Origin: Candidatus Eiseniibacteriota bacterium
GTDB lineage: Bacteria; Eisenbacteria; RBG-16-71-46; CAIMUX01
DNA: 64,000 nucleotides
Direction: 5' to 3'
Assembly: GCA_903844735.1 (NCBI GenBank)
Contig: CAIMUX010000021.1
Span: 1-64,000 of the forward strand
Shown here: positions 1 to 64,000 of the stretch, piece by piece
Numbering within the stretch: the stretch's first letter is position 1
How the letters are laid out: every line of letters begins with the position of its first letter
The notes under the pieces: generated by a model
What the model was told of the DNA's origin: nothing
What the model saw: only the letters and a program-made list of their open reading frames with translations
The model's database searches: none
Made by a program: the position numbers and the translations under genes

Positions 1-118
1 GAGAAAACCCCCTCCGGACGCTTAGAGCAAGCTTCGCGAGGGGGTCATTTCTACGGTTCCTGAGGGACGCAGACCCCGGAACCTCAGCTTCCATGATCCA
101 AAACCCGGCCTCGAACCC

Positions 119-733
119 TCAGATTCCGTGCTCACGCTCACGCGCGAGTGGGGTCCGGGCGAGCGCCAGGTCCCATATTCCGCGGACGGAGTCGAACCGA
201 TCGGGGTCGGGAGTGATCGTCCGATCAATTCGATCGTTGAGGTATCCCAGTGGCGGCCGACCAGTCACCCAGCCCTGCATGAGCTTGGCCCGGTTACCGC
301 GCTTCACGTTGTCCGAGAGATCGTCCACGTACTTCTTGGCCATCCCGAACTCGAGCTGCATCCAGAACTTATCATCACCCCGGTTCGAAAAGCTTCGGCC
401 AGGCGTGATGATTTCGGACACCATGTCCCGGTCCAGAGCCCAGATGAGGGCGCCCCCATCAACGGGGTTGCGAGCCAACCGGTCGAGCTTCCAACAGAGG
501 ATGCCCGCCACCTTGCGTTGCTCGAGTCGCTGCATCAACTGGCCGAAGATCGGGCGCCCGGGGCCTTTCGCCGATCGCGACTCGGACAGCACCTCGGAGA
601 CCTCAAACCCACCGCGAGCGGCGACAGCCCGAAGCTCCTGGATTTGGGATCCGATCGAGAGCACCTGCCGATCCTCGGACTCCGAGGATTTGCGGGCGTA
701 GATGATGTAGGGGAGGGGTGAGGGCATAGGCAA
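119..733 (-). CDS. Serine recombinase, catalytic domain only (probably truncated)
   Basis: The 204-residue product carries a resolvase/invertase catalytic domain. The N-terminal YIIYARKSSESEDRQ stretch contains the nucleophilic serine region, followed by an ILCWKLDRLARNP helix and the FGMAKKYVDDLSDNVKRG region that leads to the DNA-binding half. Large serine recombinases continue for 300 or more residues with a recombinase domain and a zinc ribbon; this one stops soon after the catalytic domain. The remaining 118 bases keep no clear recombinase frame, so a frameshift or nonsense change is likely. It is a different subfamily from the integrase at the other end. It probably marks an older integration event or a partly decayed second recombinase. 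Confidence 0.75.
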   Translation of the reverse strand: MPMPSPLPYIIYARKSSESEDRQVLSIGSQIQELRAVAARGGFEVSEVLSESRSAKGPGRPIFGQLMQRLEQRKVAGILCWKLDRLARNPVDGGALIWALDRDMVSEIITPGRSFSNRGDDKFWMQLEFGMAKKYVDDLSDNVKRGNRAKLMQGWVTGRPPLGYLNDRIDRTITPDPDRFDSVRGIWDLALARTPLAREREHGI

Positions 734-773
734 GAAGCTTGGTTAACGATTATGCGGCATCATGTCTTGGCTG

Positions 774-971
774 TCAAACGGATGGTGGTTCGAACCCGTC
801 CCTAAAGGCGCGCCGCGCGGCCGAGGCACGCTCGATCAGACGGAAGAATCGCAATAGCCGCCAACCCATTTCGTCGGCCGTCTGGTCCGGTAACGTCTCT
901 CCCGTGCTCTCTTTCCATGCTGCGATGAGTTCCGATCGTGCCCTTGCTGAAAGGCGTAGGCTGGGTGTCAT
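774..971 (-). CDS. Small hypothetical protein upstream of the recombinase
   Basis: This 65-residue protein has the pattern SARARSELIAAWKESTG followed by DQTADEMGWRLLRFFRLIER. It resembles the small helical proteins often found just before serine recombinases in mobile elements, with a Trp/Glu-rich first helix and a leucine-rich second helix. It lies on the same strand 40 bp upstream of the recombinase, so co-transcription is plausible. Its last residues run into a tRNA T-arm-like sequence. No function is assigned, no strong ribosome site was seen, and the call rests on pattern recall only. Confidence 0.45.
   Translation of the reverse strand: MTPSLRLSARARSELIAAWKESTGETLPDQTADEMGWRLLRFFRLIERASAARRAFRDGFEPPSV
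784..808 (+). other. tRNA T-arm-like remnant
   Basis: GGTGG, then the canonical loop TTCGAAC, then CCGTC form a five-pair T-stem with two wobble pairs, followed by CCTAAAGG, which could be an acceptor strand. No matching 5' acceptor half or anticodon stem is found upstream, so this is at most a 3' tRNA fragment. Such fragments are often left by elements that integrate at tRNA genes. Confidence 0.3.
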
Positions 972-1053
972 GTAGTAGATGATGACATGATGTCGGATCC
1001 GCCATAGCGGGGATGACGGCGATACGTGGTGTCAACCTGTGCGAATCTTAGCC

Positions 1054-1062
1054 TTATCCACA
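1054..1062 (+). promoter_or_regulatory. Perfect DnaA box
   Basis: TTATCCACA matches the DnaA consensus exactly. It lies 67 bp before the first gene of the putative replication block. One box alone does not make an origin, but its place just ahead of replication-like genes is suggestive. Confidence 0.45.
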
Positions 1063-1128
1063 AGATGCGTCTGATTGTGCACATCGCCCCCTCTATTGGG
1101 TTTCGTTTTGTGCGGGTATTCTGAAGGC

Positions 1129-1404
1129 ATGATCCAGTTCACGCTTCGCAGACTGCGAGGAAAGGCGCGGTTTCCGAACTGTATCCGCGAGTACCGACTC
1201 CGAGCTGGCCTGAGTCAGGCCATGCTCGGAAAGCTCATCGGGAAAAGTCGGTCCGCCGTGTCATGCTGGGAGCGCGGGCGGAAGCTCCCCAGGCTGCCGG
1301 ATCTCTTTCGGTTGGCGCGCGCCCTCAGCACGCTGGCCGAATCCCTCTACGCCGAGTTCTACTTCCCGAAACACGATGACGATACTAACCCCGACCCTCA
1401 GTGA
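1129..1404 (+). CDS. XRE-type helix-turn-helix protein
   Basis: The 91-residue product contains a Cro/C1-type HTH from about residue 18 to 70: IREYRLRAGLSQAMLGKLIG, then KSRSAVSCWERGRKLP, the recognition-helix and turn pattern typical of XRE regulators. The ATG is chosen because GAAGG lies just upstream; an in-frame ATG 54 bp earlier would add a tail unlike the family. Its stop overlaps the GTG start of the next gene by four bases, so the two are probably translationally coupled. It is likely the regulator of the replication block. Its target is not identified. Confidence 0.8.
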   Translation: MIQFTLRRLRGKARFPNCIREYRLRAGLSQAMLGKLIGKSRSAVSCWERGRKLPRLPDLFRLARALSTLAESLYAEFYFPKHDDDTNPDPQ

Positions 1405-2015
1405 CTGACCGACGTATCCCAGTCCGCGCGCTTGACGCAGCGATTCGCGTGTCCAATTCGGTTGACTCAATCGGAAACAGCCTGTTTCTGTACGTGGCTT
1501 TGATTGGCCGCGCCGGATCAAACGGCACGGTGATCGTGACTCGGGCGCGCGTCGCCGGTGAACTCGCTGTAGAGGAAGGCCGCATCGACCGTTGGCTTGT
1601 CCGCCTGGTCGCCGCCGGACTTGTCCATGTGCATTCGCCATTGCCGTACCTTGTCGCCCGCCTCGTTTCGTGGTCTGGCGAAGTGGCGTCGGAGCGCGAG
1701 AATCCGAGCAATTCCGAAGCTTTTTCCGAATCACATATTGAAGATAGCTATAGCTATCAGAGCAATAAGCTATTAGGGAAGCAGGCTATAGCTATCGGGG
1801 ATGGGGGTGCGGGGGAAGGGGGGCTTCGTAAACTCGCCCGGGAGGTGGTCGGACCGGCGATCGAGGCCGAGCTGCCGACGATCCTGTCCCGGCATTCCGC
1901 CGATCACGTCGCCCGCATGCTGGAGCGGGTGCGCCGCACACCCTCGGACAGGATTCGCAAGTCCAGGCTTGCCCTGTTCCGTTATCTCATCGCTAAAGAC
2001 AAGACTGACCCATGA
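1401..2015 (+). CDS. Putative replication protein with winged helix (paralogue 1)
   Basis: The product has 204 residues. Residues about 25-95 look like a winged helix (FLYVALIGRAGSNGTV, ARVAGELAVEEGRIDRWL). A low-complexity linker follows at about 100-135. The C-terminal segment ends in RIRKSRLALFRYLIAK, a motif shared with the next gene (EIRRSRTALFLYLLK), so the two are paralogues with the same layout. The start is GTG, overlapping the previous stop as GTGA; the end overlaps the next ATG as ATGA. The layout resembles phage O-type initiators (DNA-binding head, linker, partner-binding tail). The linker DNA is strikingly AT-rich and palindromic. A replication role is inferred. Confidence 0.6.
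   Translation: MTDRRIPVRALDAAIRVSNSVDSIGNSLFLYVALIGRAGSNGTVIVTRARVAGELAVEEGRIDRWLVRLVAAGLVHVHSPLPYLVARLVSWSGEVASERENPSNSEAFSESHIEDSYSYQSNKLLGKQAIAIGDGGAGEGGLRKLAREVVGPAIEAELPTILSRHSADHVARMLERVRRTPSDRIRKSRLALFRYLIAKDKTDP
1743..1796. repeat. AT-rich palindrome and direct repeat inside a coding region
   Basis: GATAGCTATAGCTATC (1743-1758) is a perfect 16-bp palindrome, and its last 12 bases, GCTATAGCTATC, recur at 1785-1796. They lie in the linker of the first winged-helix protein, in an AT-rich patch (about 1690-1800) within a GC-rich gene. In lambdoid phages the origin occupies the linker of gene O, so this may be an embedded origin. Confidence 0.5.
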
Positions 2016-2566
2016 CCCGTCAGCCCACCCCCATCACGATCCGACTCGACCGAGGGCTCCTGGAGCATCCGCAGGCGCTCCACATCCGCCGGATGCGGTC
2101 GGCCGTCTGGCTCTACCTCGGACTCCTCGCTCGACTGCCCGCCGGCCAGAACACGCTGGAGCTGGACACGGCGGAGATCGCTTCTGCCATGGCGCTTCCC
2201 AGCGGAACCGTCCGCAGCTGGCTCGGGCATCTCCGAACGCGTCGCTATGTGAGACTCCAGCGTTCCGGACAAACCGTCCGCGTAACTGTCCGGCACCTTC
2301 CCCAGCTGCCGGCGCAGGCTGAGTCGCCGCCGGAGATCAAACGGTTCTTCTCCGTCGGGAAGCTGGAGCGGGCACTCGGGGAGACCGGGGACCGAGGAGC
2401 GCTCGAATCGGCGCTTGAGCTCCACGACGACGCGATCATCAAACGCGCCCTCGCCGGCACGCTCGCCGTCCCGGCGGCCGAGATCCGCCGCTCACGCACC
2501 GCCTTATTTCTTTACCTACTCAAACACCATGCCCAAAGCCACCGCGAAAACGATCCTCGCCCTTGA
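2012..2566 (+). CDS. Putative replication protein with winged helix (paralogue 2)
   Basis: The 184-residue protein has a winged-helix region at about residues 15-95: SAVWLYLGLLARLPAGQNTL, then AEIASAMALPSGTVRSWLGH, then LRTRRYVRLQRSG as the wing. The tail ends in EIRRSRTALFLYLLK, matching the tail of the preceding gene. It starts at an ATG that overlaps the upstream stop and overlaps the following RuvC-like gene by 38 bp, so the four genes probably form one operon. DNA binding is well supported by the fold pattern; the biological role is inferred from context and is probably plasmid-like replication or copy control of the island. Confidence 0.6.
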   Translation: MTRQPTPITIRLDRGLLEHPQALHIRRMRSAVWLYLGLLARLPAGQNTLELDTAEIASAMALPSGTVRSWLGHLRTRRYVRLQRSGQTVRVTVRHLPQLPAQAESPPEIKRFFSVGKLERALGETGDRGALESALELHDDAIIKRALAGTLAVPAAEIRRSRTALFLYLLKHHAQSHRENDPRP

Positions 2567-3029
2567 TCCCGGCCTTCGGGATCTTGGGTACGCTATCCTC
2601 CGAGGAAGATCCCTGATCGAGTCGGGAGTCCTTCCGCTCCGGTTGCTGCCATCAAAGCAGCGCCTCCCCGCCGCCGTGAAGGCCATCGGCGACTGGATCG
2701 GTCAGTTCAGACCCTCGATTGTCGTCCTGGAAGCCACCCACCCGAACGGGGTCACGTCCCTCGATCGCGTGGACCGTCTGGCCCGTCGAGTTCGCCGCAT
2801 GGCGGCTCTCAAAGGCTTGACGGTCGCGACTTACGCACCCCAAACCGTCCGCAAGAGCCTCGTCGGCCACGGCTGGGCGAACAAACGCCAAACGGCCGAG
2901 GCTGTCGCCGGGCGTTTGCCTGCCCTGCGGGTCTATCTCACTCAGGACCGCCGCTGGAAGGAAGCGTACTTCCAGAACATGTTCGACGCCGTCGCGCTCG
3001 CTCTTCACCATCAGGCCACGGCCGCCTGA
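2529..3029 (+). CDS. RuvC-like Holliday-junction nuclease (paralogue 1)
   Basis: This 166-residue protein has the RNase H-fold signature of RuvC: an ALDPGLRDLGYAIL strand with the first aspartate, VVLEATHPNG with the second acidic residue, and QNMFDAVALALHH with the C-terminal acidic helix. The length matches RuvC nucleases (about 160-180). The ATG was chosen because residues before it lie within the upstream gene and are not RuvC-like. Members of this group in mobile elements probably resolve branched recombination or replication intermediates. A paralogue follows 173 bp downstream. Confidence 0.75.
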   Translation: MPKATAKTILALDPGLRDLGYAILRGRSLIESGVLPLRLLPSKQRLPAAVKAIGDWIGQFRPSIVVLEATHPNGVTSLDRVDRLARRVRRMAALKGLTVATYAPQTVRKSLVGHGWANKRQTAEAVAGRLPALRVYLTQDRRWKEAYFQNMFDAVALALHHQATAA

Positions 3030-3202
3030 ACCACTCATACAGCCCTCCCGGAGCCGATTCTTCGGCTGGAAAGCCAGGCGGTTTCCATCTTGCGGGCCGT
3101 CGCCGCGGACATCGTGGTCACCCGCGCAAGGCGGGTCCACACCGTCGCGGTCACTCGGGAGGGCACGCACCTTCCATTTACTTCCTCACCTTCAATTCAC
3201 CC

Positions 3203-3742
3203 ATGGAACCAACCATCCTCGGTATCGACCCTGGCACGAGTCAGATGGGCGTCGCGGTCCTTCGGGGCTCGACGCTCCTCGCCTTCGGGGTCAAGACGCT
3301 ACGCAACGGCGAGCGGCCGCATGACGTGATCGGGCAGGCCCGTCGGGTCGTGCTTGGCTACGTGGAGGACTACAATCCATCGATCGTCGCCATCGAAAAG
3401 CCGCTGCTCTTCCCCACCAAGCGCGCCGCGCTCGTCTCCGTTATCGTCCAGGAACTCCATGCCCGTTCCCGCGAGGTCGGCATGAGGGTCGTCGAGATCG
3501 CCCCCCGGGAGGTTCGGCGGATCGTGGTCGGGAATCCTCACGCGAAGAAACTAGAGGTGGCCCAAGCCATCGTGCGCATTGGGTTTCCGGACCTTGCCGT
3601 GAAGCTACCCCAGGGACCGCCGCATCCGGTGCTCGGCTACAAACCGAAGGACAAGTATTGGCTTCACATGTTCGACGCGCTGGCGGTGGCCCTGGCGATC
3701 CAGAGACAAGACCAAAGCGGGTCACGCGGAGCGGCACGTTAG
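3203..3742 (+). CDS. RuvC-like Holliday-junction nuclease (paralogue 2)
   Basis: The 179-residue product again shows the RuvC-type acidic triad: ILGIDPGTSQMGVAVL near the N-terminus, SIVAIEKPLLFPTKRAA with the second acidic residue, and WLHMFDALAVALAIQ near the C-terminus. It shares the fold but little close identity with the preceding paralogue, so the pair may be an old duplication or act as a heteromeric nuclease. A short stretch very similar to its 3' end reappears 1.8 kb downstream, after the caspase/TM genes, which suggests that those genes were inserted at this point. Confidence 0.75.
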   Translation: MEPTILGIDPGTSQMGVAVLRGSTLLAFGVKTLRNGERPHDVIGQARRVVLGYVEDYNPSIVAIEKPLLFPTKRAALVSVIVQELHARSREVGMRVVEIAPREVRRIVVGNPHAKKLEVAQAIVRIGFPDLAVKLPQGPPHPVLGYKPKDKYWLHMFDALAVALAIQRQDQSGSRGAAR

Positions 3743-3855
3743 GGCGCAAGACACTTCATCGCAACGCTTTCCACGAATGGCTTGCGGTCGGCGTTGTGAT
3801 GGCCTAATGCTCTGCCCTGGTGTATCGAGGATCCGACTTGCTTGGAGATGTACTC

Positions 3856-4677
3856 ATGGGCGGAGAGCCGCACGCAGATTCCGCACTCGTCCGACCCAAG
3901 TGGCCGGACATGAGAATCCAGCACTTGGTCCACGAGACTGACGATTTCATCGTTGCCATCGACCCTGAACTCGACTTGGATTGGGAAACGACCGATGAGT
4001 ACGATGCGACCGGGCCCAAAGAGCCCTTGCGCCACAACGAGATTCTGAACCTCGCCGCTTCACTAGAGTGCATACCGAATGACCACCAGAAGCGTTCGGT
4101 CCGTATCAACTTCAAGCGGATGATCGGCGAAGGCATCGCGCGCTCCCTCAAGCACGACTACGACAACGCCCAGCGAATCCTCGACGATGCGTTGAGCTAT
4201 ATCAAGGTACGGAACGTTGAATCGGCCAGGTCATGGCAGATCATGACCGGATTCGTTGCAGCGACTGTGCTCGGAGTCGCTGCGCTGACTATGTGGACGC
4301 TTCGAGTAGAGCTCAGTCTTCTATGGGGTCACACCGCATTTCTCTTCGTTTTCGCGGCGCTGCCCGGCGGCCTCGGAGCTGTCCTGTCCATGCTGTTCCG
4401 GATCGGGCACAGCTTTCCGTCGAGCGAGGCTCCGTGCCGCCTGCACGTGCTCGAAGCCGTTTCACGGGTGCTCGCGGGGTGCCTTTCCGGAGTGGCCGTT
4501 GCGGCTGCGATCAAGGCGGGAGTGGTCCTCTCGGTTCTTCGGGACAAACCAGGAACTTCAGCCCTCATCATCAGCAGCCTGGCGGCGGGAGTCAGCGAAC
4601 GGTGGGTTCCGTCACTCCTGGTCCACCTTCACAAGTCTTCTATCGAGGGTCCAAAGGGAAGGGACGACACGCAATGA
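3856..4677 (+). CDS. Four-TM membrane protein paired with a caspase-like protease
   Basis: The 273-residue protein has a soluble N-terminal half followed by about four hydrophobic segments: MTGFVAATVLGVAALTMW, then AFLFVFAALPGGLGAVLSML, then a Gly/Ala-rich helix pair, and SALIISSLAAGVSERWVPSL. The GLGAVLS and AGVSERWVP patterns recur in predicted membrane proteins of conflict-type loci. The ATG was chosen for GGAG eight bases upstream; a GTG 36 bp earlier is possible. The last four bases overlap the start of the caspase gene, so the two are surely co-translated. A likely role is a membrane effector or anchor whose partner is the protease, but the function is not known. Confidence 0.6.
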   Translation: MGGEPHADSALVRPKWPDMRIQHLVHETDDFIVAIDPELDLDWETTDEYDATGPKEPLRHNEILNLAASLECIPNDHQKRSVRINFKRMIGEGIARSLKHDYDNAQRILDDALSYIKVRNVESARSWQIMTGFVAATVLGVAALTMWTLRVELSLLWGHTAFLFVFAALPGGLGAVLSMLFRIGHSFPSSEAPCRLHVLEAVSRVLAGCLSGVAVAAAIKAGVVLSVLRDKPGTSALIISSLAAGVSERWVPSLLVHLHKSSIEGPKGRDDTQ

Positions 4678-5423
4678 ACAGACGGGCGATTATCATTTCA
4701 AATCCCGGAGAACCGGGTGCGGAGAACTTCTGTGAGGGTGTGAACAAGGACGTCACATCGTATACAAGGTTCTTGAAGACCCCGGTTGGTGGATTGTGGT
4801 TCGATGCCGAGGTCATTCACTATGCACGCCCGAGCGCCGCAGAGATCCTCGGAGCAGTTGCGGATCTTGCCCGAGTCGAATACTCGGTCATTATCTTCTC
4901 CGGCCATGGCTTCTACTCCACGACCAGACTCACCACAGTGCTGGAACTACGAGGTGGTCAACAGATCGACGCAAATGCCTTGCGTCTTCGATCGGGCCGG
5001 CAGAGCTTGATCCTGGATTGTTGCAGGGAGAAGCACCCGGAACTCCCTCGCGAAATCAGCTTCGGGATGAGAGTCCTCAAGGCCGCTGCTCGGATCAATC
5101 CGGAGAACTGCAGACGCCTCTACGACCAGCGCATTCTGGAATGCCCGCAAGAGCTGGTCGCACTCTACGCTTGCGGTGTCGGGCAGACTGCCGCGGACAT
5201 GAGCGACACGGGAGGTGTCTACTCTCACAACCTTCTCACAGGGGCGAGCGAATGGGCCGAGAACCTAAACATCAATACCTCGGTGAACCACAGCATCCTC
5301 TCGATTGCGACCGCGCACGAGAACGCCGCTGCACGGGTGCGGCATGTCAGAGGCGATAGGCAGACACCGACCATTGAGAAGCCGAGAAGTGAGCCGTACT
5401 ACCCGTTCTGCGTAGTAGCCTGA
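4674..5423 (+). CDS. Caspase-like cysteine protease (peptidase C14 type)
   Basis: The 249-residue protein shows a caspase/metacaspase dyad. The histidine is in YSVIIFSGHGF (His78) and the cysteine is in SLILDCCREK, with Cys117 in the DxC position after a hydrophobic strand. A further strand, ELVALYACGVGQTA, and a substrate-loop-like GGVYSHNLLTGA follow, as in C14 domains. It is a single domain without an obvious fused sensor. The ATG overlaps the upstream stop, so it pairs with the four-TM protein. Bacterial caspase-like proteases are frequent effectors of abortive infection and programmed cell death; that role is inferred here from the family and the defence-rich context. Confidence 0.75.
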   Translation: MNRRAIIISNPGEPGAENFCEGVNKDVTSYTRFLKTPVGGLWFDAEVIHYARPSAAEILGAVADLARVEYSVIIFSGHGFYSTTRLTTVLELRGGQQIDANALRLRSGRQSLILDCCREKHPELPREISFGMRVLKAAARINPENCRRLYDQRILECPQELVALYACGVGQTAADMSDTGGVYSHNLLTGASEWAENLNINTSVNHSILSIATAHENAAARVRHVRGDRQTPTIEKPRSEPYYPFCVVA

Positions 5424-5514
5424 CCCTCGCGTCCACCTCGTTCTGCAAGTCGGCCGAGTGGCGGGCAGACGGAGGCGGCACGTTCGTCCTTCAGGCAGGT
5501 CCGATGAACCTGCA

Positions 5515-5598
5515 TGGCTCCATATGTTCGACGCGCTCGCTGTGGCCCTGGCCGCCAGGATGAGCGTGCCCTCTTGCGAACCCGAGCCGGCGGGTTAG
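5515..5598 (+). pseudogene. Relic of the 3' end of a RuvC-like gene
   Basis: Translation gives WLHMFDALAVALAARMS and a short tail to a TAG. The first 13 residues are identical to the C-terminal segment of the second RuvC-like protein. At the DNA level about 34 of the first 38 bases match, with silent differences, so it is a diverged homologue rather than a fresh copy. It has no upstream half. It lies just beyond the caspase gene and therefore brackets the caspase/TM cassette. Confidence 0.6.
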
Positions 5599-6311
5599 GG
5601 AAACGGGCGCTCCGAAGGCGCGGCCCCCAATGGACGTGTTGAGTCTGGGACCCCTGCGGCGTCGGGGAGCTGCACCGACTCCAGAACGGTCCAGCGTTGA
5701 TTCTCATGACCGACATCCACGAGCTGGAGCGCCGCAAACCGGACATCCTGCGGAAGCTGGATGTACCGGGCGCAAAGCGCCTCCATTGCGGGAGTCTCTG
5801 TTGGTGCCACCGTCGCGACGGTGACATGCGGATCGAAGCTCTCCCGGACCTTGTAGGAGCCGTATCGCCGGACAAGTGTTCGTTGCGCCGCAAGGAGGGA
5901 TTCCCACCGAGCATCGAGATGGGGTCGTAGCGCCGGGTGGCCGGTGAGAATGGGCTCCACGAGATCGAGTACCCGATCATGGAGCACACGCGGTCCGTCA
6001 CCTTCAAGCGTCACGGTGATCGTCGTGCCACGGCTGACCGACAGCGCTGCTGCCCGCGCGACTAGGCGCGTCGTATCGAAGCGGGCGGTTCGGAAGGCCT
6101 CTCGAAGCGCTCGCAGGCCGGACTCGTCGGTGCCGGAGATGATGAATGTAAGGTGCGCCGGAAATCGCGCGTCGTCGATGACATTCCGGTTTGCTGTCGC
6201 TTGGGTGATCGCCATGCTCGCCCGCGTAACCTCGGAGCGGATCGGTTCCGCGGGAATTGCGCAGACGGCGAAGGAGATGGTCGCGAGCGGTGGTTTGTCC
6301 GATTGAGTCAT
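5595..6311 (-). CDS. 2H phosphoesterase (2'-5' RNA ligase-like)
   Basis: The 238-residue protein carries the two histidine motifs of the 2H phosphoesterase superfamily: AHLTFI (His53, Thr55) and PHVTVAT (His162, Thr164), spaced about 110 residues apart as in LigT/2'-5' RNA ligase-like proteins. These enzymes hydrolyse 2'-5' or cyclic phosphodiester bonds in RNA or small nucleotides. Its ATG overlaps the stop of the DUF4062 gene by four bases, so the two are expressed together. In a defence setting a 2H enzyme could degrade a nucleotide signal or damage RNA. Both catalytic motifs look intact. The exact substrate is unknown. Confidence 0.75.
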   Translation of the reverse strand: MTQSDKPPLATISFAVCAIPAEPIRSEVTRASMAITQATANRNVIDDARFPAHLTFIISGTDESGLRALREAFRTARFDTTRLVARAAALSVSRGTTITVTLEGDGPRVLHDRVLDLVEPILTGHPALRPHLDARWESLLAAQRTLVRRYGSYKVRESFDPHVTVATVAPTETPAMEALCARYIQLPQDVRFAALQLVDVGHENQRWTVLESVQLPDAAGVPDSTRPLGAAPSERPFP

Positions 6312-7402
6312 ATGTGTTGTTCTTCTGGTGGTACAGCCTCGGCGGCTGCGAACACGTTGTTAAAGTCGTCCAGGCATTGGTCGAGGAGTGGCCCCGGCCG
6401 AAGGCGGATCACGGGGCTCGGCGCCCGATCCCGTCGATACGAGTAGACAGCAAGGAAGCCGCCAGTGTCGAATAGATAGAGCGCATGCGTGAAGTCCATG
6501 GGCGCGAAGCGAACCTCGACCGATCCGGACTGGCCTTCAGCCAACGCACGGAAGTCACGCACTGCCTCCCACACCGTATTCGCAAGCGTCTCCGGGGTGG
6601 ATTGAATCCTCGAACACATCACCTGAAGGCAGGCGGAGCGCGGGTTGGGCGCTGGGAGCAGGACACGTATGTCGCCCCCTCTAACGACGATTGCGCGAAG
6701 ATCGTTCAAGAACGTGTTCCGCCAAGTCCGGCTGTACATGAAGAGGAGACTGGCGGAGCGGCACTCTCGCATGAGCGCCGACCATTCCTCGGTCGGGACG
6801 CGAACGAAGTCCGTGAGCGCATCAGCCCTGGCGTTCCTGTCTGAGAGGTCGAAGGCGACTTGGATGAGATGCGTATGGAGGAGGGTGCTGAACTCCTCTA
6901 TTGTACCATACCTCGCAGTCAGTCCAGGATGCGGTCCATCCGCCGCGAACTGTGCACGGAATGCCTGGACGCGCGCGAGCTGCTCGGTCGAGACCGACTG
7001 CGGCGGCACCGGCTGGTCGGAGAAATAGACGATGATCCTAGGCAGGCTCGTCGGCGACCCTCCGTCGCGGCGCCACCTTTCAAGAGCGCGGTGGAATTCC
7101 TCTTCCGTGCCGGAGCCGTACGACCGGCCCTCACTATCGGCGGATCCCGTGGCCGTGCCGAACCGGGACCAGAGAAGCCCGACAAAGACATCGGAGCGTT
7201 CGATCAGCGGGTTGATAAGCGCCTGCGGTCTGCCCATGCCGGGGACGGTATGCGTCTCCCAACCGACGACATCGAGCGTCACGGAGAGCGCATGACCGAT
7301 CTCCTGGTTAACGCGGGTGACGACCCGCCCGACCGTAGCCCGTGCCTCCGTGACGTCGCTCGGGGCCGCGATGAAGACCGTGATTCTCCGATTCCATGCC
7401 AT
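6308..7402 (-). CDS. DUF4062 protein with a PLD-like C-terminal region
   Basis: The 364-residue product begins with RITVFIAAPSDVTEAR, the signature of DUF4062, a Rossmann-like domain comparable to TIR and other nucleotide-handling domains, running to about residue 170. It contains INPLIERSDVFVGLLWSRFG and GTEEEFHRALE, typical of the domain. The C-terminal 160 residues (SLLFMYSRTWRNTFL, IRVLLPAPNPRS, YLFDTGGFLAVYSYRR) look like a phospholipase-D-like fold in which the HKD catalytic motif is not evident. GGAGG lies upstream of the start. The gene leads a two-gene unit with the 2H phosphoesterase and faces away from the recombination block. A sensor or effector role in defence is inferred. Confidence 0.65.
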   Translation of the reverse strand: MAWNRRITVFIAAPSDVTEARATVGRVVTRVNQEIGHALSVTLDVVGWETHTVPGMGRPQALINPLIERSDVFVGLLWSRFGTATGSADSEGRSYGSGTEEEFHRALERWRRDGGSPTSLPRIIVYFSDQPVPPQSVSTEQLARVQAFRAQFAADGPHPGLTARYGTIEEFSTLLHTHLIQVAFDLSDRNARADALTDFVRVPTEEWSALMRECRSASLLFMYSRTWRNTFLNDLRAIVVRGGDIRVLLPAPNPRSACLQVMCSRIQSTPETLANTVWEAVRDFRALAEGQSGSVEVRFAPMDFTHALYLFDTGGFLAVYSYRRDRAPSPVIRLRPGPLLDQCLDDFNNVFAAAEAVPPEEQHI

Positions 7403-7706
7403 GGCCCGAGTCTACCTCCACGGGGACCGATCGTCCTCACGCACGCGCAGTCTACCACGGATCGGTTGCGGCAGCCCCGCCTCCACTGGTTACGCCGCAT
7501 GTGAACGCACGGGCTCGAAGATCGCATCGGTGCCCCGGAGCCATTTGCCGAGCCAAGGTTGTCCACAGGATGAGGCTGTTGCCGCACATCCACCTCCCTA
7601 CGACCCGTTGTCACCCTCCCGTACCGTGAACGGTGGAGACTCGCTCTCCATCCCACCCGCCCTTTCCACAACCCCAGCTTCCCCCCACGAAACAGGAGGT
7701 ATCCCC
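7403..7706. other. Divergent intergenic region
   Basis: This stretch separates the leftward DUF4062 gene from the rightward recombination block and must hold promoters for both. TTGTCCACA (7559-7567) differs from the DnaA box by one base. AGGAGG (7695-7700) is the strong ribosome site of the next gene. No other convincing structure or small gene was seen. Confidence 0.4.
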
Positions 7707-8399
7707 ATGACCCAGAACGGTCTCATCCGCACGATCGAGATCAAGGACCGATCCGGCCGCGTTGTCGGCACGAAGGAGGTGGTCACCTACCAGGGCCTCC
7801 TCAGCAAGGCCCACGACGAGGGCCTGCAGCGCATCGCTACCCGGCTCGTTCAGATCCCCTCGGACGAGAACGGCCGGACGGCGATCGCCAAGGCGCTCGT
7901 CGAGACGAAGAAGGGAAAGTTCGACGGGATCGGCGACGCCAATCCCGAGAACGTCTCGACCTTCATCGTCCCGCACCTGATCCGCATGGCCGAGACCCGG
8001 GCGAAGGCCCGCGCCCTCCGTGATGCCGTGAATATCGGCATCGTCTCCTTCGAGGAGCTGGACGGCGATGGCTTCCCGCCGGGCGAAACGGACCTCGGAT
8101 CGGGTGCTCCACCCGCTCCCACTCGCGCTTCCCGCGGCAACGGCCGGACCGCTCCACGGACTCCGCCGGCCGGCGGCAATGGCAACGGCCATACCGGCAA
8201 CGGGGCGCTCATGACCGAAGCCCAGCGCCGGTATCTCTTCCGGATTCTCGCCGGCCAGGGACTTCAGCAGGAAGCCGCCCACGAGTACCTGAAGGAGTTC
8301 TTCGGGGTCGAGGCGCTGTCCCAGGTCAGCAAAGCCAGGGCGACGGAGGCGATCGACCAGCTCCTGCAGGAGGCCCCCGATGGAGCCCCTCAGCGTTAG
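7707..8399 (+). CDS. Putative single-strand annealing/recombination protein
   Basis: The 230-residue protein has an N-terminal domain with GKFDGIGDANPENVSTFIVP followed by HLIRMAETRAKARALRDAVN, a pattern found in element-borne proteins with Rad52/ERF-like annealing domains, where the RALRxAxNIG helix is conserved. A Gly/Asn/Pro-rich linker (about 140-170) leads to a small helical C-terminal domain (MTEAQRRYLFRILAGQG to the end). AGGAGG is six bases before the ATG. It overlaps the following Cas4/RecB-like nuclease gene by 20 bp, matching the usual pairing of an annealing protein with an exonuclease. The annealing role is inferred, not proven. Confidence 0.5.
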   Translation: MTQNGLIRTIEIKDRSGRVVGTKEVVTYQGLLSKAHDEGLQRIATRLVQIPSDENGRTAIAKALVETKKGKFDGIGDANPENVSTFIVPHLIRMAETRAKARALRDAVNIGIVSFEELDGDGFPPGETDLGSGAPPAPTRASRGNGRTAPRTPPAGGNGNGHTGNGALMTEAQRRYLFRILAGQGLQQEAAHEYLKEFFGVEALSQVSKARATEAIDQLLQEAPDGAPQR

Positions 8400-9138
8400 C
8401 CGGGTCCAGACCTACCTCACCTGCCCCTTGAAGCACCGTTTCCAGTACATCGACAAGATCCCGCCACCCTGGCGGCCCGCCGCGCTGGTGTTCGGCTCTT
8501 CCGTCCACGCCGCCGTCGAGTGGTTCCACCGCGAACGGCTCGCCGGACGCACTCCGGAACCGGAGGCGGTCGCGAAGATCTTCGATGCCGACTGGTTCGC
8601 CCAGAATCTCGAGCCCGTGGTGTTCGCCGAGAAGGATTCGAAAGAGATCCTCGCGGAGAAAGGCCACGAACTCGTTTCTCTGTACGTCGCAGAGTCATCC
8701 GGCACAATGCCACTCCTGACCGAGGACCGCTTCGAGATCGACCTCGTTGATCCCGAAACCGGCGAAGTGTTCGACATCCGACTCCGCGGCGTGATCGACC
8801 TGGTCGAGGCGGACGGCACGCTCGTGGAACTGAAGACCGCCGCCAGAACCTTCGACACGGGTTCGCTGGAACGGCACCTGCAGCTTTCGACCTACGCGCT
8901 CGTTCGCTTCCTGGCAACCGGAACGGTTCCGCCGCTCCGCATCGACGCACTTCTGAAAACCAAGGTCCCACGCTTGGTGCACCTGCCTGCCACACGCACG
9001 ATCGAGGACCTTGCCTGGACCGCCCGGCTGATCGAAGGTGTGGCTCTGGCTATCCGAGCCGGCTGCTGCTTCCCGAACCCGTCCTACCGCTGCACCGAGT
9101 GCGAGTACTTCGCTCATTGCCAACAGTGGCGCGGCTAA
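8380..9138 (+). CDS. Cas4/RecB-like PD-(D/E)XK nuclease with Fe-S cysteines
   Basis: The 252-residue protein has all motifs of the RecB/Cas4 nuclease family: SVSRVQTYLTCPLKHRFQY with the first cysteine, FGSSVHAAVEWF, the catalytic strand pair GVIDLVEADGTLVELKTAA (D...ExK), HLQLSTYAL (QxxxY-type motif), and the C-terminal CTECEYFAHC cluster that completes a four-cysteine Fe-S site. It probably resects DNA ends and works with the upstream annealing protein, as in phage-type and ICE-type exonuclease/annealase pairs. No cas genes or repeats are nearby, so a CRISPR role is not indicated. A terminator hairpin follows. Confidence 0.85.
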   Translation: MEPLSVSRVQTYLTCPLKHRFQYIDKIPPPWRPAALVFGSSVHAAVEWFHRERLAGRTPEPEAVAKIFDADWFAQNLEPVVFAEKDSKEILAEKGHELVSLYVAESSGTMPLLTEDRFEIDLVDPETGEVFDIRLRGVIDLVEADGTLVELKTAARTFDTGSLERHLQLSTYALVRFLATGTVPPLRIDALLKTKVPRLVHLPATRTIEDLAWTARLIEGVALAIRAGCCFPNPSYRCTECEYFAHCQQWRG

Positions 9139-9162
9139 GTAGCTCGCCCGCTTCTTCATCCA

Positions 9163-9195
9163 GGGGTCTTCGCTTGAAGACCCCCTCTTTCTCTC
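9163..9195 (+). terminator. Rho-independent terminator
   Basis: GGGGTCTTC, loop GCTT, GAAGACCCC form a nine-pair stem followed by a pyrimidine-rich CTCTTTCTCTC run. It closes the annealase/nuclease unit. Confidence 0.7.
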
Positions 9196-9251
9196 CCACC
9201 AGCTTTCTCCCCGGAAACACCTCGCTCGTGTTCCGGAAGAAGGAGGTTCGC

Positions 9252-9905
9252 ATGCTCGACCTCGCTGTGCCTATGCCCGAGGACCCACTGGTCCACTGCC
9301 GAGAGGATTGCCGGTCCTGGCCCGTGACCCGACTGCTTTCCGCCGTGCTCTGTTCCGGAAACGCGGCTGAGGCGCTCCTCTCCCGATTCGGTTCGCTCGA
9401 TGTGATCGCCGACGCAGGATCAGCCGACCTGGTCGCGATCCCAGGTATCGGACGGCGCCGGGCGACCCAGGTGCTGGCGGCATTCGAACTTTCGCGCCGC
9501 GCCTCCGCTCCTCGCACCGAACAGAATCTCATCATCCGTACGGCGAAGGACGCCGTCCAGGTCGTCGGCCCCGTCCTGGGAGACCTGAAGCGCGAGATGT
9601 TTGTCACGCTTCTGCTCACCACCCGGCACCGCCTCCTGAAGTTCGAGACGGTGAGCGTAGGGAGCCTCAATGCTTCGATCGTCCATCCCCGGGAGGTGTT
9701 CCGACCCGCCATCCAGGCGGCCGCCGCCTCCATGCTCCTGGCTCACAACCACCCGTCGGGCGATCCCGAACCGTCGGAGGATGACGTCGAGATGACCCAT
9801 CGGCTGGTCCGCACCGGCGAGATGCTCGGCATCGAAGTCGTCGATCACGTGATCATCGGAGCCGCCGGCTCCTACCTGTCGTTTCGTGAACGCGGCCTGA
9901 TCTGA
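9252..9905 (+). CDS. radC: RadC-family JAMM-motif protein
   Basis: The 217-residue product matches RadC (UPF0758). A helix-hairpin-helix, VAIPGIGRRRATQVLAAFEL, lies at about residues 61-80. The JAMM metal-binding motif HNHPSGDPEPSEDD (His165, His167, Asp178) follows, preceded by the characteristic NASIVHPREVFRPAI segment. AGGAGG lies five bases before the ATG. RadC-like proteins are very common in plasmids and integrative elements next to anti-restriction or recombination genes. Despite the name a repair function is not established; the JAMM site suggests a metal-dependent hydrolase. It sits between two terminators together with the DUF932 gene, 27 bp downstream. Confidence 0.9.
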   Translation: MLDLAVPMPEDPLVHCREDCRSWPVTRLLSAVLCSGNAAEALLSRFGSLDVIADAGSADLVAIPGIGRRRATQVLAAFELSRRASAPRTEQNLIIRTAKDAVQVVGPVLGDLKREMFVTLLLTTRHRLLKFETVSVGSLNASIVHPREVFRPAIQAAAASMLLAHNHPSGDPEPSEDDVEMTHRLVRTGEMLGIEVVDHVIIGAAGSYLSFRERGLI

Positions 9906-9932
9906 AACCCCTGGAAAGGAGGGTTCCCCGTC

Positions 9933-10661
9933 ATGTCCAGTCAGCTCATTCTTCATCGCGGAGGTTGGGAGGCGACCAAAGCCGACCTGGCTTCCGTCCC
10001 TGTTCCTTCCGAAACCGACTCCTACGTCCCGGTGCCCTACGGCCGGTTCGTCGAGGAAGTCGAACTCCATGTCCCGCGTTTCGGCCTGACCATCACCGAT
10101 GCCTCCTATGCGCTCGCCCGTGACGGCGCCCAGATGTTCGGGGTGCTGACCTGCCGGAACGGCGGGGAACACGCCGACTACGCGCTGGCGATCGGCCTGC
10201 GAAACAGCTACGACCGGTCCCTCTCTGCAAATCTCACCGCCGGCCATCGGGTGTTCGTCTGCGACAACCTCGCCTTCTCTGGAGAGGCGGTCGCGGCCCG
10301 CAAGCACACGATCAACATCTTCCGGGATCTCCCGGACCTCATCTACCGGATGCTGTCCAAGGTCTCCTCGATGCAGAGCCGGATCCACGCCGAAATCGCC
10401 GCGATGAAGGCGCGGGATCTCTCTGCCGAGATGGCCGACCACCTCATGGTCGAGGCGATCCGGCAGAACGCTATTCCTGCATCGCACCTGCCGCTCGTCA
10501 TGGAGTTATGGAATCGACCGCGACACGAGGAGTTCCATCCCGCAACGGCCTGGTCGCTCTTCAACGCCTTCACCGAGGTCGGCAAGTCCCGCAGTCCCCG
10601 GGTCCAGATGGATTCCGGGCTCCGGCTCTCCAGTACCTTCCGGAGCGTGCTTGCGCTCTAG
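9933..10661 (+). CDS. DUF932 phage/plasmid-like protein
   Basis: The 242-residue protein has the DUF932 pattern: ALAIGLRNSYDRSLSANLTA, then GHRVFVCDNLAFSGE, and a long helical C-terminal half. Members occur almost only on plasmids, phages and integrative elements, usually near recombination genes such as radC; their biochemical role is not settled. AAAGGAGGG lies just before the ATG. A strong terminator follows the stop, so this is the end of a radC-DUF932 transcription unit. Confidence 0.85.
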   Translation: MSSQLILHRGGWEATKADLASVPVPSETDSYVPVPYGRFVEEVELHVPRFGLTITDASYALARDGAQMFGVLTCRNGGEHADYALAIGLRNSYDRSLSANLTAGHRVFVCDNLAFSGEAVAARKHTINIFRDLPDLIYRMLSKVSSMQSRIHAEIAAMKARDLSAEMADHLMVEAIRQNAIPASHLPLVMELWNRPRHEEFHPATAWSLFNAFTEVGKSRSPRVQMDSGLRLSSTFRSVLAL

Positions 10662-10671
10662 ATGCCATCAA

Positions 10672-10696
10672 GGCCGTCTAATCAACGGCCCTTTTT
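10672..10696 (+). terminator. Rho-independent terminator
   Basis: GGCCGT, loop CTAATCA, ACGGCC form a six-pair stem followed by CTTTTT. It ends the radC-DUF932 unit, just ahead of the convergent Ssp-like operon. Confidence 0.85.
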
Positions 10697-10782
10697 CATG
10701 TCGTAGTGGTCGGACCTCATTGGTCGTCGCCTTCGACGGCCCTCCACCCATTCTCCTCGCCGGAATGAAGAATCGCACCTCT

Positions 10783-11208
10783 TCACGGTCCTTGACATCG
10801 CGACAAACTCTCGCTGTGCAGTTGTGATTCGAGATGGGCGACAAGCTCGCCTTCCGTACGGAATACCTTGACCAGAGGATGCCAGTGGAAGACGTTCTCC
10901 TTCTGGCCAAGGACGTATACGGACCTCCCAAGAGCGATCGCCATCCCCGTCTCGACATGCTTGCCTCCGGGGACAAATCGACCGGGGCTCTCCGCGATCA
11001 GAATCACACCATCGACCGCGTTCCGCACATCCTCTTCGTCGCGGAGCGCGAGGCTCCGTCGTTCGTAGTCAGTATATGCCGACAATCCCAGATCGAATTT
11101 CTCGTCCTTCTGTACCCAGGAGGACGTACACTCGTAGCCCGCAGCCTCCAACTGCCGAGACAGCTGGCGCGCCTTCGACTGGGAACTCGAGGCAATGTAT
11201 AGCTTCAT
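10783..11208 (-). CDS. Nucleoside 2-deoxyribosyltransferase-like protein
   Basis: The 141-residue protein starts KLYIASSSQSKARQLSRQLE, a Rossmann-like first strand and loop. It carries VDGVILIAESPG and GGKHVETGMAIALGRSVYVL, in which the ExG...A motif holds the nucleophilic glutamate typical of nucleoside 2-deoxyribosyltransferases. These enzymes cleave or exchange the base of deoxynucleosides. It is the last gene of the leftward Ssp-like operon, 17 bp after the dCTP-deaminase-like gene. The pairing suggests nucleotide-pool manipulation as an antiviral response; that is inference from operon structure and from known nucleotide-depletion defences. Confidence 0.65.
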   Translation of the reverse strand: MKLYIASSSQSKARQLSRQLEAAGYECTSSWVQKDEKFDLGLSAYTDYERRSLALRDEEDVRNAVDGVILIAESPGRFVPGGKHVETGMAIALGRSVYVLGQKENVFHWHPLVKVFRTEGELVAHLESQLHSESLSRCQGP

Positions 11209-11225
11209 TGCATGATCCTCTGTTT

Positions 11226-12110
11226 CTATTTCCGGACGGAATCCAGTTTGGCTCTTCGTAGCTTCGCCTCCACACTATCCACTCGCGCGTCTTGCTTCTG
11301 CAGAGCGCCCTCCAGCCTCACGAACGCCTGCCCATAGTCGACTTTGCCTTCTAGAACATCAAGCCGTGCTTCGGACTTGGTTACCCGGTTCTCGACCTTC
11401 TGCATCCCACTGGAGTGGTTTGCCACCCATGTAGATGCGAGTGTCACGACTACTGGCAGTATGATGGCGATTGCTGTGACAAGCCATCGCTCACGCGCTA
11501 CCGTCTCCTTTGCGATGGATCGAGATCTCGCCTCAACCTGAAGGCAGTCTCCCGAAATGGACAGCACAGCCTCTTCTGGCGCTTCCGATCGGTCACGGTG
11601 GCCGTACCGCGCCTCCCACGGTGCGCGCGCGGCTGCCGTCAGACGCCAGAAGACAACCGTCGCAATCCGATCGCCCTTCCTCATGGGAAACGGCGAACGG
11701 CCGACGTTGATGAAGCTAAACCAGAGCTTTCCCCTATAGCCCGGATCGATATGTCCCGGGTTGAGCATCAGGATCGGTTGCTGGCGGCGACCGGCCACGG
11801 GGAACGCAAGCGCACCAACGTTCTCAGGCATCGCAAAAGTCTCATGCGACGTGATGATGATCGAATGCCCCGGCTCGAGACTGTGGCTCGTTCTGATTTC
11901 GGTCGCGGGCTTGGACTTCGAGCCGCCACCCTTCTCCCCGGGCAGAACGATGTCGCCGATGTGCAGGTCTATCGAACTCGGCTGAATCGCTGACCCCTCA
12001 CCAAAGGGATCAAGCTTCGTGGCTGACGCGACGGCTGACGGAAATCCGCTTACCATCGGGTTTGGTCCAGAGAGAAGTTGTTCCAGTTCGCTGTCGTTGA
12101 GTAGAGACAT
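11226..12110 (-). CDS. dUTPase/dCTP-deaminase-fold protein with TM and coiled-coil tail
   Basis: The 294-residue product has a dUTPase/dCTP-deaminase domain: AIQPSSIDLHIGDIVL, ETFAMPENVGALAFP, and LNPGHIDPGYRGKLWFSFIN followed by KGDRIATVVFWRL, which is the hallmark GxIDPGYxG motif. From about residue 195 it continues with one hydrophobic segment (WLVTAIAIILPVVVTLASTW) and a charged coiled coil to the end, an unusual addition to this fold. AGGAGG precedes the ATG. dCTP deaminases act as antiphage proteins by depleting dCTP. Here the enzyme would be membrane-tethered. Whether deaminase residues remain cannot be settled by eye; it could also be a dUTP-binding sensor. Confidence 0.7.
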   Translation of the reverse strand: MSLLNDSELEQLLSGPNPMVSGFPSAVASATKLDPFGEGSAIQPSSIDLHIGDIVLPGEKGGGSKSKPATEIRTSHSLEPGHSIIITSHETFAMPENVGALAFPVAGRRQQPILMLNPGHIDPGYRGKLWFSFINVGRSPFPMRKGDRIATVVFWRLTAAARAPWEARYGHRDRSEAPEEAVLSISGDCLQVEARSRSIAKETVARERWLVTAIAIILPVVVTLASTWVANHSSGMQKVENRVTKSEARLDVLEGKVDYGQAFVRLEGALQKQDARVDSVEAKLRRAKLDSVRK

Positions 12111-12156
12111 TACATCCTCCTCAGGTTCAGGATGGCTGTCGCCGGATGTCCCGGGA

Positions 12157-13323
12157 TCAGCGCACCGCCAACTGGCTTCTCCGAACGCAGTCCACGATGA
12201 GAGAAGCCGCCATCTCCACCTCATCGATCGACGTGAACTTGCCTAATCCCATGCGTAGTGATCCTTCGGCCAAGTGCTCCCCCATACACAATGCTCGAAG
12301 AACATGTGAAGGACCTACAGCACCGGACGAGCATGCCGATCCAGTGGAGAGCGCCACTACTCGTCTCAAGGTCGCGACCACCGCAGATCCCGAGAGACCG
12401 GGAATGGACACATGCAAATTGCCCGCGAGACGATTCCGCAAGTCCCCATTCACGACCAACTCCGGCACGGCAGCCTTCAGCATGTTCTCCAGCAGATTAC
12501 GTCTCTCGGCAATCGCCGGCTCATCCAACTCCATTTCGAGCCTACGCAGGCGACAGGCTTCTCCGAGCCCTGCGATCCCGGGTACGTTCAGGGTGCCCGG
12601 ACGAACGCCTCCCTCCTGCACCCCACCGACGAATGGTGGATCCACATCCGCCCGCGACGCGAGGCAGAGAGAGCCAATCCCTTTGGGTCCATACAACTTG
12701 TGACCACTCAACGCCAGGAAATCGAGTCCGGAGTCGTCGAACTGGACTGGTACCTTCCCAACGGCCTGCGTTGCATCGGTAAGAAGTTTGACCCCGCGCT
12801 TCTGGGTAATCGCCGCGACATCTGGCAACGGATATACCGTGCCGACCTCGTTGTTCGCCGCCATGATGCACGCGAGATCGAGTCCGTGACGGCAGATGCC
12901 ATCGAGGTGATCGAGGTCGAGCCGACCTTGGCTGTCCACTCTGAACTCCACGAGAGTCGCCCAGCCGTCCTGGACCATTTTCCTGCAGACTTCGAGGACG
13001 GCAACGTGCTCGACAGGAAGCACACCGAGTGAAACCCTTCGTCCAGGCGCTTCCCGCATTCGTCTGTGCACATATCCTTGAATCGCGAGATTCAGCGCTT
13101 CCGTTGCTCCGGACGTGAAGATCACCCGCTCCGGCGTGGTCCCAACGAGCCCGGCCACCTCGGCGCGCGCAGCCCGTACGACGTCTTCGGCTTCGTCGCC
13201 CACGGCGTGATCGCTCTCCGGATTCCCGAAGGTCCGCTCCATGCATTCACGGACCCGCTTGCCCACTCTCGGATCCATGGGCGTTGTAGCGTGGTAGTCG
13301 AGATAGATCACGCGATTGCACAT
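12157..13323 (-). CDS. sspA: Cysteine desulfurase (SspA/DndA/IscS-like)
   Basis: The 388-residue PLP enzyme begins NRVIYLDYHATTPMDPRV. It has the PLP histidine region VEHVAVLE, the lysine in LSGHKLYGPKG (Lys209) and the catalytic cysteine in STGSACSSG (Cys331). Length and motifs match NifS/IscS desulfurases, which move sulfur from cysteine to a partner. GGAGGT lies upstream of the ATG. It follows the ATP-pyrophosphatase gene by 31 bp, so its likely partner is that protein in DNA phosphorothioation (SspA in the Ssp system, DndA in Dnd). A housekeeping Fe-S role is less likely in this operon. The symbol is given by context. Confidence 0.8.
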   Translation of the reverse strand: MCNRVIYLDYHATTPMDPRVGKRVRECMERTFGNPESDHAVGDEAEDVVRAARAEVAGLVGTTPERVIFTSGATEALNLAIQGYVHRRMREAPGRRVSLGVLPVEHVAVLEVCRKMVQDGWATLVEFRVDSQGRLDLDHLDGICRHGLDLACIMAANNEVGTVYPLPDVAAITQKRGVKLLTDATQAVGKVPVQFDDSGLDFLALSGHKLYGPKGIGSLCLASRADVDPPFVGGVQEGGVRPGTLNVPGIAGLGEACRLRRLEMELDEPAIAERRNLLENMLKAAVPELVVNGDLRNRLAGNLHVSIPGLSGSAVVATLRRVVALSTGSACSSGAVGPSHVLRALCMGEHLAEGSLRMGLGKFTSIDEVEMAASLIVDCVRRSQLAVR

Positions 13324-13354
13324 CCTAGTGACCTCCGGATTCAGGTCCGGCGAC

Positions 13355-14146
13355 TCATACCTGGCACACGATGCACGGCTGATTCCCATCTTCCTCGTCC
13401 AGTGTTGCGGCGAGCACCTCTGCAAGAGGTGCGTTCGGCCCACGTCTCGTCTGCATTCGCGCGATGGACCTCTCGTGCTCAGCGACAATGGCATCTCGCC
13501 GTGCGAGGAGCTCCATCAGCGTCTCTCCCTGCGTCCACGTGTACCGTCGCCCGTCACTGTGCGACGACTCATAGGCGACCGCCTGCGCGAAGAGATCCGG
13601 GTGCTCCTCGGCCAACCTGACCCACTCGTACTTGCGTTGAAAGAAACAGAAGAAACAGCCCGATCGGCTCCGCCAGCGGTAGTAGCTCGGTAGCCCGATA
13701 CCGCTGTCTTCAAGGAGGCGGAGAATATCCGCCTTGACCAGACCTTCGTCTCGAAACGGAAATACCGCCGTGATGTTCGGCTTGGTGGAGATGTAGCCAA
13801 CGCGGTTTTCGTCCGCACGGATGCCGACATAGCTCACAGCTTCATCTGAGCCAACAAACTGTTCGAGAGGGATGATCTTGAGTTGCTTCGTACACCAGCG
13901 CATCTTCGGGGAGGGAAGCAACCCACCGTAGATGCTCAGCCAATGATCGAAGCCACGTTCAGCGCTGAGATAGTTGATTCGGATCCCCAGCCGCGCCTTG
14001 ATTCGGTCCAGGTACTCGTACGTCTCTTGTAGCTCTTTCCCTGTATCGCAGAAGAAGTACTCCATCTGGGGAAGCCGGTCATGCATGAGCACCGCGAGTG
14101 CCGTACTGTCCTTCCCTCCTGATAACCCGAGAATGTGCCTAGCCAC
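13355..14146 (-). CDS. sspD: PAPS-reductase/ATP-pyrophosphatase-like sulfur-transfer protein (SspD-like)
   Basis: The 263-residue protein has the PP-loop SGGKDS right at its N-terminus (residues 9-14), then MEYFFCDTGKEL, MRWCTKQLKIIPLEQF and a C-terminal CFFCFFQRKYEW cysteine pair. These are the marks of PAPS-reductase-like ATP pyrophosphatases used by DndC and SspD to activate the DNA backbone for sulfur insertion. The GTG start is chosen because GGGAGG lies six bases upstream and it begins immediately before the PP-loop strand. It overlaps the ATPase gene by 8 bp. It is much shorter than DndC and so closer to SspD. Confidence 0.75.
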   Translation of the reverse strand: MARHILGLSGGKDSTALAVLMHDRLPQMEYFFCDTGKELQETYEYLDRIKARLGIRINYLSAERGFDHWLSIYGGLLPSPKMRWCTKQLKIIPLEQFVGSDEAVSYVGIRADENRVGYISTKPNITAVFPFRDEGLVKADILRLLEDSGIGLPSYYRWRSRSGCFFCFFQRKYEWVRLAEEHPDLFAQAVAYESSHSDGRRYTWTQGETLMELLARRDAIVAEHERSIARMQTRRGPNAPLAEVLAATLDEEDGNQPCIVCQV

Positions 14147-17100
14147 GAGATGCCTCCCTCTTGAGCCGGGGCGCACTCTTTTCATTTCGTTCCGAATGGC
14201 TTGCGCCGATGAGTTGTTCCAGCACGGTCACGGCGATCGCGTGCCGTTGATGTTCGGGGCTCACGGCGCGCAGTTCTTCCAGCAGCCGCGCCACGTGTGC
14301 GTTGACCTGCTGTGATTGATCGGCATCCAACCACACGAGGTCGGACAGCTCGACGCCGTCCGCTCGAGTGATGGTGATCCTTCGTGCCTCATATCCGACC
14401 GCATGATTCCGTGCGGCTTCCTTCTGGAGTGCTTCGAGATTCGCGAAGCGTCGAACCATGTCGGCGACATTCGTTTCGAAGGCGACGGCATTCGATTCCG
14501 ACCACGTCTCCAACGGACGGTCGGCAATGATCATCACGAGCGATTCTAGCCATTGGCGCTCATCGCCCTCCGAGCGCGAGGCGGCCATAATGAAGCTTCG
14601 AAGTCGCGGCTCGATGCACTGACCCGCGAGGTACTGAGCGCGAATCCGGAGATCCTCGCGCAGGCCGGCAGGAGTACTCCTGATGCCGAATGCTCCATAG
14701 ATCATGTTTCTGCACTCGCCGAGAAGAGATTCATAGTAGAGGCTCAGATCCCGGAGGGCCGCCTGTAACGTCTGCCGAAACCGGTGATAGTCAGCGCGCT
14801 TGCCGCGCGCGTCATGCTGGAAAGGCGGGAAACCGCAGGCTTCGGGAAGCGCCTCGAACAGCAGTCGGTCCGGCTCCGAGGCCGTAAGGAGCGCCTGACG
14901 CACCTGGCGAGCAATCTCGCTGACCCGCTCCGTGGTGAGGGTGACCTTGGGCAATGTCGTCGCGAATCGAACGAGTGGTCGAACAACGCCAAGAAGCGTG
15001 GCGTTTCGAGTTCCCCCGGCTTGCGCGGGAGCCGACTCGCTAAGCATGGATTCGAGGTCGCGGAAGAGTTCCCGACGAATCCCTGTCAGCACGAAATGCT
15101 TCACCGCGAAATCAACCGGGTGCTTGACGAGCAATTCGAAATGCTCCGGTCCCAGCACCGGGATGAACGAGCCTTCCCGGTACACCGTCAGGTCCTCTTC
15201 ATGGGCGACGAGCACCGCGGCCAAGAACACCGGAATGATCCCGCGCTTCACCCCATACGGCGGCGCTTCGAGGAGGCTGTAGAGCTGATCAAGGGTCCGT
15301 GAGGTTTCCTTCGCATCGAGGCAGAAGTCCTCGATGCCTTTCCACAAGGCCGACACGTCGTCGCCCTTCGGAGAGTGGACACCCCACCGGGTGCTCTCCT
15401 TGCGATGGATGCCGGTCTTCTGAAAAAGGGACGCATACATGCTGTACGCCGGGCCATTCCCGACAAGTCCCAGGCGCTCCTCGTCCGCGTGGGTCAAGAG
15501 CGCCTCAATCAGTTCGCGCTGGGCCCGCGCGCCCTGGGAGGTCAGCTCACGACGGTTCACGAGTTCATTCCACAGGATCGGTGTGTAGGGGTATGCAGTG
15601 TCACATACACCGGAAAGCGCGGATCGAAAGTCCGCCGCGGCCGCCTTCCGGCCCTGAATCCAGAGCCTCTCAAACCGTCTCGGATCCAATGCGTTACGGA
15701 GCGCACCGTCGAGCACGTCCTGCGCAAGGCGCAGGCGCATCCGCACCTCCCGTCGCGCGACGCCGTCCGTCTGCAACTCCAGTGCACTCCGCTCAAGCGT
15801 CCGCAACGCGGCGAGCTCGAACACCGCGGAACGGATGGTGTCCGGTTCCTGGATACGTGCAACGACAAGAGGTCTGCCGTCCTCGGTGCACTCAGGAATG
15901 GCCGCCGGCTCCTTGTGGCCCACCCAGTACGCGACGACCCCGTCTGCGGCGGACGTTTTGCACCGAACCCGCTCTAGCCGCTCCGCGGTATCAATGAAGC
16001 AGCGCTCAAAGTACCGAAGGGTTCCGGTCTTGTAGCTATGTCGCTGGGCAACGATCGGGCCGAGGTCCGCGATTTCGTTGAGCGCCTCAGCGAGTGCCCG
16101 ATGCTCCGACTCGAAATGCATGCGGGCCTCAGCATCGACGTCGAAGTCCGATCCTTGCCAGACACGGAACTCGTCGACTTGGCTCCTGTAGGTCATGAGC
16201 TTCTGCGCGACTAGGCTGTCGAGCACCGAATGCCATTTCCGTATCTCTGCTCTGTCCCCCGGGACCCCGAGGAGCGCCGCCGTCACGAGCCCGCGGCTTG
16301 CGCGAAGGGGTCCGGTGGTGCTCAACAGGTTCAGTGTCGCGATGGTCTTCAATGCTCGCAGCTCGTCTTTCCCGAGACCCCGGGCATCCTGCACGACCCC
16401 ATGTACCTCAGCCCAACGCTGCAGTTGGGGCCGCGCTGCCGCTCCGCCGCTCAGGATGCTCGCGAAGTAGTTGTACACCTCGTCGAGCTGAAGCGTCGGC
16501 AGGTAGTCAGAGGAGGCTGACACTTCATCGACGAATTGCCGCAGTCCATGCGGCTCGTTGCTCGTGAGAAACGTAAAGAGGGATCGGTCGTTCTGCGCGA
16601 AACGGCTGCAAAGTGACGGCAGAATAAGCGCAACGAGTGGATGCAACGGGTAGGCTGCATCGATCAGTTCCGGCAGGAGAATCCGCGCGACGTACGGGTG
16701 GGATACTTGCTCGGTCAAGTACTTGTGCCAGCTACGCGCTCTCCGGCCCAGAGCTGCGTCCACGTCCGCCGGAACCTTGCGTTCGATGGCCCTTCCGAGA
16801 AGAAACAGCATTTCTTCTGTTGGGCCGGTGAAGGTGATGTCCTCGAAACGGCCTTGGACCTTGTCCCATTCATTGCGTTCCGCAAGGCTGAGCGTCGTTC
16901 CGTACTCAGCGAATGCCTGGTGGAGCAACCCCGCTAGCAGGATGGGAGACTCGTCATTCCCCGCTGTACTTTCTGCGAGCTGCTGCAGCAGGTAGAGGTC
17001 TTGGGTCCCGTTGCCCGATCCTGCACTTTCGAGGACCTTGCCAAGCTCGTCAATGATGAGGAGCAGGCCCGTGCGCGACGCCCGGGCCAGATCCCGTGTC

Positions 17101-17636
17101 AGCTCCGCCAGGTGGGTGGTATCTGCCGTTTGTCCTTCGCTAATCGAGGCCTGGAGGCCCCGGAGCTGATCGAGCGCCTTTGGCCGCACTCCTCTCCGCT
17201 TAGACCAAAACGTCTCGGCCCCGTTGAGCACAGCGCGGAGCACGGTGTGCCCGATCGGTTCCCTTCTACCGACGGCGATCGCACGAATCATCCCTTCTTC
17301 CGCAACACGAGTCTGGAAGTGCTTCGCAAGGGACCTCGTCTCATCGTCCGCATTCAGGAGGCTGCAAGCCCGAACCCGCATCGAGCCTTTCGGTCCAACA
17401 AGTGTCGCCAGAAAGTGCGCAAACGCTGACTTGCCGGAGCCGTAAACGCCGGTGATCGTCCAGGCCCGTGCGCTCCCGGGCGAGATCTGCGCAAGCACTA
17501 TTCTCCGCAGTGCGGCGGAGACACGCGGAGTGACCGTGTATCCATCTAGTCCGCCCGCAAGATCGAGGTCACGCTCCAGATTCACGGAGCGTACATACCT
17601 GCGCCTGACGTCGATACACCTCGAAAGGGAGATCAT
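14139..17636 (-). CDS. sspC: Large P-loop ATPase of the phosphorothioation system (SspC-like)
   Basis: The 1,165-residue protein has Walker A GVYGSGKSAF (GSGKS at 66-70) and a Walker B LLLIIDELGKVLE near residue 200, followed by a long, mostly helical region with no other recognisable domain. It starts at an ATG that overlaps the stop of the DUF4007 gene by four bases, so the two are co-translated. In Ssp systems SspC is an ATPase working with SspB and SspD in single-strand phosphorothioation; that role is assigned by gene order. BREX BrxC proteins are similar in size and also ATPases, but the flanking genes do not fit BREX. Confidence 0.65.
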   Translation of the reverse strand: MISLSRCIDVRRRYVRSVNLERDLDLAGGLDGYTVTPRVSAALRRIVLAQISPGSARAWTITGVYGSGKSAFAHFLATLVGPKGSMRVRACSLLNADDETRSLAKHFQTRVAEEGMIRAIAVGRREPIGHTVLRAVLNGAETFWSKRRGVRPKALDQLRGLQASISEGQTADTTHLAELTRDLARASRTGLLLIIDELGKVLESAGSGNGTQDLYLLQQLAESTAGNDESPILLAGLLHQAFAEYGTTLSLAERNEWDKVQGRFEDITFTGPTEEMLFLLGRAIERKVPADVDAALGRRARSWHKYLTEQVSHPYVARILLPELIDAAYPLHPLVALILPSLCSRFAQNDRSLFTFLTSNEPHGLRQFVDEVSASSDYLPTLQLDEVYNYFASILSGGAAARPQLQRWAEVHGVVQDARGLGKDELRALKTIATLNLLSTTGPLRASRGLVTAALLGVPGDRAEIRKWHSVLDSLVAQKLMTYRSQVDEFRVWQGSDFDVDAEARMHFESEHRALAEALNEIADLGPIVAQRHSYKTGTLRYFERCFIDTAERLERVRCKTSAADGVVAYWVGHKEPAAIPECTEDGRPLVVARIQEPDTIRSAVFELAALRTLERSALELQTDGVARREVRMRLRLAQDVLDGALRNALDPRRFERLWIQGRKAAAADFRSALSGVCDTAYPYTPILWNELVNRRELTSQGARAQRELIEALLTHADEERLGLVGNGPAYSMYASLFQKTGIHRKESTRWGVHSPKGDDVSALWKGIEDFCLDAKETSRTLDQLYSLLEAPPYGVKRGIIPVFLAAVLVAHEEDLTVYREGSFIPVLGPEHFELLVKHPVDFAVKHFVLTGIRRELFRDLESMLSESAPAQAGGTRNATLLGVVRPLVRFATTLPKVTLTTERVSEIARQVRQALLTASEPDRLLFEALPEACGFPPFQHDARGKRADYHRFRQTLQAALRDLSLYYESLLGECRNMIYGAFGIRSTPAGLREDLRIRAQYLAGQCIEPRLRSFIMAASRSEGDERQWLESLVMIIADRPLETWSESNAVAFETNVADMVRRFANLEALQKEAARNHAVGYEARRITITRADGVELSDLVWLDADQSQQVNAHVARLLEELRAVSPEHQRHAIAVTVLEQLIGASHSERNEKSAPRLKREASRG

Positions 17637-18790
17637 GCGACAATCCTCCGGCGGACGTTCCCCTTGTAGTGGCGTTTGACAAATGCGCGCGAGAGGGCTT
17701 GTGGGTCTTCGGTGAACGCCAGTTGAACGAGGCCTGCCGTGTCGGAAAGGCGAATGCGCGGATCTACTACCGCAGCGTCCTCCAGGGCCTCATACAGAGT
17801 ACTCTCGTTGAGTTTGAGCAGCACTCCGGGACTGTGCGGCTCGCGAAGAAGGCGTGAGATCGAGATCGTCTTCGCGCTCGTCGAGAGATTCGCCGCAAAT
17901 TCCAGCGACATCGCCGTGACGAGATCGCTCGAGAGTCCTTGCTTTGCGCCGACATTGAATGCATAGGTGCGTTTCTGACCAGGAAGCTGCCGGATCAGGC
18001 CGAGTTCGACAAAGGGGCAATGGATCGAATCCTCATCGACGACCGGACCATGGGCAACTTCTGCATACATGCGAATGATGCAGTTCACGTCTTTCCGCAA
18101 CGAGCTAGGAACCACCCGCGAAGCTGGGGCTTCTCGCGCCAACCACTCCTCGAGGCCCCCAGCGAGATCATCGGCCGTGAATTCCAGCCGTGGAAAGAGC
18201 CCAAACGAAAACTGCCAGGCGCTTGCCCAACACGGATGCGAGAGGAGCTTCCAGTGAAGGAGCCAGAGTGACCCGGGGTCCTCGAGGTGAGGATCCATTC
18301 CGCCATCAGGAAGGAGTGACGATCCGAATTCCGTCGGAACGAGGCCATGGGAATTGCGGGAAGACCCTTCGCGTTCTGTAAGTACTTTGAACGCGACGCA
18401 CCAATAGCGAATGGCGCGCACCATGTTCTTGCCAACACCGAGGACAACAGGAGCATCGTCCTGGAGGAAAATCGAAGGGTCTTTCAGGGCGGCGTCGTAC
18501 CCCTTCTTGATCCAGCCGAATCGAGGATGGAAGGTCTCGTGACGCGCGAAGACAAAGGGAGAGACGCCGATATCGTCTGCCCTCCTGACGTGATCGCGGA
18601 CGGCATTCGTGGGTGCCGTGCGGGCTGCCAGCTTCCGTCCGGAACCCGGAACCTTCAGCTCCCTGGTCTTCTTCCTGTCCTGCAAAGCCCCTCCTGCCGG
18701 ACGGACATCATCCCGCGAACTGGCCGATCCGTAAACCCGCGAGGTCGGAGCTGGCCGCTGTCGACCACTAGGAAGTTCCCGCTTCTTCAT
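17633..18790 (-). CDS. sspB: DUF4007 protein (SspB-like nickase)
   Basis: The 385-residue protein opens with a basic, disordered stretch of about 60 residues. Then comes the DUF4007 signature FARHETFHPRFGWIKKGYDA and VVLGVGKNMVRAIRYWCVAF, extending to about residue 330. SspB of the Ssp phosphorothioation system is a DUF4007 protein that nicks DNA at the modification site, so this is the probable specificity/nicking component. The ATG was chosen because it overlaps the upstream HTH gene by only 23 bp and has AAAGGA upstream. It is followed by the SspC-like gene with a four-base overlap. Confidence 0.7.
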   Translation of the reverse strand: MKKRELPSGRQRPAPTSRVYGSASSRDDVRPAGGALQDRKKTRELKVPGSGRKLAARTAPTNAVRDHVRRADDIGVSPFVFARHETFHPRFGWIKKGYDAALKDPSIFLQDDAPVVLGVGKNMVRAIRYWCVAFKVLTEREGSSRNSHGLVPTEFGSSLLPDGGMDPHLEDPGSLWLLHWKLLSHPCWASAWQFSFGLFPRLEFTADDLAGGLEEWLAREAPASRVVPSSLRKDVNCIIRMYAEVAHGPVVDEDSIHCPFVELGLIRQLPGQKRTYAFNVGAKQGLSSDLVTAMSLEFAANLSTSAKTISISRLLREPHSPGVLLKLNESTLYEALEDAAVVDPRIRLSDTAGLVQLAFTEDPQALSRAFVKRHYKGNVRRRIVA

Positions 18791-19106
18791 GCTGCCGTCC
18801 TTTCCTCGTCGGTTCAGAGTGGGTCGCGACCATTGAATCAAAGAGTGGTCCAAACGGAGACCCTGGCGGGATCTGCCCGAGCTGCAGGTAGACTTCGCGT
18901 TCGGAACATCCGATCAGCGAGGCGATTAGGAACGCCCAGGATGGGGGCAGCGACTCCTGCCGGAGCACCTGACTCACGCGGCCAGGCGACACCCCCGCCG
19001 CACGAGCAAGGTTGCGGATGCCGCCGGGCACGGCGGCTATTACGATGCGTGGCCCGCCGAGGTGCTCGATGGCCCGCAGCGCCAACGGTGTGATCTGCGT
19101 TTCCAT
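18768..19106 (-). CDS. Small HTH regulator heading the Ssp-like operon
   Basis: The 112-residue protein has a Cro-like HTH: VPGGIRNLARAAGVSPGRVS then QVLRQESLPPSWAFLIASLIG, with helix-turn-helix spacing as in lambda-type repressors. It is the first gene of the leftward operon and overlaps the DUF4007 gene by 23 bp. A perfect 14-bp palindrome lies 20 bp before its ATG. Together these suggest an autorepressor that keeps the modification operon in check. The C-terminal 40 residues are basic and unassigned. Confidence 0.7.
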   Translation of the reverse strand: METQITPLALRAIEHLGGPRIVIAAVPGGIRNLARAAGVSPGRVSQVLRQESLPPSWAFLIASLIGCSEREVYLQLGQIPPGSPFGPLFDSMVATHSEPTRKGRQHEEAGTS

Positions 19107-19126
19107 AAACTGTTTTAGCCTTCGAT

Positions 19127-19140
19127 CTAAAGTACTTTAG
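19127..19140. promoter_or_regulatory. Palindromic operator before the Ssp-like operon
   Basis: CTAAAGTACTTTAG is a perfect 14-bp inverted repeat, 20 bp upstream of the HTH gene start, in the place expected for the core promoter. A related half-site (TTTTAG) lies a few bases closer to the gene. It is the natural candidate for the binding site of the adjacent HTH protein. Confidence 0.55.
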
Positions 19141-19227
19141 GCCAGCGTGCCCACGCAATTGCCAAGAATCACGATCACTAACTACCTGACACACAACAGC
19201 TTGGAGGCTGGTTAGCTCCAAGCGAAG

Positions 19228-19259
19228 CGCCCCCGGGCCGCTCGACGGCTCCGGGGGCG
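19228..19259 (-). terminator. GC-rich hairpin after the GHKL ATPase gene
   Basis: CGCCCCCGG and CCGGGGGCG pair over nine bases around a 14-base loop, 26 bp past the stop of the leftward GHKL gene. A second hairpin (CTTGGAG...CTCCAAG, 19200-19222) lies beside it. There is no clear T-run, so termination is likely but not certain. Confidence 0.5.
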
Positions 19260-19285
19260 GAGGGGAGTGGCTTGGATCGGAACGT

Positions 19286-21022
19286 CTACTTTATGTTCTT
19301 CACCTTGCCCATGAGGGAGTCGAGGAACTGGCCCCAGTACGACCGCAGTTCGCCGTACCGCTCCTGCGGGTCCTCGTGCATGGACTCGGCCTTGCCGTAG
19401 GCGATCAGCAGAAGTGTCAGCGCCTCGATGGTCCGTTTCGCGGCTTGGACCGCCTGCTCGGGAGAGATTGCTCCGGCCGAGCGCTGAGCGATCTCATTCA
19501 CAGGCTCCCAGAGTTCCCGGTAGAACCGGTGACGAGTGTTGAGCCGGATGATCACCTTGTCGTTCAGGTGCTGGAGGTCGATGAAGTTCGTTCCGGGAAA
19601 GTCCACGGATTCCACGACGAACGGCTGATCCTTGATTCGATCGAGATAGACCTGCTTCTCCGCGTCATTCGTGCGTCCCACGTCCGTTGCAAGGTCGTCG
19701 AGGATTCTCTTCTCTTCATCCGGAGCGGGACCCTTGACTCTCGGCTTCGGCAATGTCCGATTCGCCTCGGCAGCGGCCTCCACGACCGGCGCGTGCTCGC
19801 CGTCCTTGTCATGGTCCTCACGTTGCACCGCTCCCCATCGCTCCTCAAGCTGCGTCCGGGCAGCCTGAAGCAGCTTCTTCAGGCGCTTACTCATCTCCGC
19901 ACGAAACTCCTCGTGTGGTTCTACCCCTCGCTTGACGTTCCGAACACCGAAGAACTCGTCGTGATCAGGGGTGAACGACACCTCGATCCCGACGAAGCGA
20001 TCCTGCCACTCCACGCCTCCGGGGAAGAGACGAGGAACATTCGTGTAGTTGATCTCGCGGTCGAGTCGGATGAAGCTGATTGCTCCCCAATTCTCGGGAA
20101 CTCGGAGAGCTTTCGCAAACTTGTCGCCCCCAAGCCCACGCTTACGCGTCACCTCCTTCGGGTAGAGGGTCACGCGAAGACGCGCTTGGGCGTCGCCGAC
20201 CTCGATTGTTTCATCCCCGAGGACAGTACCGGGGTAGTGGTGGTCGGGTCGCGTGGTCTTTGCCTTGCCCTTACCCTCCGACTTGCCGCCGTCGAGCGAC
20301 TCCTCAATGACCTTGTCGGCCCAGGTTCCCTCCATGAGAAGGAGCGGGTCATGGGGCAGGAGATCCGTACCGTTGACGGCGATCCTTATCCCACCGGACA
20401 GGAAGTACCGGAAGATCCGCGAAAGCTCCTTCTCCACCTCGACGCGCAGTTTGTTGGCATCCGCAGCCCGCCGACCTTCTTCGAGCCGATCCACCTTGGA
20501 CCAGACCACGACCGTTCCAGACCCCCTTGGGAAGAACTCCGCCAACTCCGGTGGACCGGTGGACTGATTCGGCTCCTCGATGAAGATCTCCTCCCCGTTC
20601 TCCTCCTGTGCGAGAGCTTCGTCCAAGTCGAACCGGACATACAGCCATCCCTCGTTGTCGCGGGTTCTGCTCCACACCTCAATCCGGCGACCGAAATTCA
20701 GTGCTGCGAGTTTGGCTCCGACACCATACTTGCCAATGGTCTTCTTGGACATGTATCGGGTCGAGAAGCCGAGCTGTAGGTAGTGCTGCAGAGTCTCCGG
20801 GTCCATTCCGCGACCATCGTCCGCGATCACGATCTGGTGTACCCGCTTCTTTGCGTTGGCGCCCTCCTCTTCAAGCAGCCACAAATCGATATTGTTCGCG
20901 GCGGCCTCCAGGCTGTTGTCGACCGGCTCGCCGAGTGCGGCAGCGAGACTGTAGCCCGAATCTCGAAGCGACTGTAGAGCCTGACCGGAGCGAATGACCG
21001 GAATTCCCGTCTTCGTCTTCAT
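19286..21022 (-). CDS. MORC/Hsp90-type GHKL ATPase
   Basis: The 578-residue protein has a GHKL ATP-binding domain at about residues 10-200: LGEPVDNSLEAAANNIDL (N-box Glu and Asn), IADDGRGMDPETL (Mg/adenine loop) and GKYGVGAKLAALNFGRR (G2 lid), in the arrangement of MORC, MutL and Hsp90. The central part (about 300-400) resembles the ATPase-coupled S5-like fold, and the C-terminal 150 residues are helical. The ATG has AGGAG upstream. It is the last of three leftward genes after a sigma-like and a GIY-YIG gene. MORC-type ATPases clamp DNA and recur in predicted restriction and defence loci. The function here is unknown. Confidence 0.7.
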   Translation of the reverse strand: MKTKTGIPVIRSGQALQSLRDSGYSLAAALGEPVDNSLEAAANNIDLWLLEEEGANAKKRVHQIVIADDGRGMDPETLQHYLQLGFSTRYMSKKTIGKYGVGAKLAALNFGRRIEVWSRTRDNEGWLYVRFDLDEALAQEENGEEIFIEEPNQSTGPPELAEFFPRGSGTVVVWSKVDRLEEGRRAADANKLRVEVEKELSRIFRYFLSGGIRIAVNGTDLLPHDPLLLMEGTWADKVIEESLDGGKSEGKGKAKTTRPDHHYPGTVLGDETIEVGDAQARLRVTLYPKEVTRKRGLGGDKFAKALRVPENWGAISFIRLDREINYTNVPRLFPGGVEWQDRFVGIEVSFTPDHDEFFGVRNVKRGVEPHEEFRAEMSKRLKKLLQAARTQLEERWGAVQREDHDKDGEHAPVVEAAAEANRTLPKPRVKGPAPDEEKRILDDLATDVGRTNDAEKQVYLDRIKDQPFVVESVDFPGTNFIDLQHLNDKVIIRLNTRHRFYRELWEPVNEIAQRSAGAISPEQAVQAAKRTIEALTLLLIAYGKAESMHEDPQERYGELRSYWGQFLDSLMGKVKNIK

Positions 21023-21091
21023 CGGACCTACTCCTCTCTTGTTTGGCACAGGCCGCCGTGTGGTCGACCTGTGCACGGAAAGGTTGCGTAC

Positions 21092-21532
21092 CTACTCTCT
21101 CGTACCCGCTACCGACGCATATTGCGATTCTGCATGAAACCGGCGGAGTGCGTCGGTCAACCCCGCTTCATCGTCCATCGAACAGAAGGGACAACTGAGC
21201 CCCGACCCGGTGGGGCTGGCGGGGTGAATCAGATTCAACCCGCCGAGTTCGCCGGCCAACCTGTGGTACCAAAACGCCTCCAAGCAGAAGGCACGGACGG
21301 AGCTGTTGCAGGGTTCCCACAGGAAGTGCGTCGCGATCCCGAGCAAGGGATGACCCGTCAATCGCGAACGAACACAGTGATCGGAACGACCGATGTAAAG
21401 CGGGTTCTCCCCCGACAGCAGAAGATATGCTCCCTGTGTCCGAATCGGGACCATCGCCCGAACGACCCGCTGCTTGAACCGGAACGCGAAGCGATGCGCC
21501 TCGGTCCAACGGAGTATCACCGGCTTTTCCAT
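21092..21532 (-). CDS. GIY-YIG nuclease-like protein
   Basis: The 146-residue product contains GAYLLLSGENPLYIGRSDHC, a GIY-YIG core in which the first motif reads GAY and the second YIG, followed by RSRLTGHPLL with the conserved arginine and histidine. A CPFC pair is seen near residue 115. The size fits a minimal nuclease with a short C-terminal extension. Its ATG overlaps the stop of the sigma-like gene (TGATG) and it precedes the GHKL ATPase by 69 bp. It is probably the DNA-cutting member of the three-gene unit, with the ATPase as partner; this is inference. A metal-ligand glutamate expected later in the domain was not firmly located. Confidence 0.6.
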   Translation of the reverse strand: MEKPVILRWTEAHRFAFRFKQRVVRAMVPIRTQGAYLLLSGENPLYIGRSDHCVRSRLTGHPLLGIATHFLWEPCNSSVRAFCLEAFWYHRLAGELGGLNLIHPASPTGSGLSCPFCSMDDEAGLTDALRRFHAESQYASVAGTRE

Positions 21533-22059
21533 CAGGCGGCCTCGGGACGCGCGATGAAGGTCTGTGCCATCTCGCGGATCTGTGCCCGCAGACGCTTGAT
21601 CCGCCTCGAAGGCTGCCCGAGTCGGGCGGCACTTTCGGCCACACTGTCCTCGGCCAGCATGCTTTCAAAGCACCTGCCGGCGATGGTGCCAAGCCTCCGC
21701 GCCCCCTCCCGAAGCCTCTCTTCCAGGTCACGGACTTCGGCCAGGTCACATGTGGATTGTCGGCCAACCCCGCCCACCTCTCGGCCCTCCGCGATTGCTC
21801 GGCCCAGATCCGAACCTTCGGTGAGGGGATCGAGCAGGAATTCCTGGCGACGGCGCCGGCGGTTGATCCGTTTCGCGTCGCGCCATGCCTGATAGAAGAG
21901 CGAGTCAGCATCGGCGGCAGATCGACGGCTACTCATCGCGAGGTGTACCGCGCGATCCGCAGCCTCAAATGGTTCGGATCCTGGGGGAAATCGCTTGGCG
22001 ATGGACTGAAAGCGAAGGACGACGCCAACGCGGCCGTCATTCAAGGTAGGCGTATTCAC
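21532..22059 (-). CDS. Sigma-70-like HTH protein
   Basis: The 175-residue protein resembles a shortened sigma factor. SAADADSLFYQAWRDAKR looks like region 2, and RCFESMLAEDSVAESAARLG followed by QPSRRIKRLRAQIREMA looks like the region 4 helix-turn-helix. Between them lies an arginine-rich and glycine-rich linker. It starts at GTG and its stop overlaps the next start by one base, so it leads the sigma/GIY-YIG/GHKL unit. It may drive expression of the unit or serve as a DNA-binding adaptor. No anti-sigma partner is adjacent. Family placement is moderate, by pattern only. Confidence 0.5.
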   Translation of the reverse strand: MNTPTLNDGRVGVVLRFQSIAKRFPPGSEPFEAADRAVHLAMSSRRSAADADSLFYQAWRDAKRINRRRRRQEFLLDPLTEGSDLGRAIAEGREVGGVGRQSTCDLAEVRDLEERLREGARRLGTIAGRCFESMLAEDSVAESAARLGQPSRRIKRLRAQIREMAQTFIARPEAA

Positions 22060-22568
22060 GTATGCCCTGTCTTTCTCGGTGCGAGGCCACCCTTACGGTG
22101 CAGCTTCACCCGTATTCAGAACCCGTCTCCGTTTTTGCCGTCCCGCCATGCGGTCGAGACAACCTGAGACGCGAGAAGATTAGCGGCTCCCAGCCTTGGA
22201 ATCAAGCTCGATTATTGAACCGCCCTTCTCGTTCAATAAGGGACAGCAAAACGACGCCTGGGACCGAAGAATCTTCTCCCGGAGCCGGCAGCGCGAATCG
22301 CCATGACACCCGCGCCACACCCAACCGAATGGAATGAAGTGACTTGACCGCCCGACCGGCAGGCGTTAATGGTTGCGAACTTCTTGGCGGGTTGGCAGTT
22401 GCGCGATCTTGCCGACTCGGCGAGAACGCATGGACCGTCCCTTTGCCCGCCGCCGTCCCAATCGTCGTCAGTGGGAGGCAAGCCGCCCGCCTCGGCAACC
22501 GGGCTGGGCCAGTCGGCCCTAATGCGAGGCACTCGACTGGGCTGCGGTCATGGACTACTCTCCTGCGC
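22060..22568. other. Divergent intergenic region with an inverted repeat
   Basis: About 500 bp separates the leftward sigma-like gene from the rightward restriction-modification gene. The one clear feature is an inverted repeat at 22212-22239. A reading frame runs into the methyltransferase gene from 22344 without a stop, but its translation is Gly/Arg/Ala-rich and lacks family similarity, so the region is treated as non-coding. No RNA gene was recognised. Confidence 0.4.
22212..22239. repeat. Inverted repeat with 9-bp arms
   Basis: TTATTGAAC and GTTCAATAA are exact inverted copies separated by ten bases, so the centres lie about two helical turns apart. They are AT-rich in a GC-rich region. 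This is a good operator candidate for the divergent genes, or a hairpin; no T-run follows. Confidence 0.5.
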
Positions 22569-25403
22569 ATGCCGATTTCCTGGAACGAGATCCGACAGAA
22601 CGCAATCCGTTTCTCCCGTGACTGGGCGGGCGCACGGAGCGAGACAGCCGACAAGCAGACTTTCTGGAACGAGTTCTTCGAGGCCTTCGGGATCCGTCGT
22701 CGCACCGTCGCGAGCTTCGAGGAGCCCGTCCGCAAACTCTCTGGCGATTTCGCATTCATCGACCTCCTCTGGCCCCGCGTCCTCCTCGTCGAACACAAGA
22801 GCCGAGGCAAGAACCTTGGTGCGGCTGAATCTCAGGCCTTCGCGTATGTCCATCACCTCCTGAGCGAAGGACGCCAAGAAGAAGTTCCGCGGTACATCAT
22901 CGTCTCGGACTTCGCCCGCGTCGCTCTGCATGACTTGGAACCGGAACGCCGACCGGGCCTGCCGCCCGGAGGGGAACAGGGAATCCGGAGCCTCGAATTT
23001 CCCCTGCGGGACTTCCACAAGCACATCCATGAGTTTGGCTTCATCCCGGGGTACAAACAGCACGTCTTCGAGGACCAGGATCCCATCAACCTCAAGGCCG
23101 TTGACATCATGGGGGGCCTCCACGACGCCCTGGAGTCCGGCGGCTACTCCGGCCACCGATTAGAACGGTTTCTGGTCAGAATCCTCTTCTGTCTGTTCGC
23201 CGAAGACACCGGAATCTTCGAGCGCGAGTCATTTCACCTGTACCTCGTGAACCGCACTGGGCCGGACGGGTCCGACCTCGGCCTACATCTCGCCCGCCTC
23301 TTCAATGTCCTGAACACGCCCTCAGAAGATCGGCAGAAGAACCTCGACGAGACGCTGGCTGCCTTGCCCTACGTCAATGGCGCACTGTTTCAGGAGGATC
23401 TCGGTTTCGCTGACTTCAATCGGAGCATGCGCGAGGCGCTCCTCGCTGCCACCCGGTTCGACTGGTCCCGGATATCGCCCGCCATCTTCGGCTCTCTGTT
23501 CCAGGCGGTCATGGAGCCCCGGGAACGGCGACAACTGGGCGGGCACTACACGAGCGAACGCGACATCCTGAAGGTGATTCGCGCGCTGTTCCTTGATGAG
23601 CTTCATCGGGAGTTCCGCAGCATCGGGAAGAACCGAGCTCAATTGCGCCGTTTCCACCTGAGGCTGGCCAGCCTGCGCTTTCTTGATCCGGCCTGTGGCT
23701 GCGGCAATTTCCTCGTGATCTCATATCGGGAGCTGCGCCTTCTGGAAATCGAAGTCCTTCGGATGATCCATGGCACCGCGGAGCAAGAGATCGACATCCA
23801 GAGCATCGCGCTGGTTGACGTCGACGCCTTCTACGGTATCGAGATCGCCGAATGGCCGGCGCGCGTCGCCGAAGTGGCGATGTGGCTGATGGACCACCAG
23901 ATGAACATCCGCCTGTCGGAAGTGTTCGGGAAGTACTACGTTCGCCTCCCCCTACGCAAGAGCCCCACAATCCGCTGCGAGAATGCGCTACAGGCGGACT
24001 GGCGACAGATCCTCCCGCGGGAGCGCTGCAGTTTTGTGCTCGGGAATCCGCCGTTTGTCGGCAAGAAGGAACAGAGTGCTTCGCAAAAGGCGGACATGCA
24101 GCGGGTCTTCCACGGCGTCCAAGGCGCCGGCGTGCTCGACTACGTCTGTGCCTGGTATATCCGGGCAGCTCAGTATGTTCAGGACACGCAGATCCGCGTC
24201 GCCTTCGTGTCCACGAATTCCATTACGCAAGGCGAGCAGGTCGGCATACTCTGGCGCGAGCTGCTCGGTCGATACGGGATCAGGATTCACTTCGCGCATC
24301 GGACGTTTGCCTGGCAGAGCGAAGCGAGCGGAAAGGCACATGTCCATGTCGTGATCATCGGGTTTGGCGCGTTCGACATTTCGCAGAAGCTGCTGTTCGA
24401 ATACGAGAACCTGAAGTCAGCGCCCCATGCCGTCACTGCGGCGAATATCAATCCGTACCTGGCGGACGCGCCGAATGTGGTCCTCGTGGCGCACCGAGAG
24501 CAGATCTCAGGCGGACCGCCGATCAACTATGGCAGCATGGCCAATGACCGACGGAAGTCCGACAAAGGACCTGGCAACCTGATTCTGGACCGTGATGCCA
24601 GGGCGCGCCTTCTGGAACACTGTCCGCAAATCGAACCGTTCGTGCGGCCGTACACGGGTAGCGAGGAGTTTCTCAACAATACGGAACGGTGGTGCCTGTG
24701 GCTTGTGGGGGCTTCGCCCCAGATCATTCGTTCCTGCCCGGATGTCCGGAAGCGGGTCGAGGCGGTTCGGCAAGCCCGCTCCGAAAGCAACCGAGCCGAA
24801 ACGAAGAAGCTGGCGGCTTCTCCGTCGCTTTTCGGTGAGATCCGGCAACCATCCACGCGCTATCTGCTCATTCCGAAGGTGTCGTCCGAAACCCGTCCGT
24901 ATTTGCCCGTGGGCTTTCTTGAGCCGTTGGTGATCGCCAACGGAAGCGCGCTCATCATCGCCGAGGCCGACCTCTTTCATTGTGGTGTCCTCTCGTCAGC
25001 GATGCACATGGCCTGGATGCGATATACCTGCGGTCGCATGAAGTCCGACTATCAGTACTCAAGTCAGATCGTGTACAACAACTTCCCGTGGCCAGAGCAA
25101 CCGCCCGTTCGGCGACGGACTGACGTCGTGACTGCTGCCCGAACGGTACTCGATGCCCGGGCGATCCATCTGGCGAAGGGGGCCACGCTGGCGGACCTCT
25201 ATGATCCGTTGACGATGCCGCCGGAGCTGGTGAGCGCCCATGCCGCCCTGGATCGGGCGGTCGACCTGTGCTATCGCCCGCAACCGTTCGCAAACGAACG
25301 GCAACGGATCGAGCATCTCTTCCTGTCCTACCAGAAGCTGGCTGCACCGCTGACGGCCGGGGCGGTCCGGAGATCCCGCAAGTCACCTTCGCCCAAGAGG
25401 TAA
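22569..25403 (+). CDS. MmeI-like single-chain restriction-modification enzyme (type IIL/IIG)
   Basis: The 944-residue protein starts MPISWNEIRQNAIRFSRDWA, the typical beginning of MmeI-like enzymes. A nuclease domain follows with FIDLLWPRVLLVEHKS (Asp65, Glu75, Lys77, a D...ExK site). The methyltransferase has motif I FLDPACGCGNFLVISYRE at about residue 371 and motif IV NPPF at 493-496. The last 250 residues would form the target-recognition domain. All catalytic motifs look intact, so it should both methylate and cut without a partner. The ATG fits the family start. BREX PglX and DISARM methylases are related but lack this N-terminal nuclease. Confidence 0.85.
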   Translation: MPISWNEIRQNAIRFSRDWAGARSETADKQTFWNEFFEAFGIRRRTVASFEEPVRKLSGDFAFIDLLWPRVLLVEHKSRGKNLGAAESQAFAYVHHLLSEGRQEEVPRYIIVSDFARVALHDLEPERRPGLPPGGEQGIRSLEFPLRDFHKHIHEFGFIPGYKQHVFEDQDPINLKAVDIMGGLHDALESGGYSGHRLERFLVRILFCLFAEDTGIFERESFHLYLVNRTGPDGSDLGLHLARLFNVLNTPSEDRQKNLDETLAALPYVNGALFQEDLGFADFNRSMREALLAATRFDWSRISPAIFGSLFQAVMEPRERRQLGGHYTSERDILKVIRALFLDELHREFRSIGKNRAQLRRFHLRLASLRFLDPACGCGNFLVISYRELRLLEIEVLRMIHGTAEQEIDIQSIALVDVDAFYGIEIAEWPARVAEVAMWLMDHQMNIRLSEVFGKYYVRLPLRKSPTIRCENALQADWRQILPRERCSFVLGNPPFVGKKEQSASQKADMQRVFHGVQGAGVLDYVCAWYIRAAQYVQDTQIRVAFVSTNSITQGEQVGILWRELLGRYGIRIHFAHRTFAWQSEASGKAHVHVVIIGFGAFDISQKLLFEYENLKSAPHAVTAANINPYLADAPNVVLVAHREQISGGPPINYGSMANDRRKSDKGPGNLILDRDARARLLEHCPQIEPFVRPYTGSEEFLNNTERWCLWLVGASPQIIRSCPDVRKRVEAVRQARSESNRAETKKLAASPSLFGEIRQPSTRYLLIPKVSSETRPYLPVGFLEPLVIANGSALIIAEADLFHCGVLSSAMHMAWMRYTCGRMKSDYQYSSQIVYNNFPWPEQPPVRRRTDVVTAARTVLDARAIHLAKGATLADLYDPLTMPPELVSAHAALDRAVDLCYRPQPFANERQRIEHLFLSYQKLAAPLTAGAVRRSRKSPSPKR

Positions 25404-25499
25404 TAACCGCAGACACCCCGGTCAACGCATCCGGTTGTGTTGCGCCGACCGGAGGCGTATCCTTGCGGTGCAACTAGGGTGATCAGGGAAGGAGGGCAT

Positions 25500-26210
25500 G
25501 TGGCGAAGCAGCTGCTGGACAGCGTCTTTTCTCACTGGAACAAGCCGTTCGACGGGTTCCAAACCTCGGCCATGGATTTCTACGCTTCGGTCGAGGCCGC
25601 CCTGCAGCGGCGTCAGATTCCGGACGTATCGGTCTCCCGGGTTGACCTCCACGAGGGCGGGACGCTTTCCGCCAAGCGGGAGTACCTTCGCTTCACCCGC
25701 CAGAAACTGGCGTTCGACCTCTGCGCAGCGCCCTACGGCACCGGGTACTTCTTTTCGTGGTGGCTCGGCGAGAAACGGCCGAACCGGGTTCTCTGCTGTG
25801 CCATCCTGCTTGGCGCGATCATCGGGTACTTCGTTCTTCGCAGCGGTGTCGGCAAGTTCGCCTCCCGCCTCTGGGCTCAGGTGTTTCACCAATACGGACC
25901 AGGTCTGCTCATCCGGCTGCTCATCACTTTGGCGACGATCATCGTGGTCTACTTGATCTATCGGGGAGTCACGCGGCTCTTCGACATGGATACCGACGAC
26001 CCGATCCTCGCCGTCCCGATACTCGGACCTCTCTATGAACGCTTCTTCCGCCCCGTGACGTACTATCGCATCGACACGACCATGATGTTCCAGTCCGCGG
26101 TCAGCGCGGCGGTCAACGAATCGATCGACGCGCTGACCACCGCGAAGGGCTTGCGGGCGCTGACCGACGACGAAAAGAAGCCCATTATGCGGGAATTCCT
26201 GCGCGGGTAA
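25500..26210 (+). CDS. Two-TM membrane protein of the island
   Basis: The 236-residue protein has a soluble N-terminus, two hydrophobic helices (VLCCAILLGAIIGYFVL and LLIRLLITLATIIVVYLIY) and a helical C-terminus ending KGLRALTDDEKKPIMREFLR. The GTG start follows GGAAGGAGGG at ideal spacing. No known family is recognised. It lies just before a lipoprotein and a small soluble protein, so the three may form an envelope complex. A fragment homologous to its C-terminal 25 residues reappears after those genes, which suggests that they were inserted next to this gene. Confidence 0.6.
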   Translation: MAKQLLDSVFSHWNKPFDGFQTSAMDFYASVEAALQRRQIPDVSVSRVDLHEGGTLSAKREYLRFTRQKLAFDLCAAPYGTGYFFSWWLGEKRPNRVLCCAILLGAIIGYFVLRSGVGKFASRLWAQVFHQYGPGLLIRLLITLATIIVVYLIYRGVTRLFDMDTDDPILAVPILGPLYERFFRPVTYYRIDTTMMFQSAVSAAVNESIDALTTAKGLRALTDDEKKPIMREFLRG

Positions 26211-26261
26211 CGCCGCCCACTGTGGGCGGTCGTCCGCCCGAAGAACGAGGAAGGAGCGCGC

Positions 26262-27053
26262 ATGACTATCGATCCGGTCACCCGAAGGCTCCACTGGGCC
26301 ACCCGCGTTGTCCGCGACGTCTTCGCGGTCGTCTTGATCGTGCTGACAGGAGCCGGGTGCGCAACCGTTCCGAAGGAGTCGGTCGAGCTCTCCATCCTCG
26401 TGGGCCAGCGGCTCACCGCCGTGGAGAATTCCCACCGGGGGTTCGTCTCGGAGTATTTCCGGGTCTCTCGGCAACGGGTGGAAGACTACATCCAGTATCG
26501 CTGGACGCCGGATTTCCTCGAGCACTTCGTCGAGGACAGCGGCATCCTGCGCGATCTGGAGAATCCGGCCGTGCTCTCCGAAGCGCAGCGGGCGCGCCTG
26601 CGGACTGAACTTGAGGGCATTGCCGACCGGACGGATCCGGAAACGGTGACCCGAGCCGTGGAGCGCGCCCTTGGCGACCGGGTCCGCGGCGAAGCCATGC
26701 TCAACTTTGCCAGGGCGGCGATGGAGCGGGTAGAAGAGACGCGACAGGAACTGATCCGTCCTCTCGACGCGCTGGAGGCCCGGACGCTGGAGGAGATCCG
26801 CTCGTCCTACACGGATCTGCGGGTCATGCAGACCACGCTGACCACCCACCTCCAATCGATCCGGCACGTAACCGCGGAGCAGGACACGATGGTCGCTCGC
26901 CTCGGCATGCTGGGGCGTCGCGACCAAGCTATCCGCACCGCGGTGCAGGTCAACCAGGAGGTTCTCCGTGCCATCGATCAGACAAAGAAGGCCGAAGACG
27001 TGATCGAGAAACTCCGCCAGATCCTGAATCGATCGGACAAGGAGGAAAAGTGA
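26262..27053 (+). CDS. Lipoprotein with long coiled-coil region
   Basis: The 263-residue protein begins with a basic stretch and hydrophobic segment RVVRDVFAVVLIVLTGAGC, whose LTGAGC is a lipobox, so it is predicted to be lipidated at Cys33. The rest is charged and heptad-like (SILVGQRLTAVENSHRGFV onwards, and a long helix through residues 150-250). It is co-transcribed with the preceding membrane protein, after a small CCGCCC/GGGCGG hairpin. AGGAAGGAGCG precedes the ATG. The function is unknown; it may be part of a cell-envelope complex of the island. Confidence 0.6.
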   Translation: MTIDPVTRRLHWATRVVRDVFAVVLIVLTGAGCATVPKESVELSILVGQRLTAVENSHRGFVSEYFRVSRQRVEDYIQYRWTPDFLEHFVEDSGILRDLENPAVLSEAQRARLRTELEGIADRTDPETVTRAVERALGDRVRGEAMLNFARAAMERVEETRQELIRPLDALEARTLEEIRSSYTDLRVMQTTLTTHLQSIRHVTAEQDTMVARLGMLGRRDQAIRTAVQVNQEVLRAIDQTKKAEDVIEKLRQILNRSDKEEK

Positions 27054-27316
27054 TGCCGAAGAACCCATACGAGGAAGCCTCTCGGCGCGCCAAGGCCGAG
27101 ACAGACGCCGAGCAGCGGGTAGAGATGGACCGATTGAAGCCGGATGAGTCTGCGCTTCAGGCCCTACTGCCGGAGCCGGCGGATCAGGATGCGATTCGGC
27201 GGCTCGTTGAGGTCGTGCGCGCATCCACCGATCGCAACGAACAACTGGCCGCTTTGCAGGGAAACATAGGGCGCTTCGGGGATGTCCTCCTGAGGCTGCT
27301 TGACCGACTCGCCTAG
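27053..27316 (+). CDS. Small acidic helical protein
   Basis: The 87-residue product is rich in Glu, Asp, Arg and Leu and predicted helical (YEEASRRAKAETDAEQRVEM, DAIRRLVEVVRASTDRNEQL). Its ATG overlaps the lipoprotein stop (TGATG), with AGGAGG eight bases upstream, so translation is coupled. No family was recognised. Its coupling to the lipoprotein suggests that it belongs to the same envelope unit. Confidence 0.6.
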   Translation: MPKNPYEEASRRAKAETDAEQRVEMDRLKPDESALQALLPEPADQDAIRRLVEVVRASTDRNEQLAALQGNIGRFGDVLLRLLDRLA

Positions 27317-27483
27317 CTGGCTATGCAGCCGGCCCCAGTTTCCCACCGAGTTTCTCACTGGGTAGGGGCAATCGTCCAGTACCAGCCCGCGATTGGCATC
27401 CCGGCTTCCCCAATGGGAGGGAGAATGTACCACGTCCCACGTTGTTCCTTTGCGACGCCGCCGTTGGTGGGAAGGTCTTTCCC

Positions 27484-27648
27484 ATGCGGCATGTAGGTGA
27501 GGTATCCGGAGACAGGGTCGTCGCGGCCCGCACTGCCTGTGAGGGGCTCAACGAGGATAAGAAGAATCCCATTGTGCTGGACTTTCTACGAAAGCAATTC
27601 TGGCGAGACAAAGCGGGGGCCCAGAGGGTCGCTGAGTCTTACGGATGA
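27484..27648 (+). pseudogene. Fragment homologous to the C-terminus of the two-TM protein
   Basis: Translation includes ARTACEGLNEDKKNPIVLDF, then a basic tail. It aligns with TTAKGLRALTDDEKKPIMRE of the two-TM protein: T-A-x-G-L, D-x-K-K-x-P-I and the F-L-R end are shared. Upstream sequence back to 27317 does not continue the similarity, so only a C-terminal fragment of a diverged homologue remains. It could alternatively be a tiny expressed gene, but no good ribosome site was seen. Confidence 0.45.
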
Positions 27649-27670
27649 ACCGAGCGACGGAGGTGGCAAG

Positions 27671-29281
27671 ATGTCCCAGGGGCCTTCGGATTGGCGGAAC
27701 GGCCTGGCCGCAGCCGATCGGCTCTATCGGGCGGGTGACATGACGGGCGCGCTGGCCGCCCTTGATGAAATTCTGGCCGCACCCTATCCGGACCAAGTTG
27801 TCCCGCTCAATGGCGGCGCGCTTCTGATCGACATCGGAAACGCCCTGAAGCGGCTGGACCTCGTGGACCGGGGCACCTCGCTGCTCGAATCGATTCGCGG
27901 ATCGGTTGGGGAAGAGAGCAGCCGCGTCAGTCTGGAATACGACTTGGCCAACGGCTACTCATACCGCGGGCAGTTGACGCTTCGCCAACAAGGTGCATGG
28001 ACGGCCTGGGGGATCCAGGAGAACGAGGACACCCAGTTGGCCAAGACCACGCTTTCAGAACTCCTCCTTGCCGAAGGCGGCCGCGGGAAGCCCGAGGCAT
28101 GGGTCAACTTGGGCGCGACACTGTCACATCTCGGCCGACCGATCGACGCGTTGGACGCGTATGACGCCGCATTGCGACTTGATCCGACTCATCCCGGGGC
28201 GCTCGGCACCCGCGGCAAAGAACTGCTCTGGCTGACGCCGCACCTTGGTCCTATGGCACGCGCGACGGCGATCGAGGCCGGACGGCATCTGGCCCGGGCG
28301 CTTGCCAGCGAACGACTCGGCGACATTCTCGGTCCGGGAATACGCGCGCACTGGACCAAGAGCCTGGAGGAGATCGAGAGGAAGACCGGAACGAAGATAT
28401 CCACGAACGATGCTCCGATCCATCCACCGGCCGATCTGTCCAGACTCTCAGCACCTGTCAGGGAATACGTGGAGTTCTGCCGGGACCGGCACCTGTTCCT
28501 GACTTGGCATCTGCTGGACGAGGGAGCGGAGCACGCGCTTGGCGATCATATGTTCATCCGGACGATCGAGTCGCCCGCGCCGGCTTCACGGTTCGAGGCC
28601 CTGGCCCCGATCGTCAATCAGATCAAGGAAGACTACGCCACCGCCCGGTATCTCCTGTTTCTTTCTTCCCGGCAGACGAAGGAGCGCGACGAGATCAACG
28701 AGCTGACCGAGCTGGTCATGCTCGAAGAGCGGTCATACTTCAATCTCTACGGCGGACTGGGCAAGGCGGCGTTCGGGCACGCGTTTGACGTCTTGGACAA
28801 GATCGCCTTCTTGCTGAATCAATACCTCGGCATCGGGCTAAAGTCCGATCGCGTCCATTTCTCGAACTTCTGGAGACACCTGGAGGATTCCAAACTTCCG
28901 GCAGCCAAGATCAGGGTGACCCCGGTTATCCGCGCGATTCCATCACGGTTGCTTGTGGGAATTGTTGATCTGGCGAGAGATCTTGATCGCGAACAGTTTC
29001 GCCGCGTTCGTCGCATCCGAAACGCGCTCACCCACCGATGCCTTGTGCTCACAGACGGCCACACGGAGACACGGGAGGTAGATGGCGTGCTCTATGTTCC
29101 CTGGCGGGCCATGCGGCGGGAGAGCCTGCGAACGCTTCGTCTGGCCCGCTCAGCGATTTTCTCGCTCATTGCCTTCATCTCGGAGTGGGAACAGAAGCAG
29201 GCGGGAGATCGTTGTCATCACACTGTCAATATTCAGGTGCCTAGCGGACAGACGATCCCACCGCCGCCTGATCCACTCTAG
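27671..29281 (+). CDS. TPR-HEPN (LA2681-type) ribonuclease-like protein
   Basis: The 536-residue protein has tetratricopeptide-like helices in its first half (WVNLGATLSHLGRPIDALDA is a clear TPR). It has a HEPN domain of the LA2681 type in its second half: YATARYLLFLSSRQ, then AFGHAFDVLDKIAFLLNQYL, then RRIRNALTHRCL, in which Arg450 and His455 form the Rx4H ribonuclease motif. GGAGG precedes the ATG. HEPN proteins with an intact motif are typically RNases that arrest growth upon infection. The TPR part would sense or bind a partner. It stands alone between the envelope genes and the coupling-type ATPase. Confidence 0.75.
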   Translation: MSQGPSDWRNGLAAADRLYRAGDMTGALAALDEILAAPYPDQVVPLNGGALLIDIGNALKRLDLVDRGTSLLESIRGSVGEESSRVSLEYDLANGYSYRGQLTLRQQGAWTAWGIQENEDTQLAKTTLSELLLAEGGRGKPEAWVNLGATLSHLGRPIDALDAYDAALRLDPTHPGALGTRGKELLWLTPHLGPMARATAIEAGRHLARALASERLGDILGPGIRAHWTKSLEEIERKTGTKISTNDAPIHPPADLSRLSAPVREYVEFCRDRHLFLTWHLLDEGAEHALGDHMFIRTIESPAPASRFEALAPIVNQIKEDYATARYLLFLSSRQTKERDEINELTELVMLEERSYFNLYGGLGKAAFGHAFDVLDKIAFLLNQYLGIGLKSDRVHFSNFWRHLEDSKLPAAKIRVTPVIRAIPSRLLVGIVDLARDLDREQFRRVRRIRNALTHRCLVLTDGHTETREVDGVLYVPWRAMRRESLRTLRLARSAIFSLIAFISEWEQKQAGDRCHHTVNIQVPSGQTIPPPPDPL

Positions 29282-29323
29282 GCCGCAGCAGCACCCACCG
29301 GACCTCGTGGAGCCTCCGGGTAG

Positions 29324-32300
29324 GTGAAGAAGGGCGCATATGAAGCGATTACTGGAATGGCGTACTCGACTCCAGGACCCCACGACACGGGCCCGGAGAG
29401 AGACACCGAAACCGCGGTGATTGGCGGCGTCGCGATGAGCCAACAGGAGCTTCTCACCGCTCAGTTCTACGAATGGGAGAAGCGCGGCCGGGGCTGGCTG
29501 ATCCACCCGTTCCCCGTCGAGCTTGAGCCGCCATTCGTCCCCTTCAAGTACCACTGGGTTCCGCCGCTTCAGTCTGACGCCGACGACGGACGAAAACCGA
29601 CGATAGTCTCCCGAATCACGGAGGGTATCGAACGCATCGTCACCGGAAAGCGCCGGCCGACAGTGTCGTGGGATTTCGACGAACTGGATCCGGAGAAGCC
29701 GGAGATTGAGCTTGATGAAGACGATTCTCCGATCATCGAACTGAAGCTTTCGGTTCCGCCCCCGCTCAAGGTCTCTCGGGAGGCGGTCGAGCAGTTTCTT
29801 GCAAGCCTTCCCGTCGCGGTCGGCCCGCTATCGTTTGAGGTCGTCGGACTCGCTGACTCGATCACCGCCCACCTGGTGGTCCGGGAACCCGACGCGGCGA
29901 AGGTCTCCCAGCAGCTCAAGGGCTACTTTCCCGAAGTCGTCCTGACCCAGGAGAACGGTTTCCTCCGGTCGGCTTGGGAAGCGTCGCCGGATGGGAACGA
30001 GATCCTGGTCGACTTCGGGCTCTCCCACGAATTCATGCTGCCGCTTCGCACCTTCAAGGGTTTCGAAATCGATCCCCTGATCGGTGTGGTTTCGGCGCAT
30101 TCGGACCTCGAAAAGGGAGAAGTCGCCGTCGTGCAAGTGCTCTTCCAGGCGGTCCGCCATCCGTGGGCTAAGAACATAATGCGGGCGGTTCTGGATCACG
30201 AGGGGAAAGCTTTCTTCGAGGATGCGCCGGAGATCGCGGTGGCGGCCAAAGCGAAGATCGCGCATCCGCTCCTTGCGGCGGTCGTCCGGATCGGCGTGAA
30301 AAGCCCGGACCTAGGTCGCGCCTGGGAGATCGCCCGGGCGGTCGGCGGAAGCCTTCGGAGCTTCGCCAATCCGGCCGGGAACGAGTTCATGCCGCTAGCA
30401 AACGACGGATACGATGAGGTCGAGCACGAGTCGGATCTGTTGCTCCGCAAGAGCCACCGGAGCGGAATGATCCTCTCAACCGAGGAGCTCGTCTCTCTGG
30501 TTCACCCGCCCTCGGCCTCCGTGCGGGTCGAGAAACTGAAACGCGAGGAACGGAAGACACGGGCCGCGCCGGCGATTGCCACCGGATCCGGGCTGCTGCT
30601 CGGCGTGAATGTCCACGCCGGGAAGACCGTGCAAGTAGCGCTCACGGCGGACCAGCGGTCACGGCACATGTACGTGATCGGTGCTTCCGGTACAGGGAAA
30701 TCCACTCTGCTTCTGAACCTCATCCTGCAGGATCTGAAGACGGGCCAGGGTGTCGCCGTCCTGGATCCGCATGGTGATCTCATAGACCAGATCCTGGAGC
30801 GAGTGCCGGAAGAGCGGATCGACGACGTTATCCTCTTGGATCCGGCCGATTCTGAATACCCGGTGGGGTTCAACATCCTCTCGGCGCACTCCGAGCTCGA
30901 AAAGACGCTCCTCTCATCCGATCTCGCCTCCGTTTTCCGGAGACTCTCCACTTCGTGGGGCGATCAAATGACCTCGGTCCTGGGGAACGCCATCCTCGCC
31001 TTCTTGGAAAGCGATCGGGGTGGCACCCTCATCGATCTGCGCCGGTTCCTCGTGGAGAAGAGCTTCCGAGACGAATTCCTCGCAACGGTCCGCGATCCTG
31101 ACGTCGTGTACTACTGGCAGAAGGAGTTCTCCCTCCTCAGAGGGAGCCCACAGGCTTCGATCCTCACCCGTCTCGATACATTTCTCCGGCCGAAGCTCAT
31201 CCGGTACATGGTGGCGCAGAAGGACGATCGCCTCGACTTCCGGAAGATGATGGATGAGGGGAAGATCCTGCTCGCCCGGCTCTCCCAGGGTGCGATCGGA
31301 GAGGAGAACGCACACCTTCTCGGCAGTCTCCTCGTCTCGAAGCTCCAGCAGATCGCCATGAGCCGCCAAGAGGTGGCTGAAGCCGAGCGCCGACCGTTCT
31401 ACGTCTACATCGACGAGTTCCAGAACTTCATCACGCCCACCATGGAGCAGATCCTCTCCGGTGCACGGAAGTACCGGCTGGGCCTGATCCTGGCGCACCA
31501 AGATCTCCGGCAGATCGGCGGCAAGAGTCCGGAGGTGTTGAGTTCGGTGCTCTCGAATCCGTATACGCGGATCTGCTTCCGGGTCGGCGACCAGGACGCC
31601 CGGACCCTGGAGAGCGGTTTCGCCTCCTACGAAGCCAAGGATCTCCAGAACCTCGGCATTGGCCAGGCGATCGCCCGGGTCGAACGGGCGGAGTACGACT
31701 TCAACCTGGACACCCCGAGACTCGCCGAGACCGATCCCGACGAAGCCCGCGCTCGCAGAGAGCTGGTGATCGCCCGGTCGCGGGAAAAGTACGGCATGCC
31801 ACGGGAGGAGATCGAGGCGATCCTGCAGCGCTCCGTTCCTGGCCGGGCTCCGATCCGGCCCGTCGAACCCGTCCCACAAAAGACGGCGATCCCCGAACCT
31901 CTCCCGCTGGCGCCGGCACCCATCAGCGCGGAACGACCGAAGCGAGCGGAACCTCCAACGGCACCTCCAACGGCACCTCCGTCAGCGGTACCAAGCCCTG
32001 GTCGGGGCGGTCAGCAGCATAAGTACCTGCAAGAGCTCATCAAACGGTGGGCCGAGTCGCGGGAATGGCGGGCAACCATCGAGGAGAAGATCCTCGACGG
32101 TCTCGGCAGTGTGGATGTTGCCCTGCGGAAGGGCGACCAATCGGTCGCTTGCGAGATCGCCGTCACGACCACGTCGGACCACGAAGTCGGAAACGTCCAG
32201 AAGTGTATCGCGGCCGGGTTCGGGCACGTGCTAGTCGTTTCTTCCGAAAAGAAGACGCTGAATCAGGTGCGCCAGCAGGCGGGAAGCACCTTCGACGAAG

Positions 32301-32512
32301 AGCAACTCAGGCGTATTCACTTCTGCACGCCTGAGGAGGCTTTCACCGCACTGGAGGCGATCGAGGCGGAAGCCGCGAGCACATCCGGAACGGTTCGCGG
32401 ATACAGGGTGAGGACGAAGTATAAGCCAATGGAAGATCGAGAGAAGGCGGTGAAACGGCAAGCGGTGTCCGGCGTGATCGCAAAGGCGATAAGGCGGCTG
32501 GGCGGAGCTTGA
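29324..32512 (+). CDS. VirD4/TraG-like coupling ATPase with nuclease-like tail
   Basis: The 1,062-residue protein has an N-terminal domain of about 430 residues, then a HerA/VirD4-type motor: Walker A VIGASGTGKSTLLLNLI, Walker B-like VAVLDPHGDLIDQIL, YVYIDEFQNFITP and GARKYRLGLILAHQDLRQI. A proline-rich linker (PTAPPTAPPSAVP) leads to a C-terminal domain with SVDVALRKGDQSVACEIAVT, which resembles a PD-(D/E)XK strand pair with ExA in place of ExK. Such proteins pump DNA during conjugation, but no relaxase or VirB4 is near, so a defence-type translocase is also possible. The start is uncertain: GTG here, or ATG 33 or 111 bp later. Confidence 0.7.
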   Translation: MKKGAYEAITGMAYSTPGPHDTGPERDTETAVIGGVAMSQQELLTAQFYEWEKRGRGWLIHPFPVELEPPFVPFKYHWVPPLQSDADDGRKPTIVSRITEGIERIVTGKRRPTVSWDFDELDPEKPEIELDEDDSPIIELKLSVPPPLKVSREAVEQFLASLPVAVGPLSFEVVGLADSITAHLVVREPDAAKVSQQLKGYFPEVVLTQENGFLRSAWEASPDGNEILVDFGLSHEFMLPLRTFKGFEIDPLIGVVSAHSDLEKGEVAVVQVLFQAVRHPWAKNIMRAVLDHEGKAFFEDAPEIAVAAKAKIAHPLLAAVVRIGVKSPDLGRAWEIARAVGGSLRSFANPAGNEFMPLANDGYDEVEHESDLLLRKSHRSGMILSTEELVSLVHPPSASVRVEKLKREERKTRAAPAIATGSGLLLGVNVHAGKTVQVALTADQRSRHMYVIGASGTGKSTLLLNLILQDLKTGQGVAVLDPHGDLIDQILERVPEERIDDVILLDPADSEYPVGFNILSAHSELEKTLLSSDLASVFRRLSTSWGDQMTSVLGNAILAFLESDRGGTLIDLRRFLVEKSFRDEFLATVRDPDVVYYWQKEFSLLRGSPQASILTRLDTFLRPKLIRYMVAQKDDRLDFRKMMDEGKILLARLSQGAIGEENAHLLGSLLVSKLQQIAMSRQEVAEAERRPFYVYIDEFQNFITPTMEQILSGARKYRLGLILAHQDLRQIGGKSPEVLSSVLSNPYTRICFRVGDQDARTLESGFASYEAKDLQNLGIGQAIARVERAEYDFNLDTPRLAETDPDEARARRELVIARSREKYGMPREEIEAILQRSVPGRAPIRPVEPVPQKTAIPEPLPLAPAPISAERPKRAEPPTAPPTAPPSAVPSPGRGGQQHKYLQELIKRWAESREWRATIEEKILDGLGSVDVALRKGDQSVACEIAVTTTSDHEVGNVQKCIAAGFGHVLVVSSEKKTLNQVRQQAGSTFDEEQLRRIHFCTPEEAFTALEAIEAEAASTSGTVRGYRVRTKYKPMEDREKAVKRQAVSGVIAKAIRRLGGA

Positions 32513-32527
32513 GAGCGGAGGTCATGG

Positions 32528-33277
32528 ATGACTGAAGAGCACACTCAGCAACAGGTTCCGGAAAAGAGCGACCGTCGCCGCCGCCAGAGCCGTGCACGGT
32601 TCTGGATTGGATTGGGTGCGATCACTCCATTACTGATTGCCGGCCTTGGCGGTTATATTGCTGTGGCTACGAAGGGAAGCGACGTCAAAGTCGAAATGAC
32701 AAAGCTGGCGGTCAATGTGTTGAACCGGGATCCTGATCCAACCAATGTCAACGTACGACGGTGGGCTCTGGATCTCCTCAAGAAATTCTCCCCCGTGCCT
32801 GTTTCGAAAAGGGCCGCGGACGAGATACTCGCTGGTTCTCTTCTTGGCGGCGGGCCGACTGGAGATTTCGTCGGGCCTGATCCGATCATTAACTTCTCAT
32901 CACTTCATGACTCGATTGCTGTTGATGTGAATCTTGTCATGGACTTGAATAAGCCAGACGTCAATGTCTGGAAAGAGCGGATGGTAGCGCCCTGGTTGCT
33001 TATCACCGAATACCCGACTGGGAATATCCGAGAATTATCTGGTTACCTTCTGAACGGCGACTTCCGGCGCGCTCGCTTCATGCTGCCAACCAGCTCTTTG
33101 GAAAAGAACCTCAGGATTGTGTTGAAAGTGAAGACACTAGACAGCTCTCTCGACAGGTGGCCAGTTCAAGAGTTATCACCATTGTGCAACCGCGGTGATG
33201 GACCAAGTCTTCACGTCCACCTACGTTTGAAGAATGACGAATTCCGAGCCACGTATTGGGAGAATACCGGAGATTGA
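32528..33277 (+). CDS. Single-TM protein of unknown function
   Basis: The 249-residue product has a basic N-terminus, one hydrophobic segment (FWIGLGAITPLLIAGLGGYI) and a soluble C-terminal region of about 200 residues with no recognised domain. It is probably an inner-membrane protein with a periplasmic or cytoplasmic sensor part. GGAGG lies upstream of the ATG. Base composition is clearly poorer in GC than the flanking genes, which suggests recent acquisition. It follows the coupling ATPase by 15 bp but its different composition argues that it is separate cargo. Confidence 0.55.
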   Translation: MTEEHTQQQVPEKSDRRRRQSRARFWIGLGAITPLLIAGLGGYIAVATKGSDVKVEMTKLAVNVLNRDPDPTNVNVRRWALDLLKKFSPVPVSKRAADEILAGSLLGGGPTGDFVGPDPIINFSSLHDSIAVDVNLVMDLNKPDVNVWKERMVAPWLLITEYPTGNIRELSGYLLNGDFRRARFMLPTSSLEKNLRIVLKVKTLDSSLDRWPVQELSPLCNRGDGPSLHVHLRLKNDEFRATYWENTGD

Positions 33278-33357
33278 TCCACAAGCCATCATTCCCACAG
33301 GAGAATGAACCGAGGGGTGCCCAATGTGGAATCCCCTACGTCTTCAAAGAGGACTCA

Positions 33358-33648
33358 ATGACAGAGCCAACCAGGAACCACAGAATGACATCCGATTTGT
33401 CACCGAAACCCGTGGGCATCTGGATTCGCGTCTCGACCGAGGACCAGGCCAAGGGCGAGAGTCCTAAGCATCACGAGAGGCGTGCCCGAATGTATGCCGA
33501 GGCCAAGGGCTGGCGAGCGCGCGATGTCTACCAGACCGGAGCTGCCTTCGGGGAGTTGGCCCCGGGCAATGCCGACACCGAATGGATGTCGGAGCATGCT
33601 CGAGTGTCGCACACCTTAGTTTCGGCCTACCCGGGGAGAGTTGCATGA
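33358..33648 (+). pseudogene. Truncated serine recombinase (N-terminal fragment)
   Basis: The fragment encodes KPVGIWIRVSTEDQAKGESP and RARMYAEAKGWRARDVYQTG, nearly the same as the start of the intact integrase 1.46 kb downstream (KPVGIWIRVSTEDQVRGESP). Similarity continues, weakening, to about position 33,620 and then ends where the next gene begins. The catalytic serine remains but the rest of the catalytic domain and the DNA-binding part are gone. It is a diverged relic that brackets the membrane-protein gene on its left. Confidence 0.8.
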
Positions 33649-34724
33649 CCCCGTTGCACAGAAAGTCGAGAAAGAAGTCTGTTGCAGCTTTCTTCAGGCG
33701 CGATTGGGTGTTTCGAACGGCGGTCTGCGCTTTCGAGAGGTCGACCCACTCGTGGTTTCGCTTTTTGTGTTTCGTGGCGGTTCAGCTGGCAGTTCTCGTC
33801 TTGATTCCGATACTGTTTATCATACTCAAGCACGGTTCGCCGGACTTGGTTCTGAAGAATGGGAGCCTGCGGACTGACGTGATGCTGGTCATCCTTGCCG
33901 TCATCGGGAGTGTGGTGGGACACCGTTGGCTTCTCCGGACGCTCTGGCTGCCACATCAGCTTCGCCGCTCTGGAACCATGACTGTGCAGCAGTGTCTTGC
34001 CGTTCGATCCCACCTTCGACGGGTCTCGGACGGATTGCTCTGGCGAGTCGTTCCGGCATTCGCGACCATCCTACTTGCATGGTACTGGTTGGCGGAGCTC
34101 CACGAGCCGTATTCATTTCAGGAGTACCCAATCCTTCGGTTGTGGCTGTTACTGCCATACACCGTTTGGTGGTACCTCATTCTGCGAACCGCAACCCTCC
34201 TGATACTGTTCGTCCGACCGATCCGGCACTGCGTGACCAGAGGCCAAGTCTCGCCGAATCTCCTCCATCGGGACGGGGTCAGCGGTTTCTCACCAGCGGG
34301 CGACGCGACTCTCTGGTTCATGCTGTTATACACCAACGTGGGCGTGTACTTTCTCATGAGCATACGAGGCCCTGCACGAGCACAGGACGCACTCATGATG
34401 TCGTTCCTCATGGTCTATCTCACAACTCCGCTCGTTTGGGCGGCTTGGTTTCTCTATCCGTTCGTACGTGCTGTGCGCTCCGAAAAAGTCGCACAACTGC
34501 GTCGACTTGAACTGCAGGAAGCACGTGTACCGGCCTCTGGAGAGGATCGTGGCGCGATCGCGGAAACACTAGACCGGTACCAGCTTCACGGACTCATCCA
34601 GCGGTGTCCCGAATGGCCGTTGCGCTTCCGTGGCGTTCGCGCTGTCGCAGCAGGAATGTCTCATCTTCTGCCCGTGGCTCTAAAACTCGCCTTGGATCAT
34701 GGCTTGCTTCCCCCATTGCGCTGA
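33645..34724 (+). CDS. Polytopic membrane protein between recombinase copies
   Basis: The 359-residue protein has about six hydrophobic helices, for example FLCFVAVQLAVLVLIPILFI, VMLVILAVIGSVVGHRWLL, LRLWLLLPYTVWWYLILRTA and MMSFLMVYLTTPLVWAAWFL, with a soluble C-terminus of 80 residues. GGGGAGAG precedes the ATG, which overlaps the end of the recombinase fragment. No family is recognised. Composition is lower in GC than the neighbours. Its position between a broken and an intact copy of the same recombinase suggests that it is recent cargo. Confidence 0.55.
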   Translation: MTPLHRKSRKKSVAAFFRRDWVFRTAVCAFERSTHSWFRFLCFVAVQLAVLVLIPILFIILKHGSPDLVLKNGSLRTDVMLVILAVIGSVVGHRWLLRTLWLPHQLRRSGTMTVQQCLAVRSHLRRVSDGLLWRVVPAFATILLAWYWLAELHEPYSFQEYPILRLWLLLPYTVWWYLILRTATLLILFVRPIRHCVTRGQVSPNLLHRDGVSGFSPAGDATLWFMLLYTNVGVYFLMSIRGPARAQDALMMSFLMVYLTTPLVWAAWFLYPFVRAVRSEKVAQLRRLELQEARVPASGEDRGAIAETLDRYQLHGLIQRCPEWPLRFRGVRAVAAGMSHLLPVALKLALDHGLLPPLR

Positions 34725-34816
34725 CTGGTGAGATGGAAGGCCCAGGTGAGGTTGTTGACTTGAGGAGGACCAGCACCCACGGTCAAGAAGCGGACCGGCA
34801 CTCGGAGGATCTCGAA

Positions 34817-36349
34817 ATGAAAACTACTAGGCCTTCCGACGATCGCACGATGCCGGCCTCAAAACCCGTGGGCATCTGGATTCGCGTTTCGACCGAGGAC
34901 CAGGTTCGGGGCGAGAGTCCGGAACACCACGAGAAACGCGCCCGGATGTACGCCGAGGCCAAGGGCTGGCGGGTGCGTGAGGTCTATCATCTCGAAGCCA
35001 TGTCGGGGAAGTCGGTCATGGGCTACGCCGAGACCGACCGCATGCTGGAGCACATTCGGTCTGGGCACATCTCGGCGCTGGTCTTCTCGAAACTCGCCCG
35101 CCTGGCCCGAAACACCCGAGAGCTTCTGGAGTTCGCGGACATCTTCCGGGACCACGGCGCGGATCTGATCTCGCTCTCCGAGGCGATCGATACTTCGACT
35201 CCGGCCGGGCGGCTCTTCTTTACGGTCGTCGCGGCCATGGCCCAGTGGGAACGGGAGGAGATCGCGGAACGGGTGGCCGCATCCGTACCCATCCGAGCAC
35301 AACTTGGAAAGCCCCTCGGCGGTGCCGCCCCCTTCGGTTACCGCTGGGAGAATCGGGAGCTGATCCCGGACCCGAAAGAGGCTCCAGTCCGCAAGCTCAT
35401 GTACGAGCTCTTCTTGGAGCACAAACGCAAGAAGGCTGTCGCCCGTCTGCTGAACGAGAAGGGCTACCGGACCCGGAACGGCTCGAACTTCACGGATACG
35501 ACCGTGGACCGGCTCCTCCGGGACCCGATGGCGAAGGGCATCCGCCGAGCGAACTACACGAAGTCTCTGGGCGCGAAGAAACACTGGAAGGTGAAGCCGG
35601 AGGACGAGTGGGTCCTAACTCCAGTCGAGCCAATAGTCTCCGAGGAAACCTGGCTCAAAGCGAACGCGATCCTCAACGAACGGCGGCGGAAAGATGAGTG
35701 CGAGACGAAGAAGACTGTTCATCTTTTCGCCGGGGTCGTCTTCTGCCACTGCGGCCAGAAGATGTACGCCCTCTCGAACAGTCCAAAGTACGTTTGCCAG
35801 AAGTGCCGTAACAAGATCCCGATCGACGACCTCGAAGCCGTCTTCGCCGAACAGCTCAAAGGCTTCTTCCTCGATCCTCAGGAGATCACCCAATATCTCG
35901 GCCAAGCGGACGAGACGATCAAGACGAAGGACGAAGCTCTCCGAGCCCTCACCGCCAAACGAGAAAGCCTCGTCCGGGAAATGGACAAGATCCACCGTGC
36001 CTACATTACCGATGCGATCACGGTCCAGGGTTACGGTCGGCAGTACCAACCACTCGAGGAGCGACTCAATCAAATCGAGGAGGAACTCCCCAGACTCCAA
36101 GGAGAAGTAGACTTCCTCAAAATCCAACTCCTCTCCAGCGACGAAATCCTGACGGAAGCCAAGGACCTCACCGCCCGTTGGCCGACACTCGCCCCCGAAG
36201 AGAAGCGGCAAATCGTCGAACATGTCGTCGAGCGAATCACCATCGAAAAAGACGCCGTTGAAATCCACCTTTGCTACCTCCCTACCGCTTCAGAAATCGC
36301 TGCAAATGGGCAACGCAACCTCAAGGATTCATCGCCCCCACAAGCATGA
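34817..36349 (+). CDS. Large serine recombinase (island integrase)
   Basis: The 510-residue protein is a complete large serine recombinase. The catalytic domain has IWIRVSTEDQ (Arg23, nucleophile Ser25), LVFSKLARLARNTRELLEFA and MAQWEREEIAERVAAS. The recombinase domain includes GAAPFGYRWENRELIPDP and KGYRTRNGSNFTDTTVDRLL. The zinc ribbon has FCHCGQKMYALSN with YVCQKC, followed by a coiled coil. GGAGGA precedes the ATG. Its last codons (from about 36,321) lie in host comM sequence read antisense, so the C-terminus is completed by the chromosome after integration. It is the likely enzyme for integration into comM. Confidence 0.9.
   Translation: MKTTRPSDDRTMPASKPVGIWIRVSTEDQVRGESPEHHEKRARMYAEAKGWRVREVYHLEAMSGKSVMGYAETDRMLEHIRSGHISALVFSKLARLARNTRELLEFADIFRDHGADLISLSEAIDTSTPAGRLFFTVVAAMAQWEREEIAERVAASVPIRAQLGKPLGGAAPFGYRWENRELIPDPKEAPVRKLMYELFLEHKRKKAVARLLNEKGYRTRNGSNFTDTTVDRLLRDPMAKGIRRANYTKSLGAKKHWKVKPEDEWVLTPVEPIVSEETWLKANAILNERRRKDECETKKTVHLFAGVVFCHCGQKMYALSNSPKYVCQKCRNKIPIDDLEAVFAEQLKGFFLDPQEITQYLGQADETIKTKDEALRALTAKRESLVREMDKIHRAYITDAITVQGYGRQYQPLEERLNQIEEELPRLQGEVDFLKIQLLSSDEILTEAKDLTARWPTLAPEEKRQIVEHVVERITIEKDAVEIHLCYLPTASEIAANGQRNLKDSSPPQA
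36321..36349. other. Right island-host junction (attR region)
   Basis: On the minus strand, comM reads to GCGATGAATCCT and is then closed by TGA at 36,323-36,321. Intact YifB/ComM proteins continue after this Asn-Pro with a Cys-Pro-Cys-Gly segment, so the crossover must lie within a few bases of 36,321-36,331. The same 29 bp encode the last residues of the integrase on the plus strand. The exact core cannot be set without the left junction. Confidence 0.65.
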
Positions 36350-37406
36350 ACCGGCACGGAAAGCTCACCGTGCGTCCCACGCGTACGACGCGGACCGTTC
36401 CCTCTTCCAGCGGTTGCCGCAGGAGGTTCAACACCTGGGCGCGGAACTCGGGCATCTCGTCGAGAAAGAGCACACCGCCATGGGCCAGGCTGACCTCACC
36501 GGGGCGCGGGACCGCCCCGCCACCGACGAGTCCCGGCCCGCTCACGGTATGGTGCGGCGCTCGGAAGGGGCGGGAACGCACCAGCCCCGAACCCGGCCGC
36601 AGGAGTCCGGCCACACTATGCACGAGGGTGACCTCCAGCGATTCCTCACGGCCGAGCGGTGGAAGAATCCCGGAGAGTCGCTGCGCGAGGAGGGTCTTTC
36701 CCGCCCCTGGCGGACCGCTGAGAAGCAGATTGTGTCCACCCGCGGCCGCCACTTCCAGTGCGCGCTTCGCCGCCGCCTGCCCGCGAATCTCGGCGAAGTC
36801 GGGTTCATGGGAGGACGGGCCCGGGAGACCGGCGGGTTCAGGCCAAGTGCCGGGTGCGGGCCGAGCCGCACCGTGGTCGATCTCCTTTTCCCATCGCCCC
36901 TCCCGCAGCCGCTCGATCGCCTCCACCAGGGACTGCACCGGGACCGCCACCAACCGATCTACCTCACGCGCCTCGGCCAGGTTGCCCGCGGGCAGAAGGA
37001 GCGCCCTCCGACGCAACCTCGAAGCCGCCAGCGCGATCGCCAGGGCGCCGCGAACCGGCCGGACCTCGCCGTCGAGTGACAGTTCGCCCGCCACCGCGAT
37101 CCCTTCCAGGGCGCCCGCCGGGAACACGCCGAGCGCCGCCAGCATGCCCAGCGCGATGGCCAGATCCAGGGCCGATCCTTCCTTCGGCAGCTCTGCCGGC
37201 GCGAGATTCACCGTGACGCGACGATCGGGTGTGCTGAACCCGGCGCCATGGAAGGCGGCGGTGATCCGATCCAGGCTCTCACGGATCGCCTTGCCTGCAA
37301 GCCCCACGATGGTGGTAACCGGATAACCGTTGTCGACCGAGACTTGCACCTCTATCGGCACCGCCTCGATCCCGGAGAGCGTGAACGACTCCACTCGTGC
37401 TTGCAT
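36321..37406 (-). pseudogene. comM: comM/yifB, 5' part, interrupted by the island
   Basis: The 361 residues retained match the Mg-chelatase-like ComM/YifB family. The start is MQARVESFTLSGIEAVPIEV, then the ChlI-like Lon-type domain (VNLAPAELPKEGSALDLAIA), then the AAA+ core with Walker A LLLSGPPGAGKTLLAQRLSG and Walker B GVLFLDEMPEFRAQVLNLLR. It ends at sensor 1 (FMLVGAMNP), about 140 residues short. ComM is a hexameric helicase for branch migration in transformation, so the function is probably lost. The start could be 21 bp upstream across a run of nine G. Confidence 0.9.
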
Positions 37407-37524
37407 GCCCCCCCCCGCTGTCGCCATGACGACAGGTGAAAGACAGCGCAACGAGCATGCCGCGGAGCCACGGTCAGGCCACAAACGCAGCGCGGCAGTC
37501 CTGGACCGCGAATGACACAAGAGG

Positions 37525-38655
37525 TTACGCCGCTCGCTCCAAACCATCCTCCGTTTCCGACAGATCCGCGTCTCCGGCAGACTCGCTCAGCGGCACACTC
37601 AGAATGAAGGTCGTACCCTCCTCGGAGCTCTCCCCGAGCCGCAGATCGCCCCCGCACTGCCGGGCAATCTCCCGCGCCAACGGCAGGCTGGATATCTCGC
37701 CCCCGTGATGCCGGATGCTCTGCACCCAGAGGAGGTCGAAGAGCCGATTTCGGTGGAGGTGGTCGATCGCCGGCCGGCTGTCGCTGACGCTCAGCAGGGC
37801 CGTCGATCTTTCGCGCGCCATCGTCATGCGGACCACATTCCCGTCCGGACTGGCCGCAATCGCCTCCCCCAAGAGGGTCCGAAGCACGAAGGCGAGGTGA
37901 AACCGATCGGAGATGGTGTCGGTGGCCGCCGAAAAGTCGAGCGTCATGCTTACCCGCTTCAGTCGGGCCGTGGCCGCGAGGTCGTGTATGGCATCCTGCG
38001 CCACATCGAGCAGGGGAACCGGGCGCACCGCCGCGGCACTTCTACCGGTTCGCATCGCGTGGAAATGATTGAGGTAGTCCAGAAGCCATTGCATCCGCCG
38101 CGCACCAGTGAGGATCGACTCAGTCAGTTGCCGATGGGTGTCCGCATCCAGAGTGGCCCCCGAGGAGAGCATCTCCGCGGCCCCCAGCACATGCGTCAAC
38201 GGAGTGCGGAACTGGTGCCCGAGAATGGTCAGGAACTCGGACTGGAGCCGCTCTACCTCTTCGGCGGTCTTCAGCCGAAGAAAGACCCGTATTTTCGCGA
38301 CCAGCTCGTCGTGGTCGAACGGCTTGGTGATGTAGTCATCGGCTCCGGCCTCGTACCCATTCAGACGGTCGGTCAGCATCGCCTTGGCCGAGACGAGGAT
38401 GATCTTGACGTAGTGCAACTCCGGCATCTCCCGCATGCTCCTGGCGGTCTCGTAGCCGTTCAGCCCCGGCATCATGACGTCGAGGAGGACGAGATCGGGA
38501 TGGAACCGCATCGCCTCGGTGAGGGCCGAAGCTCCGTCCGACACCCATCGGAGGCAGTACTCCTCCCCCAGGATCTCTTCGAAGATCTGGATGTTCAGCT
38601 CGTCGTCATCCACGACAAGGATCCGCTCACGGTTGCTTCCCCTGGTGTCCGCCAT
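37525..38655 (-). CDS. Receiver-histidine kinase hybrid with a degenerate ATPase domain
   Basis: The 376-residue protein begins with a receiver domain (RILVVDDDELNIQIFEEILG, phospho-acceptor in LVLLDVMMPGLNGYE, Lys in YITKPFDHDELVAK). It continues with a HisKA dimerisation helix (LTILGHQFRTPLTHVLGAAE, His conserved). The following HATPase-like region lacks the canonical N-box asparagine (VLRTLLGEAIAASPDG) and a DxGxG loop, so ATP binding is doubtful. It is the last gene of the leftward signalling operon, 20 bp after the CHASE8 kinase, and may act as a phosphorelay or scaffold partner of that kinase. Confidence 0.8.
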   Translation of the reverse strand: MADTRGSNRERILVVDDDELNIQIFEEILGEEYCLRWVSDGASALTEAMRFHPDLVLLDVMMPGLNGYETARSMREMPELHYVKIILVSAKAMLTDRLNGYEAGADDYITKPFDHDELVAKIRVFLRLKTAEEVERLQSEFLTILGHQFRTPLTHVLGAAEMLSSGATLDADTHRQLTESILTGARRMQWLLDYLNHFHAMRTGRSAAAVRPVPLLDVAQDAIHDLAATARLKRVSMTLDFSAATDTISDRFHLAFVLRTLLGEAIAASPDGNVVRMTMARERSTALLSVSDSRPAIDHLHRNRLFDLLWVQSIRHHGGEISSLPLAREIARQCGGDLRLGESSEEGTTFILSVPLSESAGDADLSETEDGLERAA

Positions 38656-38675
38656 CGCCTCCTCCGTTCGCGAAC

Positions 38676-40271
38676 TCAGGCCGCGTGTCGTATGCGCCGC
38701 CCCAGCGGCGTGCCCGGCAACAGGTTCTCTCCGATCGCCGCCGTCGCGGACGGGTTGTCGGGGATTTCAACGTGAAACGCAGCACCAACGCGACGCCCCG
38801 GCTGGGCCCAGACCTTCCCCCCGTGCGCTCCCACGATCTGGCGGCAGATGGCCAGCCCCAGGCCTGTTCCTCCCGCCCCCGTCTTCGTCTTTCGTGACTG
38901 CACAAATTTGTCGAACACCAGCTCCAGTTCATCGCTCGGGACGCCGATTCCCTCGTCCTCCACGACAACCCAGGCCACGCCGTCCCGTCGGCCGTAGCTG
39001 ACCAGCACTGCTGCGCCGTCGGGCGAGAACTTGATGGCGTTGTGGAGGAGATTGCGGAGGACCTGCAGGAATCGCGTGCTGTCGAGGACCACGTCACCCG
39101 CTCCATCACCGGTGCAGAAAGTCCGGATTCCGCGTTCATGCGAGAGGGAGCGCAACTCGTCCACCGCCGATCGCACAAGGAGGTCGAACCGCGCGGGAGC
39201 GAAGTTCATCACCATGCGCCCCGCCTCGAACTTGGAGAGGTCCAGCAGGTCATTGAGCAGCACGAGCAGCCGGCCCCCCGCGAGGCGGATCTTCTTGAAG
39301 TAGTCGAGGAGTTTCTGAGGCGAAGCGCTCGTGCTCTTCTTTACCCCGAAGTCGGCAAAGCTGAGGATGGCGTGCATGGGCGTGCGCAGCTCGTGAGAGA
39401 CATTCGCCAGGAACTCGCTCTTCGCCCGAGAGGCCTCCTCCGCCTGCTCTTTGGCGATCATCAGCTCTGAGGTGCGCTGCTCCACGCGCACCTCCAGTTC
39501 TTCGCGGGCCTGCTGCAGGGCGGCATCGCGGGCCTCGATCTGGGTGACCATGGCGTTGAACCCGGCGACCAGAAGCCCCAGATCCTCGTCCGCCACCGGC
39601 GTGGCGCGAATGCTGTAATCCTGTCTCTCTGTGATCCTGCCGGCGATCTCCACCAAGTTGGCGATGGGACGCACCACGAGTCGCTGCAGCTCTTGGGAGA
39701 TGACGGCCGCCACGACCAGACATGCAACCAGAATGAGCAAGACGATCCCGGCGTAGCGACGCAGCAGCCGGTGGATTTCGCCCAGGCCGGCCTGGATGTC
39801 GATCCGCCCAACCGTCTCGTCGCCGACGCGGATCGGCATAGAAAGGAGGAGATGCGACCGAGTGAAACGGGGACGGGAGTCCACCCTGGGCGGCGCGCCC
39901 TCGTCTGCGATCCGGTCGGCTGTCGGGTACCCGGCGAACACACGGTCCTTGGAATCGTAGATGGTAGCCGCCTGCACGGCAGCCTCTGCGCGCAGGGCGT
40001 AGAGGATATCGAGCGCCGCGGCCCGGTCGTCGAACGAAAGCGACGCGGCGGTATTGTCCGCCATCACCTCCCCCAGCACCGTGACGGAACGGGCCAAGGA
40101 ACGCCGTAACGTGGAGTACTCCATGATCGCCATGGCGGCGCAGGCGAGGACGAGTACGCCGGTCGTCACGGTCAGCGTGAGGAGCTGCATCTTCTGCCGG
40201 ATCGACCGCGCCGGGAGCGGAACCAGATCACGGATCGGGAGTCGCCACCCGAGTGATCGCCCGCGATTCAT
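38676..40271 (-). CDS. Sensor histidine kinase with CHASE8-like periplasmic domain
   Basis: The 531-residue protein has an N-terminal TM helix (LLTLTVTTGVLVLACAAMAI), a periplasmic CHASE8-like domain (LGEVMADNTAASLSFDDRAA and LRAEAAVQAATIYDSKDRVF), and a second TM helix. Next come HAMP, a coiled coil, HisKA (FLANVSHELRTPMHAILSF) and a complete HATPase (LRNLLHNAIKFSPDG, VVVEDEGIGVPSD, GGTGLGLAICRQI). CHASE8 with HAMP is also the input part of the diguanylate cyclase YfiN, which is controlled by YfiR. Here a YfiR gene directly precedes with a four-base overlap, so this kinase is probably YfiR-controlled. Confidence 0.85.
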   Translation of the reverse strand: MNRGRSLGWRLPIRDLVPLPARSIRQKMQLLTLTVTTGVLVLACAAMAIMEYSTLRRSLARSVTVLGEVMADNTAASLSFDDRAAALDILYALRAEAAVQAATIYDSKDRVFAGYPTADRIADEGAPPRVDSRPRFTRSHLLLSMPIRVGDETVGRIDIQAGLGEIHRLLRRYAGIVLLILVACLVVAAVISQELQRLVVRPIANLVEIAGRITERQDYSIRATPVADEDLGLLVAGFNAMVTQIEARDAALQQAREELEVRVEQRTSELMIAKEQAEEASRAKSEFLANVSHELRTPMHAILSFADFGVKKSTSASPQKLLDYFKKIRLAGGRLLVLLNDLLDLSKFEAGRMVMNFAPARFDLLVRSAVDELRSLSHERGIRTFCTGDGAGDVVLDSTRFLQVLRNLLHNAIKFSPDGAAVLVSYGRRDGVAWVVVEDEGIGVPSDELELVFDKFVQSRKTKTGAGGTGLGLAICRQIVGAHGGKVWAQPGRRVGAAFHVEIPDNPSATAAIGENLLPGTPLGRRIRHAA

Positions 40272-40930
40272 GGAGCCACCGCTGACGCGGGACCGGTCGT
40301 CACCTTGGTCAGGCGGGCAAGGGAAAGCAATCGGGAGCTGATCTTCAAACCGTTCCGCTCGGCCGCCGCCCGGTTGATCTCGAAGTGCACCACCTGGTCA
40401 TCGAGATAGAGCTGAATCACGCCGCCGCGCACGGCGAAGGAATCGCTCTCACCGACGGTCAGGATCGGCTTGCCGGCCGTGGCGGCCAGGATCCTCTCAG
40501 GATTGACTGCGGAATGGGGCACAAAGACGATATGACACGAGGCCACAGCCTCGGGGCCCTTCAACCACATGACCCGGACCGGCCGGCCACTGACCAGCCG
40601 CTCTTCCATCCCGAGTTCCACCTGCCGATCGAGCGGCCCCGGACCCATGATCCCGATCCTGATTTCCGAGACATCGCTCTCAAAGGCACCGCCAGGCCAC
40701 TCCACGAAACGGGCGAAATTCAGCAGATAGGCGGCTTTCACCTCGTACTCAGCGGCACTCCCGGGGGTCTTCTCCGCACACGCTAGGGTACTTGCCAAGG
40801 ACCCGACCAGGATCACGGCGGGCAGGATCACGGCCCGGGCGAAAGACCGGGCCGGGACACGGAGAAAGCCGCCGCGACCCGAAGGCGGCGGCACCCATCT
40901 CGCCCGCAGTCGGATGATGCGAGGTGTCAT
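40268..40930 (-). CDS. yfiR: YfiR-family periplasmic regulator (DUF4154)
   Basis: The 220-residue protein has an export signal (AVILPAVILVGSLASTLACA). It then has the YfiR/DUF4154 pattern: EYEVKAAYLLNFARFVEWPG, IRIGIMGPGPLDRQVELGM, CHIVFVPHSAVNP, ILTVGESDSFAVRGGVIQLY and VHFEINRAAAERNGLKISSR. YfiR proteins sit in the periplasm and repress a CHASE8-containing partner. Its stop overlaps the kinase start (ATGA). The export signal begins only after about 30 residues, so a shorter start is possible but no good one is visible. It links the upstream TonB receptor to the kinases. Confidence 0.85.
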   Translation of the reverse strand: MTPRIIRLRARWVPPPSGRGGFLRVPARSFARAVILPAVILVGSLASTLACAEKTPGSAAEYEVKAAYLLNFARFVEWPGGAFESDVSEIRIGIMGPGPLDRQVELGMEERLVSGRPVRVMWLKGPEAVASCHIVFVPHSAVNPERILAATAGKPILTVGESDSFAVRGGVIQLYLDDQVVHFEINRAAAERNGLKISSRLLSLARLTKVTTGPASAVAP

Positions 40931-40996
40931 CGGCTTCCGATCCCCGCGTTGTTCGCCGGCCGCCCCGAAAGCCCCGGTATCACGGTCGATGCCCGA

Positions 40997-43060
40997 TCAA
41001 TACCGCAGGTTCAGGTAGCAGTAGACACTCGTCGGCACCGCTGCGGGGATGCTCCGGATGTACCAGGGCGCAAACTCCCGGTGGTTTCCGGAACCGATGT
41101 CGCGAACACCCAGCACCGTGGTCACGCGGGACGACCATGTCCACTCGGCGGTCATATCGCCGACCAGGTAGGACGGAACCCCGCCGACCGGGTAGAGAAG
41201 AATCTTCGGATCCGGCAGGGTGCCCACGTACCGCAACGCGGCGTAGGCCTGAAGCCATCGACCGAGATCAAGATAGGCATGGGCGGACGCCTGGTGACAG
41301 GGGTCGGTACCGATCCCAGCCGTGCTGATATCCGCCGGGGCGCCCTTGCGCGGTTCGAACTTCGCATACAGGTGGGTGTAGCTCGCCCCGACTCGGCACC
41401 ACGAGGTGGCCTGCAAGACCCCGGACAGCTCCACACCCCGGGTCCGGCCCTTGAGGTCGTTGCGCGTCGTCAACGGTACGATGTAGTAGATCGCTCCGTC
41501 GATTCCGCTCGGGTAGGCCTTCCCGGACCGACCGGAGCGGAGGTGGTCATACAGATTCTCGAAGGCCGCGACTTCGAACTGCAACCGCGACAGGAGGTAG
41601 CCCCGGTACCCGGCCTCGAACGCCACCATGTCCTCCGATCGGAAATCGGGGGTGGAGTTCGTAGTCACAACCATCGCTGAAATGCCAGGGACAGCAAGGG
41701 GCAACTCTTCCACCGCATTGAGATAGACCGACGACTGCTCCGCCCTCGACGGTGTCCGCACCGCCCGCGAGGCGGAGGCCCAGATCGCCTGGTGGGGACG
41801 CAAGCGGTAGAGCGCCCGCGCCGTCGGCTGGACGTCCCACCCAGACGTGTCCTTGTGTTCCACCTTGGTCCCAGCCAGCAAATGAAGCCGATCCTGCGAC
41901 GTCTTGAAATCGTATTGGGTGAACCCGTTAAAGAGACTGGATGTTGCGTTGGCCGGATCAAAGCGAACCAGGTAGCTCCCCTGGGTACGTACCGCCGCCA
42001 TGCGATAGCCGAGGCCCGACATGAGCGAGTGACGACCTGAGATTGCAAAACTGTGTGTCATCTCAAGATCCACGTCGTCCGCGTCGTGAATCAAGAGGCC
42101 GCGATATCCCTGGTGCAGGCGCGTGTAGTAGGCCTGAACGGCCAGCTCGGAGGTGGCTGAAGGCCGATGCGTCCAGCGCGCCTTCACGCTGCGGCCGGCG
42201 CTCCAGTCCCGGCTCTTGAGCGTGTCGGTGTAGGAGGACGTGGTGAGCGTCGGCACCACCGTACCGCTGCCAAAGCGGCCGTCGTAGTACTCCCCCACCA
42301 AGCTGAAATCGCTCTGCGGGGATCCGGCCCAATCGTAGCGGCCCCCGACTCGAAAGTTGTGCCATTGGTCCGCGAGGAGGTCACCCTGATCGGAGTCCAG
42401 GGCGTCCTGTTGCACATATTTTCCGTAGAACCGATAGCCGCCGTGTTCCCAAGCCTTCCCACCCTGACGTAGCGCGATCCCCCGGCGGTCGCGAAAAGCG
42501 CCTCCAGTCTGGGCGAACCCACTCTGCGTTTGATCGGCGCTTTTCGTGATGATGTTCACGACGCCGTTGACGGCGTTGGCGCCCCAGACGCTCCCTCCCG
42601 GTCCGCGAATCACCTCGATCCGCTCGACATCCTCGAGAAGCGTGTCGAGGGCCTCCCAGAACACCCCGGCAAAAAGCTCGGTGTAGGCCGTTCGGCCGTC
42701 GACCAACACCAGCATCTTGTTCGCGAAGCGGTCGTTGAACCCCCGGCAAGAGATGGCCCACTTGCTGGCGTCGATCCGTGCCACCTGAAGGCCCGGCACC
42801 ATGCGCAGAGCGTCAGGGATACTGGTAACCCCGCTGCGACGAAGATCTTCCGAGGTGAGAACAAAAACCGCCGCCGCGACATCTTCGAGCCGCTGTGCCT
42901 TCTTCGAAGGCGATGTGACCTTGACCTGGAGGAGTTCCTCCAGGCTCAAGTCGAGGACCGAGGAGCCGGCGGTCGCCGGGGCCGGAAGCGCCAACGCGAC
43001 GCATGCAGCCATGATCGCGATCGTGACCAAGGTCCTCGAAGCGGCACGGGATCGTTCCAT
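40997..43060 (-). CDS. TonB-dependent outer-membrane receptor
   Basis: The 687-residue protein has a signal peptide (LVTIAIMAACVALALPAPAT), a plug domain (AAAVFVLTSEDLRRSGVTSI, PDALRMVPGLQVARID, VERIEVIRGPGGSVWGANAV, NGVVNIITK) and a beta-barrel ending in aromatic YLNLRY. A TonB-box-like segment (LSLEELLQVKVTS) lies near the mature N-terminus. The plug resembles cobalamin/siderophore-type receptors, but the substrate cannot be named. It heads the leftward operon with yfiR and two kinases, a layout in which a receptor may supply or sense the signal that YfiR responds to. Confidence 0.9.
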   Translation of the reverse strand: MERSRAASRTLVTIAIMAACVALALPAPATAGSSVLDLSLEELLQVKVTSPSKKAQRLEDVAAAVFVLTSEDLRRSGVTSIPDALRMVPGLQVARIDASKWAISCRGFNDRFANKMLVLVDGRTAYTELFAGVFWEALDTLLEDVERIEVIRGPGGSVWGANAVNGVVNIITKSADQTQSGFAQTGGAFRDRRGIALRQGGKAWEHGGYRFYGKYVQQDALDSDQGDLLADQWHNFRVGGRYDWAGSPQSDFSLVGEYYDGRFGSGTVVPTLTTSSYTDTLKSRDWSAGRSVKARWTHRPSATSELAVQAYYTRLHQGYRGLLIHDADDVDLEMTHSFAISGRHSLMSGLGYRMAAVRTQGSYLVRFDPANATSSLFNGFTQYDFKTSQDRLHLLAGTKVEHKDTSGWDVQPTARALYRLRPHQAIWASASRAVRTPSRAEQSSVYLNAVEELPLAVPGISAMVVTTNSTPDFRSEDMVAFEAGYRGYLLSRLQFEVAAFENLYDHLRSGRSGKAYPSGIDGAIYYIVPLTTRNDLKGRTRGVELSGVLQATSWCRVGASYTHLYAKFEPRKGAPADISTAGIGTDPCHQASAHAYLDLGRWLQAYAALRYVGTLPDPKILLYPVGGVPSYLVGDMTAEWTWSSRVTTVLGVRDIGSGNHREFAPWYIRSIPAAVPTSVYCYLNLRY

Positions 43061-43299
43061 GACGGGTCTCCTGCTCCGGGACTTCGCGCCACGCCGGGGC
43101 CAAACCAGAGGTGACAGACTGATTCCTTACCTAACCCATTTCGACTCCCGGCGTGGGCCTCTTGAGGACAATAACCGCCTGGCGTGACGAACCGGCGCAC
43201 CGCTGAGTCGCCTGCACGGCACCGGACAGTTTCAGTCCTTGAGTCCGCGCGGTCATGTCGTTGTGGAGGGTCAGGGGCACAATCACGAGGGGCGACACC

Positions 43300-44540
43300 C
43301 TACCGCGAGATCACCAAGCGTCCCAACCGGGTATGGGCAGGGCCGCCAGCCGCTGGTCTGGCCCGAGTGATGCAGAGATAGACCCCGTTGGCCGGCCGGT
43401 CACCGTCCGCGTCGCGCCCATCCCACCACAGGCCCTCTTGGGCAAAGGCCGGCGGCGTGAACACCTGCGGCCCCAAGCGCGCGATCCTCCGTCCCGTGAT
43501 GGTGAAGATCCGAACCTCGATCTCGGCCGAGCAGGCGATCTCGCCGAAGAATCCGGTTTCGGTCTCCATCGGATTCGGCAGGTTGAAGACCTGGCCGAGG
43601 GCGGGATCCTTCGCGGAGGAACCGACCAGATAGACATCGAGACGTCCGGCCGCGCGGTTGCCCGCGTTGTCGGAGGCCTCGACCACCAGCGTGATGCCGG
43701 TGTCCGACGGCAGGTCCTCAGGAAGACGGCTGGAGACCGTGCCGCTGCGGAAGTCCTCGCCGAAACTCACCTGCGAGGTAAGGTCACGCGCCAGAAGGAC
43801 GTCTCCGGCGCTCTCGATGCGGAAGAGGACGGAACGTTGTGGCGTGAGCGCGGTCACATCGATCCCGCTCGAGTCAAACAGGGCCACGCTCACGATGGCG
43901 CCCGGCGGGAGGGCCGTCGGATCTCCGTCGACCTGCATCCGAACGGTCGGGGGTAACCGGTCTGACGACGGCACGACGGCCGAATCGGAAACAGTGAGGG
44001 ACGCGAGGGCCCCGAAGGCGCCCCCGCTCACGGGAGATCCGGCGCGCTCGGCATACACTTCGGCTCGGGCGTAGCCACAATCGCCGCCACGGAGGTCGCG
44101 CGGGAGCTGCAGCCGGGCCGCGATGCGCCCGGACCGGACCGGCACCGATCCCGAAAATCCCTCGCTCCGAGGGCGTCGGGCCAAGGCAACGGGACCGATT
44201 CCGCGGACTCAAGCCGGATGACAGGTTGACTACCCGGCCGGACGGCGAACCACACACACGCGATCGGGAGCGAGACATGTTCCCCGGCCGGGGCATCCGG
44301 AAGCGAACGGTCGGAGACGACGAGGCGGTCGCCATCGGCGCGAAACACGGCATCGGGCGAGGCGGTCACGACCAGCCGGAGGGAGTTCGGCGTCATCTCC
44401 AGCCGGTGGAAGCCGGAGGTGGTCGGATCGTCGAAACGGACCGGCCCAGCCCCGACCGCGAGGGAACCAGCGCCGAGGGCCCACCAAGCCGCCCCGAACG
44501 CGGCCACCACCTCGCCAACCGATCGGCCGCGTCTCCTCAA
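43300..44540 (-). pseudogene. Internally deleted C25 (gingipain/PorU-like) protease gene
   Basis: One frame, from a TTG overlapping the upstream stop, gives an export signal and a C25-type N-terminal domain (VRFDDPTTSGFHRLEMTPNS, then LRLVVTASPDAVF, then PIACVWFAVRPGSQPVIRLE) to about position 44,190. A second frame then carries only the C-terminal part: PTVRMQVDGDPTALPPGAIV, VALFDSSGIDVTALTP, and a FlgD-like end with NPMETETGF, VRIFTITGRRIARL and WDGRDADGDRPANGVYL. The whole peptidase domain between them is missing and the frames do not match, so this is a decayed gene. Confidence 0.65.
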
Positions 44541-44941
44541 GGCACCTTCTTCCGCTCCTCGATCGCCCGCCGCAGCTCCCTCACCTCGGCGGCAAGGATG
44601 CCGAGATCCTGCGTGAGGCTCTTGTTCTGTTCGCGCAGATTCGAGATCACGGTGGAGAAATGGAACTGGAGCACCAACACGAGCAGGATCGCCACCAGGA
44701 AGAGAAACGCCGGCGGATAGTGGATGCCAACCAGGTGCGAGAGCTTGTCCACCTGCCGGATGAACACCGCACACAACGTCATGACCACGGCGCTGAACAG
44801 CCACAGCAACGAGTACTGCTCGCGCAGTTGCTTGCGCCGTACCATATTCAGGATAAACAGAAGCATCGCGATCCCTACCGCGATCACGAACAACTGGGTG
44901 CGCAGTTGGAGGCCGCCGGGGATGCTCAGGGGTTCGTTCAT
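44537..44941 (-). CDS. DUF2304 membrane protein
   Basis: The 134-residue protein has three hydrophobic helices (LFVIAVGIAMLLFILNMV, SLLWLFSAVVMTLCAVFI, FLFLVAILLVLVLQFHFS) and a C-terminal coiled coil (NLREQNKSLTQDLGILAAEV), the DUF2304 layout. Members accompany membrane glycosyltransferases, and here the gene overlaps the GT2 gene by four bases. It probably supports polyprenyl-sugar synthesis or flipping. Confidence 0.85.
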   Translation of the reverse strand: MNEPLSIPGGLQLRTQLFVIAVGIAMLLFILNMVRRKQLREQYSLLWLFSAVVMTLCAVFIRQVDKLSHLVGIHYPPAFLFLVAILLVLVLQFHFSTVISNLREQNKSLTQDLGILAAEVRELRRAIEERKKVP

Positions 44942-45777
44942 GACTGAGTCCTCCGAGTCGGCCGAGTCCGCCGGGCATCGGCATCGGCGTCGCCCGTGAA
45001 CGCCCCGCCTGCGACTCTCCTCGGGACGCGCGAGTGACGCAGCAACACCATCAGGATCGACAGCAACATCTTCGCGACGTAATACACGGCGCGCAGGTTC
45101 GAGTGCATCGAGGTCCCGGCGGTGCGTGCGCGCATCACGACCGGCACTTCGCGCACGCGGAAGCCGGCGAGCGAGAGCAAGATGAGCGTGTCGGCGTCGG
45201 GGAAGTCGGACGGGTAGTTGTCGCGCGCGAAGAACTCGACCGCGCACCGGTGAAGTGCCTGGAAGCCCGAGGTGGGATCCGAAAAACGCTGGTGGGTCAC
45301 GGCGGTGGCGATGCGCCCGAACAGCATCATCCCCAGACGGCGCGGCGCGGGAATGGCGTAGTCGGCGCGTCCCAGGAAGCGAGAACCGATCACGACGTCA
45401 GCTTCGCCCGCGAGCACCGGGGCGAGGACCGCCCGAGCCGAGGCGGGGTCGTGCTGGCCGTCAGCGTCCATCTGGACAACCGCATCGTAGCCGTGCGCCA
45501 CCGCGTACTTGAAGCCGGTCTGCACCGCGCCGCCGTACCCCAGATTCCACGGCAGCTCCACGACCACCGCTCCGTGGGCACGCGCGACCTCGCTGGTGCG
45601 ATCCGTCGAGTAGTCGTTGACCACCACCATGTCGGTTTCCGGCATCTCCGACCGAATGCGATCCAGCGTGTCGCCGAGGCTCTCCTGCTCGTTGTGCGCG
45701 GGGACCACGACGAGCACGCGCGCCACGGCCGAAGTCAGCGGCGACGGCTTGTCTACAACCAAGGCTGACGCGCTCAT
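44938..45777 (-). CDS. Family 2 glycosyltransferase (polyprenyl-phosphate sugar synthase type)
   Basis: The 279-residue protein has the GT-A fold signature: VLVVVPAHNEQESLGDTLDR, MVVVNDYSTDRTSEVARAHG, GYGGAVQTGFKYAVAHGYDA, then the catalytic-metal motif VVQMDADGQHDP. A C-terminal amphipathic helix region follows (AVYYVAKMLLSILMVLLRH). It resembles DPM1/ArnC-like enzymes that load a sugar on a lipid phosphate. It is coupled to the DUF2304 gene. No sugar specificity can be read from the sequence. Confidence 0.9.
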   Translation of the reverse strand: MSASALVVDKPSPLTSAVARVLVVVPAHNEQESLGDTLDRIRSEMPETDMVVVNDYSTDRTSEVARAHGAVVVELPWNLGYGGAVQTGFKYAVAHGYDAVVQMDADGQHDPASARAVLAPVLAGEADVVIGSRFLGRADYAIPAPRRLGMMLFGRIATAVTHQRFSDPTSGFQALHRCAVEFFARDNYPSDFPDADTLILLSLAGFRVREVPVVMRARTAGTSMHSNLRAVYYVAKMLLSILMVLLRHSRVPRRVAGGAFTGDADADARRTRPTRRTQS

Positions 45778-46235
45778 GGGCGCCGCCTGGCCGGCGCGGG
45801 CGCAGGAGTAGCAGTAGGCGCGGGCATGGGGGCGGGCGTGTGCGCACCCGCGCGCCGGTTGTTCGTCCGGCGCGCTCTCTCAGCGACAGCTTCTCGGAGT
45901 GCGAATGGATAGATCACCGGTTAGTCCCCATACCGGATGTCACGTAGCCCGGTCTGTGATGAGCCGCATCCAACTCATCCTACGCGTTGGCATCCGGTCC
46001 CGCAAGGGTGGGTGCGGGTCGATAGACCCACGGTCCCGTTGAAGTCGCGACGACGATGCAGATAGACAGGGAGCCTTCCCGCGACATCAGGGGCTCCTGA
46101 TTGACCCCACGGCCACCACCACCCATACTGCCCGCCGACTTGGTGCGGTGGATCCGATCGAGGATCTCCGGCCCCGACATCCGTGCGGAAGCACGGACGC
46201 GGTTCGACAATGCGCGCGCTCGTGGAGGGTAATCC
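45778..46235. other. Divergent intergenic region
   Basis: About 460 bp between the leftward glycosyltransferase gene and the rightward membrane-protein gene. GGAGG (46223-46227) serves the TTG start of the next gene. Short leftward frames exist but look non-coding. No RNA gene or clear repeat was recognised. Confidence 0.35.
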
Positions 46236-48191
46236 TTGTTCGGCACGCTGCTGTATGTTGTCTCCACGACCATGCTCGCGGGCTGGTGCTTTCCGGGCCA
46301 GAGACCCGCAGCCCGGCTCGCAGCCGCCGTCCTCCTGGCCCTCGCGATCCCGATCCTCGTCCTGGTGACGGCGGCCCGGTTCGGGATGAACGCCACCCCG
46401 GCACTCGTTCTCGCGGCGCACGCGTCGTTATGGATCACCGCCGCGATCCGCCGCGGGCGGCGCACGCGGCCGCCTGAGGGCAGCGTACTTCCCGCGGTAT
46501 TCATGGCCGCCCTGGTGGCCCTGCTGAGTGCGCTCCTCGGCCGCGATCCTTCCGGGCTCGTCCTTGTGGACGCGTGGGCGCATCTCACCTGGAGCCGCAC
46601 GCTCGCAACCTCGTTGCACGCCTATGCACCCGGTTTCCCCGCCTTCATCGCGACGCTCACACCGTTCGGCGCCCTGGTGGGGGCATTCCGATGCTCAGCG
46701 CTGGTGCTCCATTTCGCGCTCGCGGCCCAGTTTCTCGCACTCGGGAACCAGGGCCGAGACCGCGGACTGGCAGCCCTCGCCGCACTCGCCTACCTGATGG
46801 TGCCGGCGGCAGGCTCGCGGTTCGAGCCGCCCGGGCCCGAGCTGCTGAGTGCGGTCTTCCTCGCGGGTTGCTGGTGGGTAGCATGCGCCCACGGCCCTTC
46901 CGACCGAGTGCGCGCGGCGGCGCTCGGGGCGCTCACACTCGTGATCCTCATCTGTCATGTGAGCGCTCTCGAAATCGCACTCTTCGTCGCGCTGACGGTC
47001 GCGATCGCCGGCGGCGCGAGCGGGACGCGACCGGCGGCCCGGATCGTCGCGCTGGGTTCGCTCGCGGTCGGTGGCCTGTGCGCGTCGGCGCTCTCGCCCT
47101 GGTTCGTCGATTTGGTGCTCGCGCCCGCATCGTTGCCGCTCTTGGCGCTGCAACCCGGCTTAGTCCGCGCGCTTGCCCTGCGTGGGGTGGCGGCGGCGTT
47201 CGGACTCGCCTTGGGCGGGCTCCTACTGGTGGGCGCCGTGCGCATGGCACGGGGATGGCGCACCGTCGCGGCGCGAGACTTCGCCGCGGTTGCAGGCCTC
47301 GCGCTCGCGGCTCTGGCGCTGCTGGCGCCGATCGCTCTGGCGGGCATCGGCGTGCAGTTGCCGCTGCAGTTGTTTACCGACCGCCTTCTGATGGCTGCCG
47401 CACTGCCGCTCGCACTTCTCGCCGCCGTCATGTTGGAGCGGGGACGAGCGGAGAGGCCGGGGCGGGATCTCGGCCCCGCACTGGGCGTAGCCGTCGTGGC
47501 ACTCGCACAACTGGTGCGGCCGGCCGCTGCGTGGTCACATGTAGGTCTGGCGTTCCTGGCCGCGTCGCTCGGGCTGCTCGCCCTGCGCACGATCTCACGG
47601 CGAACGTGGATCGCGGCCGCGGGTACGACACTCGTGCTGGGCGTCGTGGTGCGCCTGTGGATTTGGGCACCGCAGGTCCCACCGGAGGCGCGCTGGCTGC
47701 GCAGCGCCCCAGCGAAGATCCCGGTGCTTACCAACTGGCCGGTGACCAACGAACTGGATGCTCTTGTCGACGCCCCGGTGGTGGACGGTCTCGCCGGCCG
47801 CGACGCGAACCTGGCGCTACACCGACCTTCCTTCTCGACCGATCTGCGGGACCGACTCGCGTGGTGTAGTGACAGCAGCGGCGGCAGCGACAGCAGCGAC
47901 CTGGAGGGAATCGAGTCGTACCTGCGCGCGAACGGAATCCCCGAGGCATACCTGGTCGTGGACGATCGCTTCGGGAACGCCTGGCGCACCTACCGCACGG
48001 GGCGCGAGGGCCTCCTCGCCGCACCGCATCCCGGAACGGACCGGCTCTTGAGTGCACCACCCTGCGCGATCCCGGACGCGGAACGTTTGGCGGCGATGCG
48101 CGCCCGTTTGCGTGCCTGGCCGCGGGCGACGACGGCGTTCGAGGCGCTCGGGGTCACGGTGTTCCACGTTCGGTGTCCGATCAAAGACTGA
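46236..48191 (+). CDS. Large polytopic membrane protein, possibly a GT39-like transferase
   Basis: The 651-residue product has ten or more hydrophobic helices in its first 480 residues and a soluble C-terminal domain. An Asp-containing loop after an early helix (SGLVLVDAWAHLTWSR) recalls the catalytic loop of membrane glycosyltransferases that use lipid-linked sugars. The soluble part includes AYLVVDDRFGNAWRTYRTGR. The start is TTG with GGAGG at good spacing; an ATG 36 bp later is possible. It faces the polyprenyl-sugar genes, which supports a glycosylation role, but this is inferred. Confidence 0.6.
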   Translation: MFGTLLYVVSTTMLAGWCFPGQRPAARLAAAVLLALAIPILVLVTAARFGMNATPALVLAAHASLWITAAIRRGRRTRPPEGSVLPAVFMAALVALLSALLGRDPSGLVLVDAWAHLTWSRTLATSLHAYAPGFPAFIATLTPFGALVGAFRCSALVLHFALAAQFLALGNQGRDRGLAALAALAYLMVPAAGSRFEPPGPELLSAVFLAGCWWVACAHGPSDRVRAAALGALTLVILICHVSALEIALFVALTVAIAGGASGTRPAARIVALGSLAVGGLCASALSPWFVDLVLAPASLPLLALQPGLVRALALRGVAAAFGLALGGLLLVGAVRMARGWRTVAARDFAAVAGLALAALALLAPIALAGIGVQLPLQLFTDRLLMAAALPLALLAAVMLERGRAERPGRDLGPALGVAVVALAQLVRPAAAWSHVGLAFLAASLGLLALRTISRRTWIAAAGTTLVLGVVVRLWIWAPQVPPEARWLRSAPAKIPVLTNWPVTNELDALVDAPVVDGLAGRDANLALHRPSFSTDLRDRLAWCSDSSGGSDSSDLEGIESYLRANGIPEAYLVVDDRFGNAWRTYRTGREGLLAAPHPGTDRLLSAPPCAIPDAERLAAMRARLRAWPRATTAFEALGVTVFHVRCPIKD

Positions 48192-48202
48192 AGGGAGTTC
48201 AG

Positions 48203-48721
48203 ATGAACTGGACCGAGCTGATCAAAGGAAGCATGGAGTACAACTACGCGACGGCTCAGAAGCTGCTGGACCTGGTCGGTGACGCCGAATTGGGCTGGAA
48301 GCCGTCGACCGGCGACAACTGGATGACCATGGGGCAGCTGGCCATGCACCTGACCAACGCCTGCGGAGCCCCCTGCAAGGGGTTCGTCACCGGTGACTGG
48401 GGTATGCCCGCGGGGGCGGAGCCGATGGCCGGCGACGAGATGCTCCCCCCGGCCGGGAAGCTGCCGTCGGTCACCGGCGTGGCCGAGGCCAAGCGACTCT
48501 TGGAGCAGGACAAGCAACTCGCACTGGCGATGCTGGCCCAGGCCGGCGAGGACAATCTGGAGAACAGGATCGCGACAGCGCCCTGGGACCAGATGCAGAT
48601 GAAGCTGGGGGTGCGTCTGATGCAGATGGTCGGACACCTGACGCAGCACAAAGGCCAGCTTTTCTACTACTTGAAGCTGCAAGGAAAGCCGGTCAACACC
48701 ATGCACCTCTGGGGAATGTAG
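48203..48721 (+). CDS. DinB-like protein
   Basis: The 172-residue protein shows the DinB four-helix pattern. NYATAQKLLDLVGDAELGWK begins it, MGQLAMHLTN holds the first histidine, and LMQMVGHLTQHKGQLFYYLK holds the HxxxH-type metal site. AAGGGAG precedes the ATG. DinB-like proteins are metal-binding thiol-dependent enzymes or stress proteins; the role is not specific. It lies 11 bp after the membrane protein and probably shares its transcript. Confidence 0.8.
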   Translation: MNWTELIKGSMEYNYATAQKLLDLVGDAELGWKPSTGDNWMTMGQLAMHLTNACGAPCKGFVTGDWGMPAGAEPMAGDEMLPPAGKLPSVTGVAEAKRLLEQDKQLALAMLAQAGEDNLENRIATAPWDQMQMKLGVRLMQMVGHLTQHKGQLFYYLKLQGKPVNTMHLWGM

Positions 48722-48837
48722 GCCACCGCCAGGCGCCCGCCCACGGGTGCCGCCCCCCGGGCCGAATTCCTGACTGCCGACTGTCCTGACTTCCGGCTTG
48801 CTCCCGGCTGGCCCCGACTGCCATGCTGAAACGTTGA

Positions 48838-48851
48838 ACTGACCGGTCAGT
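48838..48851. promoter_or_regulatory. Perfect palindrome before the heme operon (TetR-type operator)
   Basis: ACTGACCGGTCAGT is an exact 14-bp inverted repeat, ending 87 bp before the hemX start. TetR-family repressors bind palindromes of this size and type. The operon it precedes encodes a TetR-HemD fusion, so an autoregulatory operator is likely. The TTGAAC just before it could be a -35 element overlapped by the site. Confidence 0.6.
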
Positions 48852-48938
48852 CATTGCTGACGAGAGTCGAACCGATGGCCCAACCACCACGCCGCCGGGG
48901 CGTTGCCGGGTGACCAGCCGAGGACTGGAGCGAACCGC

Positions 48939-49799
48939 ATGAACCCTTCCATCTACCCGTTCAATCACATCCTGCCGGTTTTCCGGTGCGCCGTGCCGAC
49001 GCTCTACATCGTGACGCTGGCTCTTTACGGCCTGCACTTCTTCGGCAAGGCTCGGCGCTGGGCCGGCTTCGCCCGGCCCGCCTTTTCCGTCACCTTGGCG
49101 ATCCATGCCCTTTACCTCGCTGATTTTGTCCTTGCCCATCGGCGGATCCCCCTGGCCTCCGCGCCGGAGGTCCTCACGGTGGTGGCGTTCATGACCGGCA
49201 TCGCCTACTTCTGGGTGGAGACCCACACCCGCGACCTTTCCACAGGCGTGTTCCTGCTCGCTTTCACAACCCTGGTGCAGTTCGCCTCCTCGGGGCGAAT
49301 CGTTCTCGACCTGCAGGTGTCTGAACTGCTGCGCATGCCGCTCTTCGGCATTCATACCGGCGCCGCCATCCTCGGCTACTCCGCTTTCGCGGTCTCGGCG
49401 ATCTACGGGGCTCTTTTCCTGCTGCTGTACCACGAACTGAAGTCGACCCACTTCGGTCTCTTCTACCGGCGCATGCCGCCGCTGGAGGTCCTGGGGCAGA
49501 TGAACATCCGCGCGGCGGTCCTCGGACTGGGCTCCCTGACCGTCGCGATCGCGGCCGGGGTCCTCTGGGCCTGCCGGCTCTACCCGGGGTTCGCGAGGGA
49601 TCCGATGTTTCTCTTCACCCTGGTGGTCTGGGTCATCTATGCCGCCACGGTGTTCGCCTGGTACCGCCTCGGCTGGCGCGGCAAGCGGGCGATCTATCTG
49701 TCCATCTGCGGGTTCGTCCTCATGGGGCTGGCGCTGGTGGCGGTCAGCGCCTTCGTTCACAGTTTCCATCGCTTCGGCAGCCACACATGGACCTCGTAG
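48939..49799 (+). CDS. hemX: HemX/CcsA-like cytochrome c assembly-type membrane protein
   Basis: The 286-residue protein has about eight TM helices and the CcsA/HemX pattern, including FGIHTGAAILGYSAFAVSAI, with a conserved His and a nearby LLLYHELKSTHFG. HemX affects glutamyl-tRNA reductase level in Bacillus, and CcsA-like proteins handle heme in cytochrome c maturation. TGGAG lies before the ATG. It is the first gene of the heme operon and overlaps hemA by 13 bp, which favours the HemX reading. Confidence 0.8.
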   Translation: MNPSIYPFNHILPVFRCAVPTLYIVTLALYGLHFFGKARRWAGFARPAFSVTLAIHALYLADFVLAHRRIPLASAPEVLTVVAFMTGIAYFWVETHTRDLSTGVFLLAFTTLVQFASSGRIVLDLQVSELLRMPLFGIHTGAAILGYSAFAVSAIYGALFLLLYHELKSTHFGLFYRRMPPLEVLGQMNIRAAVLGLGSLTVAIAAGVLWACRLYPGFARDPMFLFTLVVWVIYAATVFAWYRLGWRGKRAIYLSICGFVLMGLALVAVSAFVHSFHRFGSHTWTS

Positions 49800-51076
49800 T
49801 CATCGGCCTCAGCCATCACACGGCCTCAGTGGCCCTGCGCGAACAGATCGCCTTCACGCATCAGCAGGCGGAGGATACCCTGCGCACCGCCGGATCCGAG
49901 GACAGGATGCCGGAGCGACTGCTGCTCTCCACCTGCAATCGGACCGAGCTGTACGCGTTGGCAGACACACCCGCGACAGGCCACGAACTCTTCCTCGATC
50001 TGGTGCGCCGGCACCGGGGGATCGAGCTGGCCTCCCACGCCGACACGCTGTATATCCGCCACGGGCGCGAGATGGTGGAGCACCTCTTTCGCGTGGCCAG
50101 CTCCATCGATTCGATGATCGTGGGCGAGGTGCAGATCCTCGGGCAGGTGCATGACGCGTTCGAGATCGCTCGCCGCGCCGGCTCCACCGGGCCGCTCATG
50201 CACCGGCTCCTCGATGCCGCCTTCCGCGTCGGCAAGCGCGTGCGCACCGAGACCTCAATCGCCATCGGCGCCGTCTCCGTGAGCTACGCCGCGGTCACCC
50301 TCGCCTCGCGTATCTTCTCCGATCTGGGCAAGCGCAGCGCATTGCTCGTCGGCTCCGGGGAAACCGGCGCCCTTGCCGCCCGCCGCCTTCTGGAGATGGG
50401 GATCGGCCGGATGACGGTCACAAACCGCACGTTCGAGCGGGCAGCAGCGCTGGCGGAGGAGCTGCGTGCCGAGGCTGTGCCGTTCGAGTCGCTGGAGACG
50501 GCCCTGCGGACATCCAGCATCCTGGTCACCGCCACCGCATCGCCCGATCCGATCATCCGTAGCGACCTTGTGAAACGGGTCCTGGCCGGACGGAAGAACC
50601 GGCCGCTCCTCATTCTCGACATCGCCGTGCCGCGCGATGTCGAACCCTCTGTGCGCGAGATCCCCAACGTCTTCCTGTACGACATCGATTCCATCGAGGG
50701 GTTGGTCAAGGAAAACCTGGATCGCCGACGTCGCGAGATACCCCGGGTCGAGGCAATCATTCAGCAGGAGATGGAGCAGTTTCTCGGCTGGTATGCCGGG
50801 CTCGAGGCCACGCCGGTCATTCGCGAGCTGCGCGAGCACTACGAGCTGGTCCGCGCTCGCGAGATGGAGAAGGTTCGGCATCGATTCTGTGAAAAGGACC
50901 GCGAGCAGGTGGAAGCCCTGACCCGCGGCATCGTCAACAAGCTGCTGCACGAACCGACCACCGCCATCCGCGAGCTCCCTCGTGGTGGCGCCGGTTCGCT
51001 CGCCCGGATGGAACTGGTGCGCCGCCTCTTCGGTTTGGCCGGGGCGGGCAGGAAGGACGGAGATAGCGATGCCTGA
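49787..51076 (+). CDS. hemA: Glutamyl-tRNA reductase
   Basis: The 429-residue protein matches HemA: DLVVIGLSHHTASVALREQI, the catalytic cysteine in LLLSTCNRTELYAL, and FRVASSIDSMIVGEVQILGQ. The NADPH-binding domain has ALLVGSGETGALAARRLLEM and VTNRTFERAAALAEEL. The C-terminal dimerisation region is intact. It reduces glutamyl-tRNA to glutamate-1-semialdehyde, the first committed step of C5 heme synthesis. It overlaps hemX by 13 bp and hemC by 8 bp. Confidence 0.95.
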   Translation: MDLVVIGLSHHTASVALREQIAFTHQQAEDTLRTAGSEDRMPERLLLSTCNRTELYALADTPATGHELFLDLVRRHRGIELASHADTLYIRHGREMVEHLFRVASSIDSMIVGEVQILGQVHDAFEIARRAGSTGPLMHRLLDAAFRVGKRVRTETSIAIGAVSVSYAAVTLASRIFSDLGKRSALLVGSGETGALAARRLLEMGIGRMTVTNRTFERAAALAEELRAEAVPFESLETALRTSSILVTATASPDPIIRSDLVKRVLAGRKNRPLLILDIAVPRDVEPSVREIPNVFLYDIDSIEGLVKENLDRRRREIPRVEAIIQQEMEQFLGWYAGLEATPVIRELREHYELVRAREMEKVRHRFCEKDREQVEALTRGIVNKLLHEPTTAIRELPRGGAGSLARMELVRRLFGLAGAGRKDGDSDA

Positions 51077-52133
51077 GGACTCGCGGACACCCGGAAAGCT
51101 CCTCATCGGCTCCCGGGGTAGCGCACTCGCGCTGTGGCAGTCGGAGCACACCGCCGCTTTGTTGCGGGAGCGCCATCTCGGACTCGCGGTCGAGATCCTC
51201 ATCATCGTCACCACCGGCGACAGCATCCTTGACGCGCCGCTGTCCCGCATCGGCGGGAAGGGGCTCTTCACCAAGGAGATCGAAGAGGCATTGCTGGACG
51301 GCCGCGTCGACCTCGCGGTGCACAGTTTGAAAGACCTGCCGACGACGCTCCCAGCCGGCCTCGCCCTGGGCGCCGTTCTGTCCCGCCACGAACCGAGCGA
51401 CGCGTTGATCAGCGCGCGCGGGGAGCACTTCGCCGACCTGCCGAGCGGTGCGCGGATCGGCACCTCCAGTCTGCGGCGTCGCGCCCAGGTGCTGCACGCG
51501 CGCCCCGACCTCGTGGTGGAGAGCATCCGCGGCAACGTGCCGACGCGTATCATGCGCGCTGCCGCGGATGACATGGACGCGGTCATCCTCGCGCGCGCGG
51601 GCGTGGAACGACTCGGCCTCGGTGTGCACATCACCGAAATCCTCTCCGCGGAACTGCTCCTTCCCGCGCCGGGCCAGGGAGCCATCGGCATCGAGATCCG
51701 CGGTGGCGATACGCGGGTGCAGCGATTGCTCGCCGGTCTGCAGGATCCGGTCACACGCTGCGCGGTCGACGCGGAGCGGGCTTTCCTGCAGGCCCTTGGC
51801 GGCGGTTGCCAGGTTCCGGTGGGAGCGTTGGCCCGGGTGGACGGTGCCGACATCCACCTCGATGGCATGGTGGCCGACACGGACGGCGTGCGGCTCTTGC
51901 GGGGCCGGCGTTTCGGCCGTGCCGACGACCCAGCGTCCGTCGGCGAACAGCTCGCGCAAGAGCTGATCGGGCTCGGCGCCGAGGAGATCCTCGCAGAAGT
52001 GGCGCGATCGGCCGGCGGCCGTGGTACTGCCGAGTGTCCCGCGGAGGGAGAGCGGATGGCGATGGCTCCGGAGTTGATGGACCGCCCGGTGGAAGGTCCC
52101 GCGGCAGATCCCCGCCCGGGAGGCCAGACGTGA
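51069..52133 (+). CDS. hemC: Hydroxymethylbilane synthase (porphobilinogen deaminase)
   Basis: The 354-residue protein has KLLIGSRGSALALWQSEHTA, VHSLKDLPTTLPAG, the LRRRAQVLHARPDLVVESIR and GNVPTRI segments, and the cofactor cysteine in ALGGGCQVPVGA (Cys247) that holds dipyrromethane. The family is about 310 long; an extra C-terminal 40 residues, Pro/Gly-rich and probably disordered, separate it from hemD. It condenses four porphobilinogens to hydroxymethylbilane. It overlaps hemA, and its stop overlaps the next GTG as GTGA. Confidence 0.95.
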   Translation: MPEDSRTPGKLLIGSRGSALALWQSEHTAALLRERHLGLAVEILIIVTTGDSILDAPLSRIGGKGLFTKEIEEALLDGRVDLAVHSLKDLPTTLPAGLALGAVLSRHEPSDALISARGEHFADLPSGARIGTSSLRRRAQVLHARPDLVVESIRGNVPTRIMRAAADDMDAVILARAGVERLGLGVHITEILSAELLLPAPGQGAIGIEIRGGDTRVQRLLAGLQDPVTRCAVDAERAFLQALGGGCQVPVGALARVDGADIHLDGMVADTDGVRLLRGRRFGRADDPASVGEQLAQELIGLGAEEILAEVARSAGGRGTAECPAEGERMAMAPELMDRPVEGPAADPRPGGQT

Positions 52134-53611
52134 CGACCGGCATGATCGTCCCCCCACGCGGTCGCCGTCCCGATCCCGGCAAGCGCGAGCGGATCATTGA
52201 GGCAGCCTCCGGCCTTTTCGGCGGGCGCGACCTCGCTTCCGTACGGATGGAAGAGGTCGCCGCACGCGCGGGCGTGGCCAAGGGGACGATCTACCTCTAC
52301 TTCGACTCCAAGGAAGATCTGTACTTCTCCATCCTCGCGACAAGGCTGTCGTCGCTTCTCGACGCGCTCGACCGGGCCTTTCGCGAGGAGGAGGATCCCC
52401 GTCTTCGTCTGCGCAAGTTCCTCGTTCATTCCTCCATGTTCTTGCTCAAGTACCCGGACTTCTTCCGCATGATGCGCAAAGAGGAATCAAGCTTCGCTGG
52501 AGCGCTGCCCGGGCCCGGAGTTGAGGTGGAGCCGCTGCGCGCCCGCCTGCGCAATCTGCTCCGTAGTTTGCTCACCCGCGGCATGGAAGCCGGGCGGATC
52601 CGCACAATGCCGGTGGAAATGACAGCCGACCTCATCTTCGGGGCGTTGGAAGGAACGGTGCGCCGCTGTCTCGACGAGGGAGGCACGCCGCAGACGCACA
52701 ATCAGGCGCCGGCACTTTTGTTTGATTTTGTCTGGCGGGGCGTGCAGGCGGACGGCGTCGGTGTCGCGCCACCGCGATCGGCCGTCCCCGGCTCGACCTG
52801 CATCGAGCGGCTCGGCGGCGCGGTCATCGCGATCACCCGCGAGGAAGAACCGGGCGAGGGTCTCTCCGCGGAGATCGTCCGACTCGGCGGGCGGCCGCTC
52901 CGCATCCCGGTCCTGCGAACGGAGGCTCCGGTCGATGCGGCGGCGCTGCGCGCGGCGGCCCGCGCGGCGGCGGACTACGCGTGGATTGTCTTCACCAGCG
53001 CTCGCGGCGTTGAATCGTTTGCCGCAACCTGGCGCGCGTCGTCGCCCGAAGGGTCCGGCGAGCCTGGGTTCCCCGCGACCACGCGCATCGCCGTCGTGGG
53101 CCCTGCCACCGCGCACCGGGCGAGGAAACTGTTCGGGCGCTGCGACTGCACCGCCGCCGAATCGAGTGGAGCCGGGCTCGCCGACGAGCTGCGGCGACGC
53201 GAAGCCATGGATGGGACGCACATACTCGTGACCCGCGCCGAGGACGGACGCCCGGAGCTGGCAGAAATCCTGCGCGGGACCGGCGCTCTCGTCGACGAGG
53301 TGATCGCCTACCGCACCGTCGCCGCTGTCATCCATGCCGCCCCCATCCGCGCGGCATTGCACACAAGGTCGATCGCGGCGGTGACCTTCGCCAGCCCTTC
53401 CGCCGTGCAGGCCTTCGTCGGCCAGGTCGGTGCCGCCTGGCTGGGCGGCCCCGAAGGGAACACTCTCATCGCCACCATCGGTCCCACCACCACAGCGGCC
53501 GTCCGCGCGCTCGGGCTCGAACCGGTCGCGGAGGCTGACACGCCGTCGCTTTGCGAGCTGGCCCGCGCCGCCGCACGCGCGGTCCAAGCCCAGCAAGGAG
53601 TCACCCCATGA
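52130..53611 (+). CDS. hemD: TetR-family repressor fused to uroporphyrinogen-III synthase
   Basis: The 493-residue protein has two parts in one uninterrupted frame. Residues about 17-205 form a TetR regulator: an HTH at 37-58 ([20 protein letters not shown]) and a helical ligand domain. Residues about 225-490 form Hem[94 protein letters not shown] and [26 protein letters not shown] precedes the GTG. It overlaps hemC and hemB by four bases each, so no start lies between the domains. A heme-pathway intermediate may be the repressor ligand. Confidence 0.85.
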
Positions 53612-54588
53612 GTTTTCCGGTGAATCGGCCGCGTCGACTGCGACGCACGGCGACCCTGCGGCGAATGGTGCGAGAGACGCGCCTCTCGGTCGACGATCTT
53701 GTCCTGCCCCTCTTCGCCATCCACGGCACGAGTGTGCGCGAGCCGATCGCGTCAATGCCCGGCGTCGCCCGGCTCTCGGTCGATTTCCTCGTGGAAGAGT
53801 GCCGCGAAGCGCACGCCCTCGGCATTCCGGCGGTCATCCTTTTCGGCATCCCTCAGCGCAAGGACCCGCTGGGCTCGGAGGCGTATGCCGATGACGGCAT
53901 CGTCTCGCGCGCCATCACCGCGGTGAAAGAAGCCGTGCCCGATCTCGTGGTGTGGGCCGACGTCTGCCTCTGCGAGTACACCGACCACGGGCACTGCGGC
54001 GTCATCCGCGACGGGCAGGTCGACAACGACGCCACTCTGCCCCTGTTGGCCGGCTCCGCGCTCGCCTATGCCCGGGCCGGGGCCGACGTGGTCGCCCCGT
54101 CCGACATGATGGACGGGCGGGTGGGCGCCATCCGCGAGGTCCTGGATGAAGCTGGGTTCGGCGATACCGTGCTCTGTTCCTACGCCGCCAAGTACGCCTC
54201 GGCCTTCTACGGTCCGTTCCGCGAGGCGGCCGGATCCACGCCGCAGTTCGGCGACCGGCTGGGCTATCAGATGGACCCGGCCAACGCCCGCGAGGCGCTT
54301 CTCGAGGTCGCCCTCGACTTGGAAGAAGGGGCGGACATCGTGATGGTCAAGCCGGCGCTGGCCTACCTCGACATCATCCTGCGGGTGCACACCGAGTTCG
54401 AGGTCCCGGTGGCCGCCTACAACGTCTCCGGCGAATACGCGCTCATCTGCGCCGCGGCCGAGCGCAACTGGGTCGACCGCCGCCGCATCGTTCTCGAGAC
54501 GTTGACGTCCATCCGGCGCGCCGGCGCCGACATGATCCTGACCTATCACGCCAAGGAGGTGGCCCAGTGGCTTCGGGAAACCCGTTGA
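53608..54588 (+). CDS. hemB: Delta-aminolevulinate dehydratase (porphobilinogen synthase)
   Basis: The 326-residue protein has [20 protein letters not shown], a zinc-type cysteine cluster ([14 protein letters not shown]), [18 protein letters not shown], the first Schiff-base lysine in [17 protein letters not shown] and the second in [14 protein letters not shown]. It joins two 5-aminolevulinates to porphobilinogen. Three cysteines point to a Zn-dependent active site rather than the Mg-only class. The ATG overlaps the hemD stop. The ribosome site and start of hemL lie within its last codons. Confidence 0.95.
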
Positions 54589-55991
54589 ACACGCCGGAAC
54601 ATCCGTGGGAAGGGCCGCGCAGCGCGGCGTTTTTCGAGCGGGCCTGCCGGGTCATCCCCGGCGGAGTGAACTCACCGGTGCGGGCCTTCCGCGCCGTCGG
54701 CGGCGGGCCGCTTTTCCTCCGCCGCGGACAGGGGGCCAAGGTCTGGGACGAAGACGGCAGGGAGTACTTGGATCTCGTCAGTTCGTGGGGACCGCTCATC
54801 CTCGGTCACGCTCATCCGGCCATTCTGGAAGCGATCGAGCGTGCCGCCCGCGATGGCACGAGTTTCGGTGCGCCGACTCTCGCCGAGGTGGAGTTCGCGG
54901 AAACCATCGTGTCGGCAGTGCCGTCCATCGAAATGGTCCGTCTGGTCAGCTCCGGCACCGAAGCGACGATGAGCGCGGTGCGGCTGGCCCGCGGCTACAC
55001 CGGGCGCGACCTCATCATCAAGTTCGAGGGCTGCTACCACGGCCACGGAGACGCCTTCCTCATCCAGGCAGGATCGGGGGCTGCGACCTTCGGCCACCCT
55101 TCCAGCCCCGGTGTCACTGCGGGTACCGCGCGGGACACACTCAATGCGCCGTACAACGACCTGGCGGCGGTGGAGGCTCTCTGCGCCGAATACCGCGGAC
55201 AGATCGCCGCCATCATCGTGGAACCGGTGGCCGCCAACATGGGCTGCGTCCTGCCGGAGCCGGATTTCCTGGAAGTCCGCGCCGTCTCCGTGGCCGGCCG
55301 GGAGGGCATGATCACTGGCGGCAACATCTCCGAACCCGGCTTCCTCCGGGGCCTGCGCGAGATCTGCGACCGGGAAGGCGCACTGCTCATCTTCGACGAA
55401 GTGATCACCGGCTTCCGCCTCGCCTACGGTGGCGCTCAGGAGCGGTTCGGCGTCCGCGCCGATCTCACGACGCTCGGCAAGATCGTGGGCGGCGGCCTCC
55501 CGGTCGGCGCCTACGGCGGCCCGCGGGAGATCATGAAGAGCCTCGCCCCCGAGGGTCCGGTTTACCAGGCGGGAACACTTTCCGGCAACCCGCTGGCGGT
55601 GGCAGCCGGGCGCGCCATGCTGGCCTGCCTGCGCGACGGCGCGGTGTACAAGAAGCTCGAGTCTCTCGGCGAACGACTGCGCGCGGGAATGGAGCGAAAC
55701 ATCCGGGCCCTGGGCGCGCCCGCGAGCTGGATCTCGATCGCGTCGCTCGGTTGCCTTTACTTCCACGCCGGACCGGTGCGGAGCTGGGCCGAAGCCAAGC
55801 GCGCCGACACGAAGCGCTTCGGGATTTACTTTTGCGAGATGTTGCGGCAGGGGATCTACCTGGCTCCGTCGCAGTTCGAGGCGGGGTTCCTTTCCGCCGC
55901 GCACACGGACGAAGACGTCGACGAAATCATCGCCGCCGGCGGCCAGGCGATGACGGTCGCCCTGGCCGAGATCAAGGCAACAGAGGAGTGA
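54567..55991 (+). CDS. hemL: Glutamate-1-semialdehyde 2,1-aminomutase
   Basis: The 474-residue PLP enzyme shows [77 protein letters not shown] and the PLP lysine in [18 protein letters not shown]. It converts glutamate-1-semialdehyde to 5-aminolevulinate. It is about 40 residues longer than usual, with an insertion around [20 protein letters not shown]. The start is GTG with an ideal AAGGAGGTG inside hemB, giving a 22-bp overlap. Confidence 0.95.
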
Positions 55992-55996
55992 CCCCG

Positions 55997-57046
55997 ATGA
56001 ATGACCTCTTCCTTCGCGCTTGCCTCGGCCAACCGGTCGAGCGCACGCCGATCTGGATCATGCGGCAGGCCGGACGGTACCTGCCCGAGTACCGCGCCGT
56101 TCGGGAGAGACACTCTTTCTGGCAGATGTGTACCATCCCCGAGCTCTGCACCGAGGTGACACTGCAGCCGGTGGACCGGATCGGCGTCGACGCGGCCATT
56201 CTCTTTTCCGACATCCTGGTCCCCTTGGTGGCCATGGGGATGGAGATCGACTTCACCCCGGCGCCGGTCATGGCACGCACCCTGCGCACCGAGGCCGACA
56301 TCGAGTCGCTCCGCTCGGCGGACGGCTCGTCGGTGTTCGGCTCTATCGCGGACGGCGTGCGGATGTTGCGGCGCGAGCTGAACGGTCGGGTTCCGCTGAT
56401 CGGCTTCGCCGGGGCTCCCTTCACCCTCGCCACGTACGCCGCGTGCGGCGGCGGCTCGCGCAACCAGTCCGAGATCCGCTCCATGATGTTTGGCACGCCG
56501 GACCTGGCGCACCGCCTGCTCCGCAAGTTGACCGACGCGATCATCGTCTCACTCCGCTCACAGATTGCGGCGGGCGTGCAGGCGATCCAACTCTTCGACT
56601 CTTGGGCGGGGATCCTCTCCGCCGAGGACTACGAGACATTCGCCCTTCCCTACGCCCGTGAGGTCCTGGCGGCGGTGAAGGCGGTCGACCCGGTGATTCC
56701 CCGCATCTACTTCGCCCCCGGCGCGGCGGGCCTCCTCGACCGGATCGGCACTGTGGGCGCTGAGGTGACGGGCATCGACTGGCGCATCCCGCTCACCCGA
56801 GCCAGGGAAATCCTGGGCGATCGGACGGCGGTGCAAGGGAACCTCGACCCTGGCGTACTCCTCGGCTCGCCGAAGGTGATCGAGGAGAAAGTCATCCGGA
56901 TCCTCGCCGAAGCAAGGGGGGCAAAGGGGCACATCATGAACTTGGGCCATGGGATCCTGCCGGAGACACCGGTGGAGAACGCCGCGGCGTTTGTCGAGGC
57001 GACACATCGGCATTCGGGGCAGAAGACAGTGGACAGTGGGCAGTAG
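55997..57046 (+). CDS. hemE: Uroporphyrinogen decarboxylase
   Basis: The 349-residue protein has the family N-terminus TPIWIMRQAGRYLPEYRAVR, then DAAILFSDILVPLVAMGMEI, GFAGAPFTLATYAACGGGS, IQLFDSWAGILSAEDYE, VQGNLDPGVLL and IMNLGHGILPETP. It removes four acetate carboxyls to give coproporphyrinogen III. GAGGAG precedes the ATG. The last ten or so residues come from intergenic tandem repeats that the frame enters, so the original C-terminus was probably shorter. Confidence 0.95.
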   Translation: MNDLFLRACLGQPVERTPIWIMRQAGRYLPEYRAVRERHSFWQMCTIPELCTEVTLQPVDRIGVDAAILFSDILVPLVAMGMEIDFTPAPVMARTLRTEADIESLRSADGSSVFGSIADGVRMLRRELNGRVPLIGFAGAPFTLATYAACGGGSRNQSEIRSMMFGTPDLAHRLLRKLTDAIIVSLRSQIAAGVQAIQLFDSWAGILSAEDYETFALPYAREVLAAVKAVDPVIPRIYFAPGAAGLLDRIGTVGAEVTGIDWRIPLTRAREILGDRTAVQGNLDPGVLLGSPKVIEEKVIRILAEARGAKGHIMNLGHGILPETPVENAAAFVEATHRHSGQKTVDSGQ

Positions 57047-57081
57047 TCAGTAGTCAGTAGTCAGGAGCCTGAAGCCTGAAG
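57025..57081. repeat. Short tandem repeats between hemE and hemN
   Basis: GACAGTG occurs twice (57025-57038), CAGTAGT three times (57041-57061) and AGCCTGA twice (57066-57079). The first run supplies the last hemE codons and its stop. They look like slippage-type intergenic repeats. No spacers are present, so this is not a CRISPR array. Confidence 0.7.
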
Positions 57082-57161
57082 TTCACACCCCGAAGACCCA
57101 GGTCACGATCTCGGACCGCGGATCGAGAAGACAAGACGTAGGAAGCAGGAGCGAGGAATCT

Positions 57162-58568
57162 ATGGACATCACGCCGACCCCGTCCCGGTCCACCGCGGAG
57201 CTGCTCGACCTGCTTCGGCGCTACGACCGCCCCGGGCCGCGCTACACGTCGTATCCCACCGCCGTGGAGTTCCATGAGGGGGTCGATGGCGCGACCTACG
57301 AGTCGAAGCTGACCGAAGCCGACGCCGTACCGAACGAGCCTCTCTCCCTCTACTTCCACCTTCCGTTCTGCCGCGAGAGATGCACCTTCTGCGGCTGCAG
57401 CGTGGTCATCACCCGCAAGCCCGAGGTGGTGGGACGCTATCTCGACTACCTGCGGACCGAAATCAAGATGGTGGCCACGCGCCTGCCACATCGACGAACC
57501 GTGAACCAGATTCACTGGGGTGGCGGCACGCCGACGCACCTCGATTCCGCGGGCATGCGCATCCTCTGGGAGGCGATCAGCAGACAGTTCACGCTGCTCC
57601 CCGGCGCCGAGGTGGCCATCGAGGTCGACCCGCGCGTGACCAACCACGAGCAGATCGACACCCTGCGCGAACTCGGGTTCAACCGGCTGAGCATGGGTGT
57701 GCAAGACTTCACCCCCGAGGTGCAGGAAGCGATCGGTCGTCGACAAGGGGCCGATGAGACGGTCGATCTGTTTCGCTACGGCCGAGCCGCCGGCTTCGAC
57801 TCCATCAATGTCGACCTCGTCTACGGCCTGCCGCGGCAGGACCCGGAGAGTTTTCGGCGCAACCTCGAACAGTTGATCCCTCTGCGCCCCGACCGCGTGG
57901 CGGTTTACAGTTTTGCCTTCGTCCCCTGGGTGAAGGCCAACCAGCGCCGTCTCGACCCGACCGCCTTTCCCTCGCCCGAAACGAAGTTCGAGCTATTCCT
58001 GCAGGCTATCGAGGCATTCACGGCCGCGGGGTATGCCCAGATCGGAATGGACCACTTCGCCCTTCCCACCGACGAACTCGCAGTGGCGCAGACGGAGGGG
58101 AGACTTCATCGCAATTTCATGGGTTACACGGTCATGCCCGGCGCCGATCAGCTCGGCTTCGGCATCACCGCCATCGGCGATGTACGCGGCGCCTTCGTGC
58201 AGAATCGCAAGAAGCTCGTGGGCTACTACGATGCGCTGGATGCCGGCATCCTGCCTGTCGAGCGCGGGTACCTTCTCGATGAGGACGACAAGATCCGTCG
58301 CCACGTCATCCTTCGCCTCATGTGTAACTTCTCGATCGACATGAAGGAGGTCGAGTCGCGCTTCGGCATCCGGTTCTCCGACTACTTCGCGGTGGAGCTG
58401 GAGGAGTTGAAGGTTCCGCGGGAGAGCGGGTTCGTGCGCGTGACACCGCGGCGGATCGAGGTGACCGAGCGGGGGCGGCTCTTCATCCGCAACATCGGGA
58501 TGATCTTCGACCGCTACCTGCGGGCCAAACGAGCGGGGGATAATCAGGTCTTTTCACGGACGGTGTAA
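57162..58568 (+). CDS. hemN: Oxygen-independent coproporphyrinogen III oxidase (HemN)
   Basis: The 468-residue radical SAM enzyme has LYFHLPFCRERCTFCGCSVV, which carries the CxxxCxxC cluster plus the extra cysteine of true HemN. It also has IHWGGGTPTHLDSAGMRILW, FNRLSMGVQDFTPEVQEAIG and NVDLVYGLPRQDPESFRRNL. True HemN features, including the N-terminal YDRPGPRYTSYPTA, set it apart from HemW. It forms protoporphyrinogen IX without oxygen, so the pathway can run anaerobically. It lies 115 bp after hemE, behind the repeats. Confidence 0.95.
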   Translation: MDITPTPSRSTAELLDLLRRYDRPGPRYTSYPTAVEFHEGVDGATYESKLTEADAVPNEPLSLYFHLPFCRERCTFCGCSVVITRKPEVVGRYLDYLRTEIKMVATRLPHRRTVNQIHWGGGTPTHLDSAGMRILWEAISRQFTLLPGAEVAIEVDPRVTNHEQIDTLRELGFNRLSMGVQDFTPEVQEAIGRRQGADETVDLFRYGRAAGFDSINVDLVYGLPRQDPESFRRNLEQLIPLRPDRVAVYSFAFVPWVKANQRRLDPTAFPSPETKFELFLQAIEAFTAAGYAQIGMDHFALPTDELAVAQTEGRLHRNFMGYTVMPGADQLGFGITAIGDVRGAFVQNRKKLVGYYDALDAGILPVERGYLLDEDDKIRRHVILRLMCNFSIDMKEVESRFGIRFSDYFAVELEELKVPRESGFVRVTPRRIEVTERGRLFIRNIGMIFDRYLRAKRAGDNQVFSRTV

Positions 58569-58634
58569 CGGAATCCGGCCGTGGTCCGCGGCGCACGGAC
58601 AGGGCTCGCTGATGGCAAAACGGGAAGGAAATGC

Positions 58635-59600
58635 ATGGCGACGATTCTCTTTCTGAACATGGGTGGTCCATTGACCCTCGACGACGTGCGTCCGTATCTG
58701 CGCAACCTCTTCGCCGACCCTATGCTGTTCGATGTACCGGGCGGCAGCATTCTGCGGCCGATCCTCTCGCGGCTCATCCCGACGGTGCGCACGCGCAAGG
58801 TGCGGCGCGCCTACGCATCGATCGGCGGCGGTTCGCCGTTGTTGCGCATGACGCTCCGACAGGCTGAAGCTCTGCGGATCGAGCTCGTCGCGCGGGGGCA
58901 CGACACGGTGGCGGTCGAGGTGGTGATGCGCTACACCCCGCCTCGGGCCGCGGAAGTGCTGGCCCGTCTTTCCGCGCGGGGAGAGACCCGAGCGCTTGCG
59001 CTGCCGCTGTATCCCCAGGAGTGCCGCGCCACCACAGGATCGAGTCTCGCCGAGCTGGAGTCGTTGCGGCCGCACCTTGCTTCGTCCTTGCAGATCCAGG
59101 TGGTCCGCTCGTGGCACCTCGACCCCGGCTTTCTCGACGCCCTGACCCGGCGGGTCCAGGCCGCCATCGACTCGTTACCCGCGGCGGCACAGCCACGCGC
59201 CACGATTCTCTTCACCGCCCACAGTGTCCCCGAGGCGCTGCCCCGGCAAGGCGACCCGTATGTCCGTCAGGTGAAGGAGACGGTGGCGGCGATTCTCGAT
59301 CGACTCGGCAATCGGCACGCCCATCGGCTCGGATGGCAGAGCCGCACCGGACCGGTGAAGTGGGTCGGCCCCGGCACCGACGCGGTCATCGCCGAACTGG
59401 CCGGCACCGAGGCGGTCGTGGTGGTGCCGGTCTCCTTCGTTTCCAACCACATCGAGACCCTTTACGAAATTGATCTGCTCTTCGGCGAAGTGGCGCGCCT
59501 AGCTGGAATCCGGCACTTCGTTCGGACAGCCGCCCTCGATTGCGAACCCGTCTTCATCGCGGCGTTGGCCGGGCTGGCCGAGCCGTTTCTGGTCGCCTGA
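58635..59600 (+). CDS. hemH: Ferrochelatase
   Basis: The 321-residue protein shows ATILFLNMGGPLTLDDVRPY, RRAYASIGGGSPLLRMTLRQ, ALPLYPQECRATTGSSL, the catalytic histidine in ILFTAHSVPEALPRQGDPY, GWQSRTGPVKWVGPGT and VVVPVSFVSNHIETLYEIDL with the conserved glutamate. It inserts Fe2+ into the porphyrin (protoporphyrin or coproporphyrin). GGAAGGAA precedes the ATG, which is the second of two nearby ATGs and the one in frame. It lies 11 bp before the oxidase gene. Confidence 0.95.
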   Translation: MATILFLNMGGPLTLDDVRPYLRNLFADPMLFDVPGGSILRPILSRLIPTVRTRKVRRAYASIGGGSPLLRMTLRQAEALRIELVARGHDTVAVEVVMRYTPPRAAEVLARLSARGETRALALPLYPQECRATTGSSLAELESLRPHLASSLQIQVVRSWHLDPGFLDALTRRVQAAIDSLPAAAQPRATILFTAHSVPEALPRQGDPYVRQVKETVAAILDRLGNRHAHRLGWQSRTGPVKWVGPGTDAVIAELAGTEAVVVVPVSFVSNHIETLYEIDLLFGEVARLAGIRHFVRTAALDCEPVFIAALAGLAEPFLVA

Positions 59601-59611
59601 GGGAGGGTGGC

Positions 59612-61006
59612 ATGCAGCGAGTGGTCGTCATCGGCGGCGGGATAGCGGGCCTGGCAACCGCCCACGCATTGCTGAGGAGGAGGCCGGACCTCGACCTCGT
59701 CCTTATCGAGGCGGACCATCGCCTCGGTGGCAACATCCGTACGTCGGTCGAGGAAGGCTTCACCCTCGAGTGGGGTGTGAACGGCTTCCTGAACAACGTC
59801 CCGGAGACTTTGGAGTTGGTCGACGACATCGGCATGACGCCGGAGCTTCTTCCATCGAACCAGGCAGCCGCCAGACGCTTCCTCTTTCGTGGCGGGCGGA
59901 CATGGGAGATTCCGCTGAAGCCGCCCTCGTTTTTCCGCTCGGGACTGCTCAGTCGCCGCGGCCGCTTGCGCATCCTCGGCGAGCCATTCGCCCGCCCGCG
60001 ACCGGCCGGTGACGAGACGGTGTTCGCCTTCGCCGCGCGGCGCATCGGACCGGAAGCGGCGCGCGTGATGGTCGACGCCATGGTCTCCGGCGTCTATGCC
60101 GGCGACTCGCGCGTCCTGTCGCTGAAGAGCACGTTCCCGCGCATGGAGGAGATGGAGCGGATCCACGGTAGCCTTGTCAAGGCGTTGATCGCGCGACAGC
60201 GAGCGGCCGGACGTTCGGGAGCGACACCGGCCGGTGGACCGGCGGGACCGGCGGGGGCGCTCACCTCGTTTCGTCACGGGATGGAGTCGCTGGTGATGAG
60301 ACTCGGTGAGCGGATCGGGCCGGAGCGCATTCGGCTCGGCAGGCCGGTGACGGAGGTGGAGCGGGGAAGCAACGACGCTCCTTACATCGTGCGCTCGGCG
60401 AGCGGACAGTTCCCCTGCGACTACGTCGTCGTCGCCGCCCCTGCTCGCCACGCTGCCCGTTTCCTGTTGTCGCTCGACGCGCCGCTGGCGCGGGAGTTGG
60501 AGGGGATCTCCTACGCCGGGCTCGCCGTGGTGGCCCTGGCCTGGGATGAAGCGGACATCGACGCCGCGCCCGACGGGTTCGGATTCCTCGTCCCGCGCGG
60601 CGAAGGGCTGCGCATTCTCGGCTGCCTGTGGGACTCGAGTGTCTTTCCAGGCCGCGCTCCCGCGGGTCGCGTTCTCGTTCGAGCCATGATCGGCGGCGCG
60701 CAGGATCCGGAGGCGGCCGGCCTCCCCGACGAAGAGCTGCTCGCCGTCGCCCTGCGGGACCTCGAAGTCTCCATGGGGATCAGCGCGACGCCACGACTGG
60801 TGCGGATCTACCGTCATCCGCTTGGCATCCCGCAGTATCTCGTGGGGCATGCCGACCGGCTGGCCCGGATCAACAATCGACTGCAGGCACTTCCGGGCGT
60901 GGCCCTCGCCGGCAATTCCTACCGCGGGGTGGCGGTGAACAACTGCGCGAAGGAGGCCAAGGAGCTGGGAAGCCGCTGGGCGCCGTACGGCGTCACTTCC
61001 CCGTGA
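59612..61006 (+). CDS. hemG: Protoporphyrinogen/coproporphyrinogen oxidase (HemY/HemG-II type)
   Basis: The 464-residue flavoprotein has the FAD dinucleotide-binding motif RVVVIGGGIAGLATAHALLR, LIEADHRLGGNIRTS, a substrate-binding middle region, and the C-terminal FAD motif VALAGNSYRGVAVNNCAKEA. It is the FAD, oxygen-using oxidase type, alongside the oxygen-independent HemN in the same operon. GAGGGAGGG precedes the ATG. Its stop overlaps a convergent gene by 14 bp, so the heme operon ends here. Confidence 0.9.
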   Translation: MQRVVVIGGGIAGLATAHALLRRRPDLDLVLIEADHRLGGNIRTSVEEGFTLEWGVNGFLNNVPETLELVDDIGMTPELLPSNQAAARRFLFRGGRTWEIPLKPPSFFRSGLLSRRGRLRILGEPFARPRPAGDETVFAFAARRIGPEAARVMVDAMVSGVYAGDSRVLSLKSTFPRMEEMERIHGSLVKALIARQRAAGRSGATPAGGPAGPAGALTSFRHGMESLVMRLGERIGPERIRLGRPVTEVERGSNDAPYIVRSASGQFPCDYVVVAAPARHAARFLLSLDAPLARELEGISYAGLAVVALAWDEADIDAAPDGFGFLVPRGEGLRILGCLWDSSVFPGRAPAGRVLVRAMIGGAQDPEAAGLPDEELLAVALRDLEVSMGISATPRLVRIYRHPLGIPQYLVGHADRLARINNRLQALPGVALAGNSYRGVAVNNCAKEAKELGSRWAPYGVTSP

Positions 61007-61985
61007 TCACCTTTCCCGTGGCGTAGTCGAGTTCCGTCCCCGCCACGCTGTGCGGAATCGAGAAGATCACGAGCGTGAGCAACGCCGCGGCCACCACCCA
61101 AACGCGCGCGCGCGATGCGTCGCCGCGCTTGCGGGCCCGATGCACGAGAGCCCACGCGATGACCCAGCCGACGATCGCGAAAAGGGTCTTGTTGTCGGTG
61201 AGATCCCACCCGAACGGGATTCCGGTCCACCATTTGCCGAAGGCGAACTTCTGCATGAGAGGTCCGAAGACGAAGCCACCCACAAGAAGCAAGTCCAGCG
61301 CCCCGCGCGCCAGCCGCGTCGGATCGGCGCCGCGGCGCAGCGCCTCAAGGCCGGCACGGTTCGACCAGAGCATCCCGAGGAACATGAGCAGGACGTGCGG
61401 GATGATGATCGCCACCGGAACATGTCCCGTGAAGCGAAGCACGACCGGACCGGCCGCCGGCAGCGCCACGGCACCAACGGGAACATCCGCGGCTGTGAGC
61501 GGCCGCATCGCCCAATCGTCTCCCGAGCTCTCGTTCGCCGCTGCTCCCTCGCCGCCGAAGAGGTGCACCCGATAGGCGACTTTGCCGCCCGGCGGCTGCA
61601 CCGGGATCTCGCCGACGAGCTTTCCTCCCTCGCGCCGCATCGCGGTGAAGGTCCACGGGTCGTTCGTGTTGTACCGCCGCTGCATCAGAATCCCATGGAC
61701 CGCCGGGTTCAGGGCCTGACCACCAGGCTCCGACCGCTTGCCGCGCACCATCTCTCCGAGGGTAGGCATGGAAAACGGGATCTCGACTTTGTAGTTCGCA
61801 GGCGCGGGGTGGCTGCGTTGAAAGCGGTAGCGAAGCGCTTCTCCTTCGACCATGGCCACACCGCGCAGCGGTCGCGTCGGCCCCACCCGGCGCTGGTAGA
61901 TGGCCGCCGCAACCGTGATCACGACCGCGAGAACCCATATCAGGGTCGTGCGGCCCCGGCCCGGATGCGTCGTCGTTCTACTCAT
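60993..61985 (-). CDS. Membrane protein of unknown function, convergent with the heme operon
   Basis: The 330-residue protein has an N-terminal TM helix (TLIWVLAVVITVAAAIYQRR), a soluble region of about 150 residues with an Ig-like look, and four C-terminal TM helices (VAIIIPHVLLMFLGMLWSN, LLLVGGFVFGPLMQKFAFG, TLFAIVGWVIAWALVHR, VWVVAAALLTLVIFSIPHS). Histidines in IIPHVLLM and IPHSVAG could bind a metal or heme. No family is recognised. The convergent overlap with hemG suggests antisense interplay at most. Confidence 0.55.
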   Translation of the reverse strand: MSRTTTHPGRGRTTLIWVLAVVITVAAAIYQRRVGPTRPLRGVAMVEGEALRYRFQRSHPAPANYKVEIPFSMPTLGEMVRGKRSEPGGQALNPAVHGILMQRRYNTNDPWTFTAMRREGGKLVGEIPVQPPGGKVAYRVHLFGGEGAAANESSGDDWAMRPLTAADVPVGAVALPAAGPVVLRFTGHVPVAIIIPHVLLMFLGMLWSNRAGLEALRRGADPTRLARGALDLLLVGGFVFGPLMQKFAFGKWWTGIPFGWDLTDNKTLFAIVGWVIAWALVHRARKRGDASRARVWVVAAALLTLVIFSIPHSVAGTELDYATGKVITGK

Positions 61986-62379
61986 GTGGTCAAACTCCTT
62001 CTATGGGAGAGGGTGTCAAGACGTAGTTCTCCCTTATCGATAGGTTTTCGATCGGTTCGCCCGCCGCCTATCGGTCCGATGTCGGTTAGTTCGCCCGCCG
62101 CTTCATGGCTTTCCGCAGTCATGAACGTACCATGGCCGAATGCCCGCACTCATCCCGTGGATGGTCACGGCGGCGAGTCCCGCGGCTCAGGCGCGGCCAC
62201 CCGATCCGTCCTGTGACGCCCGGGGCTTTCGGAGCCGGCCGAGGCTTCGGCGTTTCAGATGGAGTCGCCATCGGCGGCTGCCGATCTTTCTGATGCGCAT
62301 CTTGTCGCGCGGCGGTATGGGCTTGCCGCATGCCCGGAACGGTCGGTCAAGGACGCAGCCGGTGAAGAAGAAAGAAACC
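61986..62379. other. Intergenic region with a short direct repeat
   Basis: GTTCGCCCGCCGC occurs at 62055-62067 and 62089-62101. A frame runs upstream of the GAF gene to 62,140 but its Arg/Pro-rich translation looks non-coding. Promoters for the two divergent genes must lie here; none was clear enough to name. Confidence 0.4.
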
Positions 62380-62862
62380 ATGAATGCCGAAACGGTCTGC
62401 GCGGAACTCCAGCGGCAACGTGACCTCGGGGTTGACCTCGACGACATCTTGACCCTGGCGGTCTCACTCTTGCATGAATCCACTCCACGGTTTCACTGGA
62501 CGGGCATCTATGAGCTGTTTCCCGATCGTGTCCTCCGCCTGGGTCCCTTTCTCGGCGCCCCGACCGATCACGTATTCATCGGCGTGGGTGAGGGCGTCTG
62601 CGGTACAGCCGTGGCCGAGCAACGAAACATGAACGTCCCGGACGTGACCAAGGCCCAGAACTACCTCGCGTGCTCGACAGCGACGCGGTCTGAGCTCGTG
62701 GTACTGATCCGGGATCACGAGCAGATCTACGCCCAGATCGACATCGATAGCCATGAGCTGGATGCATTCGATCCGGCCGTCGAAACCGAAGTCGAGAAAG
62801 TGGCGACATGGCTTGCCGTCCTATACCGGGAGAGGGAATCGGTCGGCGTCCGGGCGCTCTGA
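62380..62862 (+). CDS. GAF-domain protein, free-methionine sulfoxide reductase-like
   Basis: The 160-residue protein is a single GAF domain of the fRMsr type: HWTGIYELFPDRVLRLGPFL, VGEGVCGTAVAEQRNMNVPD, YLACSTATRSELVVLI and IDIDSHELDAFD. Two of the three fRMsr cysteines are present (GVCG and YLAC); the one expected about ten residues before GVCG is replaced. It may still reduce methionine-R-sulfoxide or may be a ligand-binding GAF protein. It is 25 bp before a histidine kinase gene and probably co-transcribed. Confidence 0.7.
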   Translation: MNAETVCAELQRQRDLGVDLDDILTLAVSLLHESTPRFHWTGIYELFPDRVLRLGPFLGAPTDHVFIGVGEGVCGTAVAEQRNMNVPDVTKAQNYLACSTATRSELVVLIRDHEQIYAQIDIDSHELDAFDPAVETEVEKVATWLAVLYRERESVGVRAL

Positions 62863-62887
62863 TCCTCCGGAACGACGGATCGCAGCC

Positions 62888-64000
62888 ATGCCCCAGGACA
62901 ACGACCTCGGCGGACCCGAGGAACTCGCGTCGCTGCGTCGGCAGTTGCAGCGGAGCGAGCGGCTGCTTGCCGTGCTCAACCAGCAGGTCGTGTACCTCGA
63001 GCAGGAACGCAAGAAACTCGCTGCCATCGTCAACCATTCGGACGCGGGTTTCCTGCTCTTCGATCCTTCGGGGCAGGCGACCTGGTGCAACGGAGCCGCA
63101 TCGCGAATTCTCGGTCGTGGCGAGCAAGTGGGCGTGATTCTAGGCCGCAGTTGTCACGAGATCATCTGCCGCCAGGAGCATCCTGCAGAGACATGTCCTG
63201 AGAGCCTGGCTCTCTTGGGCGGCTCGGTCATCCATCGGGAACTGCAACTTGCGGCTGAGGGCGAACAGCGCATTCTCTACGTCACCGCCGTCCCGCTGAG
63301 GTCGGCTGCGGGCGCGGTCGAAGAGACGATGGTCATGCTCCAGGATGTCAGCGATTTGGAATCACTGCGTCGATCACAAAGACAGCTTGAAGAGGCGAGA
63401 GACCGCGCGGAGTCGGGGACGGCGGCCAAGTCCGAGTTCCTGGCCAACATGAGTCATGAGATCCGCACGCCCCTGAACGCCGTCATCGGGATGACCGACC
63501 TGCTGCTCGGCACCGACTTAAGTCACGAGCAATTGGAATTCGCCCGGACAATCGGATCCTCGGCCGAGGCCTTGCTCCAAGTCATCAACGACATCCTCGA
63601 TTTCTCCAAGGGCGAGGCCGGGAAGCTGGTTCTGGACCCGGTCGCGTTCGACTTGCCGGCGGCATTCGAGGTTGCCGTCGACCTGGTTGCAGAAAAGGCG
63701 CACGCCAAGGGCGTGGATGTGACCGTTCTGTTCGAGCGAGACGTTCCCGATCACGTCATCGGTGATCCCGGGCGACTCCGGCAGGTCATCCTCAACCTTG
63801 TCGGCAACGCGATCAAATTCACTGAGCAGGGAGACGTCACAATCACGGTCCGCCGGGTCAACGACCAAGGTCGCCGGACATACCTGCTCGTGGAAGTGAA
63901 GGACACCGGCATCGGCATGTCCCCTGAAGACCGGGCCCGGCTCTTCCAGCCGTTCGTCCAAGCCGACGGATCAACAAGTCGGAGGTTCGGGGGGACAGGG
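62888..64000 (+). CDS. PAS sensor histidine kinase, 3' end beyond the window
   Basis: The 371 visible residues begin with a coiled coil (LASLRRQLQRSERLLAVLNQ). A PAS domain with cysteines in CHEIICRQEHPAETCPES follows. HisKA is SEFLANMSHEIRTPLNAVIG, and a HATPase domain is visible up to FGGTG (N-box LNLVGNAIKFTEQG; VKDTGIGMSPED). The ordering fits hybrid kinases that carry C-terminal receiver domains, but the frame is still open at the edge. The cysteine-bearing PAS may bind a metal or cofactor. No TM segment is seen, so it should be cytoplasmic. Confidence 0.85.
   Translation, partial: MPQDNDLGGPEELASLRRQLQRSERLLAVLNQQVVYLEQERKKLAAIVNHSDAGFLLFDPSGQATWCNGAASRILGRGEQVGVILGRSCHEIICRQEHPAETCPESLALLGGSVIHRELQLAAEGEQRILYVTAVPLRSAAGAVEETMVMLQDVSDLESLRRSQRQLEEARDRAESGTAAKSEFLANMSHEIRTPLNAVIGMTDLLLGTDLSHEQLEFARTIGSSAEALLQVINDILDFSKGEAGKLVLDPVAFDLPAAFEVAVDLVAEKAHAKGVDVTVLFERDVPDHVIGDPGRLRQVILNLVGNAIKFTEQGDVTITVRRVNDQGRRTYLLVEVKDTGIGMSPEDRARLFQPFVQADGSTSRRFGGTG

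Follow-up and report, generated by a model that had tools for sequence, protein, structure and literature searches.

A sigma-like, GIY-YIG and MORC-type ATPase gene unit linked to DNA phosphorothioate modification, a candidate restriction arm beside SspABCD

The stretch of DNA analyzed here (the window) comprises 64,000 nucleotides from Candidatus Eiseniibacteriota bacterium (GCA_903844735.1, CAIMUX010000021.1:1-64000). Reading of its ORFs placed on the minus strand a trio of genes encoding a sigma-like HTH protein, a GIY-YIG nuclease and a GHKL ATPase. Past the trio and in the same direction, a small HTH gene is followed by sspB, sspC, sspD and sspA, as listed below.

21532 to 22059, minus strand: sigma-like HTH protein, all-helical and two-domain, 175 aa, GTG start
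21092 to 21532, minus strand: GIY-YIG nuclease with a C-terminal CPFC pair, 146 aa, catalytic residues invariant in homologues
19286 to 21022, minus strand: MORC/MutL-type GHKL + S5 ATPase, 578 aa from ATG 21022 (longest ORF from GTG 21076)
18768 to 19106, minus strand: small HTH protein between the trio and sspB, 112 aa
17633 to 18853, minus strand: SspB (DUF4007), PADLOC SspB 6.8e-107, likely start at an ATG at about 18790
14139 to 17636, minus strand: SspC (BrxC-like ATPase), PADLOC SspC, 1253 bits
13355 to 14185, minus strand: SspD (PAPS-reductase family sulfur-transfer enzyme), PADLOC SspD 1.7e-112
12157 to 13494, minus strand: SspA (cysteine desulfurase, domain from about residue 58), PADLOC SspA 5.6e-117

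A preliminary description of this DNA had reported three leftward genes, the first two sharing one base, between a modification operon and a restriction-modification gene. All three ORFs are indeed in place, with the sigma-like and GIY-YIG genes overlapping by one base in a TGATG at 21532. The flanks were also named correctly, in that all four of SspA, B, C and D were recognized by PADLOC in the neighboring operon, a DNA phosphorothioate (PT) system, and an MmeI-type IIG enzyme is encoded in the opposite orientation on the other side. However, the link to PT had been missed, and the MmeI IIG gene is not a conserved partner, as it was not recognized at other trio loci in ORF lists read by eye. 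The small HTH gene starts 180 bases past the ATPase stop, with a G+C-rich inverted repeat in between, and its position and overlap with sspB suggest that it probably encodes a regulator of the ssp operon. As for the ATPase, ATG 21022 appears to be a likelier start than GTG 21076, because a strong ribosome site (AGGAGT) precedes it. Elsewhere in the window, a dCTP deaminase/dUTPase-like gene (11226 to 12224) lies immediately past sspA, and an ORF with a caspase-like motif (IIFSGHG ... ILDCC; 4233 to 5423) is perhaps a further defense gene.

The window ATPase matches the Pfam domain HATPase_c_3 (E=3e-21) and has an intact N box (E32, D35, N36), G1 motif (DDGRG) and G2 motif (GKYGVG), with a second, S5-type domain beyond the GHKL domain. 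The profile of its family matched MORC2 and MORC3 best in the PDB (E about 4e-10), followed by topo VI-B, PMS1 and MutL, so that “MORC-type” is a fair label. An AlphaFold model (pLDDT 80.6) found structural matches in Hsp90, MORC and MutL proteins, with a TMt of 0.60 for both MORC4 and MutL. By its three motifs, its S5 domain and the position of MORC as the closest solved relative in sequence, the protein belongs to the MORC/paraMORC-type GHKL ATPases. Its nearest model in PADLOC and NCBIfam is MzaB, at 85.6 bits versus a cut-off of 850; the viral and phage collections yielded distant GHKL relatives and none closer. Identity to homologues ranges from 32 to 62%.

The window GIY-YIG protein alone has no Pfam match. 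Five of nine members of its family match PF01541 (best 1.1e-4), so the family assignment is made through relatives only, and the family profile aligns with the GIY-YIG domain of UvrC at E=0.11. The active site is complete, with its two-tyrosine motif, Arg, Glu and Asn, and residues G34/Y36, Y46/G48, R57, E85 and N100 are invariant across the nine homologues; the window protein is 28 to 43% identical to its homologues. An unannotated archaeal gene of the window type (34% over 99 aa) occurs on a Salinigranum rubrum plasmid (L009:8001-8291), and no match to the ATPase was present in the examined stretch that holds it.

No Pfam match was obtained for the window sigma-like protein either, and Sigma70 region 2 was not found in it, while its relatives gave weak HTH, Sigma70_r4 and ECF matches. 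The AlphaFold model is all-helical and in two parts, and its nearest solved structures are nearly all sigma factors, at weak values (E of at least 0.076) and with poor superposition. Because these structural matches and the region 4/HTH matches of the relatives are weak, we call the protein sigma-like and not a sigma factor. Where the preliminary description saw a sigma-70-like binder, a nuclease fold and a GHKL clamp ATPase, the GIY-YIG residues and the MORC-type motifs agree with it, but the sigma identity has weak matches behind it. This protein is the fastest diverging of the trio (19 to 31% identity to homologues), which would suit a specificity part, and we suggest that it is probably a DNA-binding/specificity subunit.

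To place the trio in other genomes, we used a scan queried with the ATPase only, ignoring PT genes; the loci discussed here are the matches listed rather than a census, and neighborhoods in draft genomes end at contig ends. The order sigma-like, GIY-YIG, ATPase recurs on a Nocardiopsis plasmid (L004, where the GIY-YIG gene is unannotated), in Streptomyces and Actinacidiphila (L013 to L016) and in Nostoc (L011). Because the same order recurs in other phyla, the trio is a conserved unit whose grouping exceeds chance, and the co-occurrence of the three families that had been proposed as a check on it is found in Streptomyces, Nostoc and the Nocardiopsis plasmid. The earlier view of the three genes as one unit, set in a defense-type neighborhood, holds to that extent, but the GIY-YIG gene is not obligatory. 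In Kastovskya (L012), G394, G413, Embleya (L017) and G278, and probably also in Aquihabitans (L018), the sigma-like gene and the ATPase gene occur without a GIY-YIG gene between them, and in Arthrobacter (L010) and Streptomyces G154 (L111) the GIY-YIG and ATPase genes occur together and a sigma-like gene could not be detected. In Embleya, an Mrr-type nuclease gene (E=7.8e-29) starts about 0.4 kb past the ATPase, and in G278 a PLD/helicase protein is encoded about 1.8 kb downstream of it; PLD-like proteins also occur near the ATPase in Rhodoferax and Streptomyces. Since the GIY-YIG gene is missing at some loci and an Mrr (Embleya) or PLD (G278) protein is found there, the nuclease partner of the ATPase looks exchangeable.

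The key context of the trio is PT modification, by Ssp here and by Dnd or Ssp elsewhere. Close homologues of the ATPase lie within 10 kb of SspABCD and SspE in Arthrobacter, of DndB, DndC, DndD and a desulfurase resembling DndA in Streptomyces and one of its relatives (L013 to L016), of a DndD-like gene in Aquihabitans, and of SspB/C/D in Acidobacteria (L019) and Rhodoferax (L020). At the Arthrobacter and Streptomyces loci, the trio and the PT operon point toward each other. Nonadjacent cases also occur, with DndC elsewhere in the genome (Nostoc, Kastovskya) or 20 kb away on the same contig (Embleya). Among the matches listed, the genomes of 11 loci were searched for DndC and SspB, and 10 of them have a PT marker (L010 to L017, L019 and L020; DndC in seven, SspB in three); the 11th, L018, is an incomplete MAG with neither DndC nor SspB and only the adjacent DndD-like gene, and the source genome of the window is an additional PT-positive case. 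On the Nocardiopsis plasmid, which carries the full trio, Dnd/Ssp genes are absent within 12 kb, and this plasmid (the plasmid only was searched) is not among the DndC-bearing plasmids listed. A 1153-aa ATPase on it, considered as a candidate SspC, is in fact RecD-like.

This association exceeds chance. In a sample of 277 Streptomyces genomes, DndC occurs in 11 (about 4%) and the ATPase in three, all of which carry DndC on the same contig (Fisher p=0.0012 with the seed left out and related genomes treated as independent). Across Actinomycetota, the background of PT genes is 7/287 genomes (2.4%), and five actinobacterial lineages with the ATPase (L010; L013 to L016; L017; G154; G278) are all PT positive, versus about 2% expected (p about 3e-8, for lineages that are not fully independent). 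A 5/5 co-occurrence of ATPase and DndC in cyanobacteria was dropped as uninformative because DndC occurs in 192 of 245 genomes of the order of Nostoc.

A tree of 72 GHKL ATPases, MzaB included, with rows taken from the matches listed, distributes the PT-adjacent rows over two groups, namely, the larger clade holding the window protein (14/27) and a second, mostly Bacteroidota group (8/9), whereas PT linkage is 0/36 for the other rows, MzaB among them. The PT-adjacency label changes nine times on this tree versus 19.1 times when shuffled, and none of 500 shuffles gave a number as low; some of the Bacteroidota rows are near copies on apparent conjugative elements, and L029 has ambiguous letters. 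The Bacteroidota operons have the order sspB-sspC-sspD-ATPase-GIY-YIG (L029, L036, L059, L060, L070), the last two genes being codirectional with and directly after sspD; one member of their GIY-YIG family has a Pfam match above the cut-off. Such ssp-ATPase-GIY-YIG operons (also L043 and L056) are near-identical in several Flavobacteriaceae and have conjugation-like genes downstream, and they probably represent a mobile PT defense cassette. A third type, comprising the ATPase, an SF2 helicase and a PLD-like protein, occurs at Ssp loci in Streptomyces (L028), Bacteroidota (L024) and Rhodoferax (L020); two further SspABCD loci (L042, L124) were assigned to it by the ATPase alone. A C-terminal domain is common to PT-linked families I and III (E=1.6e-12) and absent from MzaB, and the comparison of families I and II is suggestive (3.8e-5). 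The idea that this domain is common to all PT-linked ATPases was set aside, as the comparison of II with III was not significant, and so was a common origin of the window-type and Bacteroidota-type GIY-YIG proteins, for which the profile comparison was not significant.

The preliminary description could not match the trio to a nameable defense system, and PADLOC and NCBIfam likewise contain no model for it; their output is limited to the weak match of the ATPase to MzaB, with no convincing match to the sigma-like and GIY-YIG proteins. The closest parallels are SspABCD-SspE and SspABCD-SspFGH, in which the same PT modification genes have a restriction arm adjacent, and the Arthrobacter locus has both SspE and an ATPase/GIY-YIG pair. 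However, SspE is a DUF262-type nickase, which the trio is not, and SspFGH, with a Walker-A SspF and an FtsK-like SspH (PMC8092258), differs in domain makeup, as no Walker-A F-type or FtsK/HerA-type H domain was found by Pfam in the trio proteins. DndABCDE-DndFGH and PbeABCD are comparable in that trio homologues adjoin DndB/C/D in Streptomyces, but neither a GHKL ATPase nor a trio of this kind is part of DndFGH in published descriptions. The MORC/paraMORC ATPases of restriction-modification systems likewise combine GHKL and S5 domains with nucleases in restriction contexts, but their account (Iyer 2008, PMC2292703) does not mention GIY-YIG, sigma or PT. MzaB of MZA aligns with the trio ATPase over GHKL/S5 but not over the C-terminal domain, and it falls in a separate clade without PT linkage. 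VcSduA, a Shedu protein with a GHKL N terminus proposed to control its nuclease, is a single fused protein with a PD-(D/E)xK nuclease and no reported PT link (PMC12137116), whereas the trio consists of separate genes. GHKL or MORC is not mentioned in the main Dnd survey (PMC10853773), and GHKL, MORC and URI are absent from a BREX/PT survey of 2026 (PMC12839542). The open-license literature contained nothing closer on GHKL/MORC proteins with phosphorothioation, and the trio-PT module appears to be undescribed in the papers searched; a preprint or subscription report is possible.

A PT system without a known restriction partner is common: neither SspE nor SspFGH is present at 83.9% of 2,678 sspBCD loci (PMC8092258), and it is common for Dnd modification to occur uncoupled from DndFGH (PMC10853773). 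Full-length SspE was not found in the source genome, which is 96% complete, with one SspE model; the best match spans roughly 87 residues (E=4.9e-6), and the same model has matches in 7 of 14 control genomes. Since this short match is at the domain level only, the trio is a plausible partner of the SspABCD system of this genome.

Given gene identities, intact catalytic motifs, a conserved unit and PT linkage, all of which are observed, we hypothesize that the trio is a PT-dependent restriction/effector arm in which a clamp ATPase licenses an exchangeable nuclease, the sigma-like protein binds DNA, and unmarked DNA is targeted, a reading that we consider moderately probable. Clamp behavior, subunit roles, PT sensing and an unmodified-DNA target are what we infer from genomic context. 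SspABCD (or Dnd proteins in other hosts) would mark host DNA with PT and so protect it, the MORC/MutL-type ATPase would close on DNA as an ATP-driven dimeric clamp, and the sigma-like HTH protein would supply or tune DNA binding. The clamp may then recruit or license the GIY-YIG nuclease, leading to a nick or cut in DNA without the proper PT pattern. The separate pairing of ATPase and GIY-YIG genes in the Bacteroidota operons, the other nucleases near the ATPase and the lack of a full-length SspE match in the source genome also favor this reading. Counting against it are Arthrobacter, where SspE is also present and a sigma-like gene was not detected, the five loci with no GIY-YIG gene beside the ATPase, and the Nocardiopsis plasmid, which has the full trio but no Dnd/Ssp genes within 12 kb.

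Attack on unmodified DNA would follow the logic of DndFGH/SspFGH and activation by PT DNA that of SspE, and the genomic association is compatible with both kinds of cleavage. It is possible, though in our judgment unlikely, that the trio is an SspE-like effector whose ATPase is stimulated by PT DNA, so that the complex nicks incoming DNA and is silent and nontoxic without PT. SspE itself is PT stimulated (PMC9646914, PMC8092258), and it stands side by side with the ATPase/GIY-YIG module in Arthrobacter, where both logics could share one PT mark; however, family searches recognized no PT-binding domain in the three proteins, and the pairing of MORC-like ATPases with nucleases is usual in restriction-modification contexts (PMC2292703).

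We think it very unlikely that the GIY-YIG protein is a last-resort suicide effector, held inactive and destroying DNA when a phage inhibits the PT system. That role has been proposed for the standalone URI/GIY-YIG nucleases found at Dnd locus borders (PMC10853773); the GIY-YIG protein is a small stand-alone domain, and the convergent orientation in Arthrobacter and Streptomyces is like that of the opposite-strand border URI genes. On the other hand, the Bacteroidota ATPase and GIY-YIG genes are codirectional with the ssp genes and directly after sspD, and the association of the nuclease with a conserved ATPase points to regulated action on DNA.

Some GHKL proteins, those of the RsbW/SpoIIAB type, act as anti-sigma factors, and the sigma-like protein and the ATPase might accordingly form a sigma/anti-sigma switch on the PT operon, with the GIY-YIG protein as a passenger. 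The several loci with the sigma-like gene and ATPase only, as well as the resemblance of the sigma-like model to sigma factors in fold, would fit such a switch, but we give it very little credence: the ATPase is of the MORC/MutL type with an S5 domain and not RsbW-like, the window sigma-like protein has no Sigma70 region 2 that we could find, nucleases recur beside the ATPase, and the unit is far from PT genes in some genomes. The least credible alternative, an independent type IV-like or restriction-modification-like system that is a mere neighbor in a defense island, draws on the clustering of defense genes and on the Nocardiopsis copy without nearby PT genes but is at odds with PT markers in 10 of 11 genomes against a background of 2 to 4% and with the 0/36 PT linkage of related GHKL ATPases, which are in part defense proteins too.

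Beyond the restriction/effector reading, we consider a broader version quite unlikely, in which the core is the ATPase with its DNA-binding partner, a MORC-like clamp that would read the PT state and entrap or compact unmarked invader DNA, with cleavage of the GIY-YIG, Mrr or PLD type as an add-on. Versions without a nuclease may then silence DNA without cutting it, and such a clamp would parallel, in bacteria, the MORC silencing of eukaryotes, with a backbone mark as its key.

For most PT-modification loci, no restriction partner is known, and a MORC-like ATPase with a swappable nuclease, accompanying both the Ssp and Dnd types of PT, would fill part of this gap. As the cassette recurs in distant bacteria beside sulfur-marking systems, it is a good candidate for one of the missing weapons that use the mark to tell self from invader, and it would connect PT marks with the family of proteins responsible for MORC silencing in eukaryotes. 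The presence of the module in culturable Streptomyces and Arthrobacter would provide an immediately testable system.

Several further observations concern the surroundings of the trio and its relatives. In the window, a gene for a large serine recombinase adjoins a comM/YifB-like ORF that is apparently shortened (34604 to 37547), so this region is possibly an integrative element that entered comM, and a VirD4/TraD-like coupling ATPase in the same region (29324 to 32512) fits a mobile element. Large proteins (723 to 769 aa) with a weak DndB match (PF14072) are encoded near ATPase-bearing Dnd loci (L013:5563-7872, L111:12118-14289). On Photobacterium/Vibrio plasmids (L005, L006, L007), close relatives of the ATPase lie beside a divergent DndC-like PAPS reductase (PADLOC DndC E of 1e-23 to 1e-27 in L006 and L005), near which no other Dnd genes were recognized; this gene possibly belongs to another sulfur-based DNA modification.

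What the first reader, a model, noticed from the sequence alone, without database searches (positions are those of the whole stretch)
52130..53611. Heme-pathway enzyme fused to its own candidate repressor (TetR-HemD)
A complete TetR-type HTH and ligand domain is joined in one frame, without internal start or stop, to a complete uroporphyrinogen-III synthase. Operon neighbours overlap at both ends, so separate products are unlikely. A DNA-binding biosynthetic enzyme could sense a tetrapyrrole intermediate and set the expression of the whole operon. I do not recall a described protein of this form.
Basis: partly seen in the sequence, partly recalled or inferred. Interest (0 to 1): 0.85.

Follow-up and report, generated by a model that had tools for sequence, protein, structure and literature searches.

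The report
Heme enzyme fused to operon regulator
In a little-known group of bacteria, an enzyme of the heme pathway is built into the same protein as a gene switch of the TetR type, and a matching DNA site in front of the heme genes suggests that this one protein both makes a heme precursor and controls the whole heme operon.

Summary
Window 52130-53611 is one open frame with a complete TetR half and a complete HemD half, the only HEM4 match in its genome, inside a full heme operon. A genome of another family has the same fusion (52% identical, same overlaps), so it is not an assembly error. In a second phylum (5 of 40 genomes) and in one further lineage a related TetR is a separate gene between hemC and hemD; in those five genomes tetR overlaps hemD with a fixed frame offset, so the fusion looks like a frame change in that overlap. 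The palindrome ACTGACYGGTCAGT occurs in exactly one place in each of the seven genomes of the two phyla that have this TetR, always just upstream of the heme operon; the eighth genome has it there with one mismatch. I conclude that the fusion is a self-regulating heme enzyme, most likely a repressor of its own operon. Sign of control, ligand, catalysis and cross-talk between the halves are untested. NnaR (HemD plus winged helix) is the nearest known design but differs in domain order, activity and target.

The parts
52130..53611 (+). TetR-HemD fusion gene (493 aa)
   Evidence: single open frame; Pfam TetR_N and HEM4; homologous fusion in G006
52130..52747 (+). TetR half, residues 1-206; helix-turn-helix residues 22-66
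   Evidence: Pfam; AlphaFold2 model with nine helices between residues 16 and 205, block pLDDT mostly above 90; PDB matches Z about 21
52757..52825 (+). linker, about residues 210-232, no stop, low-confidence in the model
   Evidence: shorter in G006
52862..53551 (+). HemD (uroporphyrinogen-III synthase) half
   Evidence: HEM4 match over nearly the whole profile; letters at T289, S290, T327, Y394, S422 and T453/T454 shared with the human enzyme 1jr2 in the alignment
48838..48851 (.). candidate operator ACTGACCGGTCAGT, about 90 bases before the ATG of the CcsA/HemX-like gene
   Evidence: only exact copy in the genome held, and at the same operon place in 7 of 7 genomes with the TetR in two phyla
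48939..49799 (+). CcsA/HemX-like membrane protein, first gene of the operon
   Evidence: Pfam Cytochrom_C_asm; CcsB model matched under its cut-off
49787..51076 (+). hemA, glutamyl-tRNA reductase
   Evidence: Pfam
51069..52133 (+). hemC, porphobilinogen deaminase
   Evidence: Pfam; stop overlaps the fusion start; start codon chosen by eye
53608..54588 (+). hemB, porphobilinogen synthase
   Evidence: Pfam ALAD; start overlaps the fusion stop
54567..55991 (+). hemL, glutamate-1-semialdehyde aminomutase
   Evidence: Pfam Aminotran_3; aligned with the homologue in G006; enzyme name recalled
55997..57046 (+). hemE, uroporphyrinogen decarboxylase
   Evidence: NCBIfam TIGR01464 above cut-off
57162..58568 (+). 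hemN-type radical SAM coproporphyrinogen dehydrogenase
   Evidence: Pfam Radical_SAM and HemN_C
58635..59600 (+). hemH, ferrochelatase
   Evidence: NCBIfam TIGR00109 above cut-off
59612..61006 (+). protoporphyrinogen oxidase
   Evidence: NCBIfam TIGR00562 above cut-off

Best explanation
The protein is a bifunctional, self-regulating enzyme. Its C-terminal half is the cell's only recognisable uroporphyrinogen-III synthase. Its N-terminal half is a TetR-type regulator that, as a dimer, binds ACTGACCGGTCAGT in front of the ccsA-hemA-...-protoporphyrinogen oxidase operon and most likely represses it, so that the operon makes its own repressor and a pathway-linked ligand tunes it. It arose from a separate hem-operon TetR gene that overlapped hemD, by a change of frame in the overlap. 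Shown here by comparison: the fusion, its conservation, the operator and its link to this TetR group, and the unfused relatives. Inferred: dimer binding, repression, a heme-pathway ligand (heme, hydroxymethylbilane or a uroporphyrin(ogen)), working catalysis and the route of origin.
For: Fusion in two genomes of different families at the same operon place. Sole HEM4 match in the genome. Letters aligned with the human enzyme kept. TetR half complete, nine helices, Z about 21 to solved TetR-family regulators. Separate tetR between hemC and a HEM4 gene in 5 of 40 genomes of a second phylum and in G121. All eight fall in one starred clade, together with two TetRs that have no heme genes nearby. 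The exact palindrome is in one place only, upstream of the hem operon, in 7 of 7 genomes with this TetR; of the other 80 genomes of the two phyla 73 lack it, and 6 of the remaining 7 carry it beside a different TetR gene. In G085, G095 and G086 the site lies three bases, and in G059 one base, after a TATAAT or TAAAAT, where a bound protein would block initiation. H100 is kept in 8 of 8 hem-operon TetRs and in 3 of 68 background TetRs.
Against: No experiment. No recognisable sigma-70 promoter in the window's own upstream region, so the repressor geometry is read from relatives. The nearest solved folds include regulators of fatty-acid or sterol catabolism and a CoA-ester sensor, so the ligand may not be a tetrapyrrole. 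The hem TetRs are not one clade on the tree: two changes of label are needed, as L181 and L183, without heme genes, fall among them. The same palindrome stands beside TetRs of other clades, so the sequence alone does not name the regulator. The genomes are draft assemblies (G006 is rated 75% complete), so 'one place' means in what is held.
Confidence: 0.75

Rival explanations
1. Mere operon fusion without cross-talk: two adjacent, overlapping genes lost the stop between them; the TetR half regulates the operon and the HemD half is an enzyme, but they do not influence each other.
For: In the five separate-gene genomes of the second phylum tetR and hemD overlap with one fixed frame offset, so a single small indel could fuse them. 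In G095 hemD is also fused to its other neighbour hemE, so fusions of neighbours do arise in this operon. The linker differs in length between the two TetR-HemD fusions and is low-confidence in the model.
Against: The fusion has been kept while the two copies diverged to 52% identity, with no start codon near the junction in G006; this is weak evidence for a selected benefit.
Confidence: 0.4
2. The TetR half responds to a ligand unrelated to tetrapyrroles, such as an acyl-CoA or a redox or membrane signal, and couples heme supply to respiration or lipid state.
For: Nearest solved folds include FadR and KstR2 (Z about 21) and AibR (Z 19); NCBIfam matches to FadR, FasR and KstR, all far under cut-off.
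Against: The TetR is tied to the heme operon in three lineages and its only exact operator in the window's genome is there; the invariant H100 and R72 would suit a porphyrin ligand, which is a guess.
Confidence: 0.3
3. The protein is split in the cell, by internal initiation at GTG residue 205 or by proteolysis in the linker, giving ordinary separate TetR and HemD.
For: In-frame GTG at residue 205 after a G-rich stretch; low-confidence linker 210-232.
Against: G006 has no in-frame start between residues 150 and 213; its first one, GTG 214, lies at the start of the HemD domain without an evident Shine-Dalgarno.
Confidence: 0.1
4. Assembly or sequencing error that joins two genes.
For: The genome is a draft (142 contigs, contamination 4.99%).
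Against: A second genome of another family has the same fusion at the same place.
Confidence: 0.01

Closest known systems
NnaR (HemD-OmpR orphan regulator of actinomycetes)
   Same: A HemD-type domain and a DNA-binding domain in one chain (PMC6277429 and PMC11162112, passages read)
   Different: NnaR has HemD first and an OmpR-type winged helix last, is needed for nitrate and nitrite assimilation, is reported catalytically inactive in Streptomyces, and M. smegmatis has another HemD paralogue that is likely the real enzyme. Here TetR comes first, HemD is the only HEM4 match and keeps the aligned residues, and the site lies at the heme operon.
Heme-sensing TetR repressors HrtR, FhtR, HatR
   Same: TetR family; FhtR binds two 14-base palindromes in its target promoter and is released by heme (PMC7858072, passages read; HatRT seen only in the listing)
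   Different: HrtR and FhtR control the heme efflux transporter HrtBA, not heme synthesis, and the passages describe no fusion to an enzyme.
Bifunctional repressor-enzymes BirA, NadR, PutA (recalled)
   Same: An enzyme that also binds DNA and controls its own pathway
   Different: Other folds and pathways; coupling of ligand and DNA binding is established there (recalled) and untested here.
CobA-HemD, HemC-HemD and HemD-HemX fusions
   Same: HemD fused to a pathway neighbour (CobA-HemD and HemC-HemD listed in PMC4921024, passages read; HemD-HemX model; TP_methylase-HEM4 in G121 and HEM4-URO-D in G095)
   Different: Those partners are enzymes or a membrane protein, not a transcription factor.

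Membership tests
TetR family of regulators | N-terminal TetR helix-turn-helix | tested here: met
   TetR_N E 1.6e-14, 53.8 bits over the 24-bit cut-off
TetR family of regulators | Helical ligand/dimer domain giving a nine-helix fold | tested here: met
   nine helices 16-205 in the model, Z about 21; Pfam TetR_C_24 is 26.0 bits against 26.4 in the window, 32.5 in G006
TetR family of regulators | Palindromic operator near its own operon | tested here: met
   comparative only:
TetR family of regulators | Ligand-controlled DNA binding | not testable with these tools
   needs binding assays
Uroporphyrinogen-III synthase (HemD) | HEM4 domain above the curated cut-off | tested here: met
   165.6 bits against 27.5
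Uroporphyrinogen-III synthase (HemD) | Conserved pocket residues of characterised enzymes | tested here: met
   aligned letters shared with 1jr2; S290, T327, Y394, S422 and G451 invariant in the six HemDs; the role of these residues is recalled
Uroporphyrinogen-III synthase (HemD) | Catalytic activity | not testable with these tools
   indirect: only HEM4 match in a genome with a complete heme operon
NnaR | N-terminal HemD with C-terminal OmpR-type winged helix | tested here: not met
   TetR first, HemD last
NnaR | Second, true HemD elsewhere in the genome (as described for M. smegmatis) | tested here: not met
   one HEM4 match in the genome held, 95.77% complete
Self-regulating (trigger) enzyme | Enzyme and DNA-binding domain in one chain | tested here: met
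   domains
Self-regulating (trigger) enzyme | Acts on its own operon | tested here: inconclusive
   conserved candidate operator at the operon; binding itself not shown
Self-regulating (trigger) enzyme | Enzyme state alters DNA binding | not testable with these tools
   needs biochemistry

The most novel reading that the evidence does not exclude
The fusion is a flux-sensing heme repressor: occupancy of the HemD site by hydroxymethylbilane or uroporphyrinogen III changes DNA binding by the TetR half, so an early enzyme of the pathway reads its own flux and sets expression of the whole heme operon. It belongs to a so far undescribed group of hem-operon TetR regulators found here in three lineages.
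Probability: 0.2. Interest if true: 0.9.

Novelty: new variant of a known kind. Interest (0 to 1): 0.72.

Why it matters
A dedicated one-component regulator inside the hem operon, and even inside a heme enzyme, would be a simple way to hold heme synthesis in check. Eight full-text searches gave no listing that describes a TetR-HemD fusion or a TetR gene between hemC and hemD; most subscription papers are not in that library. The fusion gives a compact, testable case in which a pathway enzyme and its operon's likely switch are one molecule, and the separate-gene relatives are a natural control for what the fusion adds. The single candidate operator makes the first test easy. It might also serve as a tetrapyrrole biosensor if such a ligand is confirmed.

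Tried and rejected
Assembly error: rejected, because a second genome has the fusion. NnaR membership: rejected on domain order and single HEM4 match. All hem-operon TetRs as one clade: not shown; two TetRs without heme genes fall among them. A wider regulon in the window's genome: none claimed, as the 12 two-mismatch sites compare with 11 in the reversed control. Promoter scan of the window's upstream region found nothing. L114 (Paenibacillus; hemE, hemH and protoporphyrinogen-oxidase matches 4.5 to 8 kb from the TetR), L110 and L122 (a hemH match about 2.4 and 1.4 kb away) have heme genes in the same stretch but not adjacent, and were not followed up. I recall a TetR-type gene (yhgD) next to hemEHY in Bacillus subtilis; not checked. 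Other lineages: surveys of 385 relatives of G000 and 386 relatives of G121, overlapping sets, added only G121. HemD relatives in viral contigs: none. HrtR, FhtR and HatR are not named in the 50 rows shown; this says nothing either way.

Full report
What is there. Window 52130-53611 (+) is one open frame of 493 codons that begins with GTG in a GTGA overlap with the end of hemC and ends in an ATGA overlap with the start of hemB. Pfam finds TetR_N at residues 22-66 and HEM4 at 245-474, both well over cut-off; the TetR ligand-domain model TetR_C_24 scores 26.0 bits, just under its 26.4 cut-off. The gene lies in a complete heme operon: a CcsA/HemX-like membrane protein, hemA, hemC, the fusion, hemB, hemL, hemE, hemN, hemH and protoporphyrinogen oxidase. 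The HEM4 match is the only one in the genome, which is rated 95.77% complete with 4.99% contamination.

Not an artefact. G006, in the same order but another family, has the same fusion at 52% identity over both halves, in the same place and with 4-base overlaps on both sides. In G006 no in-frame ATG, GTG or TTG occurs between residues 150 and 213; the window has one GTG at residue 205. In the window's phylum 2 of 47 genomes have the fusion: of the 47, all searched with the whole protein, only G006 matched over both halves besides G000 itself. 21 of 47 have a HEM4 match over cut-off; in the loci of the 20 other than G000 (L032-L051, up to 1.5 kb each side) a TetR match appears only in G006. G001, same family as the window, has HemD in an ORF of 291 codons with no hemC match in its locus. 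G002 (same family as the window) and G003 (same family as G006) have no HEM4 match, so the distribution is patchy.

The TetR half. The AlphaFold2 model shows nine helices between residues 16 and 205 with block pLDDT mostly above 90; the HemD half and the linker are low-confidence because no usable HemD rows were in the alignment. The best structural matches are KstR2 and FadR, Z about 21.

The HemD half. Aligned with human uroporphyrinogen-III synthase 1jr2, the window protein shares the letters at T289, S290, T327, Y394, S422 and T453/T454; S290, T327, Y394, S422 and G451 are also invariant in the six HemDs. That these positions line the human active site is recalled. This suggests, but does not prove, a working enzyme.

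Unfused relatives. The best locus of the genome-contig scan, L061 (G059), has a separate 218-aa TetR between hemC and hemD. In its phylum 5 of 40 genomes (G059, G085, G086, G095, G097) have such a TetR, with E-values of 1e-69 or better against 2e-28 for the next TetR; the profile of that call was made from G059 and the two fusions themselves. In all five the order is ccsA-hemA-hemC-tetR-hemD-hemE-hemN; in G059 and G086 the run is broken by a contig end inside hemC or hemA. The HemDs of all five match HEM4 over cut-off; in G095 HemD is in turn fused to HemE. With the start codons that I chose, tetR and hemD overlap by 11, 20, 20, 17 and 17 bases (G059, G085, G086, G095, G097); in G059 and G086 an earlier in-frame start is possible, which would lengthen the overlap. 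In 5 of 5 hemD is one frame on from tetR, whatever the start. G121, from another lineage, has hemA-hemC-tetR followed by a TP_methylase (CobA-type) domain fused to HEM4. A tree of 76 TetRs puts the eight hem-operon TetRs with L181 and L183 in one starred set (95/90); the label 'hem' needs two changes on the tree, and L181 and L183 have no heme genes near them. H100 is present in 8 of 8 hem-operon TetRs and 3 of 68 background TetRs, R72 in 8 of 8 and 8 of 68; they lie in helices 5 and 4 of the model and are candidates for ligand contact.

The operator. The pattern ACTGACYGGTCAGT was searched in all 47 held genomes of the window's phylum and all 40 of the other phylum. It occurs in 14 of 87. All 7 genomes with the hem-operon TetR have it in one place only, directly upstream of ccsA, the first gene of the operon. 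Of the other seven genomes, six carry it within about 115 bases of a TetR match of another clade or unplaced kind and one (G005) inside a long ORF; 73 have none. The reversed control pattern occurs in 0 of 47 and 2 of 40 genomes. G121 has the site with one mismatch, upstream of its ccsA; its genome was not searched for other copies. In the window's genome there is one exact site, none with one mismatch and 12 with two, against 11 in the reversed control. By my arithmetic a fixed 14-base palindrome is expected about 0.02 times in 5.4 Mb at equal base frequencies. In G085 and G095 the site begins three bases after TATAAT, in G086 three bases after TAAAAT and in G059 one base after TAAAAT, which fits a repressor; the window's own promoter is not recognisable. 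All of these are draft genomes, so 'one place' means in what is held.

Reading. I take this as a self-regulating heme enzyme: the only recognisable HemD of the cell carries the DNA-binding switch of its own operon. Fusion, operator and family link rest on comparison; repression, ligand, catalysis and enzyme-switch cross-talk are inferences. The nearest known design is NnaR, HemD plus an OmpR-type winged helix, stated to be restricted to actinomycetes, needed for nitrate and nitrite use and catalytically inactive in Streptomyces (PMC6277429, PMC11162112: passages read). TetR heme sensors such as FhtR are known for heme efflux (PMC7858072: passages read). Fusions of HemD with CobA and HemC are known (PMC4921024: passages read). 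Eight full-text searches gave no listing that describes a TetR-HemD fusion or a TetR gene in the hemC-hemD gap; apart from the four papers named, only listings were seen, and most subscription papers are not in that library, so this is not proof of absence.

Scores. Interest 0.72: a specialist would find a heme enzyme fused to its operon's likely switch, with a conserved single operator, surprising and directly testable; the general principle (BirA, NadR, PutA, recalled) is known, hence 'new variant of a known kind'.

Noticed in passing
window 55257-55331: HemL has a 25-residue in-frame insertion next to a near-duplicated EP(D/G)FL motif, absent from HemL of G006 and G097; a 91-base query over it has no second copy in the genome. 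Origin unexplained; its exact placement is ambiguous.
   Followed up: partly
L176 4238-6094: In G095 HemD is fused to uroporphyrinogen decarboxylase HemE in one 618-aa frame (HEM4 plus URO-D).
   Followed up: partly
L061, L143, L144, L145, L146: tetR and hemD overlap with hemD always one frame on, in 5 of 5 genomes; the fixed offset could serve translational coupling or frameshifting.
   Followed up: partly
L198, L199, L200, L201, L202, L206: The same ACTGACYGGTCAGT palindrome lies beside other TetR genes in six genomes, which fall outside the hem-operon set in the tree: this operator class is shared by distant TetRs.
   Followed up: partly
L181 (G284) and L183 (G347): Two TetRs that cluster with the hem-operon TetRs but lie next to no heme genes.
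   Followed up: partly
L194 9031-10914 and 5984-7780: In G121 hemA is fused to a siroheme-synthase N-part (NAD_binding_7 and Sirohm_synth_M plus GlutR) and hemD to a tetrapyrrole methylase: siroheme genes inside the heme operon. A related palindrome CTGACAGGTCAG lies just beyond hemL at about L194:391.
   Followed up: no
L110, L114, L122: Ordinary TetRs with heme genes 1.4 to 8 kb away, not adjacent.
   Followed up: no
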